Of a DNA stretch of 64,000 nt, positions 1 through 64,000 are shown one piece after another. The notes under the pieces were generated by a model, which worked only from the letters and a program-made list of their open reading frames with translations, did no database searches and had not been told where the DNA came from. The stretch's first letter is position 1. Each line of letters starts with the position of its first letter. The DNA is from an uncultured Oxalobacter sp. Its GTDB lineage: Bacteria; Pseudomonadota; Gammaproteobacteria; Burkholderiales; Burkholderiaceae_D. The stretch covers positions 248,001-312,000 of the forward strand of contig CAKQWF010000001.1 of the NCBI GenBank assembly GCA_934277985.1, read 5' to 3'. The position numbers and the translations under genes are program-made.

Positions 1-2
1 GC

Positions 3-731
3 AATCTGACCGGGGTTCAGCGAAGCGTCAAGGCAGATATTCATCTCGGCTTGTCGCTGGCGTTTATCGCAGGCGCCATGAACGCAGGTGGCTTTCTGGC
101 AGTCCAGCAATACACATCCCATATGACGGGTATCGTTTCCAGTATGGCCGACGGACTGGCGATCGGCAATTTCAAGCTGGTGCTGGCCAGTATCGGTTCC
201 ATGGTCTGTTTCATCGTCGGTGCCGGATTTACGGAACTGATGGTGAACTGGGCAAGGGGCAAGCACCTGCAAAGCGAGTATGCCTTGCCGCTGGTATTCG
301 AAGCGGTACTTCTGGTCGGTTTCGGGATGCTCGGCGACAAGCTGCATCACCATATGGGGCTTTTCGTCTCGATTACGGTCATGCTGCTCTGTTTCCTGAT
401 GGGCCTGCAAAACGCCATCATCACCCGCATTTCCCGTGCGGTCATCCGGACGACGCACATGACCGGTATCGTGACCGATATCGGTATCGCACTGGGCCAG
501 ATGGTGTACTGGAACCGGAAGGTGGACAAGGAGGACGAAGCCTATGTCAGGGCCAACCGCGACAAGCTTTATCTGTTGTCCGGGCTGCTGATCATGTTTT
601 TCCTTGGCGGTACCATCGGCGCGTTCGGTTTCAAATGGTTCGGATACTGGGCGACGTTTCCGCTGGCGGTCATGCTGATCGTGCTGGCGATCATTCCGGT
701 CATCGATGATATCAAGCGTTTTTTCCGCTAG
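3..731 (+). CDS. DUF1275 (YoaK-type) membrane protein, 5' end outside the window
   Basis: Integral membrane protein of the DUF1275/YoaK family, whose transport or stress role is not established. The reading frame is open to the window edge (Asn-Leu-Thr-Gly-Val ahead of the first possible start, a TTG at 51), so the true start lies upstream. The family-like N-terminal part with AGAMNAGGFLAVQQYTSHMT is visible, and a related TRISRAVIRTTHMTGIVTD stretch follows around residues 120-140 of the visible protein. About six hydrophobic segments can be read, and the C-terminus is short and basic. It stands alone ahead of the tol cluster, with about 90 bases between its stop and ybgC. Family assignment is good; no substrate can be inferred. 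Confidence 0.8.
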   Translation, partial: NLTGVQRSVKADIHLGLSLAFIAGAMNAGGFLAVQQYTSHMTGIVSSMADGLAIGNFKLVLASIGSMVCFIVGAGFTELMVNWARGKHLQSEYALPLVFEAVLLVGFGMLGDKLHHHMGLFVSITVMLLCFLMGLQNAIITRISRAVIRTTHMTGIVTDIGIALGQMVYWNRKVDKEDEAYVRANRDKLYLLSGLLIMFFLGGTIGAFGFKWFGYWATFPLAVMLIVLAIIPVIDDIKRFFR

Positions 732-821
732 GTCGCCTGACGCAAATTATTGGATAATAGGGCTTGATTGTTGCTCTGTTAAGCGATAGTTTATCCCCAA
801 TTCTGATGTCAGGAAAAAAAG

Positions 822-1244
822 ATGCCTTCACCGTTTACGTGGCCTGTCAGGGTGTATTTTGAAGACACCGACGCGGGCGGGGTCGTTTTTTACGGAAATT
901 ATCTGAAGTTTTACGAGCGTGCGCGCACGGAGTGGCTGCGCACTCTGGGTATCGGCCAGCAGTTTCTGAAAGAATCATACGGCATCCTGTTCGTCGTGAA
1001 GAACGTGTCGGTCGAATACCGGCGTTCCGCCGTTCTGGACGATGCCTTGCAGGTGACCAGTGAGGTGGCATGGATGAAGGGGGCTTCGCTGGGATTCGAA
1101 CAGGCGGTCTGGCGCGGGGATACCCTGCTTTCCAGTGCGAAAGTGACGGTCGTCTGTGTGGACAGGCAGACGATGCGGCCGGTGCCGATCCCTCCTGATG
1201 TGGCGGAAAAAATGCTTGTGGCACATCCGGAAACGGGTGCATGA
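822..1244 (+). CDS. ybgC: YbgC-type acyl-CoA thioesterase, first gene of the tol-pal cluster
   Basis: Cytoplasmic hotdog-fold thioesterase of the 4-hydroxybenzoyl-CoA thioesterase family, 140 aa, the usual length. The N-terminal YFEDTDAGGVVFYGNYLKF block carries the catalytic Asp (about residue 17) and the family signature, followed by YERARTEWLR. The ATG at 822 is preceded by a purine-rich AGGAAAAAAAG. In proteobacteria ybgC heads the tol-pal cluster and is linked to phospholipid metabolism; here tolQ follows after about 80 bases in the same direction. The acyl-CoA substrate cannot be told from the sequence. Confidence 0.93.
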   Translation: MPSPFTWPVRVYFEDTDAGGVVFYGNYLKFYERARTEWLRTLGIGQQFLKESYGILFVVKNVSVEYRRSAVLDDALQVTSEVAWMKGASLGFEQAVWRGDTLLSSAKVTVVCVDRQTMRPVPIPPDVAEKMLVAHPETGA

Positions 1245-1327
1245 GAGCGCCGGCGAACCATCGGAAAAAAGGATGAACCGTTTCGGATGCGAACGGTTTG
1301 AAGATCAACTTATTTTAATACTGAAAA

Positions 1328-2011
1328 ATGACTGTTTCACAGGATTTATCGTTCATTGCCCTGATATCCAACGCCTCGTTGCTGGTACAGCTGATCATGG
1401 CGTTGCTGCTGGTCGTTTCTTTGCTGAGCTGGACGTTTATTTTCCAGAAAATGTTCGCAATCAAGCATGCTCGGGTCGAAACGGAAAATTTCGAACATGC
1501 TTTCTGGTCGGGCGGCAATCTCCAAAGTTTGTATCAGCGTGCGGGCAGCAATAACAAGACCGGTGCGCTCGAAAGGATTTTCTATGCCGGCATGGGTGAA
1601 TATATCAAGGGCAAAAATACCATCGCCGGACATTCGACCCAGGATACCGTGGCGCTTCTCGACGGGGCACGCCGTGCGATGCGTGCGGCATATCAGCGTG
1701 AAATGGACAGCCTGGAATCCCATCTGTCGTTTCTGGCTTCGGTCGGTTCCGTTTCCCCATACGTCGGGTTGTTCGGTACGGTCTGGGGGATCATGAATGC
1801 ATTTCGCGGTTTGGCCAATGTCCATCAGGCCACGTTGGCCACTGTCGCACCGGGGATCGCCGAAGCATTGATCGCCACGGCGATCGGTCTGTTCGCCGCG
1901 ATTCCGGCAGTGGTCGCCTATAACCGTTATTCTCACGATATCGACCGTCTGTCCATCCGTTTCGAAACGTTCGTCGAAGAATTTTCCAATATTCTCCAGA
2001 GACAGTCTTGA
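1328..2011 (+). CDS. tolQ: TolQ, inner-membrane proton channel subunit
   Basis: ExbB/TolQ/MotA-family subunit that, with TolR, converts the proton motive force into movement of TolA during cell constriction. It is 227 aa with three hydrophobic segments: about residues 14-36, then the pair around 133-157 (SVGSVSPYVGLFGTVWGIM) and 170-192 (APGIAEALIATAIGLFAAIP). The long cytoplasmic loop between the first and second is as expected. The stop at 2009-2011 lies 11 bases before the tolR start, consistent with one transcript. No strong Shine-Dalgarno is seen at the ATG, which may lower its own initiation. Confidence 0.95.
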   Translation: MTVSQDLSFIALISNASLLVQLIMALLLVVSLLSWTFIFQKMFAIKHARVETENFEHAFWSGGNLQSLYQRAGSNNKTGALERIFYAGMGEYIKGKNTIAGHSTQDTVALLDGARRAMRAAYQREMDSLESHLSFLASVGSVSPYVGLFGTVWGIMNAFRGLANVHQATLATVAPGIAEALIATAIGLFAAIPAVVAYNRYSHDIDRLSIRFETFVEEFSNILQRQS

Positions 2012-2022
2012 CAGGTGCCATC

Positions 2023-2466
2023 ATGTCCGAACAGTTTTCAGGTTCATTGCGGGGGACGCGGAAAAACAAGTTCAAGTCAGAAATCAATGTGGTGCCGTAT
2101 ATCGACGTCATGCTGGTGCTGCTGGTCATCTTCATGGTGGTCGCACCTGTGACCAATCCGGGTGTCGTTGACTTGCCTTCGGCCGAACGGACCGCGTTGC
2201 CGCCTTCTGACTATATCCAGATTTCGCTCAGGCCCGATGTGTCTGCGGAAATCGGGATTCATCGTACCGGCAAGGGCAGGAATACGTTCGAGTCGGTGCC
2301 GGACCGGGATGCCCTGATGAAAAATCTTCAGATATTGCATGCCGAAAATCCGGACTTGCCGGTACTGATCGCCGCAGACAAGAATATTATTTACAACGAG
2401 GTCATCCAGGTGATATCCGATGCGAAAAAGATGGGTATCCGGCGGGTTGGTCTGGCAACGAGGTAA
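2023..2466 (+). CDS. tolR: TolR, inner-membrane partner of TolQ
   Basis: ExbD/TolR-family protein with one membrane helix and a periplasmic domain, 147 aa from the ATG at 2023. The single helix around residues 23-44 contains the proton-path Asp in INVVPYIDVMLVLLVIFMVV. The periplasmic part ends with VIQVISDAKKMGIRRVGLAT, the usual C-terminal dimer region. A TTG at 2008 also opens this frame but overlaps the tolQ stop, so the ATG preceded by ACAGGTG is preferred. tolA follows 18 bases after the stop. Confidence 0.94.
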   Translation: MSEQFSGSLRGTRKNKFKSEINVVPYIDVMLVLLVIFMVVAPVTNPGVVDLPSAERTALPPSDYIQISLRPDVSAEIGIHRTGKGRNTFESVPDRDALMKNLQILHAENPDLPVLIAADKNIIYNEVIQVISDAKKMGIRRVGLATR

Positions 2467-2484
2467 GAGGATAGTCGTCGCGCC

Positions 2485-3405
2485 ATGGAAAACGGTCTGT
2501 TGTCCATTCCCAAGGAAAAGAAAATGAAGCCGGCGTTTGTGCTGGCTTTGGCGGTGCATCTTGCACTGGTGGCTTTTTTGTGGGTCGGTGTGAGCTGGCA
2601 AGCCGATACCGGCGATATGGTCGAGGCGGAAGTCTGGGATATCAAGGTTCGTGAAGCGGCACCGCTGGCGGCAGGTGAACGTTCCGAGTTGGCAGCTGCG
2701 GAACCGGTACCGGAACAGGCAGCCGTCAATGAACCCGCTCCACCGCCGCCTGCACAGCGTCATCAGGCCGAGCCCGAACCGGTTCGGGATACGCCGCCCG
2801 ATATCGCGCTGGAACAGGAACGCAAAAAGGCGCAACGTCAGGCAGAACAAAAGAAACTTGCCGAACAGAAACAGGCTGAACAGCTCAGGCAGCAGGAAGA
2901 ACAGGCACGTCGCAAGAAAGAAGCGGATGATGCCAAAAAGAAACAGAAAGCCGATGCGGCGGCCGCCAAACGTGCACGTGCCTTGCTTGATCAGGAAGCA
3001 CGCCGGATTGCCGGAGGCGGCAGCGGTGGCGGCAAGGGCAAGGGTTCAGGTGGAGGCGGAACGGCCACGCATGGTCCGACGGGCAGCGGTGGTACCGGTA
3101 CGTCACCGTATTCAACCGGCCCAGGCAAGGCAGACGGTAGTTATATCCAGAAAGTGGCGGCGAAAATCAAGTCGAATACATCGTTTAATGTGCCGGCTTC
3201 GCTGGAAGGCAATCCGCCGGTCATTTATGACGTCGAATTGCTACCGGACGGAACTTTGCGTAATATACGCAAACGGAAATCGTCGGGTATTGCAGGGTTT
3301 GATGAAGCGGTGTTGAGGGCTATTGAAAAATCCGCTCCGTATCCCAAAGACCGGTCGGGACGTGTACCGTCCGGGTTTACACTGACGCACAAGCCGAAGG
3401 GATGA
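2485..3405 (+). CDS. tolA: TolA, periplasm-spanning energy transducer
   Basis: TonB/TolA-family protein linking TolQR in the inner membrane to TolB and Pal, 306 aa. The N-terminal anchor lies at about residues 14-35 (VLALAVHLALVAFLWVGVSW). It is followed by a Pro/Glu-rich stretch, a long Lys/Gln/Ala/Glu helical domain II (about 110-175), a Gly/Ser linker (GGGSGGGKGKGSGGGG) and a C-terminal TonB-like domain with GIAGFDEAVLRAIEKSAPYP. The start at 2485 has AGAGG upstream; an in-frame ATG at 2524 is an alternative. The stop overlaps the tolB start by four bases (ATGA). The charged repeat domain is typical and gives many antisense ORFs. Confidence 0.95.
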   Translation: MENGLLSIPKEKKMKPAFVLALAVHLALVAFLWVGVSWQADTGDMVEAEVWDIKVREAAPLAAGERSELAAAEPVPEQAAVNEPAPPPPAQRHQAEPEPVRDTPPDIALEQERKKAQRQAEQKKLAEQKQAEQLRQQEEQARRKKEADDAKKKQKADAAAAKRARALLDQEARRIAGGGSGGGKGKGSGGGGTATHGPTGSGGTGTSPYSTGPGKADGSYIQKVAAKIKSNTSFNVPASLEGNPPVIYDVELLPDGTLRNIRKRKSSGIAGFDEAVLRAIEKSAPYPKDRSGRVPSGFTLTHKPKG

Positions 3406-4691
3406 ATGTGAATACAAAATCGTTATGCCGTTTTTTATGGGCGCTGGGGTTGTCATGGCTGATGGCTGCTTCCGCGCTGGCCCAGGATCATCTGAATATC
3501 CAGATTTCCGGTGTGGGCGCCAGCCAGATTCCTGTGACGATCGCAGGTTTTGCCAACGATACGGGCACACCGCAGAAAATCACGGATATCATCAAGGCAG
3601 ATCTGGCACGCACCGGTCTTTTCCGGCTGGTCGGAACCGATGCCGTCGTGCCGGAGTCGGCCAGTATCGATTACAAACAATGGAAAGCCAATGGCGCCGA
3701 TGCGCTGGTGACCGGTACGGTACAAAAAACGGCGAACGGAAAAATCGATGTTCGTTACCGTCTTTACGATCTGGGCAAGGCTTCCCAGTTGTCGGCCCTG
3801 TCGATGGTCGCGCCTGCGAACATGACGCGGGTGACGGCACACAAGATCGCGGACGATATTTATGAGAAACTGACCGGTATCAAGGGGATGTTCAGCACCC
3901 GGATTGCTTATGTGGTCAAGTCGGGCAGGGAATACCGTCTGGAAATCGCCGATTCCGACGGCGAAGGCCGGCAGGTGGCCTTGAGATCGAGCGAACCGAT
4001 CATTTCCCCGTCATGGTCGCCGGACGGTACGCGGGTCGCCTATGTATCGTTCGAGGCCAAAAAGCCGGTTGTCTATGTACAGAATCTGGTGACGCGCCAG
4101 CGTACGGTCGTCGCCAATTACAAGGGCAACAATTCGGCGCCGGCATGGTCGCCTGACGGCAGCAAACTGGCGGTGGCTCTCTCGAAGAACGGTTATACGC
4201 AGATTTATACTGTCAATTCCAGCGGTGGTGGCTTGCAACAGTTGACCAATACCCGCAGCATCAATACGGAACCGCAATTTTCGGCCGATGGCCGCTGGAT
4301 CTACTTTACCAGCGATCGCAGCGGAGGGCCGCAGATTTACCGGATTGGTGTCAATGGTGGTGAAGCGAAACGAGTGACATTCGCGGGCAGCTACAATATC
4401 AGTCCGCGGGTGTCGCCGGATGGCAAGTCGCTGGCGTATATTTCGCGCAGGGGCGGCGGATACCAGTTGTATCTGATGGATCTGGAAAACGGTCAGGAAC
4501 AGCGGTTGTCCGATACGTCGCGTGACGAGTCACCGAGTTTTTCTCCGAATGGCCAGTTCATTATGTATGCAACGGGTGCTGGCAGTCGGGGTGTGTTGTC
4601 GGTGGTGTCGGTGGATGGACGTGTCAAACAGCGTCTGACCATGAAGGCAGCCGATGTTCGTGAACCCTCATGGGGTCCTTTCATGAAATAA
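3402..4691 (+). CDS. tolB: TolB, periplasmic beta-propeller
   Basis: Periplasmic component that binds Pal and TolA, 429 aa, standard length. The first 25 or so residues form a Sec signal peptide ending LMAASALAQ. Next is an N-terminal alpha/beta domain, then the repeats of the six-bladed propeller, visible as recurring WSPDGTRVAYVS, WSPDGSKLAVAL, FSADGRWIYFTS and VSPDGKSLAYIS motifs. It overlaps tolA by four bases, implying coupling, and pal begins 21 bases after its stop with a good GAGGAAG ribosome site. Confidence 0.96.
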   Translation: MNVNTKSLCRFLWALGLSWLMAASALAQDHLNIQISGVGASQIPVTIAGFANDTGTPQKITDIIKADLARTGLFRLVGTDAVVPESASIDYKQWKANGADALVTGTVQKTANGKIDVRYRLYDLGKASQLSALSMVAPANMTRVTAHKIADDIYEKLTGIKGMFSTRIAYVVKSGREYRLEIADSDGEGRQVALRSSEPIISPSWSPDGTRVAYVSFEAKKPVVYVQNLVTRQRTVVANYKGNNSAPAWSPDGSKLAVALSKNGYTQIYTVNSSGGGLQQLTNTRSINTEPQFSADGRWIYFTSDRSGGPQIYRIGVNGGEAKRVTFAGSYNISPRVSPDGKSLAYISRRGGGYQLYLMDLENGQEQRLSDTSRDESPSFSPNGQFIMYATGAGSRGVLSVVSVDGRVKQRLTMKAADVREPSWGPFMK

Positions 4692-4712
4692 CATTGATAA
4701 AGAGGAAGAGTC

Positions 4713-5228
4713 ATGTTTGAACTGAAGAAACTGGTTGTGATTGTATCCGGTGTACTGGCGCTGACTGCTTGCGGTTCGTCTGTCAAGCTGGATGAATCGG
4801 CGCCGATCGAGGACAGGACGGGTTCGTCTGCCGATGCACGCCAGGTCGGTACGGTCGATGCCGTTTCCTCGGATCCGCTCAATGATCCGAATAGCGAACT
4901 GGCACAGCGCAGCGTTTACTTCGACTTCGACAGCTATGTCGTCAAGGATGAATATCAGCCGGTTGTCGATGCGCATGCGCGTTATCTGAACAGTCACGGC
5001 AATCGCAAGGTCGTTATCCAGGGTAATACCGACGACCGTGGCGGCAGTGAATACAACCTGGCACTGGGTCAGAAACGTGCCGAAGCAGTCCGCAAGGCAA
5101 TGTCCCTGATGGGTGTACCTGACAGCCAGATGGAAGCTGTTTCGTTCGGTAAGGAAAAACCGAAGGCTCTGGGCAACAATGAAGCGGCATGGGCTGAAAA
5201 CCGTCGTGCCGATATTGTCTATCAGTGA
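4713..5228 (+). CDS. pal: Pal, peptidoglycan-associated outer-membrane lipoprotein
   Basis: Outer-membrane lipoprotein that binds peptidoglycan and TolB, 171 aa. It has a lipoprotein signal with lipobox LTAC (Cys about residue 20) and a short disordered linker. The OmpA-like domain shows YFDFDSYVVKDEY, VVIQGNTDDRGGSEYN and the ALGQKRAEAVRKAM helix, the peptidoglycan-binding signature. The ATG follows AGAGGAAGAGTC. The stop is directly followed by cpoB. Confidence 0.96.
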   Translation: MFELKKLVVIVSGVLALTACGSSVKLDESAPIEDRTGSSADARQVGTVDAVSSDPLNDPNSELAQRSVYFDFDSYVVKDEYQPVVDAHARYLNSHGNRKVVIQGNTDDRGGSEYNLALGQKRAEAVRKAMSLMGVPDSQMEAVSFGKEKPKALGNNEAAWAENRRADIVYQ

Positions 5229-5230
5229 TT

Positions 5231-5968
5231 ATGAAAAAAACATCCTGTTTTTTGATGGCGCTTTTCGCCTGTTGTACGGTGTTGCCTGTGCAACAGGCCA
5301 GCGCCAGCCTGTTCGAGGATGACGAGGCTCGCCGCCACATTCTGGATATGCGCGAAAAGATGAAGGAAGTCGAGCAGGAAAAGGCTGACAAATCCAGTCT
5401 GCTTGCTGTCGCGAACCAGAATGAAGCATTGCGCGATGAGATCGCGAAGTTGCGTGGCCAGATCGAAGTGTTGACCAATCAGATCACGACGCTGGAAAAC
5501 CGGCAGAAGGATTTTTATCTGGATCTGGATACCCGTCTGAAAAAGCTGGAACCACAGCAAATGACGGTGAACGGTCAGGCGGTTACGGTCGGGGCGGATG
5601 AGGTTCAGTCTTTCAACAAGGCGGAGGAACTGTTCGCCGCGGCCAATTACAAGGGGGCTGTTACGGCGTACAGCGATTTCATGAAAAATTTCCCCAAGTC
5701 CCATTTGCTGGCCAAGGCACAGTACCAGCTGGGCAATGCCTATTATTTGCAGGGGGATTACAAGAATGCGCTGAAAAACCAGTCCGCCGTGGTCAGGCGT
5801 TATCCGAAAAATGTGATTACGCCGGATGCCATGCTCAATATGGCAAGTTGCCAGCTCGGTTTGCAGGATATCGATGCGGCTAAAAAGACCTTGTCGGAAC
5901 TGGTGAAAAAGTATCCGAAGTCGGAAGCGGCCAAGGGTGCGAAGGAACGGCTGGCCAAACTGGGCTGA
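5231..5968 (+). CDS. cpoB: CpoB (YbgF), periplasmic TPR coordinator of the Tol system
   Basis: Secreted coiled-coil/TPR protein that couples peptidoglycan synthesis to Tol-mediated outer-membrane constriction, 245 aa from ATG 5231. The signal peptide ends near VQQASA. A coiled coil covers about residues 40-95 (heptads around EALRDEIAKLRGQIEVL). Three TPR-like repeats form the C-terminal half (FNKAEELFAAANYKGAVTAY, AQYQLGNAYYLQGDYKNALK, ASCQLGLQDIDAAKKTL). A GTG at 5225 overlaps the pal stop, but the ATG two codons later matches family starts. It closes the operon before a strong terminator. Confidence 0.93.
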   Translation: MKKTSCFLMALFACCTVLPVQQASASLFEDDEARRHILDMREKMKEVEQEKADKSSLLAVANQNEALRDEIAKLRGQIEVLTNQITTLENRQKDFYLDLDTRLKKLEPQQMTVNGQAVTVGADEVQSFNKAEELFAAANYKGAVTAYSDFMKNFPKSHLLAKAQYQLGNAYYLQGDYKNALKNQSAVVRRYPKNVITPDAMLNMASCQLGLQDIDAAKKTLSELVKKYPKSEAAKGAKERLAKLG

Positions 5969-5987
5969 CAGCAGGTGTGGTATTTGG

Positions 5988-6016
5988 AAAAGGGGATCGT
6001 TTGATCCCCTTTTTTT
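5988..6016 (+). terminator. Rho-independent terminator of the tol-pal operon
   Basis: Perfect 11-bp stem (AAAAGGGGATC / GATCCCCTTTT) with a four-base loop GTTT, followed by a T run. It starts 20 bases after the cpoB stop. Because the stem ends in A and T runs it could also act on the converging regulator gene on the other strand. Confidence 0.93.
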
Positions 6017-6022
6017 GTGTTT

Positions 6023-6886
6023 TTATACGGCGGCGTACTGGCCGGTACCGGCATGTCTGGCATGACTGGCGACAGCGGCGGCAGCGGCCGTTTTCTTTTC
6101 CTTGCGTGCCCGTGCTGTCGGAAGGCGGCGCAGAAGGCGCAGGGCATTCAGGTCACGGATTTCGATGGTCTTCTGATCCACGCTGATCCAGCCGATTTCG
6201 TGAAGTGCCGAGAGTGTGCGGCTGACGGTTTCCAGTGTCAGACCGATGTAGCTTCCTATTTCGTGCCGCGTCATGCGCAAATTGAAGATACGGTGTGAAT
6301 AGCCCATCTGTGCGAAACGGTCCGAGAGGGAAACCAGGAAGCGTGCGACACGACCTTCCGCAGAGAGGGTGCCGAGCATGCAGATCATGGCTTGTTCACG
6401 GATCAGTTCGCGGCTCATGACGCCATACATGGCATGTTCCAGTTCGGGATAGGTTTTGCCCAGAGAAGTCAGTTTCTTGAACGGAACCAGAATGAGGTCG
6501 CAATCGGACAATGCGACGGCTTCGGATGTATGGAAGCGGCTATGGATGCCGTCGACGCCCAGCAGATCGGATTTCATCGGAAAAGAAAGTACCTGTTCGT
6601 TACCCAGTTCGTCGATCATGACGGTCTTGAGAAATCCTGAGTTGACGATGTAGAGCATCTCGAATGGCTGGCCGATGGTGTGTATCCGTTGGCCGGTCTT
6701 GAACTGGACATGCTGGAAAAGGATGTCTTCGCCGGCGGACGGGGTGCCGGCAGGTGCCGGAATGCGCAGAAGTGAACAGACTTCCGCAAGGTTTGACCAG
6801 AGTTTTCCGTTTTTTTGCCGGCCGGCTTCACGTGAGAGGGAATTGGCGGATTCCTGGAAGGATGGGGTTGGGTGGGTTGCAAACAT
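6023..6886 (-). CDS. Crp/Fnr-family regulator without the FNR iron-sulfur cysteines
   Basis: Transcription factor with an N-terminal cyclic-nucleotide-binding-type sensor domain (about residues 55-165) and a C-terminal winged HTH (about 180-255), 287 aa. The recognition helix holds ETVSRTLSALHEIGWI; Glu-Thr-x-Ser-Arg is the FNR-type reader of TTGAT half-sites. The N-terminal region has only one Cys (EVCSLL), so the 4Fe-4S cluster of oxygen-sensing FNR is not expected. The C-terminus ends in an Ala-rich basic tail. The start at 6886 is preceded by GGGAG. A candidate FNR-type box lies about 110 bases upstream (6995-7008), suggesting autoregulation. The signal sensed is unknown. Confidence 0.85.
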   Translation of the reverse strand: MFATHPTPSFQESANSLSREAGRQKNGKLWSNLAEVCSLLRIPAPAGTPSAGEDILFQHVQFKTGQRIHTIGQPFEMLYIVNSGFLKTVMIDELGNEQVLSFPMKSDLLGVDGIHSRFHTSEAVALSDCDLILVPFKKLTSLGKTYPELEHAMYGVMSRELIREQAMICMLGTLSAEGRVARFLVSLSDRFAQMGYSHRIFNLRMTRHEIGSYIGLTLETVSRTLSALHEIGWISVDQKTIEIRDLNALRLLRRLPTARARKEKKTAAAAAVASHARHAGTGQYAAV

Positions 6887-6994
6887 GGCGAGTACTCCCG
6901 ATTGGAAATGATGGACGGGCGTCGTTCAGCAAAAAAGTCTGGCCGAACAACGGTTTGCATGATGATTGTTTCCGTATGACATTCATGATGCTAT

Positions 6995-7008
6995 TTGCAT
7001 TATGTCAA
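6995..7008. promoter_or_regulatory. Candidate Fnr-type box TTGCA-TTAT-GTCAA
   Basis: Fourteen-base imperfect dyad matching TTGATNNNNATCAA at seven of ten fixed positions. It sits upstream of the divergent Fnr-family regulator, whose recognition helix is of the matching type. It is a plausible autoregulatory or upstream site; single-site matches of this quality also occur by chance. Confidence 0.4.
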
Positions 7009-7189
7009 TTTGACGGATGAGTGAATATCGGCGGAAGCTGAATCTCGGTGTCAGAAAAATGAACGGTGTGTAGGAATATTCTGACGTCTTGCGGACGAGG
7101 CGCATCCATGCGGTACGGTACCGGAAACGTTTTTGGGAAAAAACGGGGTGTCAGGGCGGGTCGCTATCAGCTATCTTTTTGTTTTTCAA

Positions 7190-7208
7190 ATGAAAATTTA
7201 ATTTTCAT
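7190..7208. promoter_or_regulatory. Perfect inverted repeat ATGAAAAT-TTA-ATTTTCAT
   Basis: An 8-bp perfect dyad with a 3-base spacer, 140 bases before the KGG-repeat gene. The region 6887-7350 between the regulator and the KGG gene otherwise shows no convincing gene; this dyad and the Fnr-type box are its only clear structures. The symmetry and AT content are what a repressor or activator operator would look like; the binding protein is unknown. Confidence 0.4.
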
Positions 7209-7350
7209 CCGGACAGGAACTTTTGTTGATGACCTCTCTCAAAATCCTCATGGTCGCTTCGCCGGTGGTCGGAAAGTTCATCGGGTTACGGGCGGTTGGG
7301 GTTATCTGGTTCGTTGACGAATGCAGCAGGTTTTACAACAGGAGGTCATT

Positions 7351-7641
7351 ATGGTTTCACCATCGAAAAACCGCATGGGAGATACGCGAGGCGGCAAGCC
7401 GTCCAAGCGCGGTTTTGCCGCCATGGATCCGGAAAAACAGCGTGCGATCGCCAGTATGGGGGGCAAGGCTGCTCATGCCAAGGGAACGGCACATCAGTTC
7501 ACGTCGGAAGAAGCGCGTGCGGCAGGTCGGAAGGGCGGTGCTGCCGTCAGTCGCGATCGCAAGCATATGGCGGAAATCGGTCGAAAGGGCGGTGCCAACG
7601 GTACCCGTCCGGCTTCGCAGGAATCTGGCGTGACGGATTGA
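7351..7641 (+). CDS. KGG-repeat (YciG-type) stress-associated small protein
   Basis: Small, very basic hydrophilic protein, 96 aa, with at least three copies of the KGG-type motif: around residues 33-41 (MGGKAAHAK), 53-66 (AAGRKGGAAVSRD) and 71-80 (IGRKGGANGT), preceded by KRGFAAMDPEKQR. Proteins with this motif (E. coli YciG, B. subtilis GsiB-like) are general-stress induced; their molecular role is unclear. AGGAGG six bases ahead of ATG 7351 decides the start over an in-frame ATG at 7321. It sits between an Fnr-type regulator and a membrane protein gene. Confidence 0.85.
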   Translation: MVSPSKNRMGDTRGGKPSKRGFAAMDPEKQRAIASMGGKAAHAKGTAHQFTSEEARAAGRKGGAAVSRDRKHMAEIGRKGGANGTRPASQESGVTD

Positions 7642-7766
7642 GCCGACGGCTGTTTGCTGTGCGTTCGATGATCGCAATGAATGGATGAAACGATGAAAGG
7701 TACGTGACGATCCGGGGATGTACACGGATTGCCGCGGTAACGGACGAGTCGGAAAAGGAGAAGGAA

Positions 7767-8594
7767 ATGACGGCAGTCAGAATTGAGGAACGGATAGGTG
7801 AAGACCGTATGCCGGTTAATGAAATGAAACAGATGATGTTTTACGGGATACGATGGAGTGCCATTTTCGCGGGGGTGGTGGTCGGTATCGCCGTTCAGGC
7901 GATGCTGGGGCTTTTGGGGTTCGCAGGCGGGATGTCTTCCATGAGCGGTGTGTATTCAGGTGAAAGTGCATCGTTCGGTCCGATGTTGTGGGCGATGGTT
8001 TCATTGCTGATTTCGGCGTTTGCGGGCGGTTTTTTCGCGGCACGCTTTTCGGGATCGCGAAGAAGGGCGGATGGTGCCTTGTATGGCGCGGTCAACTGGG
8101 CGGTTTCGGTGTTGCTGTTTGCGTTGATATTGTCCACGACAGCCGGTACCATACTCAATGGCATGTTTGCCGCCGCCAATACGACGATCGTGTATTCCGG
8201 TACTGTGGTGAATGTGCCGCCCGTGGTCGTTTCCGGTTTGCAACAGGAACTGGGTAATGATCTCGATGCCGCAGATTTGCAGCAGTTGCAACAGTATTTG
8301 CTGGCGGGACAGCGCAAGGACGCGGAGGCGTATCTGGCTTCGCACGGTATCGCGGCGTCACGTGCCGCTACTATCGTCAACGATGCGATGGATCAGATCG
8401 GCAGTTCGACAGTCATCGCGACCGAGCCGTTGCTTTCACCTGAACAGCTGGTCAGGGCAGTGACGGCGGCGGCCTGGCTGGTGTTTGTCGGCGTTGCGTT
8501 TTCACTGATCGTCAGTGTCTGCGGCGGCGTGATCGGCGCGCGGTATGTCGCCCGTCGCGTGCCGGACAGACAGCGGTATGCCAGAATGTCCTGA
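7767..8594 (+). CDS. Uncharacterised four-helix membrane protein
   Basis: Predicted inner-membrane protein of 275 aa that I cannot assign to a function. Hydrophobic segments lie near residues 26-50 (IFAGVVVGIAVQAMLGLLGF), 68-95, 103-130 and 229-258. Between the third and fourth is a soluble loop of about 100 residues rich in Gln, Leu and Asp. The pattern recalls membrane proteins annotated as PhnA-like, but this is weak. The start is set by AAGGAGAAGG before ATG 7767 rather than an upstream weak start at 7704. It follows the KGG gene by 125 bases and may share its stress-related expression; that is inference. Confidence 0.7.
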   Translation: MTAVRIEERIGEDRMPVNEMKQMMFYGIRWSAIFAGVVVGIAVQAMLGLLGFAGGMSSMSGVYSGESASFGPMLWAMVSLLISAFAGGFFAARFSGSRRRADGALYGAVNWAVSVLLFALILSTTAGTILNGMFAAANTTIVYSGTVVNVPPVVVSGLQQELGNDLDAADLQQLQQYLLAGQRKDAEAYLASHGIAASRAATIVNDAMDQIGSSTVIATEPLLSPEQLVRAVTAAAWLVFVGVAFSLIVSVCGGVIGARYVARRVPDRQRYARMS

Positions 8595-8681
8595 CAGGAT
8601 CGGGTACTCCGGCAGTGTGCCGATGTCTTTTTGTCGCCACTGTATGTCGCACGGGTATATATCGGTCAGAGGATGGATGGC

Positions 8682-10262
8682 ATGATGAATCGTGAAGGTC
8701 AGGATGGTTTCGGGGAACAGGAACGTATGGTGCGGACATGGTTCGGTTTGTTGCGGCAGGCCGAACCTTCCAGTCGGTTGATCGAGACGCATGTTTCCTG
8801 GATCGTTATCAGCGGTCAGTATGCCTACAAGATCAAGAAGGCGCTGTATCTCGATTTTCTGGATTATTCCGATCTGGCGACACGTCGTTTTTATTGTCGT
8901 GAGGAGATCCGGCTCAATCGTCGTACCGCGCCGGAAATCTATCTCGATGTCATCCAGATCGGTGGCGACCGGAGTGCGCCGCAGTTGCGTGCCGATCCGC
9001 CGCTGGAATATGCGGTCAGGATGCGGTACTTTGAAAATGACCGGCAGCTTGACCGGTTGATCGAACGGGATGTGCTTGATGCTTCGCATATCGACAGGCT
9101 GGCCGATGCGGTAGGGGATTTTCATGCGTCGTTGCAGGCTTTGCCGGAAGAAGCGAACAACGCGCATTACGGAGCGGCCGATGTCCAGTTGCATCTGGTG
9201 GCGGAAAATCTTCAGGAAGTCCGGAAGCGCCTGATCGATCCGGATGATATTGCCTTGTGGGATGAGGTCAAGCATGCGCAAATCGCCGAATTCATGGCGT
9301 GCCGTGACTGGTTCGCAAAGCGGCAGCGCGGCGGTTTTGTCCGTGAATGTCATGGCGATTTGCATATGGGCAATCTGGTCGAGATCGGCGGGAAAGTCGT
9401 TTTGTTCGACGGTATCGATTTCAGTCCTGAGTATCGCTGGATGGATGTCATGAACGATGCCGCTTTTGCGTTCATGGATTTGCTGCATTACGGGAAAAAT
9501 GCGCTGGCATGGCGCTTTTTGAACCGTTATCTGGAAAAGACCGGTGATTATGAAGGCGTGGCGCTGTTGCGTTTTTATGCGGCATATCGCGCGACGGTGC
9601 GAGCCAATGTGCGGTTGATATGTTTGTCGCAGGCTGGCGCCTCGATGGCGTCTGACGGTGTTGTTCGGCGTTATTTGCGGCTCGCGCGCGATTTGCTTGT
9701 ACGGCGCAGGCCGGCGCTGGTGCTTACGATGGGATTGCCGGGTGCCGGCAAATCGGTTTTCGCGCGGATGGCGGTCGGGGAGTTGCACGGAATTTGTCTG
9801 CGTTCCGATATCGAGCGCAAGCGTTTTGCCATGGATGATGCATCGCGTTATTCGGAAAATTCCCGGTTGCAGGTGTATGAACATTTGCTGGCGAAGGCCG
9901 ATGTTTTGCTTATGGCCGGGATGACGGTGATCGTCGATGCAGCGTTCCTGCGACATTCGCTTCGCGACATGTTTGCGAAACTGGCGAAAAAACGGTCGAT
10001 ACCGTTTGCGATTGCATGGGTCGTCGCCAGTCTCGATACCTTGTACAGGCGGGTGACCGAGCGGCAGCGGCTCGGTAGCGATGTTTCCGAGGCAGGGCCG
10101 GAAGTGCTGACTCTGCTCAAGGATCGTATGGAAGCGCCCTTGCCGGACGAAAAAGCCGTTACGGTGCGATTCGTCAATGAAGGACCGTCCGGGCTGGATG
10201 CGGCAGCGCCGCAATGGCAGACGTTGCGTCAGTTGACGGGACAGCGTCCCGCCAGGCTGTGA
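8682..10262 (+). CDS. APH-like kinase domain fused to a P-loop kinase domain
   Basis: Two-domain protein of about 526 aa. The N-terminal half resembles aminoglycoside-phosphotransferase-like kinases, with the Brenner-type motif ECHGDLHMGNLVEIGG and a following metal-binding LFDGIDFSPEYRWMD. The C-terminal half is a small P-loop kinase with Walker A MGLPGAGKSVFARM near residue 345 and IVDAAFL. This COG2187/COG0645-type fusion is widespread in proteobacteria but its substrate is unknown. The start is uncertain: ATGs at 8673, 8682 and 8685 are in frame, and AGAGGA spacing favours 8682 or 8685. It converges with the MBL-fold gene, leaving 17 bases between stops. Confidence 0.8.
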   Translation: MMNREGQDGFGEQERMVRTWFGLLRQAEPSSRLIETHVSWIVISGQYAYKIKKALYLDFLDYSDLATRRFYCREEIRLNRRTAPEIYLDVIQIGGDRSAPQLRADPPLEYAVRMRYFENDRQLDRLIERDVLDASHIDRLADAVGDFHASLQALPEEANNAHYGAADVQLHLVAENLQEVRKRLIDPDDIALWDEVKHAQIAEFMACRDWFAKRQRGGFVRECHGDLHMGNLVEIGGKVVLFDGIDFSPEYRWMDVMNDAAFAFMDLLHYGKNALAWRFLNRYLEKTGDYEGVALLRFYAAYRATVRANVRLICLSQAGASMASDGVVRRYLRLARDLLVRRRPALVLTMGLPGAGKSVFARMAVGELHGICLRSDIERKRFAMDDASRYSENSRLQVYEHLLAKADVLLMAGMTVIVDAAFLRHSLRDMFAKLAKKRSIPFAIAWVVASLDTLYRRVTERQRLGSDVSEAGPEVLTLLKDRMEAPLPDEKAVTVRFVNEGPSGLDAAAPQWQTLRQLTGQRPARL

Positions 10263-10279
10263 GCGTGTGGTTTATCCTG

Positions 10280-11209
10280 TCATGCCAGCGTGTCCAGACG
10301 CAATATCTTCCCGAGTGTGCCTGTTTCGAGGCGTGTGCGTTCCAGTTCTTCCTTTTCCCAGATTTCCGGCAGAACGTGCATCGGTTCGTCCAGCGGTTCG
10401 TCCGAGAGTTTGAAGGTTCCCCAGTGCATGCCGACGAATTGTCTTGCGCCGATGATTTTGAATGCCTTGACGGCTTCTTCAGGGTCGATATGCTGGGCGC
10501 GCATGAACCAGCGCGGAGCATAGGCGCCTGTCGGCATCATGGCGGCATGAATGCCGGGAAAGCGTTGTGCGATTTGCGAAAAGCCGTCGAACCAGCCGGT
10601 ATCGCCGCAATGGTAGATGCGCAGTCCGTTGCGCGCGATGACATAGCCGCCCCACCAGCTGGTGTTGATATCCGTCAGGGAGCGGCGGCTCCAGTGTTCC
10701 GCCGGGACGAAGGTCACGTCCAGTCCCTCGATGGATTCTTCTTGCCACCAGCCCATTTCGACGACGCGCGGAAAACCGTTGTGCAAAAACCATTTGCCCA
10801 GTCCTTTCGGGACGACATAGACCGGAGCGGGGCCGATACGCTTGAGTGTCGGTGCATCCATATGGTCGCGGTGGTTGTGGGTGATGAATACCACATCGAT
10901 TTTCGGCATGGCTGGCCAGTCCAGTCCGGGTGGAGAATTGCGCTTGATGAAACCGAGGGAGCGGGAAAGCACCGGGTCTATCAGCAGGTTTTTGCCTCCG
11001 AGCTGAATGAGAAAAGAGGCCTGTCCGATCCAGGTCAGGTTATCGGAAACCGAGCGTCTGAGCGCACGACCGTCGTTTGCCACATAAGGAATCGCCACAC
11101 CGGTGGCAGGCGATTTCGGGCGTTTTTCATCATGCCAGCCGAGGAGCCATTTGAGTGTCTGGCTTCCTGCGGGCTTGCGGAAATTACCTTTGAGGTTGGA
11201 AAAATGCAT
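10280..11209 (-). CDS. Metallo-beta-lactamase-fold hydrolase, UlaG/NAPE-PLD-like
   Basis: Soluble MBL-superfamily metal hydrolase, 309 aa. The metal-binding signature reads FITHNHRDHMD (the HxHxDH loop, about residue 107), then HCGDTGW with the bridging Asp (about 200) and a distal His in GMHWGTFKLS (about 265). The arrangement with HWSRRS matches the NAPE-PLD-like/UlaG-like subgroup, suggesting a phosphodiesterase or lactonase-type reaction, but the substrate is not deducible. The gene lies alone, convergent with the kinase fusion and divergent from the B12 riboswitch operon. Confidence 0.85.
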   Translation of the reverse strand: MHFSNLKGNFRKPAGSQTLKWLLGWHDEKRPKSPATGVAIPYVANDGRALRRSVSDNLTWIGQASFLIQLGGKNLLIDPVLSRSLGFIKRNSPPGLDWPAMPKIDVVFITHNHRDHMDAPTLKRIGPAPVYVVPKGLGKWFLHNGFPRVVEMGWWQEESIEGLDVTFVPAEHWSRRSLTDINTSWWGGYVIARNGLRIYHCGDTGWFDGFSQIAQRFPGIHAAMMPTGAYAPRWFMRAQHIDPEEAVKAFKIIGARQFVGMHWGTFKLSDEPLDEPMHVLPEIWEKEELERTRLETGTLGKILRLDTLA

Positions 11210-11404
11210 GTCCGGAAACTCCTTGTCGCCGCTATTTTACCTTGTATGGCTGAGGATGGCGTCGGGATGCATTTGTGCCGCAGAAAGGTGTTTCGGTGGT
11301 TTACGGTTCGATAGTGTATGTTTTTTGACGCAGTCCGCCAAAAAAACGCGCGTTGTATGACCGGATTTCGCACGGTTTTAAAGGTCGCGTTTACAATGTC
11401 ACCG

Positions 11405-11620
11405 TTCTGGTGCTCGCACATTTGTCTGATGTGCAGTTAAACGGGAAACACGAAGCCGCAAGTTTCGGCCAACGTGTGCTGCCCCCGCAACGGTAAGCAG
11501 GTGTTCCGATGAGGGAACACGCCGTCCATCCGCGCCACTGTGCCCTTGTGCATGGGAAGGCAGGACGGCCGGTTTCGGTGAGATACCGAAAACCTGTAGC
11601 CCGGATACCGGCCTGAACGA
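11405..11620 (+). ncRNA. Cobalamin (AdoCbl) riboswitch
   Basis: The conserved parts of the B12 riboswitch appear in order: an initial GGTGC helix at about 11410, AACGGGAA and GAAGCCGC at about 11440-11460, CCCCCGCAACGGTAAGC at about 11482-11498, CCACTGTGCC at 11535-11544, and the B12 box AGCCCGGATACCGGCCTG at 11598-11615. It precedes btuB by about 155 bases. The space holds GC hairpins at 11718-11729 and 11728-11743 that could form the expression platform. The expected effect is repression of the downstream B12 uptake operon when cobalamin is abundant. Bases 11210-11404 upstream show no gene. Confidence 0.95.
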
Positions 11621-11773
11621 ATGAGGTTGTGCCGCGGACGGGGAATGCCGCAAGACGTACCGTCAGTTTTTCATTTCTCCGGCGTTTTCTTTTTTCCGCT
11701 TCCCGTGGCACGTTGATGGACGAGAGTCCGGCGGGGTCGCCGGCTCGAAGTATGCAAATGGAATAAACAATTC

Positions 11774-13654
11774 ATGTATCCCCACGTTTCAGATCGTCGC
11801 CGTCGTCGTACGGCGATCAGACCGCTTTTGCTTGTTTCCGCGCTGGCCTGCTGTTTTGCAGGTTCCGCCTATGCGCAGGAAACCGTTGAATCCGAAGAAA
11901 AAACGCTTGAACCTGTCGTCGTGACGGCTTCGCGTGTCGAACAGCTGCAAAAGGATGCCATTCCCAGCACGACCGTGATTTCGTCCGAGACGATCCAGAA
12001 CAAGAAACTCGCCGATTTGCCGTCATTGCTGAAAAGCGAGGCCGGTATCGATTTCGCCAGAACGGGCGGCAGAGGCCAGACGACGTCCGTTTTCATGCGC
12101 GGCGTCAATTCCAGACAGTTGCTCGTCATCGTCGATGGCGTACCGATCCAGGACGGGAACGAACTCGGAACGCCGCTGATTCTGGAGCATTTGCAGCCTG
12201 ACCAGATCGATCATATCGAAGTGGTGCGCGGCAATGTTTCCGCCATTTACGGCTCCGGTGCGATGGGTGGTGTCATCCAGATTTTCACCAAGCAGGGTAC
12301 CGGAAAACCGACGGCGAATGTGTTTGCGGAATACGGCTCGCACGATACGACCAAGGTCGGCGCCGGTGTTTCGGGCAAGACGGAAGGGGGAACGAGTTTT
12401 GCATTGTCTGCGACCCGTTTCAGAACGGACGGGATTTCTGCCATGAGCAAGAAGCACTATCCCAGCGAAAATTCCGATGACGATTACGATCGCAATCTCA
12501 GTATCAATGCATCCCTTTCGCAAAAGCTTAATGAAGATCATGAACTGGGTGTGAAGTTGTATATGTATGATGCCAAGTTCGAGTACGACGGCGGTGGCTG
12601 GGGAACGCCGGGACAGGATGACTGGGGCAAGTCGAAACAGTGGATCGGTTCGATTTACAGCAAGAACCGGATTACCAAAGACTGGCTTTCGACCGTGACT
12701 TTGTCGCAGGCTGAACATCGCCGTGAATACAATACGGAATATGAATATGGCGGCGATTCTCATTCCTCGATGAAAACAGAGACCAGCATGCTGCAATGGA
12801 ACAATACGGTCGCCTTGTCGGCCGACTGGATGATGACCGCAGGGCTGGATGCCGCCGCCGAAAAAGTGAAAAACGACGGTGAATCGCACAAACGCGACAG
12901 ATACAGCGCGTTTGCCGGATTGCTCGGCAAGATGGGCGACCATAATGTGCAGGCCAATGTCCGTTATGACCATGTCAATGACGCCGGTTCGGATACGACC
13001 GGTTATCTGGGGTATGGCTATGATCTGACGCCGGAATGGAAGTTGCTCGCCAGTGTTTCGACTTCGTTTCTGGCGCCGAATCTGTACCAGCAATATGACC
13101 CATACAGCGGCAACGAACATCTGGAATCGGAACATTCGACCAATTACGAAGCCGGTATCCAGTATGCCAAAGGCAAGGATTTGATCCGGTTGAGCGTGTT
13201 TGAATGGCATACCCGCAATCTGATTGATTATGATTACTTTAGCTCGAAGTATTACAACGCCGGACGCGCCAAGAATACCGGTGCGGAACTGACGGCGCAG
13301 ACCGAGGTGTTCGGGCTGGATGTGGGTTCTACCATGACCTGGCAGAATCCGAAGGACCGTGAAACCGGCGATCAGCTTGCCAGACGGGCCAAGTTCTTCG
13401 GTACGTTGAATGTGTCGAAGACGTACGGTAAATGGTATCTGGGTGGCGATCTCCAGTACACCGGTCACCGTCCGGATGGCGACCATGATCTGGGTTCCTA
13501 CACGCTGGTCAATCTCAATGCACGCTACAACGTCACCAAGGAAGTGTCGCTGTATGCCCGTATCGAAAACCTGTTCGACAAGGAATACGAAACGGCATAC
13601 GGTTACAACCAGATGGACCGCGCGGCGTATGTCGGCGTGAATGTGAAGATGTAG
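11774..13654 (+). CDS. btuB: BtuB-like TonB-dependent cobalamin receptor, copy 1
   Basis: Outer-membrane TonB-dependent receptor, 626 aa, close to E. coli BtuB length. The signal peptide ends at SAYAQ; a TonB box region LEPVVVTASR follows. The plug domain shows IVDGVPIQDGNELG and VVRGNVSAIYGSGAMGGVIQ. A 22-strand barrel ends with DKEYETAYGYNQMDRAAYVG and a terminal aromatic-type strand. The cobalamin riboswitch immediately upstream and the BtuCDF homologues downstream support B12 or a corrinoid as substrate. It is followed after eight bases by a second receptor similar over its whole length. Confidence 0.92.
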   Translation: MYPHVSDRRRRRTAIRPLLLVSALACCFAGSAYAQETVESEEKTLEPVVVTASRVEQLQKDAIPSTTVISSETIQNKKLADLPSLLKSEAGIDFARTGGRGQTTSVFMRGVNSRQLLVIVDGVPIQDGNELGTPLILEHLQPDQIDHIEVVRGNVSAIYGSGAMGGVIQIFTKQGTGKPTANVFAEYGSHDTTKVGAGVSGKTEGGTSFALSATRFRTDGISAMSKKHYPSENSDDDYDRNLSINASLSQKLNEDHELGVKLYMYDAKFEYDGGGWGTPGQDDWGKSKQWIGSIYSKNRITKDWLSTVTLSQAEHRREYNTEYEYGGDSHSSMKTETSMLQWNNTVALSADWMMTAGLDAAAEKVKNDGESHKRDRYSAFAGLLGKMGDHNVQANVRYDHVNDAGSDTTGYLGYGYDLTPEWKLLASVSTSFLAPNLYQQYDPYSGNEHLESEHSTNYEAGIQYAKGKDLIRLSVFEWHTRNLIDYDYFSSKYYNAGRAKNTGAELTAQTEVFGLDVGSTMTWQNPKDRETGDQLARRAKFFGTLNVSKTYGKWYLGGDLQYTGHRPDGDHDLGSYTLVNLNARYNVTKEVSLYARIENLFDKEYETAYGYNQMDRAAYVGVNVKM

Positions 13655-13662
13655 GATAGAAT

Positions 13663-15633
13663 ATGCCCCTGTTCGGAAAACGGAAAACGGCAGGGGATAT
13701 GTCTGGTACACACCGATACGAAAACCGGTCTGTCGGCTTGCGCCGGCGAACCGGTTTTTTCTGTGCCCTGTTGTCGCTTCTGGCTGGCGGTGTGATGCCG
13801 GACGGGTTCGCACGGGGAAGCGATGAGGAAGAGGCGATGCTCTCGCCGGTGGTGGTGACGGCTTCGCGTGGCGAACGGCTGGAAGAAAACGCGATTGCTT
13901 CGACGACGGTCGTTACTTCACAGGCCATCCGAAACAGGCGGCTGGCCGATTTGCCGTCCATTTTGCGCAGCGAGGCGGGTATCGAGTTCGACAGGATGGG
14001 CGGGCACGGGATGGTCACGTCGGTTTATATGCGGGGCAGCAATGCCAACCGTGTGCTGGTGCAGATCGACGGGGTGCCGGTCAACGACGGTTCCGTGATG
14101 GGGGCTGCGGCCTTGCTCAGTCATCTCCAGCCGGACCAGATCGAGCGTATCGAGGTGGTGCGGGGCGATGTGACCGCCATTTACGGGGGCGGTGCGTCCG
14201 GCGGTGTGATCCGGATTTTCACGAAGCAGGGCGAGGGCAAGCCTTCGGTCCGCCTGTTCGGGGAATATGGCAGCCGCGATACGTCCCGAATGGGAGCGGG
14301 TGTTTCCGGCAGGGTGAACGATACGAGGTTTTCGTTCTCGGCCGTTCATTCGGAGACGGACGGTTTTTCCACGATGTCGTCCTCGAAAAATCCGCTGGTC
14401 AATGACGACAGGGACGGCGACCGGCTCGATACGATCAGCGGCAGTCTGTCGCACCGTTTCGGTACGGATGGCGAGATCGGCGCGAGGTGGTATTTCAGCG
14501 ACGCTCGCTATGATTGCGATGTCGGCAGCGGGCCGGATGAAATCAATACGGGCGAAAACCGGCAGTGGGTCGGCGCGCTGTATGGCAAAAAGCGCATGAC
14601 GGCGGACTGGTTGTCGAGCGTGACGCTCTCACGCATGGAGATCGACCGGCATTATGAGACGAAAAACGGTCTGGTCAGACCGCCCGTGCAATGGGGCGGA
14701 ACGATGTTGCCAGCGTATGACCCGAACGGGACTTCGGATTCCAGGACGGAACATACGTTGTTGCAGTGGCAAAACGATGTGGCCTTGTCCGGTGACTGGA
14801 GCGCGACAGCTGGCGCCGATGTGGCATATGAGCGTTCCGAGTCCGGCAAGAACGGGATGGACAGTGTGTCGAGCCGCAACCGGTACAGTCTGTACGGCGG
14901 TGTATCGGGCAAGACAGGGATGCACGACTGGCAGGCGAATGTCCGTTACGATCAGGTCGACGATGCCGGTTCGGAATGGGCGGGGTATCTGGGGTATGCA
15001 TGGCGGTTGGCGCAGGATTGGAAACTGACGACGTCGGTTTCGTCTTCGTTTCTCGCGCCAAGCCTGTACCAGTTGTATAACCCGATGTACGGCAATACGC
15101 AGTTGAAGGCGGAAACGTCCCGTGCGGGCGATGTCGGTATCGAATATGCCGCAGGGGTGACGCGGGTACGGCTGACGGCATTTGCATGGTACACGCGCGA
15201 TCTGATCGACTTCGATTCGGATTTGCGCTACATGAATATCGGCAAGGCGCGCAATCGCGGGCTGGAGTTGACCGGACGGACGGTACTGGCGGGACTGGAT
15301 GTGGATGGGGCCGTGACGCTTCAGGATCCGGAAGATTGTTCGACAGGGGAAACCCTGTTGCGTCGGGCGCGGCGGCTGGCGTCTGTCAATGTGTCTCGGA
15401 CGTCGGGACGATGGTATGCAGGCGGCAGTGTGCAATATACGGGAGAACGTACCGACAGCGGTCATGATTTGCCGTCGTACTGGCTGGCGAGTCTGGATGT
15501 ACGCTACCGGATATCGCAGGAAGTGTCCCTGTACGGACGGATCGAGAATCTGTTCGACCGGGATTATGAGACAGTATATGGCTATAACCAGCCCGGCAGA
15601 GGCGTTTATGTCGGCGTGAGCCTGAAGATGTAG
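13663..15633 (+). CDS. BtuB-like TonB-dependent receptor, tandem copy 2
   Basis: Second outer-membrane receptor, 656 aa. It is clearly paralogous to the upstream btuB: shared LSPVVVTASR, IDGVPVNDGSVMG, VVRGDVTAIYGGGASGGVIR and C-terminal NLFDRDYETVYGYNQPG. The start at 13663 has AGGAT overlapping the btuB stop; an ATG at 13699 is possible. The N-terminal extension before the signal peptide is unusually long. The barrel diverges more than the plug, which fits a receptor for a different corrinoid or B12 form under the same riboswitch control. That split of duties is inference. Confidence 0.9.
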   Translation: MPLFGKRKTAGDMSGTHRYENRSVGLRRRTGFFCALLSLLAGGVMPDGFARGSDEEEAMLSPVVVTASRGERLEENAIASTTVVTSQAIRNRRLADLPSILRSEAGIEFDRMGGHGMVTSVYMRGSNANRVLVQIDGVPVNDGSVMGAAALLSHLQPDQIERIEVVRGDVTAIYGGGASGGVIRIFTKQGEGKPSVRLFGEYGSRDTSRMGAGVSGRVNDTRFSFSAVHSETDGFSTMSSSKNPLVNDDRDGDRLDTISGSLSHRFGTDGEIGARWYFSDARYDCDVGSGPDEINTGENRQWVGALYGKKRMTADWLSSVTLSRMEIDRHYETKNGLVRPPVQWGGTMLPAYDPNGTSDSRTEHTLLQWQNDVALSGDWSATAGADVAYERSESGKNGMDSVSSRNRYSLYGGVSGKTGMHDWQANVRYDQVDDAGSEWAGYLGYAWRLAQDWKLTTSVSSSFLAPSLYQLYNPMYGNTQLKAETSRAGDVGIEYAAGVTRVRLTAFAWYTRDLIDFDSDLRYMNIGKARNRGLELTGRTVLAGLDVDGAVTLQDPEDCSTGETLLRRARRLASVNVSRTSGRWYAGGSVQYTGERTDSGHDLPSYWLASLDVRYRISQEVSLYGRIENLFDRDYETVYGYNQPGRGVYVGVSLKM

Positions 15634-15671
15634 GGATGTAAAATGGTGTTTTCGAATTTTCCGGAGGCCGG

Positions 15672-16706
15672 ATGATGCCGGGATATGGCGCTTCCCATTT
15701 AGTGAACGCACGGCGGTCGCCGATAGTCTGGCTGCCGGTTTTGTTATGCCTGTCGGTTGCGGTCATGTTGTTTTCCTGTCTGCTGGGTTCGGCGGATTTG
15801 TCGTTTCGCGTTTTGCCGGAAGCTTTGATGGAGCTTGTATCCGGCAGGCGTGAATCACTGGCGGCGGTGATACTGGGCTTGCGGCTGGAACGTGCGTCGT
15901 GTGCTTTTCTGACGGGCGCCGCACTGGCGCTTTCCGGGTGTCTGATGCAGGCGCTGCTGCGCAATCCATTGGCCGATCCGTATATATTGGGGGTCTCAGG
16001 CGGCGCTTCTGTCGGGGCGCTGGCGATGCTGTTCGTGTCGGCGTTGTTGTGGACGGTCAGTGTGGTGGCTTTTTGCGGTGCGCTGGCGGTTGCGATGGTG
16101 TTGTATGCGTTGACCAGACGGGATTTCGCATCGGAAGATGGTTCGTCCCGTTTGCTGTTGACCGGGGTGATTCTGGCATTCGGTTGTGGGGCGGTGGTGA
16201 CGCTTTTGCTGACGGTTGCGCCGGATCATGATTTGCGCGGGATGGTTTTCTGGCTGGTCGGCGATTTGTCGGGTGCGACGTTCAATGTTGCGTTGGCCTT
16301 GCTGGTCGCGCTGGTGTTTTGCAGGGCATGGCAGGTGTCGCCGGCTATCGATTTGCTGGCCTTGCATGCCGATATGGCGCAAACGCTGGGGGTCAGGACA
16401 TCTTCGCTCAGACGGGAACTGTTTGCCGGTGGGGCGTTGCTGACGGCAGCGGCGGTGACGATGGCGGGCAATGTTGGCTTCGTCGGGCTAATCGTGCCGC
16501 ATGCCTGCCGGATGATGTGGGGACCGGATCACCGTTTTCTGTTGCCGGCCGCCTTGTTGAGTGGTGGTTTTTTTCTGGTGCTGGCCGATACGCTCGCACG
16601 GACGCTGTGCGCGCCTGTCCAGTTGCCGGTCGGTGTCGTGACATCGCTGATCGGGGTACCCGTTTTCCTGTATCAGCTTTACCGGAGCCGGACGGTATGG
16701 AACTGA
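15672..16706 (+). CDS. btuC: BtuC, FecCD-family permease for cobalamin
   Basis: Inner-membrane permease subunit of a type II ABC importer, 344 aa, with about ten hydrophobic segments. FecCD-family signatures are readable: GLRLERASCAFLTGAALALS, QALLRNPLADPYILGVSGGAS, and the late NVGFVGLIVPHACRMMWGPD that forms the coupling region to the ATPase. GGAGG lies just upstream; ATG 15672 and ATG 15675 are both possible. Its 3' end overlaps the ATPase gene by ten bases, so the two are coupled. Confidence 0.93.
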   Translation: MMPGYGASHLVNARRSPIVWLPVLLCLSVAVMLFSCLLGSADLSFRVLPEALMELVSGRRESLAAVILGLRLERASCAFLTGAALALSGCLMQALLRNPLADPYILGVSGGASVGALAMLFVSALLWTVSVVAFCGALAVAMVLYALTRRDFASEDGSSRLLLTGVILAFGCGAVVTLLLTVAPDHDLRGMVFWLVGDLSGATFNVALALLVALVFCRAWQVSPAIDLLALHADMAQTLGVRTSSLRRELFAGGALLTAAAVTMAGNVGFVGLIVPHACRMMWGPDHRFLLPAALLSGGFFLVLADTLARTLCAPVQLPVGVVTSLIGVPVFLYQLYRSRTVWN

Positions 16707-17461
16707 AAACCGATTCGCTGGATGTGGTGGCAGGCGGGAAAAAGCTGGTTTCCGGGCTGGAGCTGACGGTGACGTCGGGACAATGCTGGTTCGTCTATGG
16801 GCGAAACGGTGCGGGAAAGACGACGCTGTTGCAGACGCTGGCGGGGTTGCGGGTGCCGGATGGGGGCAGTGTATTGCTTGATGGCAGGATGCTTTCGGCG
16901 TGGCCGTTTGACGAGCTGGCGCGCATGCGGGGATATTTGCCGCAAAAACAGCGGGATGCGTTCGGTTTTTCCGTTTTCGATCTGGTTTTATCGGCGCGTT
17001 TTCCTTGGCATGGCGGCAGGATCTGGGAATCGGACGCGGATTGTGTGCCGGTTGTGGCAGCCCTGAAACAGATGGATGCGCTGGCGCTGGCGGATCGTGA
17101 TGTCCGGACATTGTCGGGCGGTGAGCGGCAACGTGTGGCGATTGCCGCCTTGCTGGCGCAGGATACGCCGCTGATGTTGCTCGATGAACCGGCTACTGCG
17201 CTGGATCTGGCGTATCAGGCCACGCTGATGCAACAGATGGCGGTATGGTGCCGGGAATGCGGGAAGGCGGTCGTGACGGTAGTGCATGACTTGAATCTGG
17301 CGTGGCAGGTGGCCACGCACGTGTTGTTGCTGTATGGGGATGGGCAGTGGGAAGCGGGTACTTGTACCGCGATGATGACGACGGAGAAATTGTCGCGTTG
17401 TCTGCGTCATCCTGTCTGCTCGGCAGTGTGTGACGGCAGGCAGGTTTTTATGACGTTCTGA
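16697..17461 (+). CDS. btuD: BtuD, ABC ATPase for cobalamin import
   Basis: ATP-binding subunit of the importer, 254 aa. Walker A YGRNGAGKTTLLQTL (about residue 37), Q-loop LPQKQRD, signature LSGGERQRVAI (about 138), Walker B MLLLDEPATALD and switch His in VVTVVHDLNLAW are all intact. The frame is open far upstream, but the ATG at 16697 (MELKTDSL) inside the end of btuC gives the family-like start. btuF follows ten bases after the stop. Confidence 0.93.
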   Translation: MELKTDSLDVVAGGKKLVSGLELTVTSGQCWFVYGRNGAGKTTLLQTLAGLRVPDGGSVLLDGRMLSAWPFDELARMRGYLPQKQRDAFGFSVFDLVLSARFPWHGGRIWESDADCVPVVAALKQMDALALADRDVRTLSGGERQRVAIAALLAQDTPLMLLDEPATALDLAYQATLMQQMAVWCRECGKAVVTVVHDLNLAWQVATHVLLLYGDGQWEAGTCTAMMTTEKLSRCLRHPVCSAVCDGRQVFMTF

Positions 17462-17471
17462 CGGAAAGCGT

Positions 17472-18368
17472 ATGTGGCAGATGATGCGCAAGATGATGGC
17501 AGGGGTATGTTTCCTGTTGTGGGTGTCGCAGGTAACGGCTGCGGTCAGCGTCACCGATGACGAGGGGTATACCGTGACGCTGTCGCATCCGGCGCAACGT
17601 ATCGTGTCGCTGTCACCGCATGCCACTGAGATGGTGTATGCCATCGGGGCGGGAGATCGTCTGGTGGCTGTGACATCACACAGTGATTATCCGGAACAGG
17701 CGCGTGCCTTGCCGGTGGTGGGTGATTTCCGGCAAATCGATATGGAGCGGGTGCTGGCGTTGAAACCGGATTTGCTGGTGGTATGGAGCGGCGGCAGTTT
17801 GCCGCCACAGGTCGAGAAACTCCGGCAGGCGGGGATTCCGGTTTTTCACAGCCGTCCCGAACGTTTGGCGGATATTCCGGACAATATGGTCAGGCTGGGT
17901 GTGCTTGCGGGAAAGGAAGCGGCGGCACGACAGGTTTCACGGCGGTGGCTGGCACAGCTGGAAGTCTTGAAGAAGCGGTATCGCGACCGGATGCCGGTCA
18001 GGGTGTTTTATCAGGTATCCGATGTCCCGTTGTTCACCCTGAACGGGAAGCATATCGTCAATGAAGTGATCGGGTTGTGCGGCGGGCGCAATGTGTTTGC
18101 CGGTTTGTCAGTGCTGGCTCCTCATGTCAGTACGGAAGCGGTGCTGGCGGCCGATCCGGAAGTGATCGTCAGTACCCGCGGAATGGGAGCGCATGACGGG
18201 TTGGCGGGCTGGCGGCGTTATACGATGCTCTCGGCGGTACGGTACGGCAATCTGTTCGCCATTCATCCGGACTGGCTGGATCGTCCCGGGCCGAGGATGA
18301 TTACAGGCACAGAGATGATGTGCAAGGCGCTTGATGAGGCACGTGCGAACAGGCAGGCAGCGAAATAG
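17472..18368 (+). CDS. btuF: BtuF, periplasmic cobalamin-binding protein
   Basis: Class III periplasmic binding protein, 298 aa, with a short signal peptide (MAGVCFLLWVSQVTAA). Family motifs include PAQRIVSLSPHATEMVYAIG, VVGDFRQIDMERVLALKPDL and the C-terminal IHPDWLDRPGPRMITGTEMM. It delivers B12 from BtuB to BtuCD. It is last in the riboswitch-controlled operon and is followed by a terminator 29 bases on. Together with btuB, the paralogue, btuC and btuD it makes a complete uptake route; no cobalamin synthesis genes are present here. Confidence 0.92.
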   Translation: MWQMMRKMMAGVCFLLWVSQVTAAVSVTDDEGYTVTLSHPAQRIVSLSPHATEMVYAIGAGDRLVAVTSHSDYPEQARALPVVGDFRQIDMERVLALKPDLLVVWSGGSLPPQVEKLRQAGIPVFHSRPERLADIPDNMVRLGVLAGKEAAARQVSRRWLAQLEVLKKRYRDRMPVRVFYQVSDVPLFTLNGKHIVNEVIGLCGGRNVFAGLSVLAPHVSTEAVLAADPEVIVSTRGMGAHDGLAGWRRYTMLSAVRYGNLFAIHPDWLDRPGPRMITGTEMMCKALDEARANRQAAK

Positions 18369-18396
18369 CGCAGGGTTTAACAGGGTATGGGGATAT

Positions 18397-18426
18397 GAAA
18401 AAGGCAGCCTGAAGGCTGCCTTTTTG
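18397..18426. terminator. Bidirectional terminator between btuF and panC
   Basis: Perfect stem AAAAAGGCAGCC / GGCTGCCTTTTT with loop TGAA and A/T tracts on both sides, between two converging genes. It can stop transcription from either direction. Confidence 0.93.
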
Positions 18427-18442
18427 TCGTCGGTGACGCCGG

Positions 18443-19351
<909 letters not shown>

Positions 19352-20203
19352 TCAATTATTGTTTCGGGTCAACCTTATATAAATCGGTGCGCCTGACTCG
19401 ACTTGTGTGATTTCGATCAGTGTCTCTTTGGCGAGTTCCAGTAGCGCCAGAAAGTGGACGACGACCATGGCCACGCCGGCTGTCGCGTCGAACAGGTCGT
19501 AAAACTCGATGAACCGGACATCACGCAGCCTGCGCAGAATGGCGGCCATGTGTTCCCTGACGGAGAGTTCCTGTTTGCCGACGGTATGGCTGGCCGACAG
19601 CTTGGCGCGTCGGATGATTTCGGCAAAGGCCAGTTGCAGTTCATGCGGCGAAACCGCGGGCCATTTTTTTTCGGCGGTTTTGAGAATGGCGGCTTGCGGC
19701 AGGAAAAAGTCGCTGCCGCATTTGGGCAGACCGTCGAGTGTGCCGGCGGCCAGTTTCATGCGTTCGTATTCCAGCAGGCGGCGTACCAGTTCGGCACGCG
19801 GGTCTTCAGCTTCGCCGTCGGTTTCCGTTTTCATTTTCGGCAGCAACAGGCGAGACTTGATTTCGACCAGCATGGCGGCCATGAGCAGATATTCGGCGGC
19901 CAATACCAGTTTCCGTTCGCGAATGCGATCTACATAGTGCAGGTATTGCAAGGTGAGTTGCGCCATCGGGATGTCCAGAATATTGAAATTCTGGCGCCGG
20001 ATCAGGTAGAGCAGCAAATCAAGCGGTCCTTCGAAGGCTTCCAGAAAGATTTCCAGCGCTTCGGGCGGAATGTAGAGGTCATCGGGAATTTCGGTGACGG
20101 TTTCACCGTATAGCCGGGCGATGATATCGGGTGTGTCTTTCGCTTCGGCGGGCGGTTGTGTGATTGCTGCCGGTGTCGTGGATGTCTGGCTGGATTCGGA
20201 CAT
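19352..20203 (-). CDS. scpA: ScpA, segregation and condensation protein A
   Basis: Kleisin subunit that bridges the SMC heads of the condensin complex, 283 aa. The N-terminal kleisin segment FEGPLDLLLYLIRRQNFNIL (about residues 58-77) and MAAMLVEIKSRLLLP are typical; the C-terminal winged helix ends with a motif around EFYDLFDATA. It has an N-terminal extension of about 45 residues rich in Thr, Pro and Ala. It lies upstream of panC on the same strand, with a 69-base gap. scpB is not next to it. Confidence 0.94.
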   Translation of the reverse strand: MSESSQTSTTPAAITQPPAEAKDTPDIIARLYGETVTEIPDDLYIPPEALEIFLEAFEGPLDLLLYLIRRQNFNILDIPMAQLTLQYLHYVDRIRERKLVLAAEYLLMAAMLVEIKSRLLLPKMKTETDGEAEDPRAELVRRLLEYERMKLAAGTLDGLPKCGSDFFLPQAAILKTAEKKWPAVSPHELQLAFAEIIRRAKLSASHTVGKQELSVREHMAAILRRLRDVRFIEFYDLFDATAGVAMVVVHFLALLELAKETLIEITQVESGAPIYIRLTRNNN

Positions 20204-20208
20204 GACGG

Positions 20209-20403
20209 TTATTTGTCCTGAGGTGCCGTTTCGGGACGGCGTTTTTCCAGCCTGAAAGCGATGGTGTCCGCAGGGCGCTTGCGCAAAGTCGTCTCTTGTT
20301 GCACGTTGACGGTCGTCGGTTGATCCGGCCGGTTCTCACGTTCGCGTGCCAGCAGGCGATCCAGTTCGGAAATGTAGCGATGGTCCAGTCTGAATTGAAT
20401 CAT
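20209..20403 (-). CDS. Small basic protein of unknown function next to scpA
   Basis: Predicted protein of 64 aa starting MIQFRLDHRYISELDRLLAR and ending in a charged, Pro/Arg/Glu-rich tail; I do not recognise a family. The ATG at 20403 is preferred over a TTG at 20439. Only five bases separate its stop from the scpA start, which suggests translation coupling. In related genomes another small conserved gene occupies the place near panC/scpA, but the sequence here does not clearly match it. Existence is likely from position, not proven. Confidence 0.5.
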   Translation of the reverse strand: MIQFRLDHRYISELDRLLARERENRPDQPTTVNVQQETTLRKRPADTIAFRLEKRRPETAPQDK

Positions 20404-20469
20404 GGCGTTATTCTCGTTTGCGTGTGATACGGTTTGCAAGTCGATGTTTGTCCGGTATAACGATGAAGA

Positions 20470-20949
20470 TTACTGGTTCAGTACCCTGCGCATCATGATA
20501 GGTGAGATGTCCATCGAGTCCCGTGCCGAAAATTCGATTTCGGGAGCCAGCTCGAAACCATAGGCTTCATAGAGGCTGGTCAGCGGTTCCAGATATCGGT
20601 GAAGAAAAAGCCGGAGCTCGTCGATTTCACTCAGCTGTGCATGGTGAATGACGGCTTCGATCAGATGCTGGGAGAGATTTTGTCCGCAAAAGGCGGGTAT
20701 GACGCCAAGCCGACGGATTTTCCAGATATGGTCATCTTCATCCAGCGGCGCCCATCGCAGCGAGCCGGCCGGAATATCGTCTGCCATCAGGATGAAAGCG
20801 CCGCCTGCATGCAGGTCTTCATTGACCTTTTGCCAGGTGTCGTGATGCCCCCCGGAGATGGGCGGACATTTGTCCGCCCATGCTTTTCGTGTCAGTTCCG
20901 CGATTAACGGCGCGTCTTCAAGCGATGCTTCGCGTACAACGATTTTCAT
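20470..20949 (-). CDS. GNAT-family N-acetyltransferase
   Basis: Cytoplasmic acetyl-CoA-dependent acyltransferase fold, 159 aa. It starts with VREASLEDAPLIAELTRKAW and shows the acetyl-CoA region IRRLGVIPAFCGQNLSQHLI (about 78-97), where the usual RxxGxG/A loop reads AFCGQN, followed by LYEAYGFEL (motif B). The substrate is unknown. It is immediately downstream of metG on the same strand (nine-base gap), so probably co-transcribed. Confidence 0.85.
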   Translation of the reverse strand: MKIVVREASLEDAPLIAELTRKAWADKCPPISGGHHDTWQKVNEDLHAGGAFILMADDIPAGSLRWAPLDEDDHIWKIRRLGVIPAFCGQNLSQHLIEAVIHHAQLSEIDELRLFLHRYLEPLTSLYEAYGFELAPEIEFSARDSMDISPIMMRRVLNQ

Positions 20950-20958
20950 GACAAAGTC

Positions 20959-23043
20959 CTAGCGCAAGCGCATGCCCGGTTTGGCGCCCGGCCATGGCTG
21001 GAGGATGTAGATGCCTGCATCGTCTTTGCCGGAAGCGGCCATGACCATGCCTTCGGAAATGCCGAATTTCATCTTTCGCGGCGCCAGATTGGCGACGATG
21101 ACGGTCAGTTTGCCGGTGAGGTCTTCCGGACGGTAGGCCGAACGGATACCGGCGAAGATGTTGCGCAGACGGCCTTCTCCGGCATCGACGGTCAGTCTGA
21201 GGAGACGGTCGGCACCTTCGACCAGACTGCAATCAACGATTTTCGCGATACGCATATCGACTTTGGCGAAGTCGTCGATGGTGATCTGTTCTGCAAGCGG
21301 TTCGATGGCCGGTGTGCTTGCCGTGTCTTTTTCCGCTGGCGCAGCCTGCGCCGGTGCATCGAACAGGGCGTCGAGCATTTTCTGTTCGACACGTTGCATG
21401 AGGTGTTCGTAGGGACGGATGGCGTGGGCGTCAGCCAGGGGATGCGATACGTCCGTCCACTGCAACGGAGCGATGTCCAGAAAGGCTTCGACTTTTTGTG
21501 CGATTGCGGGAAGGACGGGCTTGAGATATATCGTCAGGATGCGGAAGGCTTCCAGCAGTCGGGTGCAGACCTGATGCAGTTCTTCGCTTTTTTCCGGGTC
21601 TTTCGCCAGTACCCAGGGTTTGTGTTCGTCGACGTAGGCATTGACTTCGTCGGCCAGATGCATGATCTGGCGAAGTGCACGGCCGTATTCCCGTTTTTCG
21701 TACAGGTCTGCGATTTCCGCGGATGCTGCGCGCAGTGTGTCGAGTACCGGTGCCGGTGTGTCCGTCCAGCCCTGTGCCAGTTTGCCGCCGAAACGTTTTG
21801 TGATGAAACCGGCGGCACGGCTGGCGATGTTGACGTATTTGCCGATCAGATCGGAATTGACGCGCGCGATGAAGTCGTCACCGGTGAAGTCGATGTCTTC
21901 GACACGGTCGGAGAGTTTCGCTGCGAGATAGTAGCGCAGCCATTCCGGATTCATGCCGATGTCGAGATAGCGCAGCGGGGAAATGCCGGTACCGCGGGAT
22001 TTGGACATCTTTTCGCCACCGACGGTGATGAAACCGTGGACGAATACGTTGTTAGGAACGCGCATGTCGGCGAAATGCAGCATGGCCGGCCAGAACAGGG
22101 TGTGGAAGTAAATGATGTCCTTGCCGATGAAGTGGTATTGTTCCGTGTCCGGATCGGCCATGAAGGCGTCGTAGTCGATGCCTTTTTTGGAAAAGTAGTT
22201 TTTCAGCGAAGCCAGATAGCCGACAGGCGCATCAAGCCAGACATAGAAATATTTGCCGGGAGCATCCGGTATTTCGATACCGAAATAGGGGGCGTCGCGG
22301 CTGATGTCCCAGTCGGTCAGTGCATTGTCGTCACCGTCTTTGCCTTCGAGCCATTCACGTGCCTTGTTGGCGACCTCCGTTTGCAGGCGAGGATGTCCGT
22401 CGACTTGTCCCAGTGTCCATTCCTTGAGGAATGCCGTGCATTGCGGGTCCGAGAGTTTGAAAAAGAAGTGTTCGGACTGTTTCATGACGGGGGTCGCGCC
22501 GGTGAGGACGGAATAGGGATTTTTCAGCTCCGTCGGCGTATAGACGCTGCTGCAGACTTCGCAGGTATCGCCATACTGGTCTTTTGCGCCGCATTTCGGA
22601 CATTCGCCCTTGATGTAACGGTCCGGCAGGAACATTTGTTTGACCGGATCGAAGAATTGTTCGATCGTGCGTGTGGCGATCAGACCCTTGGCCTTGAGAC
22701 GGCGGTAGATTTCGCAAGAAAGCTCATGGTTTTCCGGGCCGTCGGTCGAGTGCCAGTTGTCGAAACTGATCAGAAAGCCGTTTAACGGAGCGGCGCGTCC
22801 GGCGGCGATTTCCGCCACGAATTCACGGGGGGTTTTGCCGGCTTTTTCGGCTGCGATCATGATGGGCGCGCCGTGGACGTCGTCGGCACCGACGAAATGG
22901 ACTTCGCGCGGTTTCCCTTCATCTTCCTGCATTCGCTGGAAACGGACCCAGATGTCGGCCTGGATATATTCCATGATATGGCCGATGTGAAACGGTGCGT
23001 TGGCGTATGGCAGTGCAGTGGTGACAAACAGCTTTCGTGACAT
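20959..23043 (-). CDS. metG: Methionyl-tRNA synthetase
   Basis: Class I aminoacyl-tRNA synthetase, 694 aa. HIGH-type motif [12 protein letters not shown] (about residue 20), the four-Cys zinc knuckle CPKCG...CEVCSS (about 145-165), KMSKSRGTG (about 340) and a C-terminal EMAP/Trbp111-type tRNA-binding domain (from [17 protein letters not shown], about 590) make it a full-length two-part enzyme. The frame is open upstream to 23532, but [17 protein letters not shown] at ATG 23043 is the conserved start. It is divergent from the Mrp gene with 111 bases between. Confidence 0.96.
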
Positions 23044-23154
23044 GATGAATAATGGAAATAGACGATAAAACACCATTTTACCAGTCCTGTGATGCGATAC
23101 GCGCATCTTTTGTGCATTTGCGTTAGACTTCACTTTCCATTGAAAGGAGAAAAC

Positions 23155-24240
23155 ATGTCCATTACGACGGAAACGGTCTGCAACGCGCTTTCGGCGGTTG
23201 TGGATGAGTATCTGAAAACCGATTATGTCAGCGCGAAATGGGTTCGTGATATCAGTATTGCGGGAAATGATGTCTCGCTGGTCATCGAGCTGGGCTATCC
23301 TGCCGCGAGCATGCATGCATTCATCCGGAACCGTGTGACGGCGGCATTGCAACAGGTTCCCGGAATCGGCAGGATAACGGTCGATGTCACGACGAAAATC
23401 ATCACCCATGCCGTCCAGCATGGCGCCAAACCCATGCCGGGTGTGAAAAACATCATTGCCGTTTCTTCCGGAAAAGGGGGGGTCGGCAAATCGACGGTAA
23501 CGGCCAATGTGGCGCTGGCGCTTGCGGCGCAAGGAGCACGTGTCGGCGTTCTCGATGCCGATATTTACGGGCCTTCACAGCCGACGATCATGGGGATTTC
23601 CGAAAAACCGACGTCCTCCGACGGTGAATATTTCGATCCGGTTTGCCAGTATGGTCTGCAACTGATGTCGATCGGTTTCATGATGGACTCGGTCCAGCCG
23701 CTGGCATGGCGTGCGCCGATGATGACGCAGGCGCTCATGCAGTTGTTGCAGCAGACCCGGTGGGACGATCTCGATTATTTGCTGATCGATATGCCACCGG
23801 GAACCGGGGATATCCAGATGACCTTGTCTCAGAAAGCGCCGTTGACGGGTGCCGTTGTCGTGACGACGCCACAGGATGTCGCGGTGCTCGATGCACGCAA
23901 GGGGTTGATGATGTTCCAGAAAATGGGTGTGGATATTCTGGGTATCGTCGAGAATATGGGGTCGTATGTCTGCTCGCATTGCGGACAAATAGAGCATATT
24001 TTCGGCAAGGACGGCGGCAAGGTGATGAGCGAGATGTATGGCGTGGATTCACTGGGCAGCATACCGCTCAATATCGCGGTGCGTGAACAGACCGATGCGG
24101 GACGGCCGATCGTGCTGGCGGAACCGGACGGGCTGATCGGACGGGTGTTCAGGGATATCGCATGCGAACTGGCGGCATGTGTGGCGAAAAAGCCGAAGGA
24201 CATGACCGGGATGTTCCCGCCGGTGAAAGTCGTTCCGTGA
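23155..24240 (+). CDS. apbC: Mrp/ApbC, P-loop ATPase iron-sulfur cluster carrier
   Basis: MRP/NBP35-type scaffold that binds and transfers Fe-S clusters, 361 aa. An N-terminal DUF59/MIP18-like domain (about 1-80) is followed by the deviant Walker [19 protein letters not shown] (about 105-122), [16 protein letters not shown], and the CxxC cluster ligands in [11 protein letters not shown]. The ATG at 23155 has GAAAGGAGA upstream. Its single-gene, divergent placement next to metG is common in betaproteobacteria. Confidence 0.94.
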
Positions 24241-24252
24241 TGCAGGGGGCGG

Positions 24253-25332
24253 TTATACGTCGGCCAGCCGGAACACGTCGCTGACGGTGTGTATTTTTCC
24301 GGTTTCCGTCGCGTCGTAACCGCCCAGCTGATTGATTTCCTGTATGAATTCGCCACTGCGCATGATAGAAAGCATTTCGCGGATGGTGTTGCTTTCCAGC
24401 GTGTCACGTGCGATGGCGAAGAAATAGCGTTCCTCGACCAGGGGAACGAAATCCAGCCCGAAACGGTGTGCTGCCGTTTCGACACCGAACCCGACATCGG
24501 CCATGTTGCTGGCGATGTAGGCCGCAACAGCCGCATGGGTGAATTCGGTCGTTTCGAATCCGTTGATGTGCGAGGAATCGATCTTGTTTTTTGACAGCAG
24601 GGTTTCAAGTACCTGTCGTGTGCCCGAACCGATCTGGCGGTTGACGAAACGGATATCGTTGCGTGTCAGATCCTTGAAGGACAGGATACGTTTCGGGTTG
24701 CCTTTGGCGATCAGAAGCCCCTGCTTGAGGTTCGCAAGATGGATGAGGCAATGGTCTTCACGCGAAAGGAATCGCAGGTAAAGTTGCAGAACACTGTCTT
24801 CATAGACATTGACCGGCAGGTGGAAGCCGGCGATCTCGCAGTCTCCCTGCGCCAGGGTGGCGAGTGCTTCCATGCTGTTCTGGTAACGCAGCTTGATGGG
24901 CAGTTCAAGACGGTTGATATGTTCCATCAGCGTGGAAATCGCGAATCCGTGGCTTGCACACAACCGGATCGTCCGGTTATTGCCCAGCACACTTTTGGCC
25001 AGTTCGGTTTCCAGCTCGGATGAAAGGGTTTCCAGTGTAGGGGACAGACGTGCCGCGATACGCTTTTCTGCCCAGAGCAAAGTGGTGGCGAAACGCGTCA
25101 GTGTTGTGCCGCGCCCACGGTGTTTTTCAAGCAGCGGCGTTCCGAAAACGGATTCCGCCTCGCGCAAAAGTCCCCAGGCATGCCGGTAAGACAAGCCCAA
25201 TCCCTTGGCCGCCTGCAAAATGGCGCCTTCGGTCTGTATCGAGTCAAGTAAGCGCAACAGCATTGCCGTATCGATGGACGGCTTCTTGCCGTAGGCGATT
25301 CGCCAGTGTGGCTCTATGGAAACTTTGTACAT
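24253..25332 (-). CDS. ModE-like HTH regulator with a PBP-type ligand-binding domain
   Basis: Regulator of 359 aa. The N-terminal winged HTH is of the ModE/LysR-like kind (DTAMLLRLLDSIQTEGAILQ, AKGLGLSYRHAWGLLREAE, about 20-90). The rest is a periplasmic-binding-protein-like domain of the COG1910 type (IRFVNRQIGSGTRQVLETLL, ADVGFGVETAAHRFGLDFVPL) that in relatives is thought to sense molybdate, tungstate or a small anion. ATG 25332 is chosen over a GTG at 25350. It is divergent from the OFA transporter with a 158-base AT-rich gap, so control of that transporter is plausible. The ligand is unknown. Confidence 0.82.
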   Translation of the reverse strand: MYKVSIEPHWRIAYGKKPSIDTAMLLRLLDSIQTEGAILQAAKGLGLSYRHAWGLLREAESVFGTPLLEKHRGRGTTLTRFATTLLWAEKRIAARLSPTLETLSSELETELAKSVLGNNRTIRLCASHGFAISTLMEHINRLELPIKLRYQNSMEALATLAQGDCEIAGFHLPVNVYEDSVLQLYLRFLSREDHCLIHLANLKQGLLIAKGNPKRILSFKDLTRNDIRFVNRQIGSGTRQVLETLLSKNKIDSSHINGFETTEFTHAAVAAYIASNMADVGFGVETAAHRFGLDFVPLVEERYFFAIARDTLESNTIREMLSIMRSGEFIQEINQLGGYDATETGKIHTVSDVFRLADV

Positions 25333-25490
25333 ATAGTGAAAATTATACACATTTTGTATTGTATTTCATATTACTCTGAATTTACATATATGCAAAAAAT
25401 AGCTTATAGCCTCTTAAATTCAGCGATGGTATCATTTTTTCTCGAATATATTTTTCAATTTTTTTTCATAGGGTGTAAGGAGAGAATGGT
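25326..25490. promoter_or_regulatory. AT-rich divergent regulatory region of the OFA transporter
   Basis: This gap is far richer in A and T than anything around it. TACATATA occurs twice (about 25328 and 25383) in the same orientation, the second inside the dyad CATATATG. Such repeats are candidate sites for the divergent regulator. GTAAGGAGAGAATGGT gives the transporter a strong ribosome site. No single -35/-10 pair stands out because many TATA-like words are present. Confidence 0.45.
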
Positions 25491-27155
25491 ATGTCTTTTT
25501 TGAAGCTAGGTAAGGAATATACCGTTGCTGGCGAAGGCTTCAATCGCTGGCTGGTACCTACTTCCGCATTGATGATTCACCTATGCGTAGGTATGGGTTA
25601 CGGTATGTCCGTGTTCTGGTTGCCAATGTCGAAGCTGGTCGGTGTATCGAAAGGCCTTGGCAAAGCTCTGGCATGTCCTGCGGACATGAGTATTTTCACT
25701 CAATTGTTTACCACTGAATGCGACTGGAAAGTCGTGATGTGTGCGGTTATTTTCAGTATCCTGTTCTTCATGCTCGGTACGACGACCGCTATTCTCGGTA
25801 ACTGGCTGGAACACGTCGGCCCACGTAAATGCGGTCTGGCTTCCTGCTGCTGCTTCTGTTTCTTCTTCTTCATGCTGGCTCTGGCTACCTTTACCCACCA
25901 GCTGTGGATCGCATGGCTGTCCGCCATCATCGGCGGTATCGGTCTGGGGCTGGGTTACATCACGCCGGTTTCGACTCTGATCAAATGGTTCCCTGATCGT
26001 GTCGGTATGGCAACCGGTATGGCTGTCGGCGGTTTCGGCGGCGGCGCTATGGTCGGTGGTCCTCTGGCACAGAAACTGATCGGCTTTTTCGGTACCTCCA
26101 CTTCCGTCGGTCTGTGGCAGGCTTTCTTCGTCATGGCATGCTGCTATACCGTCATGATGCTGCTGGGCTGCTTCACCATCAAGGTCGCTCCGTCCGGATA
26201 CAAACCGGCAGGCTGGGTACCCAAGAACACCGGTAACATGGTCGACGACGGTCACGGTGGCTTGATCGAAGCTTCTTCCTTCAACGTTTCCACCAGCAAG
26301 GCTGTCAGAACGCCTCAGTTCTGGTTCTGCTGGTTCATGTTGTTCCTGAACATCGCTGCGGGTATTGGCGTTCTGGCTATGGCATCCCCGCTGCTTCAGG
26401 AAGTGTTCGCCGGTAACCTGATCGGTATGCCGGGTGTTCCGTTCGACCAGTTGACCGATGCACAGAAAGGTCAGGTGGCCATGATTGCGGCAGGTTTCAC
26501 CGGTCTGCTTTCACTCTTTAACATCGGTGGTCGTGTCGTATGGGCATCTCTCTCCGACAAACTGGGCCGCAAGACGGTTTACTTCATCTATTCCATCGCC
26601 GGTGCCGTTCTGTATGCCTCGATTCCGACCCTGGCTTCGTCCCTGAACCTGGTTCTGTTCCTGTGCGCAGTCTGCGTATGTATTTCCTTCTACGGCGGCG
26701 GCTTCTCGACGATTCCTGCCTATCTGGCCGACCTGTTCGGTACCCAGTTCGTCGGTGCTATTCACGGTCGTCTGCTGACAGCATGGTCCACGGCTGGTTT
26801 GCTGTCTCCGTTGCTGATCAACATCATCCGCGATATGCAGCTGAACGCAGGTGTTGCCAAGGCACAGGCATATTCTGTCACGCTGTACATCATGGCTTGC
26901 TTCCTGGTCATTGAATTCTTCTTCGCTATCATGATCCGTCCGGTCAGCAGCAAGTACTATATGACCGAAGAAGAAGTCAAGGCCGTCAAGGCTGCATTGG
27001 AAGACAAGGTTGCCAAGGCACAGGCATCCGGTGTCGTTCCGCCTGCCAAACCGACTTCCGCCGGTACGCTGGTTATCTGCTGGTTGATCGTAGGTATCCC
27101 GCTGGTCTGGGGCGTTTATCAGGTGGCTCTGCAAACAGCCAAGATGTTTGCTTGA
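25491..27155 (+). CDS. OFA-family (OxlT-like) MFS transporter
   Basis: Twelve-helix major facilitator of the oxalate:formate antiporter (OFA) family, 554 aa, about 135 longer than classical OxlT. The extra length is mostly an extended first periplasmic loop with several Cys, a longer central loop and an extra C-terminal helix. MFS motifs: WFPDRVGMATGMAVGGFGGG, RTPQFWFCWFMLFLN and WASLSDKLGRKTVYF. By recalled alignment OxlT Arg272 is kept (GGRVVWASLSDK) but the position of Lys355 is Trp (LLTAWSTAG). Codons look those of a highly expressed gene. Substrate is therefore uncertain; an organic anion is likely. Confidence 0.85.
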   Translation: MSFLKLGKEYTVAGEGFNRWLVPTSALMIHLCVGMGYGMSVFWLPMSKLVGVSKGLGKALACPADMSIFTQLFTTECDWKVVMCAVIFSILFFMLGTTTAILGNWLEHVGPRKCGLASCCCFCFFFFMLALATFTHQLWIAWLSAIIGGIGLGLGYITPVSTLIKWFPDRVGMATGMAVGGFGGGAMVGGPLAQKLIGFFGTSTSVGLWQAFFVMACCYTVMMLLGCFTIKVAPSGYKPAGWVPKNTGNMVDDGHGGLIEASSFNVSTSKAVRTPQFWFCWFMLFLNIAAGIGVLAMASPLLQEVFAGNLIGMPGVPFDQLTDAQKGQVAMIAAGFTGLLSLFNIGGRVVWASLSDKLGRKTVYFIYSIAGAVLYASIPTLASSLNLVLFLCAVCVCISFYGGGFSTIPAYLADLFGTQFVGAIHGRLLTAWSTAGLLSPLLINIIRDMQLNAGVAKAQAYSVTLYIMACFLVIEFFFAIMIRPVSSKYYMTEEEVKAVKAALEDKVAKAQASGVVPPAKPTSAGTLVICWLIVGIPLVWGVYQVALQTAKMFA

Positions 27156-27198
27156 TAATCCGCGACAGCCTTAGCACCCGGGCTGTCCATCAAATCCT

Positions 27199-27232
27199 TG
27201 TCCGCATGTGCGCAAGCCATGCGGACATTTTT
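27199..27232 (+). terminator. Terminator after the OFA transporter
   Basis: Ten-bp perfect stem TGTCCGCATG / CATGCGGACA with a nine-base loop, followed by TTTTTAT, 44 bases past the transporter stop. The remaining stretch up to gltX (27233-27491) shows no convincing gene. Confidence 0.85.
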
Positions 27233-27491
27233 ATATCCGATATTTTGTTTAATGCGTTGTCAGATCGTTTATTCGTGGTGTTTTGTTCGCCGACAGGGCG
27301 GTTTGCCGGTCAGTGCGGACAATGCCGGGACTGGACCGTGATGCAGGTCCGGTTTGTCGTATACGAGTGTGTTCCGGAAATCCTGAAAGAGACATCGATG
27401 TGTGTGCAGTGCCGATAATGCGGACATAATTGCGCTATGCCGATGACGACGCGGTAAAATAGAAATTTCGTTTATTCATTCCGATTTCATC

Positions 27492-28880
27492 ATGACTGTA
27501 AGAACTCGTTTTGCTCCGAGCCCGACCGGTTTTCTGCATCTGGGCGGCGCACGTACGGCATTGTATTCCTGGGCGTATGCCCGTCATCATGGCGGCCAGT
27601 TCATCCTGCGAATCGAGGATACCGATCTGGAACGTTCCACACCGGAGGCCGTGCAGGCTATTCTGGATGGTATGAAGTGGCTGAATCTGACGCATGACGA
27701 AGGTCCTTTTTACCAGATGAAAAGGATGGATCGTTATCGTGAAGTGATCACGCAGATGCTCAAGGATGGGACTGCCTATTATTGTTATTGCACGCCGGAA
27801 GAGCTCAATGCGATGCGTGAACGCCAGAAAGCCGCCGGTGAAAGTCCGCGTTATGACGGGACATGGCGTCCTGAACCCGGCAAAACCTTGCCGCCGGTTC
27901 CGGAAGGTGTCAACCCGGTGGTGCGTTTCAAAAATCCGCTGGAAGGCGAAGTGACATGGAACGACCGGGTCAAGGGCAAGATCACGATTTCCAACAGCCA
28001 GCTCGACGATCTGATCATCGCGCGTTCGGACGGTACGCCGACATACAATTTCTGCGTGGTGGTCGATGACTGGGATATGGGGATCACACATGTGATTCGC
28101 GGCGACGATCATGTCAACAATACACCACGCCAGATCAATATTCTGAAAGCGCTCAACGCGCCTGTACCCGAATATGCCCATTTGCCGATGATTCTGGGTG
28201 ACGACGGTGAAAAATTGTCCAAGCGGCATGGTGCCGTATCGGTGATGGAGTATCCTGCAGCCGGTTATCTGCCGGAAGCGATGCTCAATTATCTGGCACG
28301 GCTAGGCTGGAGCCACGGTGATGATGAAATCTTTTCGATGAAACAGTTCTGTGAATGGTTCGATTTCGATCATCTGTCTTCATCGGCAGCACAGTTCAAT
28401 ACGGAAAAACTGAACTGGCTGAACAATCATTATATTCGTGAGGCTGACAACGCCAGACTGGAAGCGCTGGTTCGTCCACAGCTGGAAAAGATGGGCGTCA
28501 AGCTCGAAAACGGACCTGCCTTGCAGGATGTGATCGCGCTGATGAAAGATCGCGTCAATACGGTCAATGAACTGGCGAATGCCTCGCTGATGTTTTACCG
28601 TGAGCCGGATCCCGATCCGGAATTGCTCAAACAGCATTTGACGGATGCCGCTCGCGCCGCATTGAAAGCGTATGCAGCCGAAGTCGAAACAATCGAGTGG
28701 AAACGCGAGGCCTTGTCGGCCATGATGAAAGGACTGCTGAAGCAGAACAAGATGAAAATGCCTCAGGTGGCGATGCCGTTGCGTTTGCTGCTGACCGGGC
28801 AGTTGCATACGCCGTCGATTGATGCCGTGGTATGCCTGTTCGGACGAGAAACGGTATTGTCACGCCTGAAAGGGTTGTAA
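27492..28880 (+). CDS. gltX: Glutamyl-tRNA synthetase
   Basis: Class Ib synthetase charging tRNA-Glu, 462 aa. [19 protein letters not shown] carries the HIGH motif (about 16-19), [17 protein letters not shown] acceptor region follows, and [11 protein letters not shown] (about 240) is the KMSKS motif. The C-terminal anticodon-binding helical domain is complete. It is followed, after about 180 bases, by a tRNA-Ala and two tRNA-Glu genes, so enzyme and substrate genes are neighbours. A single GltX of this size is usually discriminating; the sequence alone does not settle whether it also charges tRNA-Gln. Confidence 0.96.
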
Positions 28881-29013
28881 AAACGGCATGGAAAAATCCG
28901 GTCGGTTGGCATACAATTCCGACCGGAACATGTATGCAGCCGGCTGTTTTGACTGTTGTCATTTACCGAAATGTCCGGCATGTGTATGATCTGTGCAATT
29001 TTGCAAATGAAAA

Positions 29014-29043
29014 TTGTAAAAATTCGAAAAGTTCTGCTATAAT
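29014..29043 (+). promoter_or_regulatory. Sigma-70-type promoter of the tRNA cluster
   Basis: TTGTAA (29014-29019), 18 bases, then a perfect TATAAT (29038-29043), with transcription expected about 8 bases before the tRNA-Ala 5' end. The surrounding AT-rich stretch fits a strong stable-RNA promoter. Confidence 0.7.
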
Positions 29044-29057
29044 TTTATTTCTGTTTC

Positions 29058-29133
<76 letters not shown>

Positions 29134-29138
29134 GATGT

Positions 29139-29214
29139 GTCTCCATCGTCTAGAGGCCTAGGACACCACCCTTTCACGGTGGGAACAGGGGTTCGAATCC
29201 CCTTGGAGATGCCA
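29139..29214 (+). tRNA. tRNA-Glu (TTC), copy 1
   Basis: Seventy-six-base cloverleaf with encoded CCA; acceptor GTCTCCA / TGGAGAT and anticodon arm CCACC-CTTTCAC-GGTGG, anticodon TTC. Five bases after tRNA-Ala. Confidence 0.97.
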
Positions 29215-29239
29215 GTTGACCGGTTTTCCGGTGTGTTGT

Positions 29240-29315
29240 GTCTCCATCGTCTAGAGGCCTAGGACACCACCCTTTCACGGTGGGAACAGGGGTTCGAATC
29301 CCCTTGGAGATGCCA
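29240..29315 (+). tRNA. tRNA-Glu (TTC), copy 2
   Basis: Identical in sequence to the preceding tRNA-Glu, separated by 25 bases; a recent tandem duplication in the same transcript. Confidence 0.97.
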
Positions 29316-29440
29316 TCTTCCCTTCCTGTACACGCTGCCGGTTCCCCTTTTTTGTCGGGACGGAAAATCCAGCCGTTTCAATGTGCCGTATTCCGGAAAA
29401 TCCACTACAATAACAGGTTCCTTTTTCTTTTTGATCGATC

Positions 29441-30691
29441 ATGCGACGGTTTACCAAAACGGGGTCATCCAGGCTCAGTGCCGACAGTCAGCGTCTGGTT
29501 TCGCTTGCGCTGGAGATGTTTTATGCATCCAGTTCACTGGAGAGCGAATTTTGCCGTAAGAAGCTTGAAGGACTGGTCTCGAAGCTGTTACATGCCAGAA
29601 AACAGTCTGTCCTGAACGATGCTATCGAATATCTGTTCGGAACGGATATGGAAGCATATAACTGTTTGCTGGAAGTGGCTGAAGCCTTGAGCGAGTCGGG
29701 AACTGTCGAGTTGGATGGACGGCAGTATCAGATATTGCTGGTCGCCATTCCTGTTCTGGCATGGACGCGTTTTTCGATTGCGTCGGGTCCGTTGCCGCAG
29801 GATGTAATCGATGCGGTCTCAGACCGTTTTTCACGCCTGATTCTGGCCAATGGTGTACGTTTCGCGATGGCGCCGGGTCTTTATGCCGTGGATCAGTTGC
29901 CGTATTCGCATATCGATGTGATGGCGGTGACGCAAGGGCTGGTCGAAGCGATCGTGCAGGGGGCGCATTTCGAGTTGTCCTCACGTCAGGAAACGGTACC
30001 GTTTCTGGCTGACGGGCGTTATTTGCTGGCGGGTGTCATGGCCGAGGCTGGCCAACCGCTTTTCCGCTGGCAGGCCTGTTCCGATCCGGCTGGTTTCGAG
30101 ACGGTCAAAGAGGAATGCCTGAAGCTTTGGCAGCATGAAGTCACGCCGATTATGGCTGATGTGTTGCCTGGTTGCAATCTTGAACTGCTGTTGCCTGGTG
30201 GTTTTTTCAATACATGTCGCAAGGCGGATCAGGGAATCCGTCCTTCGACGATCAAGGCCGCAGTGCATTATCTGGTACATGCGCTGGATATCCAGCCGGA
30301 TAGTCTGTGTGCCGTGATCGGCGGGTTCGGGAAGGATCTCGATGGAGTACAGGTCGAGGAATACCGTATCAGTTTCTATCTCAAGGATGACCCGCGGATC
30401 ATTTACGGCATTGTCTGGCCGGTATATGGAACGGAAGAAGTCGAGGGTGTGAATTTTCCGGCGCAGCTGGAAGGGCATGCATCGGCGTCTTCACGCCGTG
30501 GCGGAAAGCAGTTGTTGCAGATTTTCCAGCTGTTGCGCGAAATGGGGATTTCTTTCGAGAAAACGGCCGTCGAGCGTTTCGCCATGGAGTTTTGTGAGGA
30601 TTGCGGTGCGCCGCTTTTCGCCGATACGAATGGTGAACTGGTGCATGCGGAAATGCCGGAAGACGCGAAAAAGGAAACGCGCCTGCACTGA
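29441..30691 (+). CDS. DUF2863-family protein
   Basis: Soluble protein of 416 aa belonging to the DUF2863 family of betaproteobacteria, without known function. Readable family features are the N-terminal helical stretch with LVSLALEMFYASSSLESEF, a conserved central VRFAMAPGLYAVDQLPYSHI, and the C-terminal EFCEDCGAPLFADTNGELVH with a Cys pair that could bind metal. It lies downstream of the tRNA cluster by 125 bases. No neighbour suggests a function. Confidence 0.8.
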   Translation: MRRFTKTGSSRLSADSQRLVSLALEMFYASSSLESEFCRKKLEGLVSKLLHARKQSVLNDAIEYLFGTDMEAYNCLLEVAEALSESGTVELDGRQYQILLVAIPVLAWTRFSIASGPLPQDVIDAVSDRFSRLILANGVRFAMAPGLYAVDQLPYSHIDVMAVTQGLVEAIVQGAHFELSSRQETVPFLADGRYLLAGVMAEAGQPLFRWQACSDPAGFETVKEECLKLWQHEVTPIMADVLPGCNLELLLPGGFFNTCRKADQGIRPSTIKAAVHYLVHALDIQPDSLCAVIGGFGKDLDGVQVEEYRISFYLKDDPRIIYGIVWPVYGTEEVEGVNFPAQLEGHASASSRRGGKQLLQIFQLLREMGISFEKTAVERFAMEFCEDCGAPLFADTNGELVHAEMPEDAKKETRLH

Positions 30692-30767
30692 ATGACGGAT
30701 GAGCCGGGTGTTGTGCGGCGTTTTTCCGGTTGCGGATATGCCGTCGTGCGGCTTTTTGTCCGGCGGT

Positions 30768-31265
30768 TCATGCTCGCCATGCGCCTGAACGTCCCCCGCT
30801 TTTTTCAAGGAGTCTGATGTCGGTCATGACCATGCCGCGGTCGATGGCTTTCAGCATATCGTAAATGGTCAGGAGGCCGGTCTGGACAGCAGTGAGCGCT
30901 TCCATTTCAACGCCGGTTTTGCCGACGGTCTCCGTCCGGACATGGCAGGAAATGCCGTCGTCATGCAATGAAAAATCGACAGTGATGCGGGTCAGGGCGA
31001 TCGGGTGGCATAGCGGAACCAGATCGGATGTCCGTTTTGCGCCCATGATGGCAGCGATACGGGCGATGCCCAGTACGTCGCCTTTGCCTGCCGTACCATC
31101 CCTGACGACGGCCAGTGTTTCGGGATGCATGCGGATGTATCCGCTGGCAATGGCGACACGGTGTGTGTCTGCCTTGTCTCCGACATCGACCATGTGTGCC
31201 TGGCCGGAAGTGTCGAAGTGGGTCAGTGAGCGGTTACTGTTTTCGGCAGGTTTGTTTTGTGACAT
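30768..31265 (-). CDS. moaC: Cyclic pyranopterin monophosphate synthase
   Basis: Molybdenum cofactor biosynthesis enzyme that, after MoaA, makes cyclic pyranopterin monophosphate; 165 aa. Signature residues are in [19 protein letters not shown] (about 81-99) and [21 protein letters not shown] (about 113-133). It stands alone here, divergent from the bepA-like gene by about 100 bases. The ModE-like regulator at 24.3 kb is 6 kb away and not obviously linked. Confidence 0.96.
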
Positions 31266-31364
31266 AAAGAATGCGGCAGCAGATGGGGACAGTATGAAAT
31301 GATGGCAAACTGTCTGTATGATATGGTTTTGATCGTATTTCCGATTTTATAACAAGATAACTGC

Positions 31365-32852
31365 ATGAACCGATATTTCAGAACGCTTGCTGCATCGTTG
31401 CTGGCTGTTTGTTGTCTTCAGTCTCCGGTCGCGCTGGCCGAATCGGAAATTCCGAGCCTAGGCGATACGGCGCGAAGCGAGTTGAGTCCGGTGGCGGAGT
31501 ATCAGCTTGGCAAGGAAATCATGGCGCAGGTCAGGCGTGATCCGGCTTATGTCAACGATCCGGTTCTGACGGAGTATCTGAGCAATTTGGGTAACAGGCT
31601 GGTGTCTGCCGATCCGCAGACACGGGGTGAGCTGGTCAATGATTTCACGTTTTTTGCCGTTCGTGATCCGACATTGAATGCATTTGCCTTTCCGGGCGGA
31701 TTCATCGGGGTGCATACGGGATTGTTGCTCGCGGCGCAGAGTGAATCGGAACTGGCCTCAGTACTTTCCCACGAAATCGGACATGTCTCTCAGCGTCATA
31801 TCGCACGTATGTTGACCCAGCGGAATCAGGATATCCTGATTCCGATCGCGACGACCGCGCTGGCGATTCTGGCGGCGCAGGCCGGTGGCGATGCGCTTGG
31901 CGCGGTCATGGTGGGGGGGCAGGGCTATGCCATCCAGAGACAGATCAATTTCACGCGGGATGCCGAAAAGGAAGCGGATCGTGTCGGTTTCACGATTCTC
32001 AAAGGTGCCGGTTTCGATACGAACGGCATGACGTCGTTTTTCGAACGGTTGCAGGTGGCGACCCGTACTTACAACGATGCACCGTCTCCCTATTTGCGGA
32101 CACACCCGCTGACTTCCGAACGTATCGCCGATATCGAGGCCAGGGTCCGCCGTGAGCCGTACCGGCAGCATGCGGACGATCTGGATTTTTATCTGATACG
32201 TGCCAAGGCGAGGTTGCTCCAGGATGACAGCACACAGGGTATCATCAACGCCGAGGCGGTCTTTAACGAACAGGTCAAAAGCGGAAGCAAACTGTATATG
32301 GCGGCAGGCAATTATGGACTGGCGCTGGCGGCATTGATGCAAAAAAATCCTGAAAAGGCAAGGCAGCACTTGCAGGAAGTGAGAAAAGTGGTGGGGGAAA
32401 AGGCGGCCACGCAGAGCCTTGCGTTGAACAGTCTAGCCATCGAAACCAAGCTGGCGGCAGGTCAGGCGACCGAGGCCGTTCGCGATGCCCGTGAAGCCGT
32501 TTCCCGTTTTCCATCGTCCAGGGCACTGGCGTATCAGTATGCCAATGCGATGTTCGTTGCACGCCAATATAACGACGTGGTGCGTTACCTGAGAAAGCAG
32601 GTACAGATGTACAAGGAAGATGCGACCCTGCGGCGTCAGCTGGCCAAGGTGTATGACGCGCAGGGGAAGAAGGCGTTGATGCATATCGCGATGGCGGAAT
32701 CGTACAGTCTGGATGGCGCCTATTCGGCAGCGCTGGAACAGCTCGAACTGGCGAGAAAGTGCAAGGATGTCACGTTTTACGATCAGTCTGTGATCGATGC
32801 GTATGAACGGGAGTGGAAAGCCATCGTCAAGGAAGAGATGAAAAAACGTTGA
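31365..32852 (+). CDS. bepA: BepA/YfgC-like periplasmic M48 metalloprotease with TPR domain
   Basis: Secreted zinc protease and chaperone for outer-membrane protein assembly, 495 aa. The signal peptide ends near VALAES. The zinc motif HEIGHVSQRH lies near residue 137 with the third ligand in EKEADRVGF (about 205). FAFPGGFIGVHTGLL precedes it as in the family. The C-terminal third is a TPR array (from about 310: LYMAAGNYGLALAALMQKNP and later repeats). It is followed by a strong terminator. Confidence 0.9.
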   Translation: MNRYFRTLAASLLAVCCLQSPVALAESEIPSLGDTARSELSPVAEYQLGKEIMAQVRRDPAYVNDPVLTEYLSNLGNRLVSADPQTRGELVNDFTFFAVRDPTLNAFAFPGGFIGVHTGLLLAAQSESELASVLSHEIGHVSQRHIARMLTQRNQDILIPIATTALAILAAQAGGDALGAVMVGGQGYAIQRQINFTRDAEKEADRVGFTILKGAGFDTNGMTSFFERLQVATRTYNDAPSPYLRTHPLTSERIADIEARVRREPYRQHADDLDFYLIRAKARLLQDDSTQGIINAEAVFNEQVKSGSKLYMAAGNYGLALAALMQKNPEKARQHLQEVRKVVGEKAATQSLALNSLAIETKLAAGQATEAVRDAREAVSRFPSSRALAYQYANAMFVARQYNDVVRYLRKQVQMYKEDATLRRQLAKVYDAQGKKALMHIAMAESYSLDGAYSAALEQLELARKCKDVTFYDQSVIDAYEREWKAIVKEEMKKR

Positions 32853-32868
32853 AAGGTCTTGCAGGTAT

Positions 32869-32905
32869 GCGAAAAAACAGCCGGAATATCCGGCTGTTTT
32901 TTCGC
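32869..32905. terminator. Bidirectional terminator between bepA-like gene and DEAD-box gene
   Basis: Long perfect stem GCGAAAAAACAGCCGG / CCGGCTGTTTTTTCGC with a short AATAT loop. A and T tracts on both arms let it serve both converging genes; it starts 17 bases after the plus-strand stop. Confidence 0.93.
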
Positions 32906-32927
32906 ATATGTCTGTCGCTGCACCAGG

Positions 32928-34304
32928 TTATACGTGTTGGGTGGCGCGGTCGTTGGCGTGCTTTCGCCCGGAGTGGGTACGCTGCGTTTTGCGGTGGATC
33001 GGCACGGCCGGTTGTCCGAAATGACGCTGTCCGGCTTTGGCGGCGTGTTTTCTGTCTGCGGGTTTCCAGCCGGGTTTGCGTCGTGAAGGTGACGGTTTTG
33101 GCAGGATGGCCGGTTCGAAGCCGGCGATGACATTGACCGGAATGGCTTGTTTGATGAAGCGTTCTATACGGCGGATATGGATACGGTCTTCAGGACAAAC
33201 CAGCGAGATGGCCAGTCCGCGACGTCCGGCACGACCGGTGCGTCCGATCCGGTGGACGTAGTCTTCCGCGAATTTCGGCAAGTCGTAATTGAAAACATGC
33301 GTGATGGTCGGGATATCGATGCCGCGTGCGGCAACGTCGGTGGCGACCAGAATCCGGATTTTTCCGGTGCGCAGGCGTTCCAGCGTGCGGTTGCGCATGC
33401 GTTGCGGCATGTCGCCATGCAGGGCGGCTGCCGGAAAACCGGCGATGGCGAGTCGGTCGGCGACCTGATCGGCTTCGCGCTTGGTCGCGGTGAAGACAAG
33501 TGCCTGTTTGAGCGAGCGGTCTTTCAGCCAGTGGTCGAGCAGGCGGTTTTTGTGATCGGTATTGTCCACGAAGTGGAGCATTTGGTCGATGTGCTCGTGG
33601 CGAGTGGATGACGAGGCGATGTGTACCTGTTCGGCATCGTGTGTGATGCGCTGCGCCATGTCGCCGACGATCCCGTCCAGCGTCGCTGAAAACAGCAGGG
33701 TCTGGCGGGTCTCTGGTGTGGCGTCGATGATGGTTTCGATATCTTCGACAAAGCCCATGTCGAGCATGCGGTCGGCTTCGTCGAGTACCAGGATTTCGAG
33801 ATGTTCCAGCACGATTTTTCCGGATTGCATGTAGTCGATCAGGCGTCCCGGTGTTGCCACCAGAATGTCCGGCTGACGGCCCAGAAGCTGCATCTGTCTG
33901 TAATAGGGCATGCCACCGAGAATGGCGACGGTGCGGATATGTTTGAGGTATGCGCAGTATTGCTCTGTCGATGAGACGATTTGCTGTGCCAGTTCACGTG
34001 TTGGCGTGAGAACCAGCATTTTGGGGCTGGCTGCCAGCTGGCGGACGGTACCGTTTTTTGCGCCGCGTGGTGTCTGGCGTGCTGTCTTGCGGTTTTTTTC
34101 CGTTCCGGACGAGGCGAAGCGATGCAGTGCCGGCAACATGAAAGCGGCGGTTTTGCCGGAGCCGGTTTGTGAGGATACCAGCAAGTCTTTGCCTTGCATG
34201 GCAGACGGGATGGCACGTGTCTGTACCGTGGTCGGCGTATCGTAATGGATGTCGGACAGCGCCTTGAGGATCGATGGATGCAATCCCAGTGTTTCAAATG
34301 TCAT
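32928..34304 (-). CDS. DEAD-box RNA helicase, RhlE-like
   Basis: ATP-dependent RNA helicase, 458 aa. Q motif TFETLGLHPSILKAL, motif I SSQTGSGKTAAF (about 45-56), motif II LVLDEADRMLDMG, motif III SATLDG, and motif VI HRIGRTGRAGRRG are all intact. The C-terminal tail is basic (PSPSRRKPGWKPADRKHAAK), as in RhlE-type enzymes for rRNA or mRNA remodelling. ATG 34304 (MTFETLG) with TGAGAGAA upstream is preferred over an upstream start at 34361. No partner gene is adjacent; cold adaptation is a common role of the family. Confidence 0.9.
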   Translation of the reverse strand: MTFETLGLHPSILKALSDIHYDTPTTVQTRAIPSAMQGKDLLVSSQTGSGKTAAFMLPALHRFASSGTEKNRKTARQTPRGAKNGTVRQLAASPKMLVLTPTRELAQQIVSSTEQYCAYLKHIRTVAILGGMPYYRQMQLLGRQPDILVATPGRLIDYMQSGKIVLEHLEILVLDEADRMLDMGFVEDIETIIDATPETRQTLLFSATLDGIVGDMAQRITHDAEQVHIASSSTRHEHIDQMLHFVDNTDHKNRLLDHWLKDRSLKQALVFTATKREADQVADRLAIAGFPAAALHGDMPQRMRNRTLERLRTGKIRILVATDVAARGIDIPTITHVFNYDLPKFAEDYVHRIGRTGRAGRRGLAISLVCPEDRIHIRRIERFIKQAIPVNVIAGFEPAILPKPSPSRRKPGWKPADRKHAAKAGQRHFGQPAVPIHRKTQRTHSGRKHANDRATQHV

Positions 34305-34508
34305 TTGTTCTCTCAGATGTAAAACGGTGGTTTCCCTTGCGGGAATGTGAAGCAACAGCAATGCACGGCTTACGCGGCAAGATAGCGTGAAGAGACTACC
34401 GGCACAAAAGCTTTGCGCCGGAACAGTGTCGGAAACACAAAAGGCGGAAGGGCTTTATGAAGCGCATGAACGGATCATGCAACAGGCGGGCAATGCCATT
34501 AACGTTAT

Positions 34509-34529
34509 CGGGCGGGTATTGCCCGCCCG
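34509..34529. terminator. GC-rich hairpin downstream of fabI
   Basis: Perfect 8-bp dyad CGGGCGGG-TATTG-CCCGCCCG. A second imperfect stem (GGATATC-type, about 34548-34580) lies between it and the fabI stop. Neither has a long T run, so this is a candidate terminator or attenuating structure for fabI. The stretch 34305-34597 contains no gene I can support. Confidence 0.45.
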
Positions 34530-34597
34530 ATAGGTGAATTATACCAGATATCCGACTTGTCGTGCCGGATATCCGGATTTATTGTGCCAGACGGCAC

Positions 34598-35407
34598 TTA
34601 TGCGTTGTCTTTCTGGGCAATGACACCGTCGGTGTTCAGACCCATGACGTGCGAGAAACCGCCGTCGACATAAGTGATTTCACCGGTGATGCCGGATGCC
34701 AGATCAGAAAGCAGGAAGGCGGCGGCATTGCCGATTTCCTCGATCGTGACATTGCGGCGCAACGGTGCGTTTTTCGCGACGAAATTGAGCAGGATGTTGA
34801 AATCGCGGATACCGCTGGCGGCGATCGTCTTGACCGGGCCTGCCGAGATGGCATTGACGCGGACACCATGTTTGCCGAGGGATTCTGCCATGTAGCGTAC
34901 GCTGGCTTCCAGCGATGCCTTGGCCAGTCCCATGGTGTTGTAATAGGGGATGGCGCGGCTGGAACCCAGATAGGTCAGCGCCAGTGCAGCGGAACCCGGA
35001 CCCATCAGATGACGTGCTGCCTTGACCAGTGCAGGATAGCTGTACGCGGAGATGTCGTGTGCGATACGGAAGTTGTCACGGCTCAATCCATCGAAAAAAT
35101 CACCGGCGATCGCTTCACGGGGGGCAAAACCGATGGAATGGACGAGGCCGTCAAGACGGCCCCAGGATTTTTCGATTTCGGAAAAGACGTTGGTGATGTG
35201 TTCATCCTTGCTGACGTCGCATTCATACACCATATCGCTGCCCAGCTCCTTTGCAAAGGCGGTAATGCGATCTTTGAAACGCTCTCCGACATAGGTGAAT
35301 GCCAGTTCGGCGCCTTCACGCCTGCACGCTTCTGCGATGCCAAGGGCAATGGAACGGTTCGATAACAGACCGGTGATAAGTATTTTTTTACCTTGCAAGA
35401 AAGCCAT
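34598..35407 (-). CDS. fabI: Enoyl-[acyl-carrier-protein] reductase, NADH type
   Basis: Last step of each fatty-acid elongation cycle, cytoplasmic, 269 aa. It has the FabI-type nucleotide motif GLLSNRSIALGIAEA, then VHSIGFAPREA, and the catalytic pair in the YNTMGLAKASLEASVRYMA block (Tyr and Lys). ATG 35407 (MAFLQGKK) follows GGAG by six bases and is preferred to an upstream start at 35419. This is the usual target of diazaborine-type inhibitors; nothing unusual at the known positions can be claimed by eye. Confidence 0.95.
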   Translation of the reverse strand: MAFLQGKKILITGLLSNRSIALGIAEACRREGAELAFTYVGERFKDRITAFAKELGSDMVYECDVSKDEHITNVFSEIEKSWGRLDGLVHSIGFAPREAIAGDFFDGLSRDNFRIAHDISAYSYPALVKAARHLMGPGSAALALTYLGSSRAIPYYNTMGLAKASLEASVRYMAESLGKHGVRVNAISAGPVKTIAASGIRDFNILLNFVAKNAPLRRNVTIEEIGNAAAFLLSDLASGITGEITYVDGGFSHVMGLNTDGVIAQKDNA

Positions 35408-35601
35408 GCATGACTCCAAAACTAAACTTGTGAAATAGATAGCCGTCTGTCGACGGGAAATTTCTGGTAATAAAAATCCGTCAAACGCAATATTTCATTG
35501 GCGGTCTGGCGGAATCTGTCTGGCAAGATTGTAGTTCTTCAAACAGATTGCGGCAACTGTTGTGCCTTGATCACTCCATTTTTAACCGTTAAATGTCATT
35601 T

Positions 35602-37287
35602 TCAGGCTTTTTTGCGGTTTTTCGCGGCCTTTCCGGCTGCAGGCGCTTTCCGCGCGGAAACCTGTTTTTTGACTGGAGAAGCCGCCTGCTTGCGCGAGGG
35701 TGCCGCTTTGGCGGCAGACCGGCTGTTTCCGGATTTGACCAGCCCTTTTCTTGCGGTTTTGTCCTTGCGTGCATCCATGACCACTTTGACGCGGGAAGCT
35801 CTCGCATTACGCAACGGTCTGACTTCGGCGGCACGGATGACACGGCCTTCCTGACGGGAAGCGGCCCTGCCATATGGTACGTGTACCTTCAGGATCGTGC
35901 CCTTGCCGACGGTATCGCCGCTGATACGGTTCCAGGACTTCAGCTCGGCGACACTGACGCGGTAGCGTTTGGCGATCGAGGCCAGTCTGACCGGTTTTCT
36001 GACAGGTACGCGAACCAGACGGGTGGCAGGCAGGTCTCTTTCCCAGGCGAGTTTCGCGTTTTCGACGAGTTCGGGTGCGATGTCCTTGTTATAGCCTGTC
36101 GGTTTGGGAACCAGAATGGCGGAGCCGAATTTCAGCACGCTTCTGGGCGGGATATTGTTGGCTTGCCGGATGACGTCGGCTGTCGTATTGAAGCGGGCGG
36201 CAATGTCATCGATTTTCTCGCGTGTACCCGTGACCTGATAGGCTGTCCATGAAGAAAGCGGATGATGCCAGCGTGCAAGATTTTTCTGGAATTTTTCGAC
36301 GTTTTCTTTCGGCAGCAGGATTTTGACTTCGTTGCCCCCTGCGATGACGTATGGCCCGAATTGCGGATTCAGTGCGCGGAAATCGTCAAGAGACATTTCC
36401 GCGAGTTTTGCAGCGACTTTCACGTCGATGTCGCGGGTCTTGCCGATGGTGACGAAATAAGGCTGGTTTTCCACCGGTGGCAAGTCCACCCCGTATCTGC
36501 CGGGGCTTGCGATCAGGTTCTTGACGGCCTGAAGTTTCGGAACGTAATTGCGGGTTTCAGCCGGCATATAGGCGGCGATGCCGTTGAACGTGATGGGTTT
36601 TCCTGCGCGTTCGGCTTTCTTGATGGCTCGCATGACGGAACCTTCGCCCCAGTTGTAGGAAGCCAGCGCCAGCTGCCAGTCGCCGAACATGTTGTAAAGC
36701 CGTTGCAGATAGGTGAGTGCAGCGTCTGTCGAGGAAATGATGTCGCGTCTTTCGTCACGGAAAGCGTTTTGCGCCAGATCGTAGTGACGACCCGTGCTCG
36801 GAATGAATTGCCACAGGCCCTCGGCCTTGGCGATCGAGCGGGCATAGGGGTTGTAGGCTGATTCGATGAACGGCAACAGTGCCAGTTCCGTCGGCATGTT
36901 GCGTTTTTCCAGTTCCTGAACGATATGGAACAGATACTTGGAACCGCGTTGGGTAGTGCGTTCGAAATATTCCGGCCGTCTGGAAAAATAGTTTTCGTGA
37001 TTTTTGACCAGCGGGTTGTCCAGATCGGCAATGGCAAAGCCGGAACGGATACGTCCCCAGATATCGACTTCGTTGATGGCAAGGATTTCCGTGAGCGGAT
37101 CGTCTTCTTCCAGTAACAAGTCGTCGGCGATGTCGAGATCGGAGGCGGAGTGGAAGGCAGCAAGTTGTGCATCCTTGCTGTATTTCGGAAGGGAAATGTC
37201 GCTGGCGGTAACCAGTGCAGGTGCTGTCGTGATGAAGCAGCCCGCTATGGCGAGTACCAGAAACTTGATGCGGTTTTTATACGTCAT
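35602..37287 (-). CDS. mltD: MltD-type lytic transglycosylase with LysM domains and a basic tail
   Basis: Peptidoglycan lytic transglycosylase, 561 aa. The signal peptide reaches about residue 30. The SLT domain shows catalytic Glu in LLPFIESAYNPYARS (about 137), then GLWQFIPSTGRHYDL and ALASYNWGEGSV. LysM-like repeats follow at about 360-410 (TAYQVTGTREKIDDIAARFN) and 440-490 (SIAKRYRVSVAELKSWNRIS). The last 70 residues are a Lys/Arg/Ala-rich tail resembling histone H1, unusual for this family. ATG 37287 is preferred to a TTG at 37296. It lies between rpiA and fabI on the same strand. Confidence 0.9.
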   Translation of the reverse strand: MTYKNRIKFLVLAIAGCFITTAPALVTASDISLPKYSKDAQLAAFHSASDLDIADDLLLEEDDPLTEILAINEVDIWGRIRSGFAIADLDNPLVKNHENYFSRRPEYFERTTQRGSKYLFHIVQELEKRNMPTELALLPFIESAYNPYARSIAKAEGLWQFIPSTGRHYDLAQNAFRDERRDIISSTDAALTYLQRLYNMFGDWQLALASYNWGEGSVMRAIKKAERAGKPITFNGIAAYMPAETRNYVPKLQAVKNLIASPGRYGVDLPPVENQPYFVTIGKTRDIDVKVAAKLAEMSLDDFRALNPQFGPYVIAGGNEVKILLPKENVEKFQKNLARWHHPLSSWTAYQVTGTREKIDDIAARFNTTADVIRQANNIPPRSVLKFGSAILVPKPTGYNKDIAPELVENAKLAWERDLPATRLVRVPVRKPVRLASIAKRYRVSVAELKSWNRISGDTVGKGTILKVHVPYGRAASRQEGRVIRAAEVRPLRNARASRVKVVMDARKDKTARKGLVKSGNSRSAAKAAPSRKQAASPVKKQVSARKAPAAGKAAKNRKKA

Positions 37288-37390
37288 TTTAGTCAAGTCG
37301 GTTCGTTATTCTGAAATACAGCATCCGGTCATTGTCCATGGCGTGAAACGGGGAAATACCGTCATGGACAGTGCACTTTCGCCGGGCCCG

Positions 37391-38077
37391 TCACGGTTTG
37401 CCGCGCCCGAACGTCAAGGTTTTCACGCCTGCAGGGCTTCCCAGCAGACAAACATCGGCGCCGCGCCGTGCGAAAAGACCGACGGTGACGACTCCGGGGT
37501 AATGGTTGATTTCCGCTTCCAGCGCTTCCGGATCGGCGATTTGCAGACCCGAGACATCCAGTATGTAATTGCCGTTGTCCGTGACGAAAGGAGCATCGTT
37601 TTTCATGCGCAGTCTGGCGCTGCCGCCCAGCGCATCGAGCTTGCGGGCGATCAGGCGATGGGCCATCGGGATGACTTCGACGGGGAGCGGAAAACGGCCA
37701 AGCATGGCGACCTGTTTGGATTCGTCTGCGATGCAGATGAAACGGTCTGCTGCCGAGGCGATGATTTTTTCACGTGTCAGCGCACCGCCGCCCCCCTTGA
37801 TCATGGCACCGGAATCCGAAATTTCGTCGGCACCGTCGATATAGACCGGAATGGAATCGACCTCGTTGAGATCAAGTACCCGGATACCGTGCGATTCGAG
37901 CCGTTCTGCGGTGGCTTTCGATGAAGCGACCGTGGCAGGAATGCGATCCCTGATTTTCGTCAGTTCATCAATAAAAAAATTGGCGGTGGAACCGGTTCCA
38001 ACGCCAATGATTTTTCCGTCGGGAACGTAGTCGATGGCTGCACGTGCGACGGAAAGTTTCAGTTCATCCTGGGACAT
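37391..38077 (-). CDS. rpiA: Ribose-5-phosphate isomerase A
   Basis: Interconverts ribose 5-phosphate and ribulose 5-phosphate in the pentose phosphate pathway, 228 aa. [15 protein letters not shown] (about 27-41), [20 protein letters not shown] (about 83-102) and [14 protein letters not shown] are family signatures, including the catalytic Asp and Glu region. ATG 38077 (MSQDELKLS) is preferred to a start at 38116. Single gene between the CPA2 antiporter and mltD. Confidence 0.95.
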
Positions 38078-38280
38078 GGTTATCGAATAGGGTAATACCG
38101 GGTTGCAAAACGGCAAAATACGATATTTTGACCGGTTTTAACGTCAGATCGTGTCAGTTTAGCCTGTAAGGTGTGGATAAGTCAATTTTTATCCGGAGAA
38201 AAAACGGCAATCTTGTGTCAGGTCAACGATTTTTCCGGGTATGGCCGATAACGGGTCAGGGGACGAAACGGTTGACAGGT

Positions 38281-40074
38281 TCAGTGAGGTTTGGCGTTTT
38301 TTTCCTGCTCGTTTTCTTCTTCATGATCCAGCGTTTCGTACAGGGCGATTTGCAGCCTTGAATGGATGCGGACGAACCAGCGGCGCAGGACGAATACGAT
38401 GGCGATGATGCAGAAAATGACCAGTATCAGCGACTCCCTTTTCGGCAGGATACTGGCGCTTAAAGCCGAAAGGAAAAGCATCGTGCCGGTCAGAAACAGC
38501 AGGGGAAGGATTTCGCTGATGATGCGGCGTACCGGCTGGGTGTGACGGCCCGTGACGCTTTCGCGGACACTCATTTCCGCCAGCATCATCGACAGCGCCT
38601 TGAATTTCCGGAACGCGGCGATCAGAAACGGCAGGGAGACCACCAGCGTCGAACCCCAGATCAGGGACTTGCGCCAGTCGGCGTCATCAATCCATGAAGC
38701 GAGAAAGTCATCGCCCAGATTGATGGTCAGATAAGCGCTGCACAGGAAAATGGCGATGACGACAGCCATATTGATGCCGATCTGGATCAGGATACGTTTT
38801 ACCATGTTCCAGATCACTGCACTGTTGCCATGCGGATGCAGATTGTTCAGCCATTCGCCGTACAGTGAGACAATGCGCGAAAGAGGGCGAGGCGTGAGTC
38901 TTGCCACCCGTTTCGCCAGCGGGTCGGCGGCGCGGATGAGATAGGGGGTCGTCAGCGTGGTGATGGCCGATACGGCGACGGCGATCGGATAAAGGAAATC
39001 GCTGGTGACCTTGTAGGCCATGCCGAGAGAGGCGATGATGAACGAAAATTCACCGATTTGCGACATGCCCATTCCCATGCGCAGCGAAGTGCGTCCGTCG
39101 TTGCCGGCGATCATCGCGCCGATGGTACAGCTGACGACTTTGCCGACGATGACCGCACCGGCGATGACGAGAATCGGCGTGGCATACCGGACCATGATGT
39201 GTGGATCGAGCAGCAGACCGACAGCGACGAAAAAGATAGCGGAAAACATATCGCGCACCGGAGCGATCAATTGTTCGATCCGATGCAACTCGCGGGCTTC
39301 GGCCATGATGGCACCGATCACGAAAGCGCCCAGCACCATGCTGTATTCGAGCTTGACGACGAGCAGGCAAAAGCCGAAACACAGACCCAGAACCGTCACC
39401 AGCAGCATTTCATCGCTTCTGAACTGGCTGATGTAAGACAGGATACGCGGAACGAGCAGAATGCCGACCAGCATGGCGACGACCATGAAAAGCGTCAGTT
39501 TGGAGATGGTCAGTGCCACGTCACTGCCGCTGACACTGCCGGAAATCGCGACACCGGAAAGCAGGGCGATCAGGCCGATACCGAGGATGTCTTCCACGAT
39601 CAGGACGCCGAAAATCAGCTGGGCGAACCGTTCGTTTTTCATTTTCAGATCGTTTAGTGCCTTGACGATGATGGTCGTCGAGGAAATGGCGAGGATGGCT
39701 CCCAGAAACAGGGCGTCGAGATTGTTGTTCCAGCCAAGCCACAGGCCGATCTGGTAGCCTATCCAGATCATGACCACGATTTCCAGTACGGCTGCGATCA
39801 GTGCCGTTGCACCGACACGCAACAACCTTCGGAACGAAAATTCGAGCCCCAGCGAAAACATGAGGAAAATGACGCCCAGTTCGGCCAGTACCTTGATGGT
39901 ATGTTCGTCATTGATCAGGGAAAACGGAGGGGTATGCGGGCCGACCAGTACGCCGGCGGCGATGTAACCCAGCACGACAGGCTGTTTCAGACGGTGGAAA
40001 ATGACGGTGACGACCGCGGCCACGATCATGATGATGGCCAGATCCTGAATGAATGTAATGACGCTGTCGTGCAT
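38281..40074 (-). CDS. CPA2-family cation:proton antiporter (Kef/YbaL-like, no RCK domain)
   Basis: Inner-membrane monovalent cation:H+ antiporter, 597 aa. The first 390 residues form the Na_H_Exchanger domain (VVLGYIAAGVLVGPHTPP, ISSTTIIVKALND, GVLIVEDILGIGLIALLSG, MSQIGEFSFIIASLGMAYKV). The C-terminal part has three or four extra hydrophobic segments rather than the RCK/TrkA-N domain found in KefB, KefC and YbaL; it ends in a charged cytoplasmic tail. Cation and regulation cannot be assigned. Confidence 0.88.
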   Translation of the reverse strand: MHDSVITFIQDLAIIMIVAAVVTVIFHRLKQPVVLGYIAAGVLVGPHTPPFSLINDEHTIKVLAELGVIFLMFSLGLEFSFRRLLRVGATALIAAVLEIVVMIWIGYQIGLWLGWNNNLDALFLGAILAISSTTIIVKALNDLKMKNERFAQLIFGVLIVEDILGIGLIALLSGVAISGSVSGSDVALTISKLTLFMVVAMLVGILLVPRILSYISQFRSDEMLLVTVLGLCFGFCLLVVKLEYSMVLGAFVIGAIMAEARELHRIEQLIAPVRDMFSAIFFVAVGLLLDPHIMVRYATPILVIAGAVIVGKVVSCTIGAMIAGNDGRTSLRMGMGMSQIGEFSFIIASLGMAYKVTSDFLYPIAVAVSAITTLTTPYLIRAADPLAKRVARLTPRPLSRIVSLYGEWLNNLHPHGNSAVIWNMVKRILIQIGINMAVVIAIFLCSAYLTINLGDDFLASWIDDADWRKSLIWGSTLVVSLPFLIAAFRKFKALSMMLAEMSVRESVTGRHTQPVRRIISEILPLLFLTGTMLFLSALSASILPKRESLILVIFCIIAIVFVLRRWFVRIHSRLQIALYETLDHEEENEQEKNAKPH

Positions 40075-40178
40075 AATCCGGTTCGCTTACGGATAAAAAG
40101 AAAGCCGGCACAACCATGCCGGAGACAAAACGGCTTGCCGGCGACTTACCGGCGGTGTGCCGCAACAGGAGCGAAAAG

Positions 40179-40208
40179 GTGAAAAGCCCGTGGATGCGGG
40201 CTTTTCAC
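40179..40208 (-). terminator. Terminator after the glycine-zipper lipoprotein
   Basis: Stem GTGAAAAGCCCG / CGGGCTTTTCAC (12 bp, perfect) with a six-base loop, directly after the lipoprotein stop on the minus strand. The exit side has a short CCTTTTC stretch. Confidence 0.75.
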
Positions 40209-40216
40209 GGATACGG

Positions 40217-40672
40217 TTACTGTGCGGCGATGATACGGGCACGTTTGCCGTACAGTACCATGACTTTCTGGCCGACGGTAAACGCCGGGGACGGTCCCTG
40301 AACCAGTGTGAGGGTTTCGCCGTTGTCGGTCTTGACGACATATTCGATACCGGTCTGGTTCGTGACGCCTTTTTCGATGGCGGAGCCCGCCAGCGCACCG
40401 ATCACCGCGCCGCCGATGGCGCCGAGCGCGTGCATGCGGTCATTGCCGCCGATGGCCGACCCCGCCACACCACCGGCTACCGTGCCGGTCAGTCCGCCGA
40501 TTTTCTGGGTGCCTTCGACATTGACAGGACGTGCGCTGATGACGACGCCCGGCACGCTGCGGGTGACATCGCCGACTGAATCGACGGAATAGGTATCCGG
40601 GCTGATATTGGTGGTACAGGCAGCCATTACCAGCGCCATCGCCAGAATGACGCCACATTGCAGTTTTTTCAT
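40217..40672 (-). CDS. SlyB/Pcp-like outer-membrane lipoprotein with glycine-zipper domain
   Basis: Lipoprotein of 151 aa with signal MKKLQCGVILAMALVMAAC; the lipobox Cys is about residue 19. The middle holds a glycine-zipper 2TM pair, seen as GGLTGTVAGGVAGSAIGG and GAIGGAVIGALAGSAIEKG, followed by a small beta-rich domain ending VGQKVMVLYGKRARI. Relatives are SlyB/PCP outer-membrane proteins that stabilise the envelope. AAGGATGATA sits before ATG 40672, deciding the start. It precedes an unrelated small membrane protein on the opposite strand. Confidence 0.88.
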   Translation of the reverse strand: MKKLQCGVILAMALVMAACTTNISPDTYSVDSVGDVTRSVPGVVISARPVNVEGTQKIGGLTGTVAGGVAGSAIGGNDRMHALGAIGGAVIGALAGSAIEKGVTNQTGIEYVVKTDNGETLTLVQGPSPAFTVGQKVMVLYGKRARIIAAQ

Positions 40673-40858
40673 TATCATCCTTTCAGGGTGTATGAAATTC
40701 AGTGTTGGATAAAGATGCTTCACAGAACGGAATACCGTTCATAAAAACAGGTTATTTGCTAATGATACTGTAAAAAACGCATAAAAGCATTTGCGGGAGC
40801 GCATCGAAAAAAACGATTGGCCGACAAAAATATCCGGCAATTTGCGGCTTCGGGTCAA

Positions 40859-40887
40859 TTATCACGGGAAAATTATTTTAGTATAAT
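40859..40887 (+). promoter_or_regulatory. Sigma-70-type promoter ahead of the NPI-repeat protein
   Basis: TTATCA (40859-40864), 17 bases, then a perfect TATAAT (40882-40887), about 60 bases before the ATG at 40956. The stretch 40673-40955 is AT-rich and shows no other structure. Confidence 0.6.
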
Positions 40888-40955
40888 AAAAACAGCGTGT
40901 TATTGTATCCTTCCTGACAGGAAGGCCTTTGTCCATTTTAGCGAAGAACCAGCCC

Positions 40956-41300
40956 ATGTCTGCACCAGTACAAGACAACCCTGAAAAGACGCAAGGAGCG
41001 CAGAGCGCCCCGGCAGTTGCCGCACCCGTCGCACCTGTCGCGGAAAATCCTGTCGTCAGCGCCAACCCGATAATCAACGCCAATCCGATCGTCAATGCCG
41101 GCAATATCGCCGGTCCCGGCCCCATCATCGGCGGTGGCCCGATCGCGCAGTCCGATGAAGAATTCCAGGAATACATGTCCGCCGGATGTACCGCCGTCGT
41201 GCCGCCCGGCGCACGCAAGATTTACCTGATTATGGTGACCGTGACCATGCTCGTCGGCGCGGGAATCGTGTACGGTCTTTTCAAACTGCTCGATCTGTAA
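40956..41300 (+). CDS. Small membrane protein with NPI(I/V)NA repeats, unknown function
   Basis: Predicted protein of 114 aa with no family I recognise. Residues 1-40 are Pro/Ala/Gln-rich. The middle has tandem short repeats (NPVVSA, NPIINA, NPIVNA), then Gly-rich GPGPIIGGGPI. One Cys lies in AGCTAVVPPGARK, and a single C-terminal membrane helix covers about residues 91-110 (YLIMVTVTMLVGAGIVYGLF). A promoter with perfect -10 lies upstream; the ribosome site is weak (GAAGAACC). A tail-anchored envelope protein is a fair guess. It is the first gene of the stretch that turns into the accessory region. Confidence 0.6.
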   Translation: MSAPVQDNPEKTQGAQSAPAVAAPVAPVAENPVVSANPIINANPIVNAGNIAGPGPIIGGGPIAQSDEEFQEYMSAGCTAVVPPGARKIYLIMVTVTMLVGAGIVYGLFKLLDL

Positions 41301-41466
41301 GAGATTTTCATGCCGTGCAATCCGGCATGGCGCCTTTTCGGCTTGCGTTTTTCGCAGCGCGAGCCGGTCTGTTTCCGATTTCGTCCGTTTCTTGAATTCC
41401 GTGGCTGGTTGCCTTGCACATTCCGGCCGGTTATGGCCTGCCCTGAAGAGGACAGCATCTCATGTC

Positions 41467-41537
41467 ATGCCGTATGGCATCTGTACGACAAGTGTTTTGA
41501 CAGTACGGCATACAAGCCGTACTCTTGCAATACGGCA
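41467..41537. promoter_or_regulatory. Cluster of TACGGCA operator-like sites ahead of the WYL regulator
   Basis: Three dyad or half-site elements share the core TACGGCA: ATGCCGTATGGCAT (41467-41480, dyad), GTACGGC-ATACAA-GCCGTAC (41503-41522, perfect 7-bp arms with a 6-base spacer) and TACGGCA (41531-41537). They end 45 bases before the WYL regulator start. Spacing and symmetry suggest a dimeric repressor, most simply the WYL regulator itself. Confidence 0.6.
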
Positions 41538-41581
41538 ATATGTTTTTGACGACGCCATGCCAGGGCAGCACCGGAGGGAAA

Positions 41582-42574
41582 ATGTCAAAACAACAAGGGA
41601 AGCTCGATACCGTCATGCTGGTGATTGAACTGTTGCGGCGTATTCCGCGAAACCGGAAAGTGACCGCATCCGAATTGCATCAGGCACTCAGGGACGCCGG
41701 ATGGGAGCGTGACTTGCGCACCGTGCAACGGCAACTTGACGCGATAAGCGACGGTTTCAGCCAGTATATCGAGCGGGACGACCGCAACAGGCCGTACGGA
41801 TATTCCTGGAAACCCGAGGCATCCGGACTGTCACTGTCGGCATTGAAACCGGATGAATCGCTGATGCTGTTGCTGGCGGAACAGCATTTGCGCTATCTCT
41901 TGCCGGCCAATATCGTCAAGTCACTGGACAGTTTTTTCAAAACGGCGCGCTCGCAGCTTTCGCCGTTCGGACAGGATACGAAAAAACAGAAAGAATGGCT
42001 CGACAAGGTGCTGGTCATCAGCGATTCACAGCCGCTCATTCCGCCGAAAATCGACAGTAACGTCATGGAAGCGGTCAGCACGGCATTGTATGAAAACCGC
42101 TGGCTGTCGGTGACCTACCGCAATGCGAGCGGTAACGAACGGCAGGACGACATCATGCCGCTGGGACTGGCACAGCAGGGACAACGCCTGTATCTGGTAT
42201 GCCGCTTCAAGCGATACGACAACGAGCGGATTCTGGCGCTGCACCGTATCCTTTCGGCGACAGCGACGGCATTTACCTTCACGCGGCCTGCCGACTTCGA
42301 TCTGGCGAAATACAACGAGGAAGGCCATTTCGGTGTCGGGGATGGCATCCGTGTCCGGCTGCGCTTTCATATGGCGAAAGCATGCGCCTACTACATTCTG
42401 GAATCCCCCCTGTCGGAAGACCAGATCTGTGAGAAACACGAAATGCATTACGTCTTTACCGCCACCGTCGTCGATTCCGGCAGGCTGCAACGCTGGCTCA
42501 ACAGCTTCGGCGGAGATGTCTGGAACGTGACGAAAGAACCGGTCGAAAAAACGCCGGAACCGGCGGAACGGTAG
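41582..42574 (+). CDS. WYL-domain HTH regulator
   Basis: Transcription factor of 330 aa: an N-terminal winged HTH (about 10-75, TASELHQALRDAGWERDLRT, RQLDAISDGFSQ), a linker, a WYL domain (about 155-235, RWLSVTYRNASG, PLGLAQQGQRLYLVCRF) and a C-terminal WCX region. ATG 41582 follows GGAGGG and is preferred to an upstream start at 41525. Regulators of this kind (BrxR/CapW group) often repress phage-defence genes and respond to nucleic-acid ligands. Here a DUF262 protein converges on it and the Hma element lies beyond. The link to either is inference. Confidence 0.85.
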   Translation: MSKQQGKLDTVMLVIELLRRIPRNRKVTASELHQALRDAGWERDLRTVQRQLDAISDGFSQYIERDDRNRPYGYSWKPEASGLSLSALKPDESLMLLLAEQHLRYLLPANIVKSLDSFFKTARSQLSPFGQDTKKQKEWLDKVLVISDSQPLIPPKIDSNVMEAVSTALYENRWLSVTYRNASGNERQDDIMPLGLAQQGQRLYLVCRFKRYDNERILALHRILSATATAFTFTRPADFDLAKYNEEGHFGVGDGIRVRLRFHMAKACAYYILESPLSEDQICEKHEMHYVFTATVVDSGRLQRWLNSFGGDVWNVTKEPVEKTPEPAER

Positions 42575-42616
42575 AGCTGCCGGACATGTTCAGACGGGGA
42601 AATGGAAACGGAACGA

Positions 42617-42672
42617 CGTCCTGAAACGGTATGGCTTCAGGACGGAAGAACGTCACCTGAAACGGTTTCAGG
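42617..42672. terminator. Two hairpins between the WYL and DUF262 genes
   Basis: CGTCCTGAA / TTCAGGACG (9 bp, 42617-42625 and 42636-42644) and CCTGAAA-CGG-TTTCAGG (42656-42672) share the word CCTGAAACGG. The second overlaps the stop of the minus-strand gene. They lack T runs, so termination would be inefficient or Rho-assisted. Confidence 0.45.
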
Positions 42673-45145
42673 AACCGGGTGATGTATCAAATATATCCTT
42701 GATACCCAGGTCGTCATACCATTTTCTGTAAATTCCGATCATACGATTCAGTGCCGCCTCCGCGAATGCTTTGGCCTTGTCATTTGCCGCATTTCCGCTG
42801 TTTTTCGGAGTGCCGGCTGGTGAGGTCCGGAAATCGTTTTTTTCACAAGTAAAACCGGCTTTCAATTCATCCAGCGACTTGTCATCCGGCGACTTGTTCG
42901 TGTAACAAAAGGCATTGGACCAGTATTCGTCGGATAGGGAAGACGGCGAATTATTGTTTTTGCTGCGGTTTTCCGAAAAAGAGAGTGCCATCTGATTGCC
43001 GATACTTTGTTGCAGGCATTTGCACAGGTAGTAAGCCTTGATGAAGTCTGATTTCGAGGAGCCGGTGCCATTGAAAAAATCGCTGGGTACGATATGGTCA
43101 TAGTCCCATGGACGGTTATGGTTTTCCCACAGGGAATGTTGTGATGGATCGTAACCGACCGCCAGTTCGGCAAGATAGTCGCGCTGGACATAAACCAGAA
43201 GTTCGGTTTCTTGGGACAGTATCGAAACGATATCGCGGTACGATTGCGCTTTTTCATCGGTCAGGAAAGAAGCAGGATTGTCTGCGCGGAGGGGCGATTT
43301 TCCTTCAGATGCTTCCCTGAAGCGGGCATTCAGTCCCTTGCCAAGTGCATCCAGCAAGGCATCGGGGGGAGCGGGGAAAGCCATCAGGTTATTGTCGGTA
43401 CCGGGTTGCGGCAGCTTGAATGCATCGATTTCGACGGGCGTGTTATCGTTCTGTTTTCTCCGGATTTCCTTGATCAGATCGTTGACCAGATCGGACTTTT
43501 TGTCACCGAACCAGTGTATGACGGTAGAGATGGCAAGAATGCGTTTCCTTTTACGGTCATCCAGTTCGCCGTAATTGAACGCTTCAGCCAGCAACATCCA
43601 CCATAAATAAACATCGGGACTGTACCATGCAATACTGCTGCGCAAATAGGGATGCAGGGTATATGGTTCCTTTTTGCCGTTGTGGCGGTATACAAGTTGG
43701 TTTTCGATCCATTCGATTGCCCTGAAAAGGCAATCATTGGAATCATTGGAAGCGTCCTTCTTATTGAAATATGCCCTGATGACATTCTGTTCCTTGTTCT
43801 CGCCTTTAAACCATGAACGAATGGTTTCTGTCTCGATATGGGTGAACAGTGGTTTTTCCTTATAGGTCAGTATTTCTCTGTCCGGGTTGTTTGCCGGTTT
43901 GACCGTCAGCAGTGCCGCCCTGACACCAAGCCGGACCAGTCTGGCTTCTCCGGTAGGCAAACCCTTTTGTTTTTCCTCGATGTGATTGATCGTTTTTTCC
44001 ACAGCAGGGAAATAAGCCTTTATCAACGAGTATTGCAATTCTTCCTGACTGATGGGCGATCCCTGATTGTTGATACGCTCGAAAATCAGGGCTGCATTGT
44101 CCACATTGCTGTTTTCGTTATTTTCATCGTAAAGACCGGTTGAACAATTGATGGCGGGAATGATTATATGCGGCAGTGGCGAGAGCCATTTTATGATTTT
44201 CTCCTGGTGATCTTCGAGCCATTTGCTTAATGTCACGGATGAATCCTTATCTGCCGTTCCGGCAATTTTATTGCGGCAAGTCAGCCAGTCGTCTATGAAA
44301 GCGATCCATGGATTTTCGAGCAGGTTTTTCCAGTCGATGGAGATGCCATTCGTACTGTTTTTCGCATATTTCATCAACAATCCCATGGGAATGGGCTCGA
44401 CGGCTTGTTGCGGCACACTGGCATTGACATGGTACGTCTTGTTGCCGGAACCTTCATTTGAAGATGAAACGACCTCGTCGTAGGTTTTCCTGAAATTTTC
44501 GATATCGTCGTGATAATGAAGCCGAGAGGCATTGTCATCGACAGAATACCCCCATGGATGGGCTGTCGTCGTCAGCCGGAAAAGGTATTTGCGGCTGGTT
44601 CTGGGGGGGTTTTTCGGATAGTGATCGAATGGCATCAAATCGAGCCATAACATGCTTTTTGCAGCCGTGTCGTCAGTCAGAGGCAAGGTATATTTCCCCT
44701 TGCTGTTTTTTTTCGGTTGTTCAGGTAAATAAAAACCCCAAGCAATGGCATTGCTGCGCTGCTGTCCGTCAAGAATATGGTATGACACTTCGGGCGCTGG
44801 ACCGGTTACTTCGGGCGCTGGACCGGTTACCGGCGAGGGTTTCGTATCCTGTCCCGTAATTTTTTTTGCCAGAAGCAGTGAACCGACCGGAAACGAGCGG
44901 AGCAAAGAGTCCCAGAACAGTTCGATCTGACGGGCGCGCCAGACAGCGCCGCGCTGCAAGGTGGGCAAACCGGCATGAATACCGGTTTGCCCCTTCAGGC
45001 TTTCCGGCCTGAAGGACGCTTTCTGTTCCGACAGTGTTTTATCCGTAATTTGCCAGGATGCGATATCCCATAAGGTCAGAGCGAAGATGTGCGGATCGGC
45101 AGTATTGCCTGAATACGGTTCGTTGCAAGATATATCTTTTGGCAT
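42668..45145 (-). CDS. DUF262/HNH protein (GmrSD-like), possible defence nuclease
   Basis: Protein of 825 aa. The N-terminal DUF262 (ParB/Srx-like) domain shows LPTLQRGAVWRARQIELFWD and the diagnostic ILDGQQRSNAIAWG (about residues 125-138). A C-terminal HNH-type motif reads WDYDHIVPSDFFNG (about 690), as in DUF1524-like nucleases; this pairing is that of GmrSD-type modification-dependent enzymes and related defence proteins. A 7-residue tandem repeat (TGPAPEV twice, about 44791-44832) lies just before the DGQQR motif. ATG 45145 has GAGG eight bases upstream. It converges on the WYL regulator and lies outside the integrative element. Confidence 0.8.
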   Translation of the reverse strand: MPKDISCNEPYSGNTADPHIFALTLWDIASWQITDKTLSEQKASFRPESLKGQTGIHAGLPTLQRGAVWRARQIELFWDSLLRSFPVGSLLLAKKITGQDTKPSPVTGPAPEVTGPAPEVSYHILDGQQRSNAIAWGFYLPEQPKKNSKGKYTLPLTDDTAAKSMLWLDLMPFDHYPKNPPRTSRKYLFRLTTTAHPWGYSVDDNASRLHYHDDIENFRKTYDEVVSSSNEGSGNKTYHVNASVPQQAVEPIPMGLLMKYAKNSTNGISIDWKNLLENPWIAFIDDWLTCRNKIAGTADKDSSVTLSKWLEDHQEKIIKWLSPLPHIIIPAINCSTGLYDENNENSNVDNAALIFERINNQGSPISQEELQYSLIKAYFPAVEKTINHIEEKQKGLPTGEARLVRLGVRAALLTVKPANNPDREILTYKEKPLFTHIETETIRSWFKGENKEQNVIRAYFNKKDASNDSNDCLFRAIEWIENQLVYRHNGKKEPYTLHPYLRSSIAWYSPDVYLWWMLLAEAFNYGELDDRKRKRILAISTVIHWFGDKKSDLVNDLIKEIRRKQNDNTPVEIDAFKLPQPGTDNNLMAFPAPPDALLDALGKGLNARFREASEGKSPLRADNPASFLTDEKAQSYRDIVSILSQETELLVYVQRDYLAELAVGYDPSQHSLWENHNRPWDYDHIVPSDFFNGTGSSKSDFIKAYYLCKCLQQSIGNQMALSFSENRSKNNNSPSSLSDEYWSNAFCYTNKSPDDKSLDELKAGFTCEKNDFRTSPAGTPKNSGNAANDKAKAFAEAALNRMIGIYRKWYDDLGIKDIFDTSPGS
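44791..44832. repeat. 21-base tandem duplication inside the DUF262 gene
   Basis: Two back-to-back copies of ACTTCGGGCGCTGGACCGGTT encode the repeat VTGPAPE-VTGPAPE. It lies just upstream of the DGQQR motif, in what is probably an exposed loop. The period keeps the reading frame, so loss or gain of a unit would change loop length by seven residues. Confidence 0.85.
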
Positions 45146-45401
45146 GTGATTACCTCGAGGGACAGTCTGGTTGGCAAGGCATTTGCCCGTCATGCGACTT
45201 TTCGACAGAGATCAGTGTAATACAGTCTGATACAACGGGGTATAGGTTCGACAGTCGATGCCCGGCAGGTTATGCACGGAAAAGGATGTCTGACAAAAGT
45301 GTGTTTTGCAGATGCGCTATGGTAACGGGAACGGGGGCAGACGGTTTTCCGGAAAAGTACGACAATTTGCCGCGTGACGTGTCATATACGGTATTTCAGG
45401 C

Positions 45402-45439
45402 AACAAAAAAGCCGCGCCAACTCGGGTTTGACACGGCTT
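45402..45439 (-). terminator. Left-end terminator hairpin, copy of the one after tRNA-Ser (candidate attL)
   Basis: On the minus strand it reads AAGCCGTGTCAAA-CCGA-loop-GGCGCGGCTT plus a T run, a stem with two G-U pairs. Its 15-base AACAAAAAAGCCGCG (45402-45416) is identical to 60529-60543 beside tRNA-Ser, and ACACGGCTT is also shared. No minus-strand gene close upstream needs it, which is what a duplicated attachment region would leave behind. Confidence 0.6.
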
Positions 45440-45517
45440 GTCTGTTCGATGAAGGAAGTCTAATTGTTACTGTAACCTATTGATTTAAAAATGTAAGCAT
45501 CTGTTAGATTTTTACGA

Positions 45518-45541
45518 AGGTACCTAAAAAGGTACCCAAAA
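45518..45541 (+). repeat. Left GGTACC arm-type repeat of the integrative element
   Basis: AGGTACC...GGTACCCAAAA, 24 bases, matching 60469-60492 at 21 of 24 positions and in the same orientation. Both copies have two GGTACC words exactly 12 bases apart. The position just inside the hairpin copy at each end suggests integrase arm binding sites. Confidence 0.7.
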
Positions 45542-45722
45542 CATGGGGATAAGCATAGAAACAATAGGCTGCATTACTCAAAAACATTTTATTTTTTATT
45601 GGATGTTGCATTTTCAACATAAAAGGTTCCAAAATGATAGTCGAACTCTGGATTTTACAATCTGCCTGTTCCGACAAAGCCTGCACTAGGCAGAACGCAC
45701 AATCTATTGCCAACATATCCAC

Positions 45723-45908
45723 TCAAATGTCCAGTTCCGGCAATTCCCTGACGATCTTCATGGTTTCCAGCAATACGGTAATGATGCGCTGCACCAGTTC
45801 CAGCGGGTATTTCGGACAGTGCATAGCGCATATCGTCCAGTCATTGGTACATTGACGATACCACAAGATAACATTATCCGTTCCCATCGACGTTGAACGG
45901 ATATACAA
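45723..45908 (-). CDS. Small protein after the Hma ATPase gene (TTG start)
   Basis: Predicted 61-aa protein, unrecognised, with Trp, Cys and Pro in WTICAMHCPKYPLELVQRII and a C-terminal helix (VLLETMKIVRELPEL). A TTG start at 45908 has GAGAGAGG six bases upstream, unusually good for a spurious ORF; an internal ATG at 45887 is an alternative. It starts 25 bases after the ATPase stop and reads in the same direction, so it would be the last gene of the Hma operon. Reality is uncertain. Confidence 0.45.
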   Translation of the reverse strand: MYIRSTSMGTDNVILWYRQCTNDWTICAMHCPKYPLELVQRIITVLLETMKIVRELPELDI

Positions 45909-45933
45909 GGCACACCTCTCTCAATATAACCGC

Positions 45934-48747
45934 CTAACTATCTTCATCAAACTCAGCATTTTCGAATTTCAACGTTCGACAATTTTCCATCACGGCACGC
46001 TGTATTTGTTCATCAAAGCCATCCGGTGAATTCGCCTCGATTTCTACGGAAACGGAAACCGTTACACCCGGCTTTAATGTAAATTGCTGAACAACTTCAT
46101 CGACAATCTGGGCAAACTGCAATTTCGCGCGGACAGGATCCAGTTCGATACTGGCAAAGAAACGTTTGCTATCGGGACGCTTGCTGCGATCTGGCGCAGA
46201 ATTGCCCACTGCAACGCTTACTGCACCATCAGAACGTATGACAGCGGACATTCCGCCATCCTGCACATGAGGCACTGTCTGCGATTGTTCAATCGCCACG
46301 GCATAAGCACTCGCCTTGTCCGGGCGAATCAGCAACATGGATTCATCAAGAATAACCGAAGTCGTTTTTCCCAAAACGAAACCCAAATAACGGCCATCTT
46401 CCTTTCCCTGTGCAACCCCAAAAAAATCCGTACTGGTCACACCGCTGGCAACAGTATTCCTGAATACCGTATCGTCCCTTAACCTCGGCAAATACAACTG
46501 CTGGCAACTCTGCTGCCAGACTTGAAGCGCCTTGACCTCGTCGATTCCGTCTTTCCAGAACCAATCCCTCAACATATTTGCCAGATGAACAGGCGCCCAT
46601 TCCGAAATGACCAGCTCGTTGTCCGCCAACACCCGATTGACTTCCTGCGCCCAATTCTGTGAACTCGCATTCAATTGATAAGGCTCACAACACACACTTG
46701 TCAACTGTTTATCAGGCGTCACATCCTGAACCGGCGCCAGCAACCAGCAATATGTTTCGCGTACCATGCGGCGGAAAGCATCCTGTGCCCTGCCTTGCGC
46801 ATCGCTTGCCTGCCTGGCCATCAGATTATCCAGAACGATACGTTCGTCCCTGTAATCCGAAACAATCGTATTCCATGCAAGTAAAGTACGCGCCTGATCT
46901 TTCAGACGGCTGACATTGTTTGCATCGGCAGCGATAAACAACAAACGGTTCTGCCGGTAACGCGGCTGATTGCCATGCTGTGCCAGAAGCTCAAGCGCTT
47001 TGTCTTCCGCAAGACTTTTTCCTGTTTTACTGTACGGAAAAGCGGGGGACAACACGACAAAGCGCAATGCCCAGTCATCCGGAATATCACCGCTTTCCGT
47101 AAAGACATGCATGGCAACCGTACTGGAAAAACTGCGCTGGATTTGTGTCCGGATCATCGGCAACACATCCATTTCATCCGTAAAGCGTCTTTTCCGTTCT
47201 TCCATTTCACGGCGCAAATTCGGACGTGTATCCAGCCAGAAATGATTATTGTCACAATTAAGATAATGTAACCTGTCCCCCAGACGACGCAAGGCATCAT
47301 CAAACAGGCTCGGCGGCTGATCCGGCAAGGCGGCTCCCAACAGTACACGCTCTTTTTCCAGCCCCCTGATCCGCTGGTTGCGTGTCGTCGGCGCACTGCC
47401 CAGAAAAATCGTCCGCGCAGTTCTTCTGCATGCCTGAACTTTACCCAGACGTGCATCTGTCTTTTCGATTTCCCATGTCTGTGCGAATTCCCCATCGACA
47501 TCCCGCTCGATAACAGGATCCCAACCCTGCGGCAAATAATAAATCGCCTCGTTACGTGTATCAGGGTCCATCAAAGGCAGACTGCCCGGCATAATCATCG
47601 GATCATTATTGCCATCCTTCCACAAGCGATGAATGATCTTCGCCATGAATTTCAGGACACCACGCGTACGCTGGAAATTGTCCAGTGTGGACCAATCCTC
47701 GTAGAGACGATCGAAAACCTCCGGATGTATCGGATAAGCCTGAACCAGACGTTCCCGATAACCGCTCTCCTGCGTTTCACGAGGAAAATCATGCTCATGA
47801 GACACGTAATAATCCGCATAGGCACGACAAACCGCCTGCATGGCATTCACATCCGTGACATCGGAAAACAATCGCCTGCGCACGATTTCAAATGCTTCTT
47901 CGGTAGCGACCGGTTTCCAGAGCTTCTGGACACGTGCAAAATAATGTTCCAGAGAACGCAACGCCAAAACACCCTGCTGGCTGCCTGCCTCCCTTTCAGA
48001 ATAAGGCAACGAAACAAGCAACACCGCAGTCGGAACACCGCTGACGGCTTCGGTCAGCGCCTGGATAAATGACAACTGCGTATCATACGTCCCCCCCGGA
48101 AGACGACGGCTTTCCTCGAACTGCGATACATAACGCACCAATTCGTCCATCAGGATGACACACGGCGAACAAGCCGCTATCAATTCCGTCAACTCGGCTT
48201 TTCCGGGAGCGGTTCCCGCTTCATCCGCAGCTTTGACACAAGCATAACCTGCCTCGCCCCCCAGCTGCCATGCCAGTTCTCCCCAGAGCGTATGCACAGC
48301 CACTTTCCCATGTTCTCTTGCCTTGCTGGCGAGACCCAGCAAATTGACGCCATCGAGAACGGCAATGCGTGTATCGGGCAACTGGGTAATATCGGCAGCA
48401 TCCAGAATCGGCGGAACCCCCTGCATCTCGCTGGTCTGCACAGCATGTCGAGCCAGATGATACACAGCCAAAATCGTATGCGTCTTGCCACCGCCGAACG
48501 CCGTTTGCAACTGAATGACCGGATCGCCCCCTTTTCCTGACAAACGGCGCACCACAGAATCGAGCAACAGGCGCATACCTTCCGTAATGAACGTTCTCTG
48601 GAAAAAACGCACCGGATTCTGGTATTCCTCACTTGCGGTCCCTGCATGAACACGCGAAAGATCCGCCGCAAATTCGGACTGGATAAACCTGCCTTCCTGC
48701 ACATCGGGATGTGGTACCGCGATTTCACGCCATGGTTTCAATGTCAT
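45934..48747 (-). CDS. DUF499-type ATPase, third gene of an Hma-like defence operon
   Basis: Large P-loop ATPase of about 937 aa with the DUF499 layout. It starts with [19 protein letters not shown], then Walker [13 protein letters not shown] (about residue 85) and a Walker B-like [12 protein letters not shown] (about 190). Long helical and Trp-rich regions follow, and the C-terminus is a beta-rich [12 protein letters not shown] region. AGGAG spacing favours ATG 48747 over 48753. It begins 13 bases after the methylase stop. DUF499 ATPases next to DUF1156 methylases and SNF2 helicases form the Hma system. Its action on phage DNA is inferred from the family, not shown. Confidence 0.85.
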
Positions 48748-48760
48748 TGCCATTCTCCTG

Positions 48761-51640
48761 TCAGATATCCATTTCCCGCTGCGTACCGGCCACACCAACT
48801 TCCTCGGCCGCCTGCTCGATTCCGTTCCATGCCGTCACCAGCTCATTATAGGCACGCGCATCTTCCGCCCTGCCTTGTTGTTCGCACACCGTATATAACC
48901 GATACGCCAATTGCCGTATCGGCTCTGCCATTCCGGGAATACGTGCCAGCATAGCACCTGCCCCCGATTCGCCTTGCCGGTTCAGCAGCCGGATCAGATG
49001 ATGGAGCGCTTCCCATTGCGGCAGCCGCTTGTCGTTTTCCGGCGTCCAGTCTTCCGGCAACTCGCGCCATTGCAGCAAACGGCACTTCCCATTGACGGCT
49101 TCGACAACCCCCGCCTCAACCAGGCCATCAACACTGATGCCCTTGGCTCGGGCCAGCACATCCGCCTGACCATAGACGCCCGCCATCCAGCCATGCTGTA
49201 TGAACCATTCCAGACAAAAAAGCGTATCCGCATCGAAATCATCCGACGCCACGAACCGGTTGATCAGTTGCAACGCCGTCCTGACTGTCATGGGCTTGCC
49301 ATCCGATTCCAGTACGGCCGCATACTGGCTGAAAATTTCCATCCCCGGCCCGATAATCGCCTGACTCAGATCGACAGGCGCCACAGGACTATTGATACCG
49401 CCACGTGTCATTTCTTCGAGTGCGTCGGGCAACACCCGGTTCAGTTCGCGGATGAACTGCCGCCTGTTGACCGTCGCCGCATCATCGGCGCGTTTGCGAC
49501 AAACCAGCACGATACTGGAAGCCAGTGCATTATTGCCTGTGCCAACCATCCTGTTGCTCAATTCCGTCCGCATCGGCCAGGTTCCGGTAATGGCGAACCC
49601 GGATTCGATCACCGCTTGCAAAAAAGTTTCCCAACCCGTGCTGGATGTGCCGTCCTCACTGGTTTCGGATTGCTTGAACGCATAGTAAATCGTGACGGGA
49701 AAAGCCGGATGCGCTTGTCGCGCCAGATTGCCGATGGCTTGCCGCATGCCGTCCAGAAAAAAGCGTTCAGCCTCTTTTTTGCAGGCATGCCGGTAAGGTG
49801 CGGCAATCAGTTCATCGTTTTTCGGCGTACTGATCGTCGCGAACAGTCCGGGATAAATAGACCGCAGATTTTTGCGCAACCAAATATAAAAGAAATCGGA
49901 CAAATCGGCATAACCGATATTGTCATAATAAGGCGGGTCGGTTGAAATGACTTTATTTTGACTTATATTCTGAGATTGGGCGTTTGACTGTTCTGCAACA
50001 CACGACTTGAAAGATGGTAATTCCGATAGTGCTTTCCATGTCCAATCCAGCATATTTTTGGCACTACCGGACGACAGGCAAAAAGGATTGACTTCCGAGA
50101 AATCCCATGTCATTGGAATGGCCTGCCGACCGAATGTATTTCTTATTTTTTCTCCTGATGTGTGCCACCCACAAATCGTCGAACCATAATCACCACATTT
50201 ATCGATAACAAATACCAGATAAACTCCAACCGCCTGTCCATAAGCCGTAGCGCCTCGTCCACCTTCATCCAGTCCTTTGCCATCATCGGGCATGCCGACA
50301 GCCAGCGCATCCTGTTTGCATTTTTCGATGACTTCCGGTATTAGATCGGAAAAAACCGTCAAGGCTGTCAGTTGACGCTGTGTGAAAAGATCGCCATAAC
50401 AATCTATACCATAGTTACTGACATTCACTCTGCATTTCCCATCCAACCTGACGGGCGAATACCATGCGCCTGAAACCGATAAGGCAATCGTTTCATGTTC
50501 CGGTGTAGGGGAAAGATAGATTCTCCCGCGTTTTCCTTCCGCGACGACAGCCATCAGTTTTTGTCCCAATCTCCCTGCTTTGCCTTCTGCACGGATATGT
50601 TCGTAACTGATCGGCGAACCGGACAATATACAACGAAAAGCCGCACGTTTGCCTGCACTGGTACCGCTTTTGGCAGCATCTGGCGGTGTGCCGGTTTTGA
50701 CCCGGAAGGTATAGCGATTGCCCGAAATGACCGGTTCTACCCAGGCTTCTTTCCCTTTCCTGCTCGACAACACAAAGGAAGAAACCAGTGGAACATCGAC
50801 ATGGGAAAACGCCGGATTGCTGCTTTTGACCGTCCGTGCCCAGAGCCATGCGATGACCGTCAGTTTTTGTCCGAGCAGCGGCTTCAGATCGGGCCGCTCG
50901 CGCACCATATCGGCCGTGACTTCTATGGTGGGATACAAGTGACCGATCCGTTTTCTGGCGGCTTCCAGCAACCACATGCCATAGCGCCGGACATCTTCTG
51001 CCAGTCCACGCGAACCGCCCCAGTCTTTCACCCAGTCGTCCTGATCGTCTTCTGCCGACCGCGGTCCGACAGGCACTCTCCCTGCAAAACGTGGCGGAAT
51101 CTCGATCATGGCCTTGTTGATCATCACCGCCACCGGATTGAGGTCGGACGCCCAACTTTCCAGCCCCAGGCGCTGCGCTTCCAGCGGCAAGGCGCCACCG
51201 CCTGCAAACGGATCATGAAAACCCGGCAGTTTATCGGGATTGAACAATTCATCAGCTTGCGGATGCTTTTTGTTCAATTCGCAAATCTCGCGCCAGGAAC
51301 GCCATATTTCGACACGTGCACGTTCCAGCACTTCTTCATTATCGGTATTTTCCCATTTGACGAGATCTTCGATGATACGAAACAGACGTTCCCGTTCCTG
51401 TTTGGCTTTTTCCTTGTTGACCCCGTAACGGAAACCACCCCCTTGTTGATAACCGGGATCGTTGACCATCTGTGCGAAAATCACGGCACGTGCAGCTGCC
51501 AGCGGACGACGTGCCCACCAGAGATGCAATGTCGATGGATGGCCATGGCGAATGGATTTTTCGCGCACACAGGCCCGATTGATGGCATCGAGCGGCAAAG
51601 CCACCTCGATCAGTTTTTTGGGATTTTTGATAATGCTCAT
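48761..51640 (-). CDS. DUF1156 adenine-specific DNA methylase, second gene of the Hma operon
   Basis: DNA methyltransferase of 959 aa. An N-terminal DUF1156 block (about residues 5-80, with [20 protein letters not shown]) is followed by the AdoMet region [17 protein letters not shown] (about 150) and the catalytic [19 protein letters not shown] (DPPY, about 567) characteristic of N6-adenine/N4-cytosine enzymes. The gap of about 415 residues between the two holds the likely target-recognition region. It starts six bases after the helicase stop. Host DNA marking with the helicase as attacker is the expected division of labour. Confidence 0.9.
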
Positions 51641-51646
51641 ATTCTG

Positions 51647-54600
51647 TTATACGTTGGCGGTTTCCGCACGTTCCAGCAATTTTGCCAGATCCATGTTCAG
51701 ACTGACGGTTCCGGGTTCGGGTTCATGCGTAAACGGTGCGCGGATATAGTACGGACCTTCATGCCGCTCGCCATCGACGAGAACGATCGCGAGAATGAAT
51801 TTTTCTTTCTGGTTCAGGGCATACAGGATTTCATTATGCGTTACGGTAATAGTCGTTTGCCCTTTGGCTCGCCCCTTGACTTCGATATGCCGTGATTCAG
51901 CGGCTACGCCATTGCTTGTCATCAGAATGCTTGTGATATCCCAACCGCATTTCTGATCCGATACATCCGTCACATGATGGCCCATCGCCTGTTCTGTCTC
52001 GATAACGGCCTGCATGGCAATCCGTTCGATATGACGTCGCATCGCTGCATCGGCTGTCCATCCGGGTTGATGGCTTCGCTGCAGGAGCAATCCTTGCGGT
52101 ATGACCAATGCGCTGCCGAGTATGACCGGCGTCGATGAAACGACACGACGCTTGTTTTCCAACTCCTGTTGCCGTGTCTGCAAACGTGCCGTCAAATCGT
52201 CGTGTATCTGCTCGGCCTTGCTGATTTGCAGACGTACATCTTTCCCCGCTTGTGCATCACTGGTCAGTTTGATATGACGATCCGCCCAGTAATTGATTTC
52301 CTTGATCAGGCGTTCGCGAACGGCCACGAGGGTTTTGTCCACCATTTCGGTACGGCGTGTCTGTACTTCATTCAAATGGTTGGGAACGATGTCTGCCAAT
52401 GCATGGCGCAATGCGACTTTTTCAAGATCGCCGGATATCCAGGATTCATCCAGTATATCTTCGACCAGCTTGTATTCTGCCGGTTCTGCCGGTTTCAGAT
52501 CAAGGTGCGGTGCCCACCCTGCATTGCGTGTCTTGCCATTTTTGTCCACCTCGACGAATTGAAGCCTGCGTGAAACGATCTGTTCGGGATCATGACCTTC
52601 ACGAATGGCGTGATCGATAATCAAAATGACGGTGGGTTCGATACCCATGTCATTCGGATTGATGAGTACACTCCCCTGTTTTAACAGCTTGCGGTATTTT
52701 TCCAGAATGATGTCTGTCAGTGAAAGCATGAGCGGATGACCGGGATGCAACAGTTCTGCCATGGCTGCCGTTTTGTTTTTCAGACGGATATACTGTTTGT
52801 CAAAACAGACTCTGTCATAACGGCGCAATACAGGATTGATATTGTGCGTGTTGCGTCCTGATATCTGGCGGTCACGCTCACGGATGATGCCGGGTACATG
52901 CGTGATTTCATAGCGTCCCGCTTCGCGTGGCCGGATGACGCCGCCTTCCAGTTTGAAGGCTTGCTCGAAAAAAGATCTGACAAACGATGGTTGAAGACGA
53001 CGTGCTTCCGCTTTTTCCATTTCTTCACGAACGGCAAACAAACGCTTGTCATCCATGATTTCTTCACACAGTGCATTCCGTTTCAGAATATCGCGCAAAT
53101 GCTCGGTATCGAGTGCGCCTTCCATTTTTTGCAATAGTTCGTCACGCTTTACCGGATCATTGCCATAACGGATCGCCTCGATCAACAGCTCACGCAAACT
53201 TTTTTCGGCAAATACTTCTCCCAGAATGTCGAATACACGCCCTCCCAGGGTGGCACGTTCCACTTCCAGTTTGTCAAACAGTTTATGGAAAACATCGCCT
53301 TCTCGTGTTTCCGACGCGACCAGATTCCACAAATGACAGACTTCCGTCTGACCGATACGGTGGATACGTCCGAAACGCTGTTCAAGCCGGTTGGGATTCC
53401 ACGGCAAATCATAGTTGATCATCAGATTGGCGTTTTGCAAATTGACGCCTTCTCCTGCCGCATCGGTAGCAATCAGCACTTTCACATCCGGATCATTGCG
53501 AAACAGCTCTTGTGTTTTCCGTCTTTCTTCCCGTTTGATACCACCATGAATGAGCACAATGGCTTTTTCGCTGCCGATCAGACCACGTATTTTCGCATTC
53601 AGATAGTTCAGCGTATCACGATGTTCTGTAAAGATGATCAGTTTCCGTTGCTGTCCTGTATCGTCTCGCATCTCTGCGGTATTCTGCAACAGTTGTGACA
53701 ATTGTTCCCATTTGCAGTCCTGATTGGACAAGACAACTTGTTTGGCTTCTTCTTCGAGTTTCTCCAGAATGGCGATTTCCGCTTCCAGTTCCTTGACTGT
53801 TTGAGCGGTGGTGGTTTTGTCCACCATTTCTTCCTCGAAATTTTCGTATTCTTCTGCTCGCAGATTGTCGCTACTATCCCATATGCCCTCATCTGCCGGT
53901 GTATCATCAAACAGATCGATCAGGGATTGTCCACGATGTCGCAATCGTGCTTCTTCCAGTTTGCTCTTCAGTCTCCTGTGGCGACGTTTTAATGATTGGA
54001 AAATGGCTTCGGGACTGGACGCCAGACGGCGTTGCAGTGCCGTCAAAGCAAAACCGATGTTGTTTCTTCTACCCTTTGCAAGCGAATCCGCTTTGTCAAA
54101 CTCGTTTTTGACATAGTTGGTGACATTTTCATAGAGCGAGGCTTCCATATCGGACAACCGGTAGTTGACCGTATAGGCACGACGCTCCGGAAACAGTTTC
54201 GTTCCGTCGAATTTGAGCAGATCTTCTTTGACCATCCTGCGCATGAGATCGGATACATCCACCTGATGGACACCGTCACGGAATTTCCCATAAAAACGGT
54301 CTGCATCCAATAACGACATAAAGAGCTGGAAGTCTTCATCCTTGCCGTTGTGCGGCGTTGCCGTCATCAGTAAAAAGTGGCGCGTAATGGCGCCTAGCAA
54401 TTCCCCCAACTGGAAACGTTTGGTTTTTTTGATTTTATTTCCGAAATAATTGGCAGAAAGTTTATGCGCTTCATCAACGATGATCAGATCCCATCGTGTC
54501 AGCTTCAGTTTTTCGCTCAATTCATCGGAACGCGCCAACTGGTCAACACGCGCTACCATCAAATCATGATCTTCAAATGGATTTCCGCTACGCGACTGTT

Positions 54601-55162
54601 CAACTTGTTCTCGAGAAAATATAGTGAACGTCAGTCCGAACTTCTCGAACATTTCATCCTGCCATTGCTCTACCAGACTGCCCGGTGCCACAATCAGTAT
54701 CCGTCTGGCATCCGATCTGGCCATCAGTTCCCTGATATACAATCCGGCCATAATGGTTTTCCCTGCACCCGGATCATCAGCCAGTACATAACGTAACGGT
54801 TGACGCGGCAACATGGATTCATACACGGCTGTAATCTGGTGGGGAAGCGGCTCGACATTGGATGTGTGCACTGCCATCATCGGATCAAAAAGATACGCCA
54901 GATCAATTCTCAACGCTTCTGTGGCAAGTTTGAATTCCTTGCCCGGTGCGTCGAACGACCAGGGACGCCCCTTGTCTGCGACAGACAAGGATGCCTCATC
55001 AGAACGAAAAATCATTCGTTCACGTATAGAGCCGTCCGCCAACTTATAGACTACTGTTAGCGCATCATCACCTATTGGCTCCGCTGTAATAATCTCGACA
55101 GAATCGGCTGGTTCCAGCCCTGCGATAGACATTTTCCTTTGAATCTGTTCGAGTTTCAGCAT
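51647..55162 (-). CDS. SNF2-type helicase with C-terminal DUF3883, first gene of the Hma operon
   Basis: ATP-dependent DNA translocase of 1171 aa. Walker A in [19 protein letters not shown] (about 130), DEAH in [14 protein letters not shown] (about 227), [15 protein letters not shown], and the second RecA half with [20 protein letters not shown] and [10 protein letters not shown] (about 600-640) are intact. The last 100 residues match DUF3883: a PD-(D/E)xK-like GWDITS...RHIEVKGR and [11 protein letters not shown], a possible nuclease or DNA-end-binding domain. AGGTG six bases ahead of ATG 55162 supports the start. Helicase, methylase and ATPase in this order on one strand define the Hma type. 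Confidence 0.9.
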
Positions 55163-55366
55163 GTATCACCTGTATTCATCAAGGTATCCTCACGTTCTTC
55201 TCCTTGTAAAGAGAAAATGCCCATCGGTCTATACGTACAACAAAGAAATATTCTATCAAGTATGCTATACCAAAGACAGTTCCCGAACACGCATCTGAAG
55301 CCAACCTGCCTGTTCGTGCCATCAATACAAAACAGTCCGGTTTTTCCTAAAAGTCCTAAATTACTT

Positions 55367-55378
55367 TAAGTTAACTTA
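55367..55378. promoter_or_regulatory. 12-base palindrome TAAGTTAACTTA upstream of the helicase gene
   Basis: Perfect palindrome in the 231-base gap (55163-55393) ahead of the Hma helicase, next to a CCTAAAAGTCCTAAA double word. It is the clearest candidate operator for the defence operon. I could not pin down a convincing -35/-10 pair. Confidence 0.4.
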
Positions 55379-55393
55379 CCGCCCATCACTATT

Positions 55394-55867
55394 TCACGCC
55401 TTTAAAATCCGCTCCAGATCGTCATATCGCTCTTGAATGCGGTTTTCTTCCGGTTCATATTCATTCAGAAAATCATCTCCAATATGGATTCCCGTATACC
55501 GGCAGACCGCCTCGAACGAAATGCCATGACTATCGCACAGCCGTCTCATGGCCAGAACATGCGCTTTCAGCTTCCTGGCCTGAACAGTCATCTCTTTTTC
55601 ATCGTATTCACCCAGTTCCCTGATTCCGGATATCCCATAGGCAGCACACTGTTTCCAGAACGTCATGCCCCAGTACATGGCCGTGATACTGATTCGCTCC
55701 AGATGATGCCGGTAAACCGCATCCGGGATGTAGTAGGTATATTGGGGGATGTGAAGGATGATTTCATTCAATGCTTTCTCATCGGTATGGGCAATATGAC
55801 TGAAAGCAAGAGAAGCCAGTTCTTTGGCGGTCATGTTTTGATATAAACGATTCATGGATGTTTTCAT
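55394..55867 (-). CDS. Element protein of unknown function (157 aa)
   Basis: Predicted soluble protein, not recognised. It is mostly helical, with Tyr/His-rich HIPQYTYYIPDAVYRHHLE (about 40-58) and RRLCDSHGISFEAVCRYTGI near the C-terminus. It overlaps the gene before it by four bases (ATGA), so it belongs to the element's early or replication operon. Such genes next to AlpA/RepA in integrative elements are usually accessory and short-lived; no function is offered. Confidence 0.65.
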   Translation of the reverse strand: MKTSMNRLYQNMTAKELASLAFSHIAHTDEKALNEIILHIPQYTYYIPDAVYRHHLERISITAMYWGMTFWKQCAAYGISGIRELGEYDEKEMTVQARKLKAHVLAMRRLCDSHGISFEAVCRYTGIHIGDDFLNEYEPEENRIQERYDDLERILKA

Positions 55868-56142
55868 GGTTTTCTCATTTTCAAGGCCTGTTCAATCAGG
55901 GTGATTCTTTCCTGCAAGAGGTCGGTTTCATAGGCTTTCCGGATCATGTCAAGGACGTAGGCCAGCCGGGTTCCATCCTGTGCCGGAATTTTCCCGGTTC
56001 GCATGTCACGGTAGACTTTGCCCATTTCCCGCCGGATTTCCGTCGGGTTGTAAAGATCAATTCTCATCGGGGAACGATCTTCCGTTTTCCGTTCACTTTC
56101 AACGAGTTGCCACGTTTTCTCCCGTGTGTTTCTTTCCGTCAT
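55864..56142 (-). CDS. Element protein of unknown function (92 aa)
   Basis: Small charged helical protein, unrecognised, with RIDLYNPTEIRREMGKVYRD and ending in a helix QERITLIEQALKMRKP. The stop is coupled to the 157-aa gene (ATGA overlap). It starts 12 bases after the upstream TubC-like gene stop. The pattern suggests a small accessory of the element's replication or regulation module. Confidence 0.65.
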   Translation of the reverse strand: MTERNTREKTWQLVESERKTEDRSPMRIDLYNPTEIRREMGKVYRDMRTGKIPAQDGTRLAYVLDMIRKAYETDLLQERITLIEQALKMRKP

Positions 56143-56154
56143 GGCTTATCCTGT

Positions 56155-56601
56155 TCAGTGAATGCAGAATGATTCCGGCCAGTTTGCCCGTGAGGTGGCC
56201 AGATAATCCGGCATATCGAACTTCTCCCGGCATTCCTGTAACAGGCGTTCTGCTGCATCATCCCGGCCTTCTTTTAATGCCTGTCTGATCTGGTTTTTTC
56301 TCAGGATATTCCAGACCGTTCGCGCCTCGTCCTGTGCCTGCCAGTACGTTTTGCCGTAACGCTTTTGCAGGTATCGGGCAATGAAGGCAACGGTTTCACC
56401 ATGAAACAGAGCAATTTTCGCCAGCATCTCTCTTTCTATTTCGTTCAGATAAGCGATGATGTCTGGTTTTTTCTGTTTCAGTTCCGGCAAAAACGGTTTG
56501 ACGGTTTCCGGATTGTCTGCACGGATTTTCAGGTTGCCATTGTCTGTAGTGACGGTTATGCCTTTTTCTCTCAACTGGCTGATCAGGTCTTGTATACTCA
56601 T
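56155..56601 (-). CDS. TubC-N-like small protein of the element
   Basis: Protein of 148 aa. The first 50 residues resemble the TubC N-terminal docking domain (MSIQDLISQLREKGITVTTD, LPELKQKKPDIIAYLNEIE), a fold used for protein-protein docking in synthetases and also seen in mobile-element proteins. The rest is helical and carries RYLQKRYGKTYWQAQDEA. It overlaps the ATPase gene by four bases. A docking partner for the ATPase is a reasonable guess. Confidence 0.65.
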   Translation of the reverse strand: MSIQDLISQLREKGITVTTDNGNLKIRADNPETVKPFLPELKQKKPDIIAYLNEIEREMLAKIALFHGETVAFIARYLQKRYGKTYWQAQDEARTVWNILRKNQIRQALKEGRDDAAERLLQECREKFDMPDYLATSRANWPESFCIH

Positions 56602-57944
56602 ATCGTCACCTCGTATGGGATTGCCGGGTCATTGGCTGGTTTTGTCGGAACTGATAAACCGGTTTCCCGCTCAGGATGGTCAAGGGTCTCATCTTTTCCC
56701 AGTTGAGATTCTTGGGACACTTGAGCTTCTTGAAACGTTTTGCCGTGCTTTTGCACGTCAAGGGTCTCAAGGATCCCAAGGGTCTCATCTCTGCAGACTG
56801 GGACACTTGATGAGACACTTGGTTTCTGGAGTGTGTCGTCTTCCAAAGTCCAGCACCACGAAGTACCGATTTTTCGGGATTTGATTGGCAACTGGTATTT
56901 CGCCCGTTTCAGGGTTGATTTCGAGATGCCCAGCTGTTTGGCGGCCGCTTCTATTTCCGCCTGTTTTTTGGCTCCGTATGCCAGTTCTTCCATCAAAAAG
57001 GTTTTGGCTTCGTCCACTGCACCTGATGTTTTTCTGTCTGCCTCTTCCAGCTCTCCCAATAATTCACGGGCACTGCTTTCACGGTACTGCCCCCAATCAA
57101 TGCAGGATGTCGCTATTTTGCCGTTTTCCGTTTCGACAAGTTTCTGTTCCAGCTGGTATTCGAACCCGCCGGTATCCCTGCCGATGTTGGATTTGGCAAT
57201 ACAGAGGATTCTTTTTTCGCTGGCCTCGTCTTTGGCCGCTGTCAGAACGACTCTGGCCAGTGCGGTGAAGGCCTGGGAACCCAGGATTCTTTCCTGTACG
57301 TTGGTTCCGGCCCGCCCTTTGGCAAAATGGGTGATGCCCACGATGGCACACTGGTATTTTCCGGAAATGTCGACCAATGGTTGCAGATTTGCACGGACTT
57401 CATTGGCCTTGTTGATATCTCCGGAGATGAGTCCGACCACCGGATCGACGATGATGAGCCGGATGTTGCCCAGATTCTCTATCTGCTGTTGTATGGCGTA
57501 AAAGTCTCTGGTCGGGTCGAATGGTGTATCTTCTCCCTTGTCACGATAACCGGAAATGATGAAGACGTTGTCCAGATCGGCACCTGCCGCACTCAATCGC
57601 GGGACGATGGTATGTTGTGGACTGTCTTCCGCTGACCATATCAGGACATTGCCCTGACGGCACGATGATCCATCCGGGAATTTTCCGCCTTTTGAAACAA
57701 TGGCTGCCACGTTCAGGGCGATGGTGGTCTTGCCGGTTCCGGCCTGCCCGGCCAGCAGGGTAAGCATGCCTTGCGGGATCATGTCCGGCCATAACCATGT
57801 GACGGGTTCTATTCTGATATCGCTGGCTCTTGTGAGTACGACACCATATTCCGGTTCCGGCAAGGTTGCAACAACATGATTCTGGAGTACCTGATTGTCC
57901 GCCAGCAGGGCTTTTATGTCCGCTTCCAGCTCTTTTTCTGGCAT
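56598..57944 (-). CDS. RecA/RepA-like AAA ATPase (AAA_25) of the element
   Basis: Predicted hexameric ATPase of 448 aa. Walker A in LLAGQAGTGKTTIALNVAAI (about 62-80) and Walker B in IRLIIVDPVVGLISGD (about 161-176) are clear; ITHFAKGRAGTNVQERILGS is the RepA-type sensor region. The C-terminal third is Ser/Thr-rich with a possible HTH (AAKQLGISKSTLKRAKYQLP). Related proteins unwind the origin of satellites and integrative elements. It follows alpA by nine bases and overlaps the next gene. Confidence 0.82.
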   Translation of the reverse strand: MPEKELEADIKALLADNQVLQNHVVATLPEPEYGVVLTRASDIRIEPVTWLWPDMIPQGMLTLLAGQAGTGKTTIALNVAAIVSKGGKFPDGSSCRQGNVLIWSAEDSPQHTIVPRLSAAGADLDNVFIISGYRDKGEDTPFDPTRDFYAIQQQIENLGNIRLIIVDPVVGLISGDINKANEVRANLQPLVDISGKYQCAIVGITHFAKGRAGTNVQERILGSQAFTALARVVLTAAKDEASEKRILCIAKSNIGRDTGGFEYQLEQKLVETENGKIATSCIDWGQYRESSARELLGELEEADRKTSGAVDEAKTFLMEELAYGAKKQAEIEAAAKQLGISKSTLKRAKYQLPIKSRKIGTSWCWTLEDDTLQKPSVSSSVPVCRDETLGILETLDVQKHGKTFQEAQVSQESQLGKDETLDHPERETGLSVPTKPANDPAIPYEVTI

Positions 57945-57953
57945 GGCTGTCTC

Positions 57954-58181
57954 CTATTCCGGACGACTGGCGGAGATACGGGAAGCAATAAATGCTTCAA
58001 TATCGGATTGCAGCCATCCGACTGCTCTGGCTCCCAGTTTGATGGGTTTCGGAATCTCTCCTTTTTTGATCAGGTCATACAGGGTCGTCTTGGACAGACC
58101 GGTCAGGGCTTTCAGCTGGTGCAACCGGATGATCTGCAATGTTGTTCCGGAGCATGGAATGGTGATGGATTCCTGATGCAT
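57954..58181 (-). CDS. alpA: AlpA-family transcriptional regulator
   Basis: Short DNA-binding protein of 75 aa with the MerR/AlpA-like HTH (LKALTGLSKTTLYDLIKKGE, PIKLGARAVGWLQSDIEAFI). GGAG lies upstream of ATG 58181. In P4-like elements AlpA activates the integrase or excision genes. Here it is first of a short operon with the RepA-like ATPase, 105 bases from the 300-aa gene. Confidence 0.9.
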   Translation of the reverse strand: MHQESITIPCSGTTLQIIRLHQLKALTGLSKTTLYDLIKKGEIPKPIKLGARAVGWLQSDIEAFIASRISASRPE

Positions 58182-58286
58182 ATTGATAACTCCATTCGTT
58201 AAGGTTCTTCCGCGTTCGGTGCGGCATGGCGTTATCTTGCTAGGTTCGGAACAGAGAAAAGTCTAATAGTCTTTTTTTTTGGTCTA

Positions 58287-59189
58287 TTAGACTTTTGTCT
58301 TGTCCTGTACAGTCTGTGATAGACTGGGAAATCGGGTCAGTGCTTCTTTGAGAATGTTGCTTACAACCGTTTTGCTGACAGGATTACCGTTTAATTGTGA
58401 AGCAAATACTATTCTTTTCAGCCCGGATAAGCGTACATTTTCGATTTTTATGTCCAATTCGCGTGCCATGGCTGAAATAATTTTCAGGTATGAGTCTTTG
58501 TTGCGATCATCTTTGAAATCATTCGTTCGTCGGTCATTTCCCTGTTTGGAATTTCCACTCGTCCTGGTCTTGTCGTCGTGTTCCGGATGAGTCAGTCCAG
58601 TCAATTTCTTGTAAATTCTGCTTTCATCGTAGCCAAGGTTTCTTGCCAAACAGGCAGATAATTCCAGAGGGTCAAAACCAAATCTTTCCATGGCATCGGG
58701 TGCATAGGCGCCCATCATGCTTCCTTCGTCACTTTTACCGATGAAAGATAAATTGGCAAACAGGTTGTCCAGTTCATTGGTGCCATCCAGAGGGGCGATA
58801 TTGCGTCCCTTGCTTTGATCTATCGGTTCGTCTTTGGCTCTGCTTACCTTTCGTCGACCATTGACGACGTAATAGATATATACCGCAACATCTTTTTCGT
58901 ATGCCATCCTATGCAATTCGTTTGCGGCTTCTTTTCGGGACTGCGCATTACTTACATTATGTGGCTTGCCAAGAGCAGACAGCACTTCCCATGCTTTTCT
59001 GGCACTTACAAACTCTTTCCGACTTCTGATTTCTCTTGCTTTCTCAATGGATGCCATGCATACCTCACATACTTGTACCCGGTAAACATCCCGAATCCGG
59101 GAATTTGTTTTTTTTGAATACGGACGGAAAGTGACGATTCCATACCGTTCTTCCCCGACCGTTATTGTACTGTACATATTGACAGTCAT
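58287..59189 (-). CDS. Element protein of unknown function (300 aa), coupled to the integrase
   Basis: Soluble protein with no family I recognise. It has a charged N-terminus, an Asn/Lys/Asp-rich low-complexity middle (about 205-235, TSGNSKQGNDRRTNDFKDD), and a short C-terminal region (NPVSKTVVSNILKEALTRF) that could be an HTH. Its ATG overlaps the integrase stop by four bases, so it is made with the integrase. A recombination directionality or maintenance role is possible but not shown. Confidence 0.6.
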   Translation of the reverse strand: MTVNMYSTITVGEERYGIVTFRPYSKKTNSRIRDVYRVQVCEVCMASIEKAREIRSRKEFVSARKAWEVLSALGKPHNVSNAQSRKEAANELHRMAYEKDVAVYIYYVVNGRRKVSRAKDEPIDQSKGRNIAPLDGTNELDNLFANLSFIGKSDEGSMMGAYAPDAMERFGFDPLELSACLARNLGYDESRIYKKLTGLTHPEHDDKTRTSGNSKQGNDRRTNDFKDDRNKDSYLKIISAMARELDIKIENVRLSGLKRIVFASQLNGNPVSKTVVSNILKEALTRFPSLSQTVQDKTKV

Positions 59190-60436
59190 GCGCGTTTCAG
59201 GGAAATGATCTTTCCCGTTCTCAGACTGTCGATATGGTCTGCCCAGTCCTGCATCATTTTCCGACGCTCTTTGACGAAATCCGCCCTGAAATAGGCGGCC
59301 TGTATTTTGTTGGTTTGCTTATGGGCCAGTTGCCTGTCAATGACTTCCCTACGGTATTCCAGTTTTTCTTCCAATGTACTGGCTGCCAGTGACCGGAATC
59401 CGTGTCCTGTCATTCTTCCATGGTATCCCATGCGTTTTAATGCCATGAGAATGGCTCCATTGCTCATGGGTTTTCTTGGGGCTCTCTGGTTCGGAAACAG
59501 GTATTGGTTATTTCCTGTGATGGTCTTGAGTTCGTTTAACAGTTCAATGGCCTGTCTGGATAGGTCTATCCGGTGATTGGTCATGTCCGGGTTGATTTTC
59601 TTTTTTCCCATTTTCATGCGTTGCCATGGAATGATCCAGACTCCTTTATCCAGATCGATTTCCGTCCATTCCGCTTCGATCAGTTCACTGGTTCTAATAA
59701 AGGTCAGCATCATGAGTTGGATGGCTATCCGGGTGGTGATGTACAGTCTGGCCTTGTTCTGCTCCAGCGTTCTGATGAATTCCGGAAGTTCATCAGGCGT
59801 AATGGCAGCAAAGTGTCCTTTGGGGGCCGGTTTTAATATGTCGACCAGATCATTGGCGATGTTCCTGTCTGTGATGCCGTATTGGATGGCATAGCTGAAT
59901 ATCCGGGCGACATTGGCTTTGAGACGTTTGGCGATTTCAAAAGCCCCTCTGTCTTCTATCTTGCGCAAGGTGTCAATCAGTTGTTTGTGAGTGACTTCTG
60001 CAATCGGCACATGACCTATTTCCGGGAAGATATCTTTTTCCAGCCGGTTGATGATGTCTTTGGCAGTGTTTTCTTTCCAGCCGGACGAGCGGTTTTTGTG
60101 CCAGTCACGGGCAACTTTTTCGAAGGTATGTTCCGTCCGGCTTTTTTCCTGCTGTATTTTTTCAGCCTTGTCGGCTCGGGGATCGATACCGCTGGCGATC
60201 AGTTTCTGCGCTTCTTCCCGTTTGAGACGGGCTTCCTTGAGAGATACAGCTGGATATTTGCCGAAAGCCAATTTAATAGCTTTGTTGTTTATCCGGCATT
60301 TCATTTTCCACAATTTAGAACCGGAAGGCGTGATCTCCAGATACAAGCCACCACCATCGAAAAGGGTATAGGGTTTATCTTTTGGCTTGGCGCTATCGAT
60401 CTGTTTGGGGACAAGAGGAGTGATCAGTCTGGCCAT
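59186..60436 (-). CDS. int: P4-type tyrosine integrase
   Basis: Site-specific recombinase of 416 aa with the N-terminal DUF4102 arm-binding domain (RLITPLVPKQIDS, DGGGLYLEITPSGSKLW). The catalytic domain has Arg in LTFIRTSELIEAEW (about 268), Lys in KMGKKKINPDM, His-x-x-Arg in TGHGFRSLAASTL and the nucleophile region KIQAAYFR. The start at 60436 has GGAGG eight bases away; an in-frame start at 60490 would run into the GGTACC sites. The gene faces tRNA-Ser(GCT), the usual target type, and reads away from it. Confidence 0.93.
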   Translation of the reverse strand: MARLITPLVPKQIDSAKPKDKPYTLFDGGGLYLEITPSGSKLWKMKCRINNKAIKLAFGKYPAVSLKEARLKREEAQKLIASGIDPRADKAEKIQQEKSRTEHTFEKVARDWHKNRSSGWKENTAKDIINRLEKDIFPEIGHVPIAEVTHKQLIDTLRKIEDRGAFEIAKRLKANVARIFSYAIQYGITDRNIANDLVDILKPAPKGHFAAITPDELPEFIRTLEQNKARLYITTRIAIQLMMLTFIRTSELIEAEWTEIDLDKGVWIIPWQRMKMGKKKINPDMTNHRIDLSRQAIELLNELKTITGNNQYLFPNQRAPRKPMSNGAILMALKRMGYHGRMTGHGFRSLAASTLEEKLEYRREVIDRQLAHKQTNKIQAAYFRADFVKERRKMMQDWADHIDSLRTGKIISLKRA

Positions 60437-60468
60437 TTTGGGTACCTCCGGAATGAGTACTGATGAAT

Positions 60469-60492
60469 AGGTACCCATAACGGTACCCAAAA
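60469..60492 (+). repeat. Right GGTACC arm-type repeat
   Basis: Partner of 45518-45541 (21 of 24 identical, same orientation, same 12-base GGTACC spacing). A third GGTACC lies at 60441-60446, inside the integrase ribosome site. Placement upstream of int fits integrase binding and autoregulation. Confidence 0.7.
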
Positions 60493-60528
60493 GTACCGGA
60501 TGTCACAATACCTTGCCGAACCGCAAAA

Positions 60529-60567
60529 AACAAAAAAGCCGCGTAAACTCTTGGTTTTACACGGCTT
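60529..60567 (-). terminator. Terminator downstream of tRNA-Ser (candidate attR)
   Basis: Minus-strand stem AAGCCGTGTAAAA / TTTACGCGGCTT followed by TTTTTTG, 35 bases after the tRNA-Ser 3' end. It shares 15 identical bases (60529-60543) with the hairpin at 45402. It is the likely native terminator of the tRNA and the integration site of the element. Confidence 0.75.
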
Positions 60568-60601
60568 TTCGTACCTCTTTGAACCTCACCGAACCTCTCG
60601 G

Positions 60602-60695
60602 TGGCGGAGATGAAGGGATTCGAACCCTTGATACGAGTTTTGGCCCGTATGCTCCCTTAGCAGGGGAGTGCCTTCGACCTCTCGGCCACATCTCC
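60602..60695 (-). tRNA. tRNA-Ser (GCT)
   Basis: Class II tRNA, 94 bases with encoded CCA; acceptor GGAGATG / CATCTCC, anticodon loop in CTCCC-CTGCTAA-GGGAG, anticodon GCT, and a long variable arm. It is followed by the integrative element on its 3' side. Confidence 0.97.
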
Positions 60696-60840
60696 GGTCT
60701 GCCTGTTTTTTCAAAAGCAGTGGAATGCATGATGATAGCGGGTTGCCGGCTTGCGGTCAATAATAAATGGCTGCTGTTGTGTGGCTTTTTTTATCGTGCA
60801 GGCCGGCGCAGGGGCGAGGTGTGTTTTTTTGTGCCGTCGC

Positions 60841-61182
60841 TCAGGCTTGCGTGGTACCGTTTTCCCGCTCGGGTTTGTATTGTTTGTCGCTGATGCGGAA
60901 TTTGCGGCGGCGGTCGCCCATCAGGGTGCGCAGTTGCTGGATGCTCATGTTGCTGACTTCCTGCATGCGGATGAGCAGGGATGCGCCGACGGGCAGGCGG
61001 CCGTGGCGGATTTTGCTGATGACCGGGGGCGCGACTTCGAGGGCGCGCGAGAGGGCGGCGTCGTTTTTGAGGTTGAGGGTGTTGATGAGACTGCTCAAGA
61101 GGTTGTTCGGGTCGTATGTGCCGGGTTTGTCGGTGTGGGTTTCGTAGCGTTTCCGGTAGCTTCTGGTCTGGTCGTCTTTCAT
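60841..61182 (-). CDS. Small HTH-type DNA-binding protein
   Basis: Predicted regulator of 113 aa. The middle has an XRE-like HTH: LKNDAALSRALEVAPPVISK, RHGRLPVGASLLIRMQEVS; the tail is basic (MGDRRRKFRISDKQ). Conserved small proteins of this pattern occur in Burkholderiales. It is on the core side of tRNA-Ser with its own gap of 470 bases upstream. Target genes are unknown. Confidence 0.75.
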   Translation of the reverse strand: MKDDQTRSYRKRYETHTDKPGTYDPNNLLSSLINTLNLKNDAALSRALEVAPPVISKIRHGRLPVGASLLIRMQEVSNMSIQQLRTLMGDRRRKFRISDKQYKPERENGTTQA

Positions 61183-61650
61183 GGTGACTCCTGGGTTGGT
61201 CGGTTGGTTTTATGTATTGTCGACGTTCAGGAAGATGTTATTTTGACAATAGTCAGAGGATGGGGCCGCCATTGGGAAATGTGGCGGGTGTACGGGTGTG
61301 TATCGGAAGGTGGCGCAGGTGTTGCAAGGTGTCGGGGTGAGGGGTGGTTGTGGAGTGTTGTTTCGGTACCGCAAGGAAAGCACACAAGAGGTGCTTTTCA
61401 ATATATGATTGACCGGAATGGATGACGGGTGTCTGTCGGCGGTTATGCTGTGGTTGGCATGGTGTCGTGTGCCGCTGGATGGGGTGCTGGTTCGTCTGTA
61501 ATGAATGCACTCTTGCGGATATTACAAGTGTATTGTAGTGTTTTGTAAAGTGTTTTGTTTTCCGTTTTGCAGGCGGTTTTCCGGTAAAGGGGATACCGTG
61601 TTCTGTTTTGAGTGTTTTGTCGTTTTTGTTCGCAAGAGATAAGTGTCTTG
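61183..61650. other. Non-coding stretch with AGTGT/TTGTA repeats
   Basis: No convincing gene on either strand. The only clear structure is a repeat cluster at 61523-61553: TACAAGTGT, TTGTAGTGT and TTGTAAAGTGT about 10 bases apart, just upstream of the MuA-like ORF. The first and third also form a TTACAA / TTGTAA dyad. Confidence 0.5.
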
Positions 61651-61809
61651 ATGAAGATTTTGTTTACTGCCGCTGAGATAGCGCGGATGCGTTTGCCGGG
61701 TTTGCCGACGACGAAGTCGAGTATTTTGTCGCGGGCTGCACGGGAGGGTTGGCGTTATGAGGAACAGTATGGTGAGCCAGAATACGGGGCGCTATCTGGT
61801 TCGGCATGA
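61651..61809 (+). CDS. Short ORF like the N-terminal DNA-binding domain of Mu-type transposases
   Basis: Predicted 52-aa protein. FTAAEIARMRLPGLPTTKSS and REGWRY match the pattern of the MuA N-terminal HTH (HTH_Tnp_Mu_1: E-I-A, L-P-G-L-P, T, E/R-G-W). It ends soon after the HTH, so it is either a stand-alone regulator or the truncated start of a transposase. The next ORF begins inside it. A repeat cluster lies just upstream. No Mu-like phage genes are near. Confidence 0.55.
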   Translation: MKILFTAAEIARMRLPGLPTTKSSILSRAAREGWRYEEQYGEPEYGALSGSA

Positions 61810-62035
61810 TGATGCCGGCAAGGATGCGGCTGCGCTCGATGCCGGAATGCTGGCTGAGGCGGCTCAGGTGCTGGAGAAGTGGGATCTGGATGAACGTGTC
61901 GGTTTGTCGGCCGATGAGAAGGGACGTCTGATTGCGTTGTGTTACAAGATGCTGGCCGATGGGGCCGTTTCGGGGGATTTGTCTGCGTTGCTGGCGGCGG
62001 TGACGCGGGTGGTCAGGGACGGTTCGAACGTTTGA
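61757..62035 (+). CDS. Unknown small protein coupled to the MuA-N-like ORF
   Basis: Predicted 92-aa acidic helical protein, unrecognised; LAEAAQVLEKWDLDERVGL and KGRLIALCYKMLADGAVSGD are the main helices. GGAGGG eight bases before ATG 61757 supports the start (an ATG at 61769 is also possible). It overlaps the previous ORF by 53 bases in another frame, so either two coupled genes or a frameshifted longer one. Confidence 0.55.
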   Translation: MRNSMVSQNTGRYLVRHDDAGKDAAALDAGMLAEAAQVLEKWDLDERVGLSADEKGRLIALCYKMLADGAVSGDLSALLAAVTRVVRDGSNV

Positions 62036-62111
62036 ATCGGTTGTCGTGCCGGTTGTGTCCGTGCCTCCGACCTGTCTGGCAGGTCGGGGGCTTTTTTGTG
62101 TGCCGCAGGCG

Positions 62112-62500
62112 TCAGTCTTTTTGTTCGATGAGTTCGATTTTGTAGCCGTCGGGGTCTTCGATGAAGGCGATGACGGTGGTGCCGCCTTTGACGGGGCCGG
62201 GTTCACGGGTGATTTTGCCGCCGGCTTCGCGGATGCGGTTGCAGGTGGCAACGATGTCGTCGGTGGAGAGGGCGATGTGGCCGTAGGCGGTTCCCATGTC
62301 GTACTGTGAAACGCCGTAGTTGTAGGTGAGTTCGAGTTCGGCCTGTTCGGGGTTGGAGGCGTAGCCGAGGTAGGCCAGGGTGTATTTGTATTCGGTGTTG
62401 TCGCTGGTGCGGATGAGTTTCATTCCCATGACGCGGGTGTAGAAGTCGATGGAGAGCGGTTGAGGTCTCCGACTCTGAGCATAGTGTGCAGAAATCGCAT
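62112..62500 (-). pseudogene. gloA: Lactoylglutathione lyase (glyoxalase I), frameshifted
   Basis: Glyoxalase I converts the glutathione hemithioacetal of methylglyoxal to S-lactoylglutathione. The frame from 62500 starts [16 protein letters not shown], then a two-base excess in the GAGAG run (62452-62456; TCTC in the gene) breaks it. The frame resumes with [18 protein letters not shown] and runs to the normal end ([16 protein letters not shown]). The rest keeps the metal ligands expected (Glu in ELELTYNYG, His in [10 protein letters not shown], Glu near the end), except that the N-terminal His is on the other side of the break. AGGAGACACC precedes the original ATG. Either a recent pseudogene, a slippage-switched gene or a sequencing error. 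Confidence 0.85.
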
Positions 62501-62579
62501 GGTGTCTCCTGTGTTGTCGTAATGGCGGTTATTGTAAATCGAAGTGACTCGGCCGGAAAACGGGGATTGCCGGTTGTGT

Positions 62580-63431
62580 TCATTCGCCGAAGAGGTTGAA
62601 CAGTCGGGCGGATTGTTCGCGCAGGCGCTGGCGTGCCTGTTCCGGGGTCGGGTACCATTGCCGGACGATGGCCCAGAAGCGGGGGCTGTGGTTCATTTCG
62701 GTGAGGTGTGCCAGTTCGTGGATGGCGACGTAGTCGATGAGGGTGATGTCGCAGTGGATGAGTCGCCAGTTGAGCCGGATGTGGCGCTTGGCGGAGCAGG
62801 AGCCCCAGCGGGTGCGTGCGCCACTGAGGCGGAAGGTGTCGTAGCTGACGTTCATTTGGGCGGCGTAGTGTTCAAGGCGCTGGGCGAGCAGGGTGTGCGC
62901 CTGTGTCTTGAGCCATTTTTTCAGGTGTGTGCCGAGTTCGGGCGGTTGTGTGGCTGTTGCGGGTATCCGGATGCAGAGGCGGTCTGTTTCGGCATGGATG
63001 GTGATGCGCCGTGTGGCGGCGGTTTCGATGACGAGGGTGATGTCTTTGCCGAGGTAGGGTAGGGTGCTGCCGTTTTCCCAGTGCGGCGGGATCGGTTTTG
63101 TGAGGTTTTGTTGCCGGTACAGGGCGATTTTGTTTTGTATCCAGCGGCGTTTGCGCTGGATGGCGTCTTCGATGATGGCGATGGTGCAGCGTGTCGGTGC
63201 GGTGACGGTCAGGCCGGTTTCGTCGATGACGAAGCCGATGGTGCGCCGTGCGGAGCGGCGCAGGCGGTAGGTGAGCGGGGTGCCGTCAAGTGTGATGGTG
63301 CGCAGGATGCTGTTGTCGCCTGTTGCGGGTTTTTTGGGGGTGCTGCGCCGTGTGCGGGGTTTGCCGGTAAACAGGCGTGCGAGTGTGTCGAACAGGTCGC
63401 CCTGGATGGTGTGTGGTTCTCTGGCTGGCAT
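62580..63431 (-). CDS. YgjP-type M48-like metal-dependent hydrolase
   Basis: Zinc metalloprotease-fold protein of 283 aa (DUF45/YgjP). The zinc site is YVAIHELAHLTEMNHSPRFW (about 220-240), HELAH plus a distal His, preceded by RTRWGSCSAKRHIRLNWRLI. The frame is open upstream to 63653, but ATG 63431 (MPAREPHTIQGD) avoids the out-of-family Pro/Ser stretch and lies eight bases from the plsC stop. Together with plsC and gloA it forms a gene order common in betaproteobacteria. Confidence 0.88.
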   Translation of the reverse strand: MPAREPHTIQGDLFDTLARLFTGKPRTRRSTPKKPATGDNSILRTITLDGTPLTYRLRRSARRTIGFVIDETGLTVTAPTRCTIAIIEDAIQRKRRWIQNKIALYRQQNLTKPIPPHWENGSTLPYLGKDITLVIETAATRRITIHAETDRLCIRIPATATQPPELGTHLKKWLKTQAHTLLAQRLEHYAAQMNVSYDTFRLSGARTRWGSCSAKRHIRLNWRLIHCDITLIDYVAIHELAHLTEMNHSPRFWAIVRQWYPTPEQARQRLREQSARLFNLFGE

Positions 63432-63438
63432 GGCGTAT

Positions 63439-64000
63439 TCAGCGGTAATGGTGGGGTGAGATGTTGCGCATTTCGGTTTCGATCCAGTTTTCGACTTGTC
63501 GAATGAGTTCGCCGGGGGTGCGGTTGTCCGGTGCGATGGCTGTTCCGATGGAGAGGGTGATCTGGCCGGGTTTTTTGATGAAGGTGTTTTTGGGCCAGTA
63601 TTCGCCGGCGTTGTGGGCGACGGGGACGATGTGTGCACCGGTTTTGACGGCAAGAAGGGTGCCGCCTTGCTGGTAGGTGCCTTTTTTGCCGGGGGCGATG
63701 CGGGTGCCTTCCGGGAAGATGATGATGCACAGTCCTTGTTTCAGTCGCCTGTTGCCGAGGGCGACGAGTTGCCGAAATGCGCGGGTTTTGTTGCTGCGGT
63801 CGATGGGGATCATGCGCAGGAGTCCGAGTGTCCAGCCGAAGAAGGGGATGAAAAGCAGCTCTTTTTTGAGGACGAAGGCGACGGGGCGCTTGAGGTGGGC
63901 GAGCATGAAGATGGTTTCCCATGCGGACTGGTGTTTGGCCAGAATGATGACGCGTCCGTCGGGGATGTTTTCAAGGCCTTTGATGCGGTAGCGGATGTGG
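63439..64000 (-). CDS. plsC: 1-acyl-glycerol-3-phosphate acyltransferase, 5' end outside the window
   Basis: Membrane-associated acyltransferase that makes phosphatidic acid. The reading frame continues past the window edge: ahead of the first internal Met it reads IILAKHQSAWETIFML, which holds the motif I His. FPEGTRIAPGKKG is motif III, and VPVAHNAGEYW is motif IV. The last visible part ends WIETEMRNISPHHYR. It is coupled to the YgjP-type hydrolase (eight bases). Confidence 0.92.
   Translation of the reverse strand, partial: HIRYRIKGLENIPDGRVIILAKHQSAWETIFMLAHLKRPVAFVLKKELLFIPFFGWTLGLLRMIPIDRSNKTRAFRQLVALGNRRLKQGLCIIIFPEGTRIAPGKKGTYQQGGTLLAVKTGAHIVPVAHNAGEYWPKNTFIKKPGQITLSIGTAIAPDNRTPGELIRQVENWIETEMRNISPHHYR

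Follow-up and report, generated by a model that had tools for sequence, protein, structure and literature searches.

Introduction

Hma was named in 2021 by Payne et al. (PMC8565338) for its helicase, methylase and ATPase. Hma is often associated with Septu according to that paper, in which HmaB is labelled an m5C enzyme. A 2026 study in NAR (PMC12839542) placed Hma among the DUF499-centred BREX-related (BR) systems as Type-1, which has a DUF499 ATPase with a C-terminal RRM-like domain, a DUF1156 methyltransferase of the N6 type and a helicase with an N-terminal TUDOR domain. It reported that 79% of Type-1 BR taxa have a nuclease fusion and that the ATPase bears a HEPN domain in 1370 of 2446. 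The same study tied DUF499 to BrxC, cited work confirming a phage-defence role of the HmaA helicase, and suggested that the methylase marks DNA and the helicase–nuclease attacks unmarked DNA. DUF499 has also been tied to CDC6/ORC1 ATPases (PMC7641849). A 2013 survey (PMC3710099) described DUF499 in operons with an SNF2 helicase fused to DUF3883, which was termed a novel REase domain.

Here we analyzed a 64,000-nucleotide stretch of DNA from an uncultured Oxalobacter sp. (contig CAKQWF010000001.1, positions 248,001 to 312,000), called the window below. It contains a system of an already known kind, described as Hma (2021) and as Type-1 BREX-related (2026). No paper on Hma in Oxalobacter was found in a literature search with thin coverage of subscription papers and preprints.

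Results

The window contains an intact and compact Hma operon

The genes hmaA, hmaB and hmaC lie in this order on the minus strand with intergenic gaps of 6 and 13 bases (Table 1), and the coordinates agreed with the original prediction in strand, order and spacing. All three proteins were near full-length matches to PADLOC Hma profiles. The predicted assignment to Hma was supported by their scores of 1990, 1685 and 1447 bits, compared with 426 bits for the best DISARM model, and no other system matched better. Scores this high leave no room for chance matches. The Pfam domains across the trio were SNF2-rel_dom, Helicase_C, NOV_C (DUF3883), DUF1156 and DUF499. The start of hmaC was fixed by alignment with 14 relatives picked from 120 listed, all of which had the same initial methionine.

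Table 1. Features of the Hma locus and its surroundings, numbered from the first base of the window.
Feature	Position	Strand	Description	Evidence
WYL-domain regulator	41525..42574	+	Convergent with the GmrSD-like gene	Pfam WYL; PADLOC WYL
GmrSD-like (HEC-05-like) protein	42668..45193	-	841 aa; DGQQR at 142, DHIVP at 699	Pfam GmrSD_N; PADLOC HEC-05 4.4e-16 over residues 75-211
Left repeat	45402..45439	-	Terminator-like hairpin, probable att site	15-bp exact, 22-nt 91% repeat (45402-45423) with 60529-60550
Paired GGTACC repeats, near left end	45518..45541	.	Possible integrase arm sites	88% identical over 24 nt to 60469-60492
61-aa chimeric frame, TTG start	45723..45908	-	About 5 codons of ptuA start (45908-45894), then last 40 codons of a Type ISP restriction-modification gene (45845-45723); putative deletion scar	
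hmaC	45934..48747	-	DUF499 P-loop ATPase, 937 aa, without N-terminal HEPN extension	PADLOC HmaC 1446.8 bits
hmaB	48761..51640	-	Putative DUF1156 amino-methyltransferase with DPPY motif, 959 aa	PADLOC HmaB 1685.3 bits
Exchangeable block of HmaB, residues 327-560	49961..50662	-	Proposed target-recognition domain	47% identity to G551 vs 89% in the rest of HmaB
hmaA	51647..55162	-	SNF2-family helicase with C-terminal NOV_C/DUF3883 nuclease-like domain, 1171 aa	PADLOC HmaA 1989.8 bits over 1-1169; Pfam SNF2-rel_dom, Helicase_C, NOV_C
NOV_C (DUF3883) domain of HmaA, residues 1045-1139	51746..52030	-		Pfam 78 bits
TubC_N-domain protein	56155..56601	-	148 aa, element backbone	Pfam 38.5 bits
AAA_25 ATPase	56598..57944	-	448 aa, element backbone	Pfam AAA_25 124 bits
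Small helix-turn-helix protein	57954..58181	-	75 aa, presumed AlpA-like	Sequence inspection
Tyrosine integrase	59186..60490	-	434 aa	Pfam Phage_integrase, Arm-DNA-bind_3, Phage_int_M
Paired GGTACC repeats, right end	60469..60492	.	Possible integrase arm sites	Repeat with 45518-45541
Right repeat	60529..60570	-	Terminator-like hairpin after tRNA-Ser, probable att site	Repeat with left end
tRNA-Ser(GCT)	60602..60695	-	Integration site	ARAGORN; Rfam tRNA

HmaB scored 107 bits for DUF1156 and 21.9 bits for MethyltransfD12, slightly below the cut-off of 22. It contains DPFAGGG at residue 143 and DPPY at residue 568, and we take the latter to point to an amino-methyltransferase. HmaC has the Walker motifs GGGKTH at residue 85 and ILMDE at residue 198. 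As expected for an operon predicted to be complete, the three frames had no internal stops and their catalytic-type motifs were all present; with no motif broken, there was no loss of a catalytic residue in all three genes. The predicted low end of the operon, 45723, was incorrect: the stop codon of hmaC is at 45934-45936, and 45723-45908 is a separate frame, described below. The interpretation of the operon is unchanged by this error.

HmaB gave no match to solved structures at E ≤ 1, and the profile search with HmaC returned two chance-level rows and nothing else. The structure model of HmaC was poor (mean pLDDT 53.8) and too weak for judging an RRM-like domain; the role of HmaC was therefore assigned from its motifs. 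A HEPN effector fused to HmaC was ruled out, as Pfam at E ≤ 10 gave DUF499 alone.

To compare loci, we used a set of 81, consisting of the best 80 of at least 537 loci plus the locus L152 of another genome of the genus (G551). Full-length sequences were kept for 39 HmaA, 57 HmaB and 74 HmaC; 26, 9 and 0 loci, respectively, had no match. Matched but excluded were 16 HmaA, 15 HmaB and 7 HmaC, mostly cut at the sequence edge (12 of the 16 HmaA and 10 of the 15 HmaB), the remainder having internal stops, unsuitable length or a missing end. Among 36 complete trios including L152, a gap of at least 300 bases was present between hmaA and hmaB in 21, between hmaB and hmaC in 14, at both places in 11 and at neither in 12. 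The window operon is of the compact kind by intergenic spacing.

The operon resembles Type-1 BREX-related systems

Like the Hma described in PMC8565338, the operon has HmaA, HmaB and HmaC homologues together, and the Septu association was seen in relatives. It differs in being compact and without embedded genes, and the m5C label of HmaB in that paper differs from our reading of the DPPY motif. With Type-1 BR systems (PMC12839542), it shares the Snf2 helicase with a C-terminal PD-(D/E)XK-type domain, the DUF1156 methylase and the DUF499 ATPase, whereas the N-terminal HEPN domain is missing from its ATPase.

Type-2 BR systems have a DUF3780 gene and a helicase with an N-terminal HKD phospholipase D-like nuclease. 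Neither was found here: Pfam gave no DUF3780 match in the neighbours scanned, and HmaA has no PLD domain. NCBIfam models of another DUF1156/DUF499 pair were below their cut-offs, as were those that we take to describe the Type-2 BR subtype (183 of 1100, 107 of 1000 and 194 of 1200 bits).

The HmaA tail is modelled as a nuclease-like domain

HmaA residues 987-1171 were modelled with a mean pLDDT of 83.4. Foldseek and VIA matched the model to SPARDA nuclease and Hjc resolvase chains. Residues E1057, D1075, E1094 and K1096 were invariant in 40 aligned HmaA tails. The model and alignment support a PD-(D/E)XK nuclease-like fold with the charged residues of such nucleases kept. A tail with such a fold and residues would make a separate restriction gene unnecessary. 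The original prediction that DUF3883 cuts, with no need for a restriction gene, was borne out at the level of modelled fold and conserved residues.

One block of HmaB is exchanged between alleles

Identity to G551 was 91% for HmaA, 87% for HmaC and 89% for HmaB outside residues 327-560, but 47% within this block. The dN/dS values were 0.075 for HmaA, 0.13 for HmaC and 0.076 for HmaB outside the block, showing that the Hma genes are under purifying selection. For the block, dN was 0.52 and dS 3.6 (saturated), so that synonymous sites differed as well; this is expected from replacement, not from fast evolution.

The rest of HmaB was at least 70% identical in 622 of 1653 locus pairs. In 495 of these 622 the block was below 55%, and in one its conservation came within 5 points of that of the rest, counts that are non-independent because pairs share ancestry and that use block limits drawn on the window/G551 pair before the test on others. 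Most simply read, these data place target recognition in HmaB, and target choice probably lies in residues 327-560. HmaC may also contribute to target choice. It has milder variable stretches between the window and G551 (40-residue blocks of 67 to 77%, the lowest being 67%), and a share of HmaC in target choice was proposed in PMC12839542.

A chimeric frame after hmaC appears to record two lost genes

In G551, a Septu pair lies 24 bases beyond hmaC: PtuA (PADLOC 516 bits) and PtuB (234 bits). A 67-column alignment of the window with G551 ran from the end of hmaC across the spacer into about five ptuA start codons, where the match ended; the ptuA share of the scar is supported by the spacer and 15 coding bases. 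The remainder of the 61-aa frame matched the C-terminal 40 residues of a Type ISP protein encoded elsewhere in G551 (Type_ISP_C 388 bits; PADLOC Type IIG 516 bits) with a score of 146, compared with at most 46 in 200 shuffles. Because of these two matches, the frame was identified as a junction of two lost genes, and we infer that a deletion produced it.

Two other explanations of this region were rejected. The 61-aa frame is not a fourth Hma gene: it is chimeric, had no match in the 80 loci and gave two 33-aa partial matches among protein database candidates. Nor does the stretch after hmaC look like a general docking bay: the G551 ptuA query matched 11 of the 80 loci and ptuB 7, none of them past hmaC in the 61 of 73 loci that had at least 1.5 kb of sequence there. 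Wherever hmaB was placed, these ptuA and ptuB relatives were all upstream of it. Among the 81 loci, Septu was found after hmaC in G551 only; the window has it there as a scar.

The operon is probably carried by an element at tRNA-Ser

The inner repeats enclose about 15.1 kb including the Hma operon. Local alignment of the two element ends scored 60, and none of 319 overlapping 200-base windows exceeded 43, a control weakened by the fact that both flanking repeats are terminator-like hairpins and the control windows are not terminators. The likeness of the repeats could be partly convergent, but the corresponding hairpin of G551 forms an exact 56-bp repeat, described below.

The site was compared with other genomes of the genus. 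The flanks, separated by 19.3 kb in the window (41308 to 60602), are 254 bases apart in G592. On the left, the break in G592 falls at about 41.3 kb instead of at the inner repeat, and a different hairpin follows its tRNA-Ser; no further repeat copy was seen near 41.3 kb. G616 has a different 5-kb segment; of the two genes scanned there, one encodes an oxidoreductase and the other an amino-acid permease. In G636, a relative of the integrase with 60% identity lies at this tRNA-Ser. Because these three genomes differ here, the site is variable. Beside the G636 integrase (L156 9566-15432) are a DUF3987 protein and a 486-aa gene without an assigned family.

G551 has an exact 56-bp repeat common to its tRNA-Ser terminator (L153 9070-9242) and a site 2.2 kb past ptuB (L152 16080-16135). 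Integrase matches were present in 12 of 13 genus genomes; in G551 they were fragments of 27 and about 30 residues, with no full relative and none beside its tRNA-Ser. The 27-residue fragment is at 17789-17869 of the Hma contig (L152). The tyrosine integrase at tRNA-Ser, the flanking repeats and the relative lacking 19.3 kb support the predicted status of the operon as cargo of an integrative element of about 15 kb, its exact left end aside.

Neighbouring genes

Beyond the inner repeats, the 19.3-kb variable segment also includes the genes for the GmrSD-like protein and the WYL regulator. WYL-domain regulators are frequent beside defence islands. The GmrSD-like protein is a type IV candidate and could complement Hma against modified phage DNA. 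Its gene contains an exact 21-bp tandem duplication (44787-44828). Elsewhere in the window are a cobalamin riboswitch (11391-11630, 67 bits) and a tRNA-Ala(GGC) gene followed by two tRNA-Glu(TTC) genes (29058-29315).

Distribution

A chromosomal DUF2863 protein of the host had 96% identity to its counterpart in genome G734 and 82% to that of Oxalobacter paraformigenes. Oxalobacter genomes were reached through samples of 150 and 392 genomes, while another sample, of 398, contained none close to the host. Among 13 genomes of the genus examined, HmaC was found in one (G551) and the GmrSD-like protein in one (44%). The closest named HmaC among 120 listed was from an Oxalobacter formigenes MAG (87%), and a further HmaC relative (P0001) reached 97%. 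G551 has the same three hma genes with compact spacing (6 and 12 bases) and a hairpin repeat downstream; it differs from the window in its intact ptuA–ptuB, its HmaB middle block and its lack of a full integrase relative.

Matches to Hma were found in 138 plasmid records and at 36 loci on viral contigs; phage records gave none. Gene order was inspected in two of these plasmid and viral relatives, L123 and L124. L123, on plasmid pVV8 of Thermus thermophilus HB8, has an HmaC annotated with HEPN, and its hma genes are interspersed with Fic, HicA/HicB and HTH genes.

Discussion

We consider it likely that the locus is an intact Hma (Type-1 BREX-related) operon on an integrase element of about 15 kb at the Oxalobacter tRNA-Ser, in which HmaB would mark DNA, HmaC would serve as the ATPase and HmaA would cut unmodified DNA, presumably of phages. 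HmaB would act as an N6-adenine or N4-cytosine methylase on a short target that its exchangeable middle block determines. HmaC would be an ATPase assembling or licensing the complex. HmaA would move along unmodified incoming DNA and cut it via its C-terminal PD-(D/E)XK domain. Together they would form a self/non-self system, with host DNA marked by HmaB and unmarked DNA cut by HmaA.

The same genes might restrict phages without the need to cut DNA. HmaC, as an ORC/Cdc6-like ATPase, and the HmaA helicase would then stop phages from replicating, in the manner of BREX, with a secondary role for the NOV_C nuclease. The reported ties of DUF499 to CDC6/ORC1 ATPases (PMC7641849) and BrxC (PMC12839542) are consistent with this, and a nuclease fusion in 79% of Type-1 BR taxa means that not all have one (PMC12839542). 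We regard it as unlikely, however, given the invariant nuclease-type residues in the 40 HmaA tails and the confirmed defence role of the HmaA helicase in the study cited in PMC12839542. That the operon is carried along without activity, or serves chiefly as an addiction module keeping the element in its host, is improbable. The operon does sit on an element, and two adjoining defence genes are reduced to a scar, so the flank decays; the hma frames themselves are intact, with conserved motifs and a dN/dS of about 0.1.

An assignment to a class of DISARM or BREX is already contradicted by the PADLOC and NCBIfam scores and has hardly any chance of being correct. The Snf2 helicase core of HmaA is homologous to those of DISARM (DrmD) and BREX type 3 (BrxHII), and among the best 25 of its 56 matching PADLOC families were DrmD (426.3 bits), BrxHI/BrxHII (323.1) and DrmA (248.7). 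These scores are far lower than the 1990 bits of the HmaA profile, and the NCBIfam DrmD model gave 385 bits against a cut-off of 610. The other subunits were not found: five neighbouring proteins had no DISARM or BREX match (one matched HEC-05 and one mad8, weakly), and BrxC and PglZ had no PADLOC match among the 8 proteins scanned, with HmaA represented by those best 25 families.

For the favoured Hma operon, a further joint reading can be offered tentatively, with slightly more doubt than confidence. One exchangeable HmaB block (residues 327-560) would set target choice for both protection and attack, HmaA and HmaC would be generic, and natural alleles would swap the block; the scar would record a Septu pair and a Type ISP restriction gene deleted together beside the operon. 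The window and G551 alleles differ most sharply in one HmaB block, making a direct test of the specificity subunit possible. The scar is a readable case of neighbouring defence modules lost on one island. With this operon, a genus of gut oxalate degraders joins the hosts of a defence system that is widespread but has seen few tests.
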